IMG/VR virus record: IMGVR_UViG_3300020446_000095
Span: 1 to 21,689 of that record
Source of the DNA: a virus
Length of the DNA stretch: 21,689 bases
Strand: one strand, 5' to 3'
A program made the position numbers and the translations under genes. The notes below the pieces were generated by a model. It saw nothing but the letters and a program-made list of their open reading frames with translations, ran no database searches and was not told where the DNA came from. Within the stretch, counting starts at the first letter, position 1. Each line of letters begins with the position of its first letter. Shown piece after piece: positions 1-21,689 of the stretch.

Positions 1-159
1 AACACTCGTACAAGTATTGCCATTTATATCTGATTCCAATGCACTGACATCAACCTTCTTGACAGCAGACTCACCTGTGCCATCAGAAATGTTTGTAAAT
101 TTCATAACAACGTGCTTGTCGCCATCAAAAAGGGTTTGTGATGTTACTGCATCAGCCAT
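1..159 (-). CDS. Virion-associated hypothetical protein (3' end outside window)
   Basis: An open frame of 53 codons starts with ATG at 159 and runs off the left edge of the window, so only the N-terminus is visible (MADAVTSQTLFDGDKHVVMK...). A strong Shine-Dalgarno (AAGGGGGT) sits just upstream and overlaps the stop codon of the preceding minus-strand gene, which supports both the start and translational coupling. It is the most distal visible gene of the head operon, after the major capsid gene, so a structural or head-to-tail role is likely by position only. The visible part has no motif I can assign. Polar, Thr/Asp/Gly-rich composition fits a beta-rich virion protein. The full length is unknown. 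Confidence 0.75.
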   Translation of the reverse strand, partial: MADAVTSQTLFDGDKHVVMKFTNISDGTGESAVKKVDVSALESDINGNTCTSV

Positions 160-170
160 GTTTTACCCCC

Positions 171-791
171 TTAGAATACTGAATATTCTAGTTCAACTGT
201 AAATCTTCCTGCTGTTATATCAGCATTAACAGCCGTTGTCGCTCTAGCATATAGATGCACATTTGCAACAGCAGCCGTTACGTTTGGCACGAAGATGTGA
301 TAGTTACCTGCTGTGTTGTTAAAATTGATATCAATCTCTGTGATAGACTGTGTAGCACTTAGCTGTTCGTTAAATGATGTAACACCTGCACCAACGATCT
401 CTGTTCCTGATACGGCTGCATTTGTAGCTGTTCCAGAAGTAGAACTCAATGCTAAGTTACCTGCAAGAGTTTGACCTGCTGCTGTGGTAATACCAATCAA
501 AGCTCTGTGTACGAATATCTTTGATGGTGTTACTAGATCATCAGGGGCATCTACGTTTAGTGTTCCCAACTCTACAAGGCAGTCACCATCTCCATACGCT
601 ACAGATGCTGCGTTTGTGCTTGCTAGTGTACCTGCGAAAGACTGTATCTTTCGTGTACCCATAGAAATGAGTTGACCTGTTGAATTTACAGAAAAACCTG
701 TCTCTGTAATTGCACCTGTGGTGCTACTCTTGTTTACTGCTTTAAATCCTCCAGTTGCTCTAACTGGACCTGAAAATGTTGTATTGCCCAT
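171..791 (-). CDS. Putative structural protein downstream of the major capsid gene
   Basis: This 206-residue protein begins MGNTTFSGPVRATGGF and is very rich in Thr, Ala, Ser, Gly and Asn, with almost no Cys or Trp. That composition is typical of beta-rich virion proteins such as head fibres, decoration proteins or tail-fibre segments. It follows the major capsid gene on the same strand, separated by 87 nt that contain a GC-rich hairpin. Its stop codon lies within the Shine-Dalgarno region of the next gene. No catalytic motif, signal peptide or membrane segment is visible. The assignment as a virion protein rests on composition and position; I cannot say which component it is. Confidence 0.7.
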   Translation of the reverse strand: MGNTTFSGPVRATGGFKAVNKSSTTGAITETGFSVNSTGQLISMGTRKIQSFAGTLASTNAASVAYGDGDCLVELGTLNVDAPDDLVTPSKIFVHRALIGITTAAGQTLAGNLALSSTSGTATNAAVSGTEIVGAGVTSFNEQLSATQSITEIDINFNNTAGNYHIFVPNVTAAVANVHLYARATTAVNADITAGRFTVELEYSVF

Positions 792-846
792 ATTAATCTC
801 CTTGTCGTGGCAAATGTCAGCTTACGCTGTCAAGGTGAAATTGTAA

Positions 847-866
847 GGGGGCGATTTCTCGCCCCC
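847..866 (-). terminator. GC-rich hairpin downstream of the major capsid gene
   Basis: A perfect 8-bp inverted repeat (GGGGGCGA, loop TTTC, TCGCCCCC) lies 13 nt after the capsid stop codon on the minus strand. The sequence after the stem in the direction of transcription is TTACAATTT, a weak U-tract. It could act as a partial terminator or as a 3' stabiliser that raises capsid mRNA over the downstream genes. The stem is seen directly; its function is inferred. Confidence 0.6.
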
Positions 867-878
867 AAGGTTGCTAGT

Positions 879-1790
879 TTACGCAGCTCCTGTTGAACCG
901 TAAATTCCAAGTGGATCAGATACACCGAAAGAATATCTCTCTCTCGCTTTGTATCTTACGTTTCCAGTGTTGAAATCTCCGTCCATGCCAGTAGCCATAG
1001 GAGTTCTAACGAAATGCTTCATTCCGTTTGGAACATCTGTGATGATGAAGAAAGCATCACTATCTGTTAGATAATGGTTAACAGCAAAGCCCTCTGGGAT
1101 AGACCCATTAGACTTGATAGCGTTAATGTCATTATCAGCAGTTCCTGTTCTGAAATCTGTTTGTAGCAATCTTGTAGCTGTAAACATCAATGCAGGTGGA
1201 ACAATCAGCTTTCTTGGTCTTGCTGCAATCAATAGACCTCTTTCATCTACGAAGGCTGCGATATCAATCACAGCTTGCTCTAAAGATGTTTCGTTAAGGT
1301 CTGCTGCTGTTGATGGTTGGTTTCTATTATTACCACCTGCCACGGTTCCGTGGGAGTCACTAAATAGAAAAGCTCCATCACCAGAAGTGAATGTATCAAA
1401 ACCAGTGTTTAGAAGTGACGCTGCTTTTGTTTGCTTTGTGTAAGCCATAGCTCTAGCAAGTGCTTTTGTATAACGTGCTGATAGGCTGTCATACAAATTG
1501 TCTTCCATAGCTTCCTCTGTGATAGAGAAACCCATAGCCACTGTCTCGTGATTAAAACGAGCAGTGAATGACTCTTGTGCTACATCGTAAGAGATGGCTG
1601 CACCTTCTTGCTTCACTGGGGCTGCACCGAACCCTGATAGCTTCACCTCTTCCTCAAAACTTCTGTCTGAGTTTTCAGTTTCATAGATATCAGCGTGTTC
1701 GTTTTCATAGCCTTCATACTCTAGTCCAAACAATGCGTTTAAACCTGGGAGTAACTCTTTTAAGAGATTTGCTCTACTCATTACAGCCAT
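879..1790 (-). CDS. Major capsid protein
   Basis: This 303-residue protein resembles phage major head subunits of the HK97-fold, Mu gpT-like type. It has an N-terminal helix-rich part (MAVMSRANLLKELLPGLNAL), an acidic loop (about residues 30-50), and a central A-domain-like region. The ending TPMATGMDGDFNTGNVRYKARERYSFGVSDPLG is typical of capsid proteins that close with a 'RYSFGVSDP'-like P-domain strand. Its length fits a capsid subunit made without a long delta domain, which agrees with a separate scaffold gene upstream. The ATG at 1790 is preceded by a very strong Shine-Dalgarno (GGAGGAGG) embedded in the last codons of the upstream gene. It lies in the head operon after the scaffold and a decoration-like gene, and a GC-rich hairpin follows it. 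Identification is by sequence pattern and synteny. Confidence 0.85.
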   Translation of the reverse strand: MAVMSRANLLKELLPGLNALFGLEYEGYENEHADIYETENSDRSFEEEVKLSGFGAAPVKQEGAAISYDVAQESFTARFNHETVAMGFSITEEAMEDNLYDSLSARYTKALARAMAYTKQTKAASLLNTGFDTFTSGDGAFLFSDSHGTVAGGNNRNQPSTAADLNETSLEQAVIDIAAFVDERGLLIAARPRKLIVPPALMFTATRLLQTDFRTGTADNDINAIKSNGSIPEGFAVNHYLTDSDAFFIITDVPNGMKHFVRTPMATGMDGDFNTGNVRYKARERYSFGVSDPLGIYGSTGAA

Positions 1791-1792
1791 GA

Positions 1793-2395
1793 TTAGCCTC
1801 CTCCTGGTGCAGCAGCATTTGTGCCACCACTTGCCAATTGATGCCCTGAATTAAACTTACAAAGCATGATTGGGAATGAAGTTCCTCTTTCGTCACCATC
1901 GTGACCACCAAGAAAATCAACAATCCTTACTGGTAAAGCTGCAGTTGTGTTTGTTGTGCTAATGTCAATACTGACACGAGACATTCCAAACGTAGCACTT
2001 GATGCTGTCTGCTCTAACTCTACGTTAGCACCAAGATCATCATCAGTTACTGCTCCGTCTGCTTGTACAGCAAACAGAATGTTTGGATCATCAGCAACAT
2101 ACGCCATACCACTGGTATGAGCTGCGCCTGACCATTGAGATGAAAATGTAAGCTGACTGGTGCTTACATCGATATAACGACATCCTAGAAAGATACCGAT
2201 AGGCGTTGCTGTGCTTGTGCCTGTATCTTTCGCTATCGTTGTGGTTCCACCGTCATCATTTAGCTTGACGACATCACCGTAACAAATCCTTGTGGATTGA
2301 GAGGATAGGATAGGATATTGACGAAAACCACCAGTGTATTCGCCACCTAATGTTCCTACTGGTCTTAACCCAAAAGGAGCAGATATGCTAGACAT
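1793..2395 (-). CDS. Putative head decoration protein
   Basis: This 200-residue protein (MSSISAPFGLRPVGTLGGEY...) is rich in Gly, Thr, Ser and Ala and has no enzyme motif. Its opening 'APFGLRPVGTLGG' and its place directly upstream of the major capsid gene match a family of marine phage structural proteins. By analogy with lambda gpD preceding gpE, it is a candidate capsid decoration or stabilising protein. The C-terminus is APGGG. The codons for these glycines create the Shine-Dalgarno of the capsid gene, whose ATG begins 3 nt after this stop codon. It could equally be another minor head component. Confidence is high that it is a real structural gene and low for the exact role. Confidence 0.7.
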   Translation of the reverse strand: MSSISAPFGLRPVGTLGGEYTGGFRQYPILSSQSTRICYGDVVKLNDDGGTTTIAKDTGTSTATPIGIFLGCRYIDVSTSQLTFSSQWSGAAHTSGMAYVADDPNILFAVQADGAVTDDDLGANVELEQTASSATFGMSRVSIDISTTNTTAALPVRIVDFLGGHDGDERGTSFPIMLCKFNSGHQLASGGTNAAAPGGG

Positions 2396-2408
2396 ATGTC
2401 TACCTCCA

Positions 2409-2843
2409 TTAAGTTGTTCGAGTGCTTCGCTCTGGTTTCAGAACTGGCATTCGAGGATCATTATTACGCAAGAAAGAGTTGTCCACAGATTCCATTTGCC
2501 TGTTAGCCATTTCCTTGTGGGCTTCCTTACGAGCTTCTACTTTTTCGGTTGATATGCTACAGAGTAGCTGACCACCAATTTCAATATTGTCTTTCCATCG
2601 TGAATCGATGTCAGACATAACGTGTAACTCAGGATGGTCTTTGGCTAAGACAGGTGTCCAACCTTCACGAAACCTTGCAGATACATTAGGGTTATCTGAT
2701 TGACCCATGATCGCTGTTCGTATCCAACGAAACTTAACCCCAGGTCTGGGATTAGGTGTTGGTAACAACGTAGGTCTTTCCCATGATTTCTTTCGAAATT
2801 CCATTTCTCTTGTTTCGTTATCTCTTGGTTCTCTATCAGCCAT
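2409..2843 (-). CDS. Conserved phage protein of unknown function in head operon
   Basis: This 144-residue, highly charged protein (MADREPRDNETREMEFRKK...) contains a central stretch VKFRWIRTAIMGQSDNPN followed by REGWTPVLAKDHPEL. I recognise this pattern from tailed-phage head operons, where it lies between scaffold and capsid genes, but I know no established function. The start ATG at 2843 overlaps the scaffold stop codon by 8 nt, indicating translational coupling. The C-terminal third is helical and charged. No Cys clusters or membrane segments are present. A role in head assembly is inferred from position only. Confidence 0.75.
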   Translation of the reverse strand: MADREPRDNETREMEFRKKSWERPTLLPTPNPRPGVKFRWIRTAIMGQSDNPNVSARFREGWTPVLAKDHPELHVMSDIDSRWKDNIEIGGQLLCSISTEKVEARKEAHKEMANRQMESVDNSFLRNNDPRMPVLKPERSTRTT

Positions 2844-3810
2844 TTCCTTGATCCTTCATTAATTGCGCTGCATATTGCTCTTTTGTGAGACCCAAGCGTC
2901 TTGCGAGGTTCACTTGGGTTGAGGTCAGTCGCACTGTGCGTGGTTTTTTTGCACTCCGTTTAGTGGGGGCAACCACGTTGCCAGTCTGACTCTGTTGCGT
3001 TTCCTCATCTTCAATAACATCGTCAAACTTGTCTGGAAAAACTTTTCGCATTTCCCTATCTATCTCTTTATAATACTCTTCGCTGTCTCCGACAACACCT
3101 TTTTTTACCAACTCTTCATGAACACCAAAGGCATACGAGGTCATTCGACTATCTTTATTGAACCATGTATTCTCATTTGCCCAGTCCAAAGCCCTCTGAC
3201 TCACCTTTGGTTTCTGGGGTTGCTGAGGCATTGGCTTAGGTTGCTCTACCCTTGGCTCAGGTTGTTTTGGTGGTGTATAGGTATCCACACGATATTTTTC
3301 ATTTTGTATTCTAGCTAACTCAGCAGACGCATCAGCAAGTTTATCTGGATCACCTGATTCGTAAGCCTCTTTGTAATCTATCTTGGCTTTTTCAAGCTGT
3401 GCATCTACTCTGCCTTTGGCTTGATTTATCAAAACACTCTCGCCATCAGATAGACTTTTACGAAGTTCTTCGTTTTCTTTCTGAAGTTTTTTAGCGTAAT
3501 TTAATGCCTCCTCTTGTAGACGAGAGGCTTCTTCTTTGGCTCTACGCTCTTCATGATACTCGTATTTTAGCTCCTTGATACGCTTTTGCACCTTATCGCT
3601 ATAGTTTTTGGCTTCATCTTCATCACCTTCAACTTTAGGCTGCGTATCTTCTTTTCGCTTTGGAACCCTATCTTCTTCAGGTCTATCATCAACAATCTCA
3701 ACCTCAAAAGAGGTTTCTTCCTGTTGTTTTGTTTCTACAGGCTTATCTTCACCAAAATCTAAATCTTGTTGTGTGTCCTGCTCTTCAATTTTTTCTGCTA
3801 CTTCGTTCAT
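2836..3810 (-). CDS. Putative capsid scaffolding protein
   Basis: This 324-residue protein has the usual scaffold layout. There is a long acidic, disordered N-terminus (residues 1-70, rich in E, D, Q). A long charged coiled coil follows (about 75-185, KVQKRIKELKYEYHEERRAKEE...), then a Pro/Gln-rich linker (PKQPEPRVEQPKPMPQQPQKP). The C-terminus is basic and helical, with the RLTSTQVNLARRLGLTKEQYA pattern seen at the ends of phage scaffolds. It lies upstream of the capsid gene and downstream of the portal in the same operon. Its ATG overlaps the co-chaperonin stop by 4 nt (ATGA). There is no protease domain, so any scaffold cleavage would need another enzyme. Function is assigned from architecture and synteny. 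Confidence 0.75.
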   Translation of the reverse strand: MNEVAEKIEEQDTQQDLDFGEDKPVETKQQEETSFEVEIVDDRPEEDRVPKRKEDTQPKVEGDEDEAKNYSDKVQKRIKELKYEYHEERRAKEEASRLQEEALNYAKKLQKENEELRKSLSDGESVLINQAKGRVDAQLEKAKIDYKEAYESGDPDKLADASAELARIQNEKYRVDTYTPPKQPEPRVEQPKPMPQQPQKPKVSQRALDWANENTWFNKDSRMTSYAFGVHEELVKKGVVGDSEEYYKEIDREMRKVFPDKFDDVIEDEETQQSQTGNVVAPTKRSAKKPRTVRLTSTQVNLARRLGLTKEQYAAQLMKDQGNG

Positions 3811-4178
3811 ATCCTTTTATATCCTCTTGGGTCATCGACAACAGCTTCAACAGTGTCATCATTGATTAATCTAAATTCCTGTGTGTGTATTTTAAAGCGA
3901 GTACCTGAATATGATCGAAAGATCACAAAGTCACCCTCTTTACAATATGGACCGTTTGGAAACTTATCCTGATCCTTATAAGCATCAGGACCCATGCTAA
4001 CGACAAAACCTATGATTGACGCTATACCTTCAGCATCTCTCAATGCGTCTGGCATATATACGCCACCTTCGGTTTTCTCATCTACTTCAACTGGGGATAT
4101 TAGGAGTTTGTAACCCTTTGGTTGGGGCATCTTGGAAGCGACTTTCTCATCATCTTCCTTCTTTACAGCTTGATACAT
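3807..4178 (-). CDS. GroES-like co-chaperonin (Cpn10 family)
   Basis: This 123-residue protein matches the GroES/Cpn10 fold. After an N-terminal extension of about 20 residues it has GYKLLISPVEVDEKTEGGVYMP, equivalent to the 'RVLVKPLEEEEKTAGGI' strand and mobile loop of GroES. It continues with IGFVVSMGPDAY and KEGDFVIFRSYSGTRFKI, matching GroES 'GKVVAVGPG' and 'VKVGDKVLFPKYAGTEV'. Known phage counterparts (T4 gp31, RB49 CocO) replace host GroES in folding the capsid protein with host GroEL. Position in the head operon, directly before the scaffold, fits that role. No GroEL gene is seen here. The mobile loop has GGVYMP in place of the usual GGIVL, which may tune GroEL binding. Confidence 0.85.
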   Translation of the reverse strand: MYQAVKKEDDEKVASKMPQPKGYKLLISPVEVDEKTEGGVYMPDALRDAEGIASIIGFVVSMGPDAYKDQDKFPNGPYCKEGDFVIFRSYSGTRFKIHTQEFRLINDDTVEAVVDDPRGYKRI

Positions 4179-4239
4179 TTTAACCTCATGCAGTGATTTA
4201 GGCTCACAGTTGCCTTGCGTTTAAGTACGTTGAGATTAT

Positions 4240-4425
4240 TTAATCCTCAATGGCTTTCTTTTGCAAGTCTAAAATTTCTTGCTCTATTTTTAGTAATCCT
4301 CTGTATTCACCAACCATTGAGGTGTATTCATCGAAGGTTTTTGCCCCTCCCATGCACAAATGTTCCTGTATTTGGGTCTTTTGATCGCTGATTCTCTTTA
4401 AAATCAGCCCATAATCGTCATTCAT
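4240..4425 (-). CDS. Small protein of unknown function between portal and co-chaperonin
   Basis: This 61-residue, mostly helical protein (MNDDYGLILKRISDQKTQIQEHL...) is likely to form a helical hairpin. Helix 1 covers about residues 4-23 and helix 2 about 32-60, joined by a CMGGAKTF turn. Its ATG lies 8 nt inside the end of the portal gene, so translation is probably coupled to the portal. About 60 nt separate it from the co-chaperonin gene. I do not recognise a characterised family. Short helical proteins here are common in phage head operons and may be assembly factors, but that is only a guess from position. Confidence 0.7.
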   Translation of the reverse strand: MNDDYGLILKRISDQKTQIQEHLCMGGAKTFDEYTSMVGEYRGLLKIEQEILDLQKKAIED

Positions 4426-6832
4426 CGGTTGTTAAGTCCTTTGCAAGGCTTAATCCGATGTCTACACCGTCTTTTATAGCCTTTTTCTCAGCTTTATCAG
4501 CCTCTGTAGCCACCTGAATACCTAATTTAGCCCCTTGTATCTTCTCATTTGACTTCGTTTTCTGTACATCAGACTGTAATTTAGCAATATCAAGCTGTTT
4601 TTTGTGTTCAAACTCAGCTTCTTTCAAGGCTAACTCTCTTTGCTGTATAATTGTAAGTGGGTCTTGCTGTTTTTTCATTGCTTCAGCCTGTGCCATCTCA
4701 GCTTGACCTTTTTGCAACACTTTAGCAGCAGCTTCTGCCGTTAGTTTTGACAATTCTTCCTCTACGTCCTGTGGTAAAGGCTTATCTTCGTCTGGCATTT
4801 CTACACCTAACTGTTTCTCTATCTCTTTTCTGTACTGGAACGCAACGTGTTCGGTAATATGAGCTGCCAAGGCATTCTGTATAGCAGACGCAAATGGCGA
4901 TTGACCAATGATTTGCTGTATTTTTGGATCTTGAGCAGCAGCAGTATGTACAGCAATGTGGGCTTCATGGTCTTGGTACTTGAACGCCTTGACAGGTTCT
5001 TGCTTCATGATCGCCATGTTTTCTGTTACTGGATCATTCGGCTTTATATCGTCAGGTAGTTTGATAATATCGGCTGCATCTTTTATTCCTAGCACTTCTA
5101 ACATTTGTCGATGTAGCTTTCCCATGTCGTATAGCTGTGGTGCTTGTTGGGCTAACTGTAGAGCTGCCTGATATTGTGTTACTCGTTGCGCCATTGTAGA
5201 GGCATTCGGATCGGATACTGGAATTACATCCACTCGTCCGTCAAAATCTTCTGTTCGTGAGAAGCTACCCTCTTCTGTTTCATAGGCATATTCTGGAGGC
5301 ATGAAGTCATGAATACACTTGGCTAGTATGCGTAACTCTTTTTTAAGAGATGCGTGTAGTCGTGCTTGCACCCCAGACATCACTTTCATGGATCGCTCTA
5401 ACAAGGCTAGTGTTGTACCGACAGGAGCTTGTGGGTTCATGTTACCCACCTGTACATCAGCAACAGAACCTATTCGTCTGCCTTCTTCCACAATATTTCC
5501 CAACAACTGGTATAATACTGAGGATGGTTCTTTATAAGGTATAAACGTAATGGAATCTCGTATCGCACCACCAGGAACATCGACATCCCTGAACTCACCA
5601 GGCATGAGAGGCGAATCATCCCCCTTAATCCTAAGACCACGAGCTTTAAGACCAGCAGGTAGATTCGATAGAGTACCTGCATCAATAAGCTGACGCAGTA
5701 TGGACGTAGCCGATTTAGCCAACCCACCAATAAGATGAATAAGTCCTGTACCATAAAAGCCAAGGCTAGGAAGATATCTATAATGAATAAAATGCTGTCG
5801 CTTAGTTTTCTTAGGATCGGTTTCATACCAGTTCTTTCTAATGGATAATATGGCTCGTGATGACTTATCTATCGTAATGACATAGGGTCTTGCTAACCCA
5901 TCACTATCCTGAAATGGCTCTGGCATATCAACATCAACGTGCATCTCAAGAATAGTGTATCTCTCATCGTCTTCATAAACGTGTTCAGCCCCATCCATCT
6001 CGTCATACTTTTCCTGTATTTCTGATTCGTCTTGATACGGCTCTGACAACTCAACCTCACGATAGAAACCATTCACCATAAGCTCTTTGATTTCATTCTC
6101 TGTCTTTTTCATGATATGCGTATACCGTGGGCAAGACATAAGATCACTTGCACCGTAGGAGACTACAAAGTCTTCAGCAGGTACAAACATGGAGCATGGT
6201 CTTTCCATGATAGGATCGTAATACACCTTCTTAAAAGCAGAGCCTGCTAGAGGCAAACGAAACAGCATTTGCTCCATTTCATCACGATACTCCGTCATAT
6301 CTTCTGTCAGAAGATAATTCATCTCATGCTCAACACGTTGTGACTGTGCTGTTTTTTCTTTTGTGTTTTTACCAACTATCTTTGTGCGTACAGGTCCTGA
6401 TGGTGGGAATATCTCCCCCATAGCCTGTGCCTGAAAACGCACTACAGCTTCTGTTAGGAGTGGGTGAAATACACCTGATGCTCCTTGCCACGGCTGAGAT
6501 CGCTCTTCAATCTTCATGCCCAACAAGTCAAGACCTTTGATGTAGGATCGTGACCATTCGTTTCGTGATGTTCTATCGCTTTCAAAGTCATCGATAAGAT
6601 CAGCAGCCATCTTCTCAAGATCACCATCTTCTAGAAACTCTGCTAAGTTTGAGTTATGATCAGGTCCGACTAAATCCTCAGTAACATCACCTTCAAAGTC
6701 AACGATGACACCACCATCCTCTGTTTCTATCGATACAGCGTCTGGATTTACCACTTCAACTTTTAACTCTTGTTCAGAAGGGTTGCTTTCTATATCAACC
6801 TCGAAAGGCTCTAATCGTTTATCAACTACCAT
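4418..6832 (-). CDS. Portal protein (P22-like)
   Basis: This 804-residue protein fits the P22-type portal family, which forms the dodecameric ring at the capsid vertex through which DNA enters and leaves. Residues 1-80 are acidic and probably disordered. The conserved core starts near RNEWSRSYIKGLDLLG, followed by QPWQGASGVFHPLLTEAVVRFQAQA. Further on come LPLAGSAFKKVYYDP and FIHYRYLPSLGFYGTGLIHLIGGLAKSATSILRQLIDAGTL, typical of portal wing and stem segments. The C-terminal 200 residues are a long Gln/Lys/Glu-rich helical region (AEAMKKQQDPLTIIQQRELALKEAEFEHKKQLD), resembling the P22 barrel extension. It starts at ATG 6832, 1 nt after the stop of the upstream small gene, with only a weak Shine-Dalgarno. 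Confidence 0.85.
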   Translation of the reverse strand: MVVDKRLEPFEVDIESNPSEQELKVEVVNPDAVSIETEDGGVIVDFEGDVTEDLVGPDHNSNLAEFLEDGDLEKMAADLIDDFESDRTSRNEWSRSYIKGLDLLGMKIEERSQPWQGASGVFHPLLTEAVVRFQAQAMGEIFPPSGPVRTKIVGKNTKEKTAQSQRVEHEMNYLLTEDMTEYRDEMEQMLFRLPLAGSAFKKVYYDPIMERPCSMFVPAEDFVVSYGASDLMSCPRYTHIMKKTENEIKELMVNGFYREVELSEPYQDESEIQEKYDEMDGAEHVYEDDERYTILEMHVDVDMPEPFQDSDGLARPYVITIDKSSRAILSIRKNWYETDPKKTKRQHFIHYRYLPSLGFYGTGLIHLIGGLAKSATSILRQLIDAGTLSNLPAGLKARGLRIKGDDSPLMPGEFRDVDVPGGAIRDSITFIPYKEPSSVLYQLLGNIVEEGRRIGSVADVQVGNMNPQAPVGTTLALLERSMKVMSGVQARLHASLKKELRILAKCIHDFMPPEYAYETEEGSFSRTEDFDGRVDVIPVSDPNASTMAQRVTQYQAALQLAQQAPQLYDMGKLHRQMLEVLGIKDAADIIKLPDDIKPNDPVTENMAIMKQEPVKAFKYQDHEAHIAVHTAAAQDPKIQQIIGQSPFASAIQNALAAHITEHVAFQYRKEIEKQLGVEMPDEDKPLPQDVEEELSKLTAEAAAKVLQKGQAEMAQAEAMKKQQDPLTIIQQRELALKEAEFEHKKQLDIAKLQSDVQKTKSNEKIQGAKLGIQVATEADKAEKKAIKDGVDIGLSLAKDLTTDE

Positions 6833-6833
6833 G

Positions 6834-7166
6834 TTAAACTATCTTTGTTGGCTTCATTCTGTCTTGTGCAATCATGCCACCACCACGCATTTTAATTACA
6901 CCACCTTTCTTTAACTCGAAAGGACTTTTTCTCATTTTTTCTGCACCTCTTTTACCCATGCCAAACTGAGAAGCTATGTTACCACCACCAACTCTGGCTC
7001 TTCTGGCACTCTTTTCTTTTTTCATATTTTCTTCCATCATCTTCGAAAGTTTTTTTATTGAAGGGTAAAGCACTGCACCACTGGTTCCTAAACCTGCTAC
7101 TGTGCCTATAAGGGTTTCTTTTTCCTTGGAAGTCATACCATTCTTTTTTTTATTTTTTTCTGACAT
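6834..7166 (-). CDS. Small basic protein with C-terminal KMRGGG motif (1)
   Basis: This 110-residue basic protein (MSEKNKKKNGMTSKEKE...) has one short hydrophobic stretch (about 20-34, LIGTVAGLGTSGAVLYP). It then has a Lys/Arg-rich middle and a Gly-rich end containing KKGGVIKMRGGGMIAQ. The same KxGGxxxKMRGGG(M/L)xxQ motif closes the neighbouring 73-residue protein, so the two are related at least at their C-termini. It sits between large terminase and portal, 6 nt from the upstream gene. No known fold is apparent. Basic, Gly-rich tails could bind DNA or dock on another virion component. The motif is seen directly; any role is inferred. Confidence 0.7.
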   Translation of the reverse strand: MSEKNKKKNGMTSKEKETLIGTVAGLGTSGAVLYPSIKKLSKMMEENMKKEKSARRARVGGGNIASQFGMGKRGAEKMRKSPFELKKGGVIKMRGGGMIAQDRMKPTKIV

Positions 7167-7172
7167 GGTAAT

Positions 7173-7394
7173 TTACCTTATGCTGAATTTGGTTCCTTGA
7201 GTAGCCAATCCACCACCACGCATCTTCATAACCTTACCACCTGCTTTTTTACCAAGTTTCATTTGTTTCATAATTTTATCCATGAACTTAGGGTCTTTAA
7301 TGTCTAAGGTTTCGCCTCTACCTTTTCCTTTCATCGTATCTATATTTTTTATCAGCTTTCTTACGGCTTTTGCATCTACGAGGTCTTTTGTCAT
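7173..7394 (-). CDS. Small basic protein with C-terminal KMRGGG motif (2)
   Basis: This 73-residue protein (MTKDLVDAKAVRKLIKNIDTMKG...) is highly basic. A predicted N-terminal helix is followed by the Gly/Lys-rich tail KAGGKVMKMRGGGLATQGTKFSIR. The tail matches that of the next gene downstream, and the DNA shares a 14-base run (7210-7223 and 6877-6890), suggesting a duplicated or exchanged C-terminal module. The gene lies 11 nt after the large terminase and 6 nt before its partner. I recognise the 'KMRGGG' ending as recurrent in small marine phage proteins but know no demonstrated function. Confidence 0.7.
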   Translation of the reverse strand: MTKDLVDAKAVRKLIKNIDTMKGKGRGETLDIKDPKFMDKIMKQMKLGKKAGGKVMKMRGGGLATQGTKFSIR

Positions 7395-7405
7395 TGAATT
7401 ATCTC

Positions 7406-8914
7406 CTAATAGTATTCCACTGGTCTTCTGTATTTTGGTTCGTCATCCCAGTCATCGCTTTCTGCTCGAACCCATCCACCTTGGCGAAATCTTAACAGAG
7501 CCTGTGTGGTACTGTCAACTAAGTCATCGTGATCGCCAGAAGGGAAAGAGGCACATTCCTCTATAACCTCATCTGCCCACCGTGTGGGTGGATACCAGAC
7601 AGTGCCACTCGAAAACAAATCCGTCACGGCATTTACTCTGGCAATCTTATCGTTACCTCTTGTTGGTGTGAACTCCGTGACAGGTATACCCATAGCACGA
7701 AGTTCAAACACCAAAGGCGCACCTGATGCCTTTGCCTCAATAATCATCTGATCTGGCTCCCACTCCATGTATTTGTCATACGCTGCTCGTTTTAATTCTG
7801 GAAACTCCAATTTTGCCTTAAACGAATCAAGTAGTATCAAGTGTGTCTTTTCTATACCTGTGGTGTCGTCAGGGTGGTAAAACACACCCCAAGTGGTACA
7901 CGCACTGTAGTCACTACGTTCTGTTTTCAGAAACGCTGTATCCCACGATTGTATTATCGCCTCACAGGGAGGTGGGGTGGTGCTATCCCACAATCGCCAC
8001 CATTCTCGTTTTATTAACGCTCCCTCTTCGGATGTAGGATTTTGCTGATACTGAGCATTCCATTTTGCAACTGGCAATTCAGCTTTTAGGCTTTCCAACT
8101 CCTCTAATTTCCAGAACTCTCCCCACAGTGCCTTTCCTGACGGCATAATCGCAGGCAACTCAATAACTTCCCAATCGTCAATCCCTGACTTGTTCTCCAT
8201 ACTTCGGAGTATCTGACCTGTTAAATCCCTCTTTGCCCATCGTGTCATCACCAAGATAATCGCTCCTCCTGGTTGTAATCTCTGCCGTGGTCCTGATGTA
8301 TACCATTCGTACACCTTGTCATACACTTCTGGGTTATACTGCCCTAACTGTGCCTCCTGTTCCGAGTGGGGATCATCAATCACTAAAACATCAGCACCCT
8401 TACCAGTTACAGCACCACCAACACCAATCGCAAAATAATCGCCACCCTTATTCGTACTCCACCGTCCTGCAGCCTTACTGTCAGCCGATAAGGTTATGCC
8501 TTTGAATATCTTTTGATAATCTGGTGACTGTATCAGGTTTCTGACCTTCCTACCAAAACCCACGGCTAACTCAGCCGTATGTGCCGTCTGGATAATTTTT
8601 TTATCTGGGTATTGTCCAAGAAACCACGCAGGAAACAAATAAGAGGCAAACTCCGACTTGGTATGACGTGGGGGCATATTAATGATCAATCTCTTCAATT
8701 CCCCTCGTGCCACCTTCTCAAATGCCTCAGCCATAATCTTGTGATGAGGACCACCAATAAATGCCGACCACATCATATGCACAAAAGGCAGAAAGCTCTC
8801 CTTGGCACTCTCCCTGTCCTTGGCTTCTTCATACTTCTCTAGTAATTCCAATATCTCCCTCTTTTGATCAAGAGGAAGTAAATCAATCTTATCCTTGAAC
8901 TGGGATAACTCCAT
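7406..8914 (-). CDS. terL: Terminase large subunit (packaging ATPase and nuclease)
   Basis: This 502-residue protein is a large terminase, which cuts phage DNA and pumps it into the prohead through the portal. The N-terminal ATPase carries an atypical Walker A (PPRHTKSE, residues 81-88) and Walker B (VLVIDDP, about 176-182). The coupling motif VMTRW is near 223-227. The C-terminal RNase H-like nuclease shows acidic residues in QSWDTAF (D325), IIEAKASG (E393) and SGDHDDLVDST (about 461-464). Length is normal for the family. Its ATG overlaps the stop of the HNH gene by one base (TAATG). The small subunit is about 0.8 kb upstream on the same strand, separated by a gene on the opposite strand. 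Confidence 0.95.
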   Translation of the reverse strand: MELSQFKDKIDLLPLDQKREILELLEKYEEAKDRESAKESFLPFVHMMWSAFIGGPHHKIMAEAFEKVARGELKRLIINMPPRHTKSEFASYLFPAWFLGQYPDKKIIQTAHTAELAVGFGRKVRNLIQSPDYQKIFKGITLSADSKAAGRWSTNKGGDYFAIGVGGAVTGKGADVLVIDDPHSEQEAQLGQYNPEVYDKVYEWYTSGPRQRLQPGGAIILVMTRWAKRDLTGQILRSMENKSGIDDWEVIELPAIMPSGKALWGEFWKLEELESLKAELPVAKWNAQYQQNPTSEEGALIKREWWRLWDSTTPPPCEAIIQSWDTAFLKTERSDYSACTTWGVFYHPDDTTGIEKTHLILLDSFKAKLEFPELKRAAYDKYMEWEPDQMIIEAKASGAPLVFELRAMGIPVTEFTPTRGNDKIARVNAVTDLFSSGTVWYPPTRWADEVIEECASFPSGDHDDLVDSTTQALLRFRQGGWVRAESDDWDDEPKYRRPVEYY

Positions 8915-9120
8915 TATTGCTTCTTTCGGTTTTTCCTACCTGATATCACACGAAGATTTTTTTTCCTATTGTTTTTAGGATTGCCATCCTTGTGATCAAT
9001 ATGTTTCCCATCACCCTTCTTGACTTTCCCTTGGCGTATCGCTGCCCTACGGTTCTTATTCCGTAACGCCCTCTCCTTCTTCATTTTATCAGAGGAATGG
9101 TATTTCTTGTATTCAGACAA
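8914..9120 (-). CDS. Small HNH-type endonuclease next to terminase
   Basis: This protein of about 68 residues is very basic and ends with GKHIDHKDGNPKNNRKKNLRVISGRKNR. That is the HNH signature DHxDGNxxNN followed by NLRV, without zinc Cys pairs. The frame is open back to a GTG at 9168, but I prefer the TTG at 9120: an AAAGGAA Shine-Dalgarno precedes it, the product then starts SEYKKYHSSDKMKKERA, and the upstream palindromes stay outside the gene. The start is therefore uncertain. HNH proteins beside terminase genes are known in many phages, where some help terminase cut DNA (e.g. HK97 gp74). The stop codon is coupled to the terL start. Confidence 0.75.
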   Translation of the reverse strand: MSEYKKYHSSDKMKKERALRNKNRRAAIRQGKVKKGDGKHIDHKDGNPKNNRKKNLRVISGRKNRKKQ

Positions 9121-9140
9121 AAGATTTTCCTTTACAGATA

Positions 9141-9245
9141 TGATTAACCATATATCATGGTATACCACATACCATGATTAACCAAACATATTATGAAATA
9201 ATATGTATTATGATATACCTTGGAAAGAGACATGGTATACCATGT
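9141..9245. promoter_or_regulatory. GGTATACC palindrome array, copy A
   Basis: This short region between divergent genes contains several related dyads. A perfect 16-bp palindrome ACATGGTATACCATGT lies at 9230-9245. TGATATACCT lies at 9211-9220. ATGGTATACCA lies at 9157-9167 inside a larger inverted repeat (ATCATGGTA at 9154-9162, TACCATGAT at 9170-9178). A separate perfect dyad, ACATATTAT GAA ATAATATGT, lies at 9186-9206. A 10-base direct repeat TGATTAACCA flanks the first group (9141-9150, 9175-9184). The same full palindrome and TGATATACCT recur near 21.3 kb. Candidates are operator sites for a dimeric regulator or iteron-like replication sites. Confidence 0.65.
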
Positions 9246-9266
9246 AAAACATGAAAGGAGTTTATC

Positions 9267-9497
9267 GTGGTAATTGAACCATTCTTAATGTGGAACCTTG
9301 TAATCACCTTAGTGATAGCTCCACTAGCATGGTACATCAAAACACAGCGTGACGAAATCAAGCGTATCGACATTCTCCTCAACAAAACCAGAGAGCAATA
9401 CATGAACAAGGTTGAACACAAAGATGATATCAACCGATTGTTTGAACACCTATCCAGATTAGAAAACAAAATAGATACCTTATTAACGTCAAAGTGA
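9267..9497 (+). CDS. Small membrane-anchored coiled-coil protein
   Basis: This 76-residue protein starts at GTG 9267 with Shine-Dalgarno AAAGGAG six bases upstream. Residues 8-24 (MWNLVITLVIAPLAWYI) form one hydrophobic segment. The rest is a charged coiled coil (RDEIKRIDILLNKTREQ... RLFEHLSRLENKIDTLL). Single-span proteins with a coiled coil of this size are frequent in tailed phages near lysis or packaging genes. They resemble XhlA-like or pinholin/spanin-type membrane proteins, but no specific family can be proven. It is oddly placed: the only plus-strand gene between the two terminase subunits, directly downstream of the palindrome array. Confidence 0.75.
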   Translation: MVIEPFLMWNLVITLVIAPLAWYIKTQRDEIKRIDILLNKTREQYMNKVEHKDDINRLFEHLSRLENKIDTLLTSK

Positions 9498-9678
9498 CAT
9501 TTGGCATTTTTTACCAAATTGTTTGAGCATATTACTATATATATATGCGTGTATGTGTGTGCGTATACATGGGGGGTGGGGGTAGGTGGGTTCTATTTTT
9601 TATGGTTTTTAGGTGATTTAGTGCCAAAAAAAATAACATAATGTAGATTATGCGCCTTATTGTAGCTAAGTTATTGTT
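9498..9678. other. Intergenic region with alternating Py-Pu tract and G-rich block
   Basis: The gap between two convergent genes holds 36 bases of perfect pyrimidine-purine alternation (9536-9571, TA steps passing into TG and CG steps). This runs straight into the G-rich block 9571-9590 (runs of 6, 5, 2 and 3 Gs). An AT-rich stretch follows. The alternation favours Z-DNA or cruciform structure, and the G runs could form a two-tier quadruplex. It abuts the small terminase gene, so a cos/pac or replication role is possible but not shown. Confidence 0.6.
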
Positions 9679-10152
9679 TTATATGACTTTTAACTTTTCA
9701 AGCTTCTCTTTTAGCTTGTTTTCTAGTGTTTGTAGGTCTGAATCTGCTTCTTCAACTTCCACTTTGTCTACAAATAGTCCAATTGTTTTCCCAATTAAAT
9801 GCAAACTCTGAACCCTTGCTGAGTCACTTTCTGCGTTTTCTGCTTCTAGCCTTAGCCGTTCCAAAACGTAGGCTTCAAGTCTTGCCCTCTTAGTTCTGAT
9901 ATCTTCAGCTTTATCTATGGTTAAGGCTCTAATCCTTGCTACAATCTTGGTATTAGCCATTAATCGACTTGCATTCTCGTGTATTGTCTTGGCTGCTTGA
10001 TTGCTGCTATAACCTGATTTTATGTAGGCTTCGTTCTGAGCTAAGCCCTGACTGATATAATGACAAAATTTTTCTTGCTTATCTGTTAACCCTGAAAGCC
10101 TATCCAAAACCACCAACTCAGGCTTATTTTCTGATTCGTTTTTTTCTACCAT
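9679..10152 (-). CDS. terS: Terminase small subunit
   Basis: This protein of about 157 residues matches the Terminase_2 small-subunit family. The DNA-binding helix-turn-helix region is LTDKQEKFCHYISQGLAQNEAYIKSGYSSNQAAKTIHENASRLMAN, and a long oligomerisation coiled coil follows to the C-terminus (LQTLENKLKEKLEKLKVI). It recognises the packaging site and delivers DNA to the large subunit. The frame opens at ATG 10191, but that start has no Shine-Dalgarno. The in-frame ATG at 10152 has AAAGGTG five bases before it, so I chose it. It is on the same strand as terL but separated by an opposite-strand gene and the small HNH gene. Confidence 0.85.
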   Translation of the reverse strand: MVEKNESENKPELVVLDRLSGLTDKQEKFCHYISQGLAQNEAYIKSGYSSNQAAKTIHENASRLMANTKIVARIRALTIDKAEDIRTKRARLEAYVLERLRLEAENAESDSARVQSLHLIGKTIGLFVDKVEVEEADSDLQTLENKLKEKLEKLKVI

Positions 10153-10191
10153 TTCTACACCTTTTTTCATGGTTTCTAATCTTTTTAACAT

Positions 10192-10296
10192 AATTTATTA
10201 AATTTTTTTTTTCAAGCTGATACACCTTTTTTTATTGGCTATTGATGTATTTTGTTGAACATTGTTGATAGCTTTTGTTGAACTTTTTTTTAATAT
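10192..10296. promoter_or_regulatory. AT-rich divergent spacer with TGTTGAAC motifs
   Basis: The region between terS (minus) and the plus-strand promoter is dominated by T runs. It contains the nine-base dyad TGTTGAACA at 10253-10261 and a second TGTTGAAC at 10276-10283, both within a TTTTGTTGAAC direct repeat. The dyad recurs as ATGTTGAACAT at 14671-14681 beside the second promoter. These are candidate operator sites; no binding protein is identified. Confidence 0.4.
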
Positions 10297-10300
10297 TATG

Positions 10301-10331
10301 TTGACATTTGTTTTGATAGTATCCATATAAT
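10301..10331 (+). promoter_or_regulatory. Promoter P1 of the plus-strand operon
   Basis: A consensus -35 box TTGACA (10301-10306) and -10 box TATAAT (10326-10331) are separated by 19 nt, slightly long for sigma-70. The 16 bases 10297-10312 are identical to those at the second promoter (14637-14652). Transcription would start near 10338 and read into the structured leader and small-gene operon. Confidence 0.6.
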
Positions 10332-10620
10332 GGTGACACCAAGACGCGAGAGTCGGAACTCGAAGAGAGATAAATCAAAACCGAAGCTTGACCTACCGAG
10401 TAGCGAAGGTGAGCCAGCCAACCCGATACTAGCCTATCTTAGAGTTGGACGCACAAACACCATAAAACGTGAAAGTTTAGTTTCCTAGCCTTCTAAGTGG
10501 TTAACAGTGGTGAATAGGAGACAGTACAAAAGAAAGTCGGCTTAACCTACCTTAGAAGCTTTTAGCATTTACTAGCATCACGATGAAAGCAGCCACCAAC
10601 AAAAAACGCTGCTTTCTTTA
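10332..10620 (+). ncRNA. Long structured leader or candidate non-coding RNA
   Basis: About 290 nt between promoter P1 and the first gene hold no well-supported coding region and are less AT-rich than their surroundings. Verified complementary segments are CCAAC/GTTGG (10418-10422 with 10444-10448), and CTTCTAAG/CTTAGAAG (10490-10497 with 10551-10558) stacked on GGTTAA/TTAACC (10499-10504 with 10542-10547). The latter pair gives a 14-bp helix with a single bulge closing a 37-nt apical region. A 3' hairpin GAAAGCAGC/GCTGCTTTC (10585-10593 with 10608-10616) ends the region. It could be a cis-regulatory leader, or a small RNA released at the 3' hairpin. I cannot match it to a known RNA family. 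Confidence 0.4.
10585..10616 (+). terminator. Hairpin at the end of the leader
   Basis: A 9-bp perfect stem GAAAGCAGC/GCTGCTTTC with a 14-nt A/C-rich loop is followed by TTTATGG. It resembles an intrinsic terminator with a short U-tract and may be a leaky terminator or RNA 3' end. Its stem resembles the AAGGCAGC stems found later in the operon. Confidence 0.5.
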
Positions 10621-10649
10621 TGGTGTTAACAAGAGAAGGAAAGCAAAAC

Positions 10650-10871
10650 ATGACAAACCCACTTTCAAAATTAGCTGACGTTATCCAACAAGATCACAAG
10701 AAAATCGAAGAGCATACAGTTAAATCATTAAGAAATGTTTTAACAACTGATATCAAAGAATATGGCTTTGATAATGAAAATATATCAGATCATGATGTTG
10801 ATTTGCTGCTTAAACTGGTTGGTAACATTGTGAAATCTAAATGCCGTCAAGTCTATAACGATGAAATATAA
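10650..10871 (+). CDS. Small protein of unknown function, first gene of plus-strand operon
   Basis: This 73-residue protein (MTNPLSKLADVIQQDHKKIEEH...) starts at ATG 10650, chosen over an in-frame upstream start because AAGGAAAGCAAAAC precedes it, the leader type used throughout this operon. It is rich in Asp, Lys and Leu and predicted mostly helical, with VDLLLKLVGNIVKSKCRQVYNDEI at the end. The 67-residue protein at 13501-13704 has a similar plan: a charged helix, then 'T..I.KE....YGF..ISD..L..L.KL...'. The two may be distant paralogues. No function is known to me. As the first gene after P1 it is expected to be expressed early. Confidence 0.7.
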   Translation: MTNPLSKLADVIQQDHKKIEEHTVKSLRNVLTTDIKEYGFDNENISDHDVDLLLKLVGNIVKSKCRQVYNDEI

Positions 10872-10884
10872 ACATTAATTAAGT

Positions 10885-10910
10885 GAGTGGCTGAAAAAAA
10901 ACAGCCACTC
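10885..10910 (+). terminator. Intercistronic hairpin with A8 loop
   Basis: A perfect 9-bp stem GAGTGGCTG/CAGCCACTC encloses a loop of eight As, between the first and second operon genes. No U-tract follows, so RNA stabilisation or processing is as likely as termination. It belongs with the recurring hairpins in this operon. Confidence 0.5.
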
Positions 10911-10950
10911 AAACGACTAGTAACCAACAATAAAATAAGGAAAATCAAAC

Positions 10951-11328
10951 ATGGCTAAATTACACCACACCGAATATAAGAAGAACTATAAAGAGTACAT
11001 CTTAGGAAACATTCACGAAGATATTGAAGGCAACCCAATAAGCTCTGAAGCTGACAAGATCAAATATATTTTTGATAGGTTTAACAGTGAGTATGGTTTT
11101 AGAATAAACCAAGTTGGAAGGCTTGCAGCGATGACTGAATGGCTACAAGGTTTAGCTTTAGATATCGAATACACCAACGGCTCAATTTATCAATTAGCGT
11201 GGGAAATGGGTTCTATTGAGTTTAACCCTGAGCCAACAGATAAAGAAATTTTCAAGATAGTTAATAATTACTGGCGTTTTATGGCAAATATCATTTTAGG
11301 ATTTGAATCAAGAAAGGTGCAAAAATAA
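10951..11328 (+). CDS. Hypothetical protein, possible phage accessory protein
   Basis: This 125-residue soluble protein (MAKLHHTEYKKNYKEYILGNI...) is preceded by the leader AAGGAAAATCAAAC. It is mainly helical and aromatic-rich (EWLQGLALDIEYTNGSIYQLAWEMG... VNNYWRFMANIILGF). The middle stretch, EYGFRINQVGRLAAMTEWLQGLALDIEY, is characteristic of small early proteins in several phages, but I know no function. The stop codon overlaps the next start (TAATG). No Cys pairs, nucleotide-binding loop or membrane span is visible. Confidence 0.75.
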   Translation: MAKLHHTEYKKNYKEYILGNIHEDIEGNPISSEADKIKYIFDRFNSEYGFRINQVGRLAAMTEWLQGLALDIEYTNGSIYQLAWEMGSIEFNPEPTDKEIFKIVNNYWRFMANIILGFESRKVQK

Positions 11329-11570
11329 TGGAAAACAATATCTCAAAACAAGCGCAAGAAATTGCAAATAATGCAACACGATTACCAAACGATATAAACG
11401 GTAATCCTAGGTATTACGTTTGGTATTACGCTTTTGATGGTGAAAGACCACCATTTGCGACCATGTATCGTGGTAAAAAATACGGCTCAGGTTGGGTTTT
11501 CCAATCTTACTATCTAGCTGACACTGTACAAAAATCACTAGATCAACTTAAAAAGAAAGGTAACAAATGA
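11328..11570 (+). CDS. Small hypothetical protein
   Basis: This 80-residue protein (MENNISKQAQEIANNATRLPND...) is translated from an ATG overlapping the upstream stop, with Shine-Dalgarno AAAGGTG inside the previous gene. An N-terminal helix is followed by an aromatic, beta-like region (RYYVWYYAFDGERPPFATMYRGKKYGSGWVFQSYYLAD) and a basic helix. A dense run of Tyr, Trp and Phe with Arg and Lys suggests a small nucleic-acid-binding or protein-binding domain, but this is only inference. It overlaps the next gene by 4 nt (ATGA). Confidence 0.7.
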   Translation: MENNISKQAQEIANNATRLPNDINGNPRYYVWYYAFDGERPPFATMYRGKKYGSGWVFQSYYLADTVQKSLDQLKKKGNK

Positions 11571-11761
11571 TTAAACAGTTTAAAGAAGCAATTAATGAAG
11601 CTGCAGCAAGAGAAGAAAACCTTTTTAAAGATGGTTCTATAAATTGGGACTATGTAGACGCTGATCTTTCTATTGATGGTTGGCGCGAAAAAATAGGTGA
11701 AGAAATCTTTATTGCAACCATAGATGAATCAGCAACTTTACAGAGAAAGGAGTCAGCATGA
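11567..11761 (+). CDS. Small acidic hypothetical protein
   Basis: This 64-residue protein (MIKQFKEAINEAAAREENLFKD...) overlaps both neighbours by 4 nt (ATGA at each end), indicating strong translational coupling. It has an amphipathic N-terminal helix, then an acidic Asp/Trp region (GSINWDYVDADLSIDGWREKIGEEIF). No recognised domain. The Shine-Dalgarno AAAGGTAAC lies inside the upstream gene. Confidence 0.7.
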   Translation: MIKQFKEAINEAAAREENLFKDGSINWDYVDADLSIDGWREKIGEEIFIATIDESATLQRKESA

Positions 11762-11985
11762 CTGTGAAATGTAACAACATAATAGTTGAGCATTATGGGA
11801 CTAAAATTTCCATTGCTCAACACTTCGATGGTGACAAAGTTGTAGTCCAAGAAGTTCAAATAGTAAGTGGTAACTTGACTGGTCACACTTGGAATTTCGA
11901 AGGCTCTTTAACTGGCTTATCTGGTGTATTGTCAGCCATTGAAGAAGACTTAAACATTAACTCAAATAAGGAAGGCAGCAATTAA
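11758..11985 (+). CDS. Small hypothetical protein, probably beta-rich
   Basis: This 75-residue protein (MTVKCNNIIVEHYGTKISIAQH...) has alternating hydrophobic strands (NNIIVEHYGTKISIAQHFDGDKVVVQEVQIVSG) then a Gly/Leu-rich helix. This suggests a small beta-sandwich or ubiquitin-like shape, without a family match. It starts with a strong Shine-Dalgarno (AAAGGAG) and 4-nt coupling to the gene before. Its last codons (GGC AGC AAT TAA) form half of an intercistronic hairpin, so the stop codon sits in the loop. Confidence 0.7.
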   Translation: MTVKCNNIIVEHYGTKISIAQHFDGDKVVVQEVQIVSGNLTGHTWNFEGSLTGLSGVLSAIEEDLNINSNKEGSN

Positions 11986-11993
11986 GCTGCCTT
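11972..11993 (+). repeat. Stop-codon hairpin AAGGCAGC/GCTGCCTT (copy 1)
   Basis: An 8-bp stem AAGGCAGC/GCTGCCTT with the stop codon TAA in its 6-nt loop, followed by TCAAACTT. The same stem occurs at 13223-13244 and a close variant at 14772-14799. Each lies about 21-25 nt before the next start codon. Confidence 0.6.
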
Positions 11994-12018
11994 TCAAACT
12001 TAATAGAAAGGTGAAGTA

Positions 12019-12261
12019 ATGAAAATAACAGATAAAGAATTTGATTTAAGCGCATGGAGTAACGCAAGAAAGCTACAACAAGCGCATGAAATACTAGTAG
12101 TTAATGAAACGATTTTAGAAGGTGGTGGCAGCTTCACTATTGAAGGATATAACGCAATTATCAAGCTGCTTAAATCTTTAATTAACCCTAGTAGACAAGA
12201 TTTAACTATGAAGAATTTTCTAGTTAATCGAATTAATAAAATTGAAATACTAAAAATATAA
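12019..12261 (+). CDS. Small hypothetical protein
   Basis: This 80-residue helical protein (MKITDKEFDLSAWSNARKLQQA...) has a good Shine-Dalgarno (GAAAGGTG) and follows the first AAGGCAGC hairpin. It has a possible coiled coil in the middle (RKLQQAHEILVVNETILEGGGSFTIEGYNAIIKLLKSL) and a basic, AT-rich C-terminus. No family is recognised. It is directly upstream of the ArdC-like gene (25-nt gap), so co-expression is likely. Some small genes beside antirestriction genes also act against host defences, but nothing in the sequence shows that here. Confidence 0.7.
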   Translation: MKITDKEFDLSAWSNARKLQQAHEILVVNETILEGGGSFTIEGYNAIIKLLKSLINPSRQDLTMKNFLVNRINKIEILKI

Positions 12262-12286
12262 AAAACTAATAGAAGGAAAACAAACA

Positions 12287-13234
12287 ATGGTTAAAAGACA
12301 GAAAAAAGATGTACACCAAGTAATAACAAATCAAGTATTGGAAGCTATTGACTACGCCAAGGTTAACAATATCAAGTTAAACTGGACTAAGTCTTGGAAG
12401 TCAGGCAAAGCAATATCAAGACCTTTACGATCTTCTCCATTTGGTACGCCTTACAAAGGCATTAACGCATTGCTGCTTCTTATGTCATCAAGTATTAACG
12501 GCTTCGACTCCCCTTACTTCATGACATATAAACAAGCGCAAGAAATAACTGGACTAGAAAAACCAGTTATCACAGGCTCTAAGGGTACAATGGTTGTATT
12601 CTACAAGCAGCTCACAAGAGAAGAAAAGACAACCGACTCTAATGGTGTTGAGACTGTACAAGAAGTTGGCATTCCTATGCTTAGAACCTTTACAGTATTT
12701 AATGCTTGCCAAGTTGAAGGCTTACCAGAAAAGTTTTTTCCAAGTAAGCAAGATGAAAAAGAACTAGATCAAAATCAAGATAGCAAGATTGATTATGTTG
12801 AAGAGTTCTTTAGCAACCAAGGTGCAAAGGAATTTGAAAGTAATGGTGGCGCATTCTATAGACCTTCCGATGACTCAATACATATGCCTAAGTTTGAGAG
12901 GTTCTCAAGTTCTTCAGCAGCGTATTCAGTTAGGTCACATGAGTTCATGCACTGGACTGGCTCAGATCATAGGCTCAAGCGTGGTTTAAGCGCATATGAT
13001 AGACCTTCGTATGCTTTTGAAGAGTTAGTAGCTGAACTTGGTGCAGCCTTCCTGATGTCCGATTTTGGACTATTACAAGAGCCAAGTGAAGACACTATAG
13101 CGTATCTTGATAGTTGGTCTAAGTGCCTGAAGGAAAATAAGAAAGCCATATTTAAGGCTTGCACTTTAGCAAGCCAAGGCGTGGACTTCATGCATGATCT
13201 AAACGAAAAAGCAAATAATAACAAGGCAGCTTAA
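12287..13234 (+). CDS. ardC: ArdC-like antirestriction protein with zincin domain
   Basis: This 315-residue protein has the two-domain ArdC layout. The N-terminal DUF1738/ssDNA-binding-like part (about 1-130) includes the diagnostic RPLRSSPFGTPYKGINALLLL and SPYFMTYKQAQEITG... KGTMVVFYKQL. The C-terminal zinc metallopeptidase-like part has HExxH at residues 218-222 (SHEFMHWTGSDHRLKR) and a downstream Glu-rich helix (AFEELVAELGAAFL, about 243-256) likely to give the third zinc ligand. Plasmid ArdC proteins protect incoming single-stranded DNA from restriction enzymes. Phage copies are expressed early and probably shield phage DNA. Its stop codon lies in the loop of a second AAGGCAGC hairpin. 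The Shine-Dalgarno is AAGGAAAACAAACA. Confidence 0.9.
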   Translation: MVKRQKKDVHQVITNQVLEAIDYAKVNNIKLNWTKSWKSGKAISRPLRSSPFGTPYKGINALLLLMSSSINGFDSPYFMTYKQAQEITGLEKPVITGSKGTMVVFYKQLTREEKTTDSNGVETVQEVGIPMLRTFTVFNACQVEGLPEKFFPSKQDEKELDQNQDSKIDYVEEFFSNQGAKEFESNGGAFYRPSDDSIHMPKFERFSSSSAAYSVRSHEFMHWTGSDHRLKRGLSAYDRPSYAFEELVAELGAAFLMSDFGLLQEPSEDTIAYLDSWSKCLKENKKAIFKACTLASQGVDFMHDLNEKANNNKAA

Positions 13235-13244
13235 CGGCTGCCTT
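13223..13244 (+). repeat. Stop-codon hairpin AAGGCAGC/GCTGCCTT (copy 2)
   Basis: This stem is identical to that at 11972-11993, with loop TTAACG holding the TAA stop of the ArdC-like gene. ACAACC follows, with no U-tract. The next start codon is 21 nt after the stem. Confidence 0.6.
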
Positions 13245-13265
13245 ACAACCAAGAAAGGAAACAAA

Positions 13266-13484
13266 ATGTCTAAACTAGAATTTACAGCAAGGTTGCTAAT
13301 GATACTTATGGGTGTTTTTAGCTTAATGATTGTGTTTGTCATGAAAGACTCAATGGATAGCACATTAATGGAAGGACTGTTCACACTTGATAGATTAAAG
13401 GACTCAGTATGTGCAGTTATGGGAATAATATTCTTTGTTAACTCAGGGTTATTTTTTTTCCTAGCCATTCCAAAAACTAATTAA
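13266..13484 (+). CDS. Small two-span membrane protein
   Basis: This 72-residue protein has two hydrophobic segments, about residues 8-27 (ARLLMILMGVFSLMIVFVMK) and 49-68 (VCAVMGIIFFVNSGLFFFLA). They are joined by an acidic loop of about 20 residues (DSMDSTLMEGLFTLDRLKD). The Shine-Dalgarno is GAAAGGAAAC. Two-span small membrane proteins in phages can be holins, superinfection-exclusion factors or unknown early proteins. It lies 3.7 kb from the endolysin, so a holin role is less likely than for the 49-residue gene at 17364. Confidence 0.7.
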   Translation: MSKLEFTARLLMILMGVFSLMIVFVMKDSMDSTLMEGLFTLDRLKDSVCAVMGIIFFVNSGLFFFLAIPKTN

Positions 13485-13500
13485 GAAAGGAAAACGAACA

Positions 13501-13704
13501 ATGGAAAAATCAAGATTTGTTAAACTAAATCAAGCAATAGAAAGAGATTTCGAAACTCTGAGAGAAGCCACTGTAGCAAGTATAAGAAAAGAACTTCATC
13601 TACATGGCAAATATTATGGGTTTCGTGGCATATCTGACGAGCAGCTTTACTCACTAACAAAGCTATTGCGTAAAACATTTAGAGAAGAACAAGCAAAACT
13701 TTAA
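13501..13704 (+). CDS. Small helical protein, possibly paralogous to first operon gene
   Basis: This 67-residue basic helical protein (MEKSRFVKLNQAIERDFETLRE...) ends KYYGFRGISDEQLYSLTKLLRKTFREEQAKL. The pattern 'Y-G-F ... I-S-D ... L ... L-x-K-L' also appears in the 73-residue protein at 10650 (KEYGFDNENISDHDVDLLLKLV), which suggests distant paralogy. The Shine-Dalgarno leader is AAAGGAAAACGAACA. No enzymatic or metal-binding motif. Function unknown. Confidence 0.7.
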   Translation: MEKSRFVKLNQAIERDFETLREATVASIRKELHLHGKYYGFRGISDEQLYSLTKLLRKTFREEQAKL

Positions 13705-13727
13705 TCAACTAAACTAAGGAAAATCAA

Positions 13728-13970
13728 ATGTCTAAAAACATATCAAAAACATTTTTTAAAATAGGTGAGAGTTACGAAGATTGTAAACACTGTGGCGAGG
13801 TTACTTATACAAGTATTGAATATGTAACCAACTCAAAAGTTGAGTGCATGAGCTATGTTTACGATAGAGAGTGCTTTGACTGTGGAGAGATTGCATACGC
13901 TGAGAATGGGTTCTTGTATAAAGATGAGTTGTATTGCCAGGACTGTTGTCCTGAAGGATATGGAGAATAA
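13728..13970 (+). CDS. Small zinc-binding protein
   Basis: This 80-residue protein has several CxxC-type pairs: CKHC near residue 18, CFDC near residue 51, and CQDC followed by another Cys near the C-terminus. It also has a single Cys in the centre. That is enough for two zinc sites, in a layout like a LIM/zinc-ribbon domain. The leader AAGGAAAATCAAATG is the operon standard. Such small Zn proteins in early phage operons often bind DNA, RNA or host proteins, but no target can be named here. Confidence 0.7.
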   Translation: MSKNISKTFFKIGESYEDCKHCGEVTYTSIEYVTNSKVECMSYVYDRECFDCGEIAYAENGFLYKDELYCQDCCPEGYGE

Positions 13971-13974
13971 TCAA

Positions 13975-14184
13975 ATGAACCAACAAGAAATAAAAGAAGC
14001 GTTTGAATACGCAAGTGAAGAGATACTTCAAGGCTATATGCTTATGAGTAAAGACAATGGCTATCTACACTTTAAACATAAGCTAACAAGAGAGTATATA
14101 AAGATACCAACCAAGGAGAGTTTGTATCCAAAAACTAACCCAACAAAAGAAAGGAAAATAAAATGGAAAAACATAACTGTCTAG
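13975..14184 (+). CDS. Small hypothetical protein
   Basis: This protein of 69 residues starts at ATG 13975 (MNQQEIKEAFEYASEEILQGYM...). I chose this start because GGAGAATAATCAA before it mirrors the operon's usual leader. An in-frame ATG at 13960 is the alternative. The frame is open further upstream but overlaps the zinc protein. It has a predicted helix, then a short beta-like part (NGYLHFKHKLTREYIKIPTKESLYPK) and a Lys-rich end. It overlaps the next gene by 22 nt. No known family. Confidence 0.6.
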   Translation: MNQQEIKEAFEYASEEILQGYMLMSKDNGYLHFKHKLTREYIKIPTKESLYPKTNPTKERKIKWKNITV

Positions 14185-14426
14185 ATCATCTTGAATGGTT
14201 TGAAGAAGAAGTTCCTAATGGTGATAACGATATGTATGTCCACTCTGGATATGTATGTGAAGTTTGTGGAGAATATCCTGACACACATGAGATCAAAAAA
14301 CATTTTAAATTGAAGGAAGCAAAAGAAAAACTTTCTTCTCTCTATGATCTGGTCAGTGAATATTTTCCAGATACAGCATCAGCTATATCGATGGCTGAGG
14401 ATACACTTCTAAAAGAAAATAAATGA
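14163..14426 (+). CDS. Small protein with Cys-pair zinc motif
   Basis: This 87-residue acidic protein (MEKHNCLDHLEWFEEEVPNGDN...) has Cys6, His9 and a CEVCGEYPDTHEIKKH segment near residues 32-47. The CxxC plus His residues suggest one zinc-binding site. The second half is a charged helix (LKEAKEKLSSLYDLVSEYFPD). The Shine-Dalgarno AAAGGAAAATAAA overlaps the end of the preceding gene. Function unknown. It is the second of three small Cys-rich genes in this operon. Confidence 0.7.
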   Translation: MEKHNCLDHLEWFEEEVPNGDNDMYVHSGYVCEVCGEYPDTHEIKKHFKLKEAKEKLSSLYDLVSEYFPDTASAISMAEDTLLKENK

Positions 14427-14446
14427 TAACAACAAAGGAAAATCAA

Positions 14447-14635
14447 ATGATCACATTTAAAAATGAGCTGCCGATAGATCATGAATCTAGTCTAAACGAT
14501 ATAGCAAAAAACTTTGCAACTCTTTATGACGAAGACGAGTTCACTACTGAGGACTGGGATTATCTATATGAACAGGCGTGGAACTCCATAGAAGAACACT
14601 TAAAATCTGAGGGTTTGGAAATGGAGTGTAATTAA
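14447..14635 (+). CDS. Small acidic hypothetical protein
   Basis: This 62-residue, strongly acidic protein (MITFKNELPIDHESSLNDIAKN...) starts at ATG 14447, which follows AAAGGAAAATCAA. An in-frame ATG at 14423 overlaps the previous stop but has a poorer leader. The sequence is predicted helical with Trp and Tyr residues (DWDYLYEQAWNSIEEHLKSEG). Small acidic phage proteins sometimes mimic DNA or bind host enzymes, but nothing specific shows that here. It is the last gene before the second promoter. Confidence 0.65.
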   Translation: MITFKNELPIDHESSLNDIAKNFATLYDEDEFTTEDWDYLYEQAWNSIEEHLKSEGLEMECN

Positions 14636-14687
14636 CTATGTTGACATTTGTTCATTTATCACTATAATAAATGTTGAACATAGTTTA
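14634..14687 (+). promoter_or_regulatory. Promoter P2 flanked by an imperfect inverted repeat
   Basis: TTGACA (14641-14646) and TATAAT (14663-14668) are spaced 16 nt apart. The left flank AACTATGTTGACATTT and the right flank AAATGTTGAACATAGTTT (14669-14686) are near-complementary, so the promoter lies inside a dyad. The right arm holds the exact dyad ATGTTGAACAT (14671-14681), also found upstream of P1. The 16 bases at 14637-14652 equal those at P1. This suggests both promoters share a regulator. Confidence 0.7.
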
Positions 14688-14771
14688 ACGACTCGTGTTC
14701 GTTTGCTTTTTGAAATCGCTATAAATTAGTCGTAGTCATTCAAGACGATGATCGACATTCACAATTAACAA

Positions 14772-14799
14772 GAAGGCAGCAATGGTTATTGTTGCCTTC
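14772..14799 (+). repeat. Leader hairpin GAAGGCAGCAAT/ATTGTTGCCTTC (copy 3)
   Basis: A 12-bp stem with one G-U pair and a GGTT tetraloop lies 25 nt before the next start codon. Its core matches the AAGGCAGC stems at 11972 and 13223. It lies in the untranslated leader of P2, which holds no gene between 14636 and 14824. Confidence 0.6.
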
Positions 14800-14824
14800 A
14801 TATAACATTGAAGGAAAACAAATC

Positions 14825-15049
14825 ATGAAACAAACAGTTAATAAAAATGATATCGCAGCATTAAAGAAAGATGGGTTTGATCAAGAGCTTATCGAAAAAC
14901 TTTTTAATGTTAAGAAAGAAAGAAACTACTCTTTCAATCAAGAGCAAGTAAGACAAAACGCTATCAGAGTATTAGGCGTTATGGACAAGCTAACACAATC
15001 ACAACGTAAGAGAGTGTTAAACTTTGCTCTAAAGGTTAATGAGGTTTAG
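14825..15049 (+). CDS. Small hypothetical protein, first gene after P2
   Basis: This 74-residue basic helical protein (MKQTVNKNDIAALKKDGFDQEL...) starts at ATG 14825 with leader GAAGGAAAACAAATC. The open frame extends upstream through the hairpin but with no start context. The C-terminal half, QVRQNAIRVLGVMDKLTQSQRKRVLNFALKVNEV, is amphipathic helix. It resembles a compact helical DNA-binding or assembly domain, though no family is recognised. The next gene starts 2 nt after its stop, so the two are probably translated together. Confidence 0.7.
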   Translation: MKQTVNKNDIAALKKDGFDQELIEKLFNVKKERNYSFNQEQVRQNAIRVLGVMDKLTQSQRKRVLNFALKVNEV

Positions 15050-15051
15050 TC

Positions 15052-15597
15052 ATGAAAGGTGGTGACTTCGAATGCTTAGGCAATGTTAAGCTACCTGATG
15101 ACTGGGCAGCCAACAGAGTCGAAACCTTAGTCAAGATGTTTCAAGACCAAGGCGAAACTATATCTGATGAAAGACGAGAAATACTTTACAAAGACTCTTT
15201 GAGGGTGGCGCATATTGAAGAACAAGCTGAGATATGGAAAAACAGTTTGTTCACTGTGCTGCTTTACAAGGGTAAGTATGCAGATGAAATGGTACATCAC
15301 CCTGATATCCAAGGTAAATGTGCATGGTTATCTATCAAAAGAAATGACAAGAGCGACAGAATCTTCTGGCATGAAAAGATGAAGATGGTTCAGTTACTTC
15401 TTGGCAGAGATTGGTTGGGGATAGAAATCTATCCACCTTACAAATTCACTGTTGATACAGCTAACCAATATCATATCATTTGTATACCACCTGATTATGT
15501 TGATGGCTTCCCCTTTGGTTGGAAGCACAGAGAGATCAACGACATTGACAGTAAAGGTGGCTTTGGAAAGTTAGGTCAGAAGTATAGAGGTAATTAA
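15052..15597 (+). CDS. Phage protein of unknown function, DUF7694-like
   Basis: This 181-residue protein (MKGGDFECLGNVKLPDDWAANR...) carries a C-terminal domain with CAWLSIKRNDKSDRIFWHEKMKMVQLLLGRDWLGIEIYPP and VDTANQYHIICIP... FPFGW. I associate this pattern ('LSIKR..., VQ-LLG, EIYP, VDTANQYH') with the phage-associated DUF7694. The family has no established function. It is one of the few operon genes over 150 residues. Its stop overlaps the next small ORF (TAATG). The N-terminal 60 residues are charged and helical. Confidence 0.75.
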   Translation: MKGGDFECLGNVKLPDDWAANRVETLVKMFQDQGETISDERREILYKDSLRVAHIEEQAEIWKNSLFTVLLYKGKYADEMVHHPDIQGKCAWLSIKRNDKSDRIFWHEKMKMVQLLLGRDWLGIEIYPPYKFTVDTANQYHIICIPPDYVDGFPFGWKHREINDIDSKGGFGKLGQKYRGN

Positions 15598-15737
15598 TGA
15601 GTAAACAGATGGAGTTCATATTCCCTGAAGAGTTTGATACTCTTGGGTTAGATCAAGAAAACTATCTGTTATATTTATGGCTGCTCTTAGATGAAGAAGA
15701 AACCACTGACAACCAAAGTGATCAACCAAAAACCTGA
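15597..15737 (+). CDS. Very small acidic protein (46 residues)
   Basis: An ATG overlapping the upstream stop (TAATG) opens a frame of 46 residues, MSKQMEFIFPEEFDTLGLDQ followed by an aromatic Leu-rich stretch (ENYLLYLWLLLDEEE) and a polar tail. An AGAGG Shine-Dalgarno lies seven bases upstream. The coupling and the filling of an otherwise empty gap support it as a real gene. It is acidic and probably forms one amphipathic helix. No function known. Confidence 0.55.
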   Translation: MSKQMEFIFPEEFDTLGLDQENYLLYLWLLLDEEETTDNQSDQPKT

Positions 15738-15837
15738 TAACAGGTTGAAGGTGGTTTCTAATCAAAAGCTACATAGAGAGTGGCTTATAAAACAAATCAA
15801 TAAAGAACTAAAAGAAAAGGAAAATCAAAATGGTTAA
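15691..15837 (+). CDS. Possible very small basic protein (48 residues)
   Basis: A frame of 48 residues (MKKKPLTTKVINQKPDNRLKVV...) starts at ATG 15691, overlaps the preceding small ORF by 47 nt in another frame, and ends 8 nt inside the next gene. It is strongly basic, with a helical end (HREWLIKQINKELKEKE). The Shine-Dalgarno is weak. It would close the gap before the next gene completely, which fits the packing of this operon, but it could be chance. Confidence 0.4.
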   Translation: MKKKPLTTKVINQKPDNRLKVVSNQKLHREWLIKQINKELKEKENQNG

Positions 15838-16102
15838 ACAATCTAAAAATAAAAATGTTCCAAGTGTAAAAGTATGCGATCAGGATATGCGTAATCTGTT
15901 AGAGTTAACAAATGCTATCAAAGATTTACGCAATGAAACTTCAGAGCATTGCGATATATCGTACAAGAATATTCAAAACATAGTAGGAAATCTTCATGTC
16001 TTAGCTAACATTTTTAAATTCAAACAGCCTACTTCTGAGAATGGTGATCTACTTTGGTACTCAGATTATGAGCTGTCAGAAGGAGGTAAGGACAATGGTT
16101 AA
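15830..16102 (+). CDS. Small hypothetical protein
   Basis: This 90-residue protein (MVKQSKNKNVPSVKVCDQDMRN...) is preceded by the typical leader AAAAGGAAAATCAAA. A basic N-terminus is followed by a helical central region (RNLLELTNAIKDLRNETSEHCDISYKNIQNIVGNLHVLANIFKF) and an acidic tail. No motif recognised. It overlaps the next gene by 8 nt, and the end of this gene carries the strong Shine-Dalgarno AAGGAGG for its neighbour. Confidence 0.7.
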   Translation: MVKQSKNKNVPSVKVCDQDMRNLLELTNAIKDLRNETSEHCDISYKNIQNIVGNLHVLANIFKFKQPTSENGDLLWYSDYELSEGGKDNG

Positions 16103-16331
16103 ACTTGATGTTAATAGAGGTGACTTAGATCACGCAGTATCTACTATGAAGGATTTAAGAAGGATAGCTGACGCTGTTAAAGTGCAGATATCAGGTGACA
16201 TGGTAAACGTAAAACTTAAACACTTGCCTAGCTGCGTAGATGAAGAGTTTCAGATCACCTACAAAAGAGGATACACAAGCGTGGGTGAATCTATCGATAA
16301 CGTAATTAATTTCTTGGAGGGATTGGAGTAA
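16095..16331 (+). CDS. Small hypothetical protein
   Basis: This 78-residue protein (MVKLDVNRGDLDHAVSTMKDLR...) starts at ATG 16095 with an excellent Shine-Dalgarno (AAGGAGGTAAGGAC), one of the strongest in the operon. The frame opens upstream, but only this start has that site. A helix is followed by beta-like strands (AVKVQISGDMVNVKLKHL... EEFQITYKRGYTSV), compatible with a small alpha/beta fold. It shares one base with the next gene (TAATG). Function unknown. Confidence 0.7.
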   Translation: MVKLDVNRGDLDHAVSTMKDLRRIADAVKVQISGDMVNVKLKHLPSCVDEEFQITYKRGYTSVGESIDNVINFLEGLE

Positions 16332-16546
16332 TGCCAAATTCAAAACAACTGTCTTTAATTTTAAATAAAGTAGAGAGATATATAAAAGAACAAATCAAAA
16401 AGGAATCTATGCCTAGACTTGGAGTTAACGATGACTCCAGTATTCTTGACGCTCAAAAAGATGGCGAGATTATTGGTAGAGCAAATCTTTCCGAAGAGTT
16501 ACTAGATATGATTTCTGATTTAAGAAAGGAATACAATGAAAAATAA
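16331..16546 (+). CDS. Small hypothetical protein
   Basis: This 71-residue protein (MPNSKQLSLILNKVERYIKEQI...) is helical and charged at both ends (EELLDMISDLRKEYNEK). It starts in a TAATG overlap, with the GGAGG of the preceding gene as Shine-Dalgarno. The central NDDSSILDAQKDGEIIGRANLSEE is probably a loop. It overlaps the next gene by 11 nt. No recognised family. Confidence 0.65.
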   Translation: MPNSKQLSLILNKVERYIKEQIKKESMPRLGVNDDSSILDAQKDGEIIGRANLSEELLDMISDLRKEYNEK

Positions 16547-16730
16547 TAAAGATAAGAAGTTTAGAGTAACTTTCGCACCTATAGGAAGCCTTAGTTACAC
16601 ATACGAAGTCGAAGTTAACGATGAGAACAATGCTTATGATGTTGCAAGACAAGACTTCAAAATGGACATTGGACACGATAGATCAAAAGACTTTGAGATC
16701 GTGGGAATGGAGGAGATTAAAAATGACTAA
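16536..16730 (+). CDS. Small hypothetical protein, alpha/beta
   Basis: This 64-residue protein (MKNNKDKKFRVTFAPIGSLSYT...) has strands KFRVTFAPIGSLSYTYEVEVN followed by a helix (NAYDVARQDFKMDIG) and a final strand (DFEIVGMEEI). The pattern is similar to small single-domain proteins that bind nucleic acid or other proteins. The start lies in the preceding gene, with AAAGGA upstream. It overlaps the following gene by 8 nt. Function unknown. Confidence 0.65.
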   Translation: MKNNKDKKFRVTFAPIGSLSYTYEVEVNDENNAYDVARQDFKMDIGHDRSKDFEIVGMEEIKND

Positions 16731-16956
16731 GAAAAAGGACTTCACAGCCGAAACATTGTTTTGGCTGTGGCATAACAAATGTCCATTAAACAAATGGTCA
16801 GTTAAAACAGAAGATGTAAACGATGATGGCACAAGGATTGTTCGTGTTGAATACGTTATTCCTAAAACTGAGGATTACGTTAAAGACATAAAGAAACAAG
16901 TCGATGACAAACTACAAGCTATCATGAAAGGTGGGCATTTTTCTGATGATGGCTGA
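16723..16956 (+). CDS. Small hypothetical protein
   Basis: This 77-residue protein (MTKKKDFTAETLFWLWHNKCPL...) starts at ATG 16723, preceded by GGAGGAGATTAAA. It has an aromatic helix (AETLFWLWHNK), then strand-like KWSVKTEDVNDDGTRIVRVEYVIP, and ends with a charged helix. The final codons overlap the endolysin start. No family recognised. Its place before the endolysin is suggestive, but it has no hydrophobic span and so is not a holin. Confidence 0.65.
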   Translation: MTKKKDFTAETLFWLWHNKCPLNKWSVKTEDVNDDGTRIVRVEYVIPKTEDYVKDIKKQVDDKLQAIMKGGHFSDDG

Positions 16957-17362
16957 AGCTCTGATGTGTCTTGCTCTTAACGTATATTTCGAAGCTAGGA
17001 GCGAGAACATGGCATCACAAATGGCAGTATCGTTAGTTGTGATGAATAGAGTTGAAGACCAGAGATTTCCCAATACAGTTTGTGGAGTCGTCAAACAAGG
17101 ACTTAGATATAAGAACGACAAAGTTGTTTTGGGGAAATGCCAGTTCAGTTGGTACTGTGATGGCAAGCCTGATAAACCTAAGAATAAACAGGCATGGTTG
17201 AAGGCAAAACAAGTAGCGTCAATAGTGTTAGATGGCAGCATGGTTGATTTCACTGAGGGATCAACCCACTACCATGCGTACTATGTCTATCCCTCGTGGC
17301 GTAAAACAATAACAAAAGTGACTAGGATAGACAGTCACATATTTTATCGATGGGAGCAGTGA
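16946..17362 (+). CDS. Endolysin, SleB-type cell wall hydrolase (Hydrolase_2)
   Basis: This protein of about 138 residues matches the SleB family of cell wall hydrolases, lytic transglycosylases that cut peptidoglycan. The signature reads ALNVYFEARSE (likely catalytic Glu near residue 16), AVSLVVMNRVEDQRFPNTVCGVV, CQFSWYCDG, VASIVLDGS, DFTEGSTHYHAYYVYPSW and THIFY-like SHIFYRWEQ. It is a single catalytic domain with no signal peptide, so it needs a holin to reach the wall. A 49-residue membrane protein follows at once. The start is uncertain: I chose ATG 16946 over GTG 16931 and ATG 16949. SleB-type endolysins are frequent in phages of marine alphaproteobacteria. Confidence 0.9.
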   Translation: MMAEALMCLALNVYFEARSENMASQMAVSLVVMNRVEDQRFPNTVCGVVKQGLRYKNDKVVLGKCQFSWYCDGKPDKPKNKQAWLKAKQVASIVLDGSMVDFTEGSTHYHAYYVYPSWRKTITKVTRIDSHIFYRWEQ

Positions 17363-17363
17363 T

Positions 17364-17513
17364 ATGTATAACGAGTGGATAGATTTTGGGTTTACCCTTT
17401 GGATTGTCTTAATGTTTCTGGTGGGTATGCCTTTGCTACTAGAATGGCTATGGCTATTCTATAAAACAATAATTGGAAAGGAAAATCATGAACGAACTAC
17501 AGGAAAGGATTGA
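17364..17513 (+). CDS. Short membrane protein after endolysin, holin candidate
   Basis: A 49-residue frame starts 1 nt after the endolysin stop, with a good Shine-Dalgarno (GGGAG, seven bases before ATG). Residues 10-34 (FTLWIVLMFLVGMPLLLEWLWLFYK) are one long hydrophobic span with a Gly-Met-Pro break. A short acidic N-terminus precedes it, and a charged tail (KENHERTTGKD) follows. It overlaps the next gene by 26 nt. A single-span small protein directly coupled to an endolysin is a classic position for a holin. That is inference from hydrophobicity and context. Confidence 0.6.
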   Translation: MYNEWIDFGFTLWIVLMFLVGMPLLLEWLWLFYKTIIGKENHERTTGKD

Positions 17514-17766
17514 TGATCTCAATGTCTTGATAAAACAAATCAATAACAAGGAGAGAGATTATCTCAAGCGATGGAGTGATGTTGATGAAGCAGCTACTAT
17601 CATTCAAGGTCTTATATCAATGATTAAGCTAGATGTATTAGAGTTAGTGGTTAAGTATAAGTTTGATATGAAGACCTTAGACATAGCTATGGAAGAGCAT
17701 CACTTATCATCAAGTAAGAATGTGAACTATATCTTTAACCCAAATATAACAAAAGAAGGAAAGTAA
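17488..17766 (+). CDS. Small coiled-coil protein
   Basis: This 92-residue protein (MNELQERIDDLNVLIKQINNKE...) starts at ATG 17488 with leader AAAGGAAAATC. The first half is a regular coiled coil (NELQERIDDLNVLIKQINNKERDYLKRW), followed by another helix and a polar tail. The gene after the endolysin and holin candidate is sometimes a lysis-associated protein such as a spanin, but this one has no membrane segment or lipobox. Function unknown. The stop is followed 3 nt later by the next start. Confidence 0.65.
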   Translation: MNELQERIDDLNVLIKQINNKERDYLKRWSDVDEAATIIQGLISMIKLDVLELVVKYKFDMKTLDIAMEEHHLSSSKNVNYIFNPNITKEGK

Positions 17767-17769
17767 ATT

Positions 17770-18147
17770 ATGATTATAGATTTTAAAAACCACAAGCCTG
17801 CGATTGTAAAACTTACAAAGACAATGTTAGACAAAGCTATCATTGATGCAAACACAAGTATCAGAGAATTTTCTAAACTTGTTGGTGTAGATTTTAACGA
17901 TATGAAGTCAGGCGATAAGGCACAGATATGTGCTGAGTTTCTTGATGGCACTAAGACACTTCTAAGTTTCTATCGAACAAGAAACGACAGAGGTGATAGA
18001 CGTTTCTCTATCAAGGGAATCAAATCACAAGCAGCCGTTGATGACACCATAGCTATAACCTTTAAACACAAGGATAATGGTGACATGGTGTTGGTTGTTA
18101 ACGTGACTAAAAACCAAGAATACAAACATTTATTAGAAAGGAAATGA
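17770..18147 (+). CDS. Hypothetical protein
   Basis: This 125-residue protein (MIIDFKNHKPAIVKLTKTMLDK...) has a strand-rich C-terminal part with LSFYRTRNDRGDRRFSIKGIKSQAAVDDTIAITFKHKDNGDMVLVVN. Arg/Gly-rich loops between strands suggest DNA binding or an effector-binding domain. This resembles, distantly, the sensing domain found with some restriction enzymes, but I would not assign it. The leader is AAGGAAAGTAAATT. The stop is 1 nt before the next start. Confidence 0.65.
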   Translation: MIIDFKNHKPAIVKLTKTMLDKAIIDANTSIREFSKLVGVDFNDMKSGDKAQICAEFLDGTKTLLSFYRTRNDRGDRRFSIKGIKSQAAVDDTIAITFKHKDNGDMVLVVNVTKNQEYKHLLERK

Positions 18148-18148
18148 A

Positions 18149-18469
18149 ATGAAAGTAGATAACAGCATGGAACACATAAAGTTCTTACTGGATAACATGG
18201 AGTTAAATGAAACATACATGAATGATCCAAGAAATTATGTTAAAGCCTTTGAAAAGATAGTTCTTGGTCTTAAACCAATAGTTAAGAGCAAGGAAATCGA
18301 ACCACAGGAATTTGTTATAGCTCTTACATTATACTCTATTGAGATGATGTTTATGTATGCACCTAAAAAGAATGTGGCTCTCTATACCTTACTCGATATG
18401 ATCAAAGCCAAGTTGGATATGATACGCATTGAGGAAGGAACAGAGAAAGACATTGATGGCGAAGCCTAA
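18149..18469 (+). CDS. Hypothetical protein, helical
   Basis: This 106-residue helical protein (MKVDNSMEHIKFLLDNMELNET...) is rich in Met, Leu and Lys. It has a long hydrophobic helix near residues 49-68 (QEFVIALTLYSIEMMFMYAP) that is amphipathic rather than clearly membrane-spanning. It is the last gene before the terminator of the plus-strand operon. Coupled to the preceding gene with AAAGGAAATGAA as leader. No family recognised. Confidence 0.65.
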   Translation: MKVDNSMEHIKFLLDNMELNETYMNDPRNYVKAFEKIVLGLKPIVKSKEIEPQEFVIALTLYSIEMMFMYAPKKNVALYTLLDMIKAKLDMIRIEEGTEKDIDGEA

Positions 18470-18531
18470 AAATGTTAACTCTGGGAACAATCAAATCATG
18501 ATTACTTCATAGTTTGATTTTCCTTCAACTT

Positions 18532-18559
18532 GAGGTGGGGAAACTCACCTCTTTTTTTT
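18532..18559 (+). terminator. Intrinsic terminator of the plus-strand operon
   Basis: A stem GAGGTG/CACCTC with loop GGGAAACT is followed by a run of eight or more Ts. It is a textbook rho-independent terminator, placed 62 nt after the last operon gene and 11 nt before the next start. Transcription of the downstream gene probably needs read-through or a separate promoter. The preceding AATCAAA/TTTGATT (18489-18495 with 18513-18519) may fold as a second hairpin. Confidence 0.8.
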
Positions 18560-18570
18560 TAGGAACAATC

Positions 18571-18816
18571 ATGAAACCATGTATACGATCAGGCTATTGC
18601 TGCAAGGTAGCACCATGCGCCTTTGGAGAGGTAACAAGTCCTGATAACCCTTCATGTCGATTTCTGGGTGGGTCTAAACCTGGTAGCCACTTCTGTACCA
18701 AATACGACCAGATAGTCCTAGAATCGCCTGAGAATGGAGCTGAGATCAGTCCTGCCTTTGGTTCAGGCTGTTGCAGTCCACTAAACTCTGATAGAATTAA
18801 TTTGTTAATAGAATAG
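18571..18816 (+). CDS. Cys-rich small protein (CC-cluster)
   Basis: This 81-residue protein starts at ATG 18571 with AGGA upstream. It carries a Cys-rich pattern: MKPCIRSGYCCKVAPCAFG, then SCRF, FCTKYD and AFGSGCCSPLN, nine Cys in all. Spacing resembles the CxxxxxCC...C cluster of metal-binding proteins of the Zn/Fe-chelating CxxCxxCC type. The gene lies directly after the operon terminator. Similar small Cys-rich proteins occur in many phages, but I know no proven function. The open frame extends upstream through the terminator, which rules out an earlier start. Confidence 0.75.
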   Translation: MKPCIRSGYCCKVAPCAFGEVTSPDNPSCRFLGGSKPGSHFCTKYDQIVLESPENGAEISPAFGSGCCSPLNSDRINLLIE

Positions 18817-19018
18817 CCACTGTTTTTTTCGATATTGGTTTTAACAGTGGTTTACCTAAGTAGTGAGAGGGTTTCGTTTTTCATTGTGATTAATCCACTA
18901 CAGCGAGAGCAATCTAATCCTTTCTTTTGTGATCTCGTCATTTGAAGGAATGTAAATCTCTAGTCCTCTCTATACCAATAGAGAGGCATAAAATTAATAA
19001 AACAATAAAGAATGACAA
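18817..19018 (+). promoter_or_regulatory. Noncoding stretch with two hairpins
   Basis: About 200 nt hold no gene. Hairpin one is CCACTGTT/AACAGTGG (18817-18824 with 18843-18850), starting right at the stop codon of the Cys-rich gene, with a T-rich loop. Hairpin two is CCTCTCTAT/ATAGAGAGG (18965-18973 with 18978-18986), a perfect 9-bp stem with loop ACCA, 33 nt before the HNH gene. GTAGTG/CACTAC (18860-18865 with 18896-18901) could also pair. This may be a small RNA or the regulated leader of the HNH gene. No clear promoter was found. Confidence 0.45.
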
Positions 19019-19399
19019 ATGCCTAATTACAAAACTCAATGGAATAAAGGTAAGGTGTTTAGCCTTGCTGAAAAAATTAAATATTATCCAAACAGAATTA
19101 GTAACGAAAAAATATTTGTGACTAATTCATCTTACAAATCCAAACATAGAATGAAGAAACGCATCATTGAAGAAAAGTTACTTCCCATAGTTGATAGATG
19201 TAATCACTGTGGACAAGGTTTAGTATGGAACAACAAACCCTTGGTTCTTGAGTTGGAGCATAAAGATGGAGTCAATAACAATAACAATTTAGATAATCTT
19301 GAAATGCTTTGTCCTAATTGTCACTCACAAACAAAGACATACAAAAGCAAAAACATTGTTTATCAGATAAAAAAAGGGAAGAACAAGTCTTCCCTTTAG
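19019..19399 (+). CDS. Free-standing HNH homing-type endonuclease
   Basis: This 126-residue protein has the zinc-HNH fold. A basic N-terminus is followed by CNHCGQG, LELEHKDGVNNNNNLDNLEMLCPNCHSQTKTY: two CxxC pairs, the catalytic His of LEHKDG, and the NLDNLEMLCPNCH end. This family cuts DNA and often moves as a selfish homing gene between phages. Signs of that here are its isolation in a noncoding stretch, its Lys/Asn-rich composition and its place at the border of two opposed modules. The Shine-Dalgarno is weak. Its 3' end contains an intrinsic terminator for the opposite strand. Confidence 0.88.
   Translation: MPNYKTQWNKGKVFSLAEKIKYYPNRISNEKIFVTNSSYKSKHRMKKRIIEEKLLPIVDRCNHCGQGLVWNNKPLVLELEHKDGVNNNNNLDNLEMLCPNCHSQTKTYKSKNIVYQIKKGKNKSSL
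19369..19397 (-). terminator. Intrinsic terminator for primase-helicase transcription
   Basis: On the minus strand a 10-bp perfect stem (AAAGGGAAGA/TCTTCCCTTT, 5-nt loop) is followed by T7. It lies about 70 nt beyond the primase-helicase stop and within the final codons of the convergent HNH gene. A weaker hairpin (19414-19435) lies between. On the plus strand, the stem overlaps the HNH stop codon. Confidence 0.75.
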
Positions 19400-19463
19400 T
19401 TGATAAAGCAAAACAAAGGGCGAGGTAACGCCTTTGGTCTACACTATATGTAGCAGTAGTGGT

Positions 19464-21242
19464 CTAAAAAGGCAAGTCATCGTCATCTTTATATGGCATC
19501 TTGATCTTTTTAGGTTCCACTATTGTAGGCTTAATAATCTTTGGTTCGACATATTCATTGTAATGACTTGTATCAGTATCAAAAGATAACTCTGTTGAGC
19601 CTTGTTTACCTATCCAGTTAAAACGCATCTTCCATATTATTATCTGAGTTACATCATCTAAGTCTGGTCTTGGTCTATGCACTGTCATTCCACAGTCCGA
19701 CTTACTAAACCATGCTGATGATCCTGATATATCATATCCTTTTGGTGGTGGTACTTTACCAGTGCTATCACGCATCATCTTAGTTGGGTGAGCTACAAAC
19801 CAAACGTGAACACCATAAGACTGAGCAAACACTCTTAGTCTTGTTAACATATCGGAGATGTAATCTGTTTCCGACATATTGTTAGCCTTGGTTATATAGT
19901 TGTATGGATCGATAACCACACCACGAATACCATAGCGCATGACGGATACTCGAAGTCTTTCGATGATGCTATCAAGGCTAGTCAGGCTGCCATCACGTTG
20001 ATACAAGAAAGAAAAGTGTTCAGATACAAAGTCTTTACCTTTTTGTAATTCCTCTTGGCTCATTCTTGGCTTCTCACCTTCATAGAAAGGCTTGCCGATA
20101 TACTTCGATATAAGCTTGGCTATATGCACCTTCGGTTCGTTCTCGAAGCTACAGATGGAGAACTTCCAATCAAACTCTCTTGCCATGTTCATCATGACGG
20201 AATCAATAAACTCAGACTTACCTGATGAAGGGTGTCCTGTAACAATAGTGAGCTGCCCTTCAACAATGCTATAGTATTCATCAACACTGGGATAGCCTGT
20301 GCTTTTGCCTTTACCAAATCCCTTGGCATATATCTCATTCACTTCTTCATAGAAGTCTGATGGACTATACAAGCCTGCGACTGGATAAGGTTGAGCGTTA
20401 TCGACAATATTTTTAAGAAGGTCTTTACCATGCTGCACAATAACATCATTAGCGTCTTTGCAGCCTTCAGGATATTCTAGCTTCCAACATTTATCTTTGC
20501 CAATACGTCTAGCCATTTCTTCAGCCATAGCTATACCTGCCGAATCATTATCAGTGGCTATGATGACCTTCTCTACGCTTTCTATGATGTCCTTGGCGTT
20601 CCAGATAAAACGAAACTTGTTATCGTCTGATGGATCGATACGACCATCTGTTACCTTCATGATAGCACCATGAGGAACTGAGCATACATTGTCTACAGAT
20701 GCCTCTATAAAAGCGCAGCAATCCATCTCACCTTCACATATTATCAAAGGCTCTTCAGGGTTTATGTTATCGATGTTAAAGAAGGTTTTAGGTGATCCAT
20801 CACAAGCAAAACCTTTCTCGCTGATAGACCTGATTTTAGACGCATACTTGTGACCATTCGATTGATAAGGAAACGTAATACATTCGGTTCTTGATCCTAC
20901 ACTTTGTATGTAATTGTGTGTTGTTTTTATGCCTAACTTTTCTGCTGTTTGCTCTGTTATTCCTCTTGATTTTAACCATTCTAAACCTTTATCAGACAAT
21001 GGCTGCACATCATTCAACCTAACCAACTCCATACCGAATACCTCTCCTTTATTATCGAATCTTTTTGCACCTGAAGTGCCACAGTGATGACACATATAGA
21101 CAAATTTATCTGCTGTAATATTAACAGATAATGTCTTTAAATTTTTCTTTTTTCTGTTTTGACAATCGACACTTGGGCAACGCAGTTTATACTGTCCAAT
21201 ACTATACCCATGTATCGTGTCGAGAATACTTTCTACGTTCAC
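19464..21242 (-). CDS. Bifunctional DNA primase-helicase (T7 gp4-like)
   Basis: This 592-residue protein combines primase and replicative helicase. An N-terminal zinc ribbon (Cys22, 27, 51, 54) precedes the TOPRIM domain with IICEGEMDCCAF (about 167-178) and IIATDNDSAGIAMAEEMA (about 227-244). The RecA-like helicase domain has Walker A GHPSSGKS (336-343), Walker B GVVIDPYN (441-448), and VHVWFVAHPTKMMRD, the 'H3' region. It starts at GTG 21242, after GAGGTG. The last residues are acidic, KDDDDLPF, closely resembling the SSB C-terminal tip (DDDIPF). A promoter with an overlapping inverted repeat lies just upstream, and a terminator lies in the HNH gene downstream. Confidence 0.95.
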   Translation of the reverse strand: MNVESILDTIHGYSIGQYKLRCPSVDCQNRKKKNLKTLSVNITADKFVYMCHHCGTSGAKRFDNKGEVFGMELVRLNDVQPLSDKGLEWLKSRGITEQTAEKLGIKTTHNYIQSVGSRTECITFPYQSNGHKYASKIRSISEKGFACDGSPKTFFNIDNINPEEPLIICEGEMDCCAFIEASVDNVCSVPHGAIMKVTDGRIDPSDDNKFRFIWNAKDIIESVEKVIIATDNDSAGIAMAEEMARRIGKDKCWKLEYPEGCKDANDVIVQHGKDLLKNIVDNAQPYPVAGLYSPSDFYEEVNEIYAKGFGKGKSTGYPSVDEYYSIVEGQLTIVTGHPSSGKSEFIDSVMMNMAREFDWKFSICSFENEPKVHIAKLISKYIGKPFYEGEKPRMSQEELQKGKDFVSEHFSFLYQRDGSLTSLDSIIERLRVSVMRYGIRGVVIDPYNYITKANNMSETDYISDMLTRLRVFAQSYGVHVWFVAHPTKMMRDSTGKVPPPKGYDISGSSAWFSKSDCGMTVHRPRPDLDDVTQIIIWKMRFNWIGKQGSTELSFDTDTSHYNEYVEPKIIKPTIVEPKKIKMPYKDDDDLPF

Positions 21243-21266
21243 GATTCACCTCATTTGTTTTGCTTC

Positions 21267-21299
21267 GACCAGAATAGTAAATAATTTTTTTCTGGTCAA
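21267..21299 (-). promoter_or_regulatory. Promoter of primase-helicase with overlapping inverted repeat
   Basis: Minus-strand TTGACC (plus 21294-21299) and TATTCT (plus 21271-21276) are spaced 17 nt, a plausible sigma-70 promoter. The perfect inverted repeat GACCAGAA/TTCTGGTC (21267-21274 with 21290-21297) overlaps both boxes, so a bound dimer would block polymerase. An AT-rich spacer lies between. It is 25-57 nt upstream of the GTG start. Confidence 0.6.
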
Positions 21300-21320
21300 C
21301 TTAGAAAAACACAGTACAAT

Positions 21321-21381
21321 ACATGGTATACCATGTTACATGATATACCTATTATAATGATATACTACTTGGTATACCATG
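21321..21381. promoter_or_regulatory. GGTATACC palindrome array, copy B
   Basis: The perfect 16-bp palindrome ACATGGTATACCATGT (21321-21336) is identical to that at 9230-9245. It is followed by TGATATACCT (21341-21350), TGATATACT (21358-21366) and TTGGTATACCATG (21369-21381). The last two lie in the end of the resolvase gene (codons of its HGIPSSISL ending); the first two lie between the two genes, upstream of the primase-helicase promoter. Confidence 0.7.
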
Positions 21382-21689
21382 ACTATCAAATGGTGTCAGC
21401 CGTATGATAGCTCTTGGGTTCTCCTTGTCTAATCCCCAATAGATTGTTTTCTTTTTGACTTGCCTATCATTTTTATACACAAGACCTTGAAGGCAATCCA
21501 AGATTAAACTCTCGTCTAAGTCTGGTCTTCTCGAAGCGTAGTAGATCATGATGTCTATAGCTACATCACACTCTATTATTGGATCAAGTTGTGGACATTG
21601 TTTCTTAAATCCATTGACATACGATAATGCCTTTTTAGATTTTATCGGCACTATCCTGTTATGTATCTTTACAAGCTTTCTTTGATTGG
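21352..21689 (-). CDS. RusA-like Holliday junction resolvase (5' end outside window)
   Basis: The visible 112 codons end with ASRRPDLDESLILDCLQGLVYKNDRQVKKKTIYWG. This is the RusA signature of acidic residues in 'RPDLD', 'LILDCL' and 'KNDRQV', corresponding to the catalytic Asp residues that bind Mg2+ and cut Holliday junctions. A GTG at 21651 could be read as a start, but the frame stays open to the window edge and those residues (NQRKLVKIHNRIVPIKSKKA) fit the RusA N-terminus, so the gene almost certainly continues outside. In phages such enzymes resolve branched DNA before packaging. Its stop lies in the palindrome array, and it is likely transcribed toward the primase-helicase. Confidence 0.85.
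   Translation of the reverse strand, partial: NQRKLVKIHNRIVPIKSKKALSYVNGFKKQCPQLDPIIECDVAIDIMIYYASRRPDLDESLILDCLQGLVYKNDRQVKKKTIYWGLDKENPRAIIRLTPFDSHGIPSSISL

Follow-up and report, generated by a model that had tools for sequence, protein, structure and literature searches.

A twin palindromic element, conserved in position and lineage-specific in sequence, at the primase and terminase loci of uncultivated phages

In phage lambda, OR and OL are clusters of dimer-type palindromes of ~16-17 bp, located at two control regions of one genome. The lambda replication origin is composed of about four imperfect inverted-repeat iterons (19 bp) beside an AT-rich unwinding region, and lies partly in coding DNA (PMC7466680). 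Phage SPP1 has two origins, oriL and oriR, ~12-13 kb apart and bound by gp38, both of which combine a common set of repeats with an AT-rich unwinding element, and this phage switches to concatemers with a resolvase, an exonuclease, an annealing protein and an SSB (PMC6316719, PMC3485210).

The viral DNA analysed here, hereafter the window (21,689 nucleotides), belongs to a clade of mostly marine phages that have not been cultivated and have no known lysogeny genes, and shares features with each of these systems. As in SPP1, (i) a repeat element with an AT-rich tract is present in two copies, one lying with the replication genes and the other in the late region, and (ii) a Holliday-junction resolvase, an exonuclease, an annealing protein and an SSB are phage-encoded. 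However, the SPP1 repeats are direct whereas the present ones are palindromes, an initiator, a loader and a helicase have been identified in SPP1 whereas a primase-helicase fusion and no recognised initiator are found here, and here the repeat sequence varies by lineage and three contigs are without one copy. Several imperfect inverted-repeat iterons beside an AT-rich tract are shared with the lambdoid origin, but lambda has one origin, inside gene O, whereas the two copies described here lie outside any recognised initiator gene, array B overlapping rusA and array A being intergenic, between terS and terL. The clustering of ~16-17 bp dimer-type palindromes at two control regions is also that of lambda OR/OL, from which the present arrays differ by the lack of an adjacent regulator gene, by a variable distance to the promoter and by an AT-rich tract that is co-conserved between the copies.

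Two arrays of palindromic sites in the window

The sites and the adjoining genes are listed in Table 1. Array A (9138-9245) comprises five sites upstream of hnh-terL and fills the gap between the HNH gene and the small membrane-protein gene (start 9267), 12.1 kb from array B. The start of the HNH gene was set at the TTG at 9120 because it is preceded by the typical ribosome site of this phage, AAGGAAAAT.

Table 1. Coordinates of the array sites and of the adjoining features in the window
Feature	Position	Strand	Remarks
Terminase large subunit (terL)	7406-8914	-	
HNH endonuclease	8914-9120	-	first gene in the terL direction; TTG start (own reading); phage-type ribosome-binding site AAGGAAAAT
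Array A site 1, ATATGATTAACCATAT	9138-9153		17 bp from site 2; ATATGGTTAACCATAT in relatives
Array A site 2, TCATGGTATACCACAT	9155-9170		
Array A site 3, CCATGATTAACCAAAC	9172-9187		17 bp from site 2
AT-rich tract TATTATGAAATAATATGTAT	9188-9207		within array A
Array A site 4, TTATGATATACCTTGG	9208-9223		TTATGGTATACCTTGG in relatives
Array A site 5	9230-9245		perfect palindrome, same as array B site 1; deleted in L091
Small membrane/coiled-coil protein	9267-9497	+	divergent from hnh-terL; phrog_12220
Primase-helicase (Toprim + DnaB_C)	19464-21242	-	PF03796, PF13155; phrog_239, E 6e-96
Promoter-like pair of the primase-helicase gene	21271-21299	-	TTGACC (21299-21294), 17 bp, TATTCT (21276-21271)
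Array B site 1, ACATGGTATACCATGT	21321-21336		perfect 16-bp palindrome; intergenic; same in all close relatives
Array B site 2, ACATGATATACCTATT	21338-21353		17 bp from site 1; ATATGGTATACCTATT in L031/L005
RusA Holliday-junction resolvase	21352-21687	-	PF05866; 5' end outside the window; 3' end holds part of array B
Array B putative site 3, ATAATGATATACTACT	21355-21370		within rusA codons; not conserved
Array B site 4, ACTTGGTATACCATGA	21367-21382		within the last rusA codons; near-perfect palindrome

A first-pass annotation of this DNA had described, at 21321-21381, a full palindrome and three degenerate sites, two of them inside the end of the resolvase gene. The array is indeed present, with a perfect palindrome and further sites, and the sites at 21355 and 21367 do fall in the final rusA codons, since the stop of rusA is at 21352-21354 and is merely touched by site 2. 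Regarding the three sites described as degenerate, the one at 21338 was upheld, the one at 21367 is nearly perfect, and the one at 21355 is probably not a genuine site, because a codon deletion removes it in L031/L032, where the adjacent 21338 site is a better match.

The 16-mer ACATGGTATACCATGT of array B recurs identically at 9230-9245. Allowing up to 3 mismatches, it matches the window 4 times (0.17 expected), and 3 sites lie within 90 bp. Because short palindromes occur commonly and the window has a high AT content, a chance or compositional artefact could be suspected, but this explanation is refuted and its probability can be considered negligible: the observed values were reached in 0/100 shuffles (4 matches), in 0/200 first-order Markov resamplings of the window (clustering) and in 0/200,000 permutations of the same-genome comparison described below. 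Exact single matches to the 16-mer in the unrelated contigs L010, L017, L022 and L023 are not part of an array and were treated as chance occurrences or separate elements. In two of these, both 40-kb phage contigs, a perfect palindrome of 48 bp, GGAATATGAACAATGTACATGGTATACCATGTACATTGTTCATATTCC, is centred on the 16-mer (L010, 3962-4009; L023, ~355-402).

An inverted repeat, GACCAGAA-15-TTCTGGTC, spans the primase promoter (21267-21297), is kept in a shortened form in L030 and L031, and is possibly a second operator.

The element in close and distant relatives

Both arrays are retained in close relatives, and G002 (22,281 bases) has the two in one contig. The perfect site of array A is missing from L091 by a clean deletion, and this copy is therefore dispensable. 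The same contig bears on the possibility that the arrays are packaging sites, the small terminase subunit (TerS) binding the array near terL in the manner of the lambda cosB R sites, with array B as a second docking site. This explanation would agree with the position of array A between terS and terL, ~300 bp from a conserved G-rich cos/pac-like element, and with the assignment of TerS to a helix-turn-helix domain family (PF03592). However, TerS is swapped in L091 for a 37%-identical version, TerL being still 98% identical, and the array motif is unchanged; furthermore, packaging would not explain why a copy lies upstream of the primase gene. TerS was rejected as the binder since the motif does not follow it, and a packaging role appears very improbable.

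The overlap of array B with rusA had led the first-pass annotation to propose that selection acts on both, in which case synonymous sites within the array would not vary freely among close relatives. The codons GGT ATA CCA AGT of the 21367 site are identical in 5/5 rusA haplotypes, and rusA differs between the window and L031 by 39 synonymous changes across 110 codons; the codons of the 21355 site do vary. The comparison does not contradict dual selection but argues only weakly for it, because just four codons are involved, their invariance by chance has a probability of roughly 0.1 (own estimate), and the 21355 codons change. In RusA relatives at 66-70% identity (L033-L039), the context downstream of rusA is different and no such sites were found.

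Upstream of more distant primase-helicase homologs (57-60% identity), palindromes are also present, of different sequence, and are followed in most cases by TTGACA-N17/18-TATCGT. In 10 of the 13 contigs that hold both loci, the element upstream of the primase gene is the same as that upstream of terL, each lineage having its own palindrome at both loci: ACATGGTATACCATGT in the window, ACTAGTTATAACTAGT (two times at each locus in G026), TGTACTATATAGTACA with TAGTACATATGTACTA or near variants (G015, G024 and G028), ATCGAWAGCTWTCGAT (G017), CTAATAATTAG (G027), and others, including other AT-rich or inverted-repeat elements common to both loci in G019, G021 and G023. The terL copy is found alone in three contigs (G016, G018 and G022), and in G018 the ortholog of the small membrane-protein gene likewise comes next after the array. 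In G026, G015, G028, G027 and G002, the alignment of the two copies covers the greater part of the element and takes in the AT-rich portion; their relative orientation is inverted in some lineages and direct in others, and they are 9-14 kb apart (window 12.1, G002 11.2, G015 12.2, G026 11.0). In the longest contigs (G015 and G017), no further cluster of the motif was detected, only isolated weaker matches. The same-genome sharing was assessed with one contig per lineage, by summing the longest word shared by the two loci over ten lineages: the sum was 155, whereas permuting the genomes gave 105.9 on average and never more than 149.

A wider survey upstream of terL recovered at least 10 motif types, including ACGGTATACC, AGGTATACCT, ATGGTTATAACCAT, ACTAGTTATAACTAGT, GTACTATATAGTAC, TCGATAGCTATCGA and tandem TAAATACTATTTA, and the motifs differ in the outer bases of the half-sites. 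The array was seen in its most regular form in L168 (1200-1438), with six tandem TAAATACTATTTA palindromes ~16 bp apart immediately upstream of terL. The twin palindromic element was not found in the genome parts examined of the isolates HTVC023P, HTVC027P, CRP-901, DSL-LC04 and 023Pt_psg01, and a search of the accessible literature returned no description of it. The element is conserved in position and lineage-specific in sequence, a pattern that is missed from one genome alone.

Host transcription factor sites borrowed by the phages, for example of the GntR/FadR type, could be considered for the GGTATACC lineages alone. Indeed, the GGTATACC core in the window, G018, G022 and G016 lineages resembles a FadR operator, in that it fits the FadR-subfamily consensus GTM-N0-1-KAC (PMC4494728), and no GntR gene was detected above the cut-off in the phage contigs, as expected if the factor were supplied by the host. 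However, the ACTAGTTATAACTAGT, TCGATAGCTATCGA, CTAATAATTAG and AAGGGACTATA lineages do not fit this consensus although their layout is the same twin one, and the phages would thus have had to adopt an unrelated host factor again and again at this one pair of loci. The likeness to GntR/FadR operators being limited to some lineages, a borrowed host site is improbable.

Candidate functions of the twin element

The twin clusters are probably paired docking sites, either replication origins or gene switches, that co-evolve with the protein that reads them. The reading judged most likely, at somewhat less than an even chance, is that of dual iteron-type replication origins comparable to SPP1 oriL/oriR. 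Four grounds place it first: the layout, the conservation of the AT-rich part in both copies, the stability ranks and a spacing to the promoter that is not fixed. Duplex stability was computed as nearest-neighbour energy in 80-bp windows and ranked over the whole contig. In five contigs (G026, G015, G028, G027 and G021), from four of the lineages, no other place is less stable than the two elements; the pair ranks 2 and 3 in G019, and G020 and G016 each have a single copy at rank 1. The signal is modest in the window lineage, which is low in GC: array A has rank 2 in 21.7 kb and array B falls in the top 1%. The arrays of G018 and G022, which have the terL copy only, are not especially unstable (top 3% and 1.3%, respectively). 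Cumulative GC skew, in which no turn was found at either copy except that due to gene orientation, was rejected as an origin test.

The twin element, its two conserved positions, its lineage-specific sequence, its low stability and its gene neighbourhood are observed here; origin activity, the binder and a fork-barrier step are inferred. Under the origin reading, arrays A and B would be two copies of one cis element, in which 16-bp palindromic protein-binding sites lie around or beside an easily melted AT-rich tract. Once loaded onto the palindromic sites, a lineage-specific dimeric origin-binding protein would open the AT-rich tract and bring in both the primase-helicase of the phage and the polymerase of the host. 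The terL-side copy could act as a late origin or as a fork barrier, and could supply the RusA/exonuclease/Sak/SSB recombination set, initiating concatemer formation. A DNA polymerase A gene was found in 0/17 contigs, and the host replisome must therefore be recruited. Near the primase copy are encoded RusA, a PD-(D/E)XK exonuclease, a Sak annealing protein (PF06378) and an SSB-like protein, which resemble the set used in the SPP1 switch to concatemers. The 9-14 kb spacing is also comparable to that of oriL/oriR, and the variation of promoter distance and copy orientation among lineages is consistent with origins. Several points stand against this reading. No O-like or G38P-like initiator was recognised by Pfam or PHROGs in the scanned early regions, the AlpA-like helix-turn-helix proteins of ten relatives (see below) have no counterpart in the window lineage, AT-rich promoters too can rank as least stable, the stability signal is modest in the window lineage, and G016, G018 and G022 have only the terL copy, which in two of them is not especially unstable. 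In addition, array A directly adjoins the late operon's ribosome-binding site and hence must overlap a promoter, an arrangement that would fit an operator equally.

It is indeed quite possible, though not the preferred reading, that the arrays are operators of a lineage-specific dimeric regulator, probably phage-encoded, which would coordinate the primase operon with hnh/terL or with the divergent small gene. The near-perfect 16-bp palindromes ~17 bp apart, the start of both transcription units at the arrays, and the variation of the outer half-sites, as expected of regulators diverging in specificity, are in favour of operators. Furthermore, the palindromic sites overlap or adjoin promoters, a -10-like TATTAT being located between the last two sites in L092, L098, L100 and L102, and ten relatives encode a small AlpA-like helix-turn-helix protein at the end of the recombination operon (PF05930 in nine, PF12728 in G026). 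However, no regulator was recognised in the window lineage: the AlpA-like gene is not encoded in G000-G002, nor in G017 and G018 (G022 and G024 end before this position), searches of G000-G002 with the PF05930, PF12728 and PF00392 profiles gave no match, and a search for helix-turn-helix proteins in the early region of the window revealed no regulator. Operators would not need the AT-rich part that is co-conserved between the copies, and copy orientation flips by lineage.

The distance to the primase promoter, which is not fixed, also speaks against operators. In the first-pass annotation, the full palindrome was placed ~22 bp upstream of the primase -35 box (21 bp was found), at a position where an activator or a repressor could act. 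The conservation of TTGACA, 17-18 bp and TATCGT ahead of the primase gene in distant relatives supports the promoter, but the array lies 21 bp from it in the window, ~36 bp in G015 and ~100 bp in G026, which argues against a fixed-position activator, and this part of the proposal was dropped. The origin and operator roles are not exclusive, because bound arrays would also affect the promoters that they overlap.

In an abundant group of phages known only from uncultivated material, the arrays mark the two places from which DNA replication and late expression are most likely controlled, and the at least 10 motifs are natural specificity variants with which the binder could be sought by co-variation. 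If the arrays are dual origins, the SPP1 theta-to-sigma scheme would reach far beyond Bacillus phages; if they are operators, a rapidly diversifying regulatory code would be common to replication and packaging genes. A more speculative and rather unlikely proposal is that the twin copies, through their concerted evolution, give adjacent lineages mutually exclusive DNA-binding specificities at both loci, which could amount to replication-compatibility or superinfection-immunity-like recognition by a new kind of binder.

Other features near the arrays and in the early region

Between terS and terL, the window contains a C/G-rich element with alternating purines and pyrimidines, TATATGCGTGTATGTGTGTGCGTATACATGGGGGGTGGGGGTAGGTGGG (9539-9592), which is likely the cos/pac packaging site; such an element is also present upstream of terL in G017, G019, G021, G023 and G026. 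Beside this packaging site, L091 presents a modular swap: compared with the window, TerL and the small membrane gene are 97-98% identical and TerS 37%. In G015 (~37200-37350) and upstream of terL in G021, two strong GC-rich hairpins, for instance GGTGGGG...CCCCACC followed by T-rich sequence, lie downstream of the terL-side array and before the late genes, and are possibly a leader terminator or an antitermination site.

At 10650-18500 of the window, AAGGAAAATCAAATG recurs as the ribosome site of the early genes (repeat families D1-D3). Almost none of the genes of this region are common with relatives, in contrast to the replication and head genes on either side. An ArdC-type antirestriction protein with a zincin metallopeptidase domain is encoded at 12287-13234.
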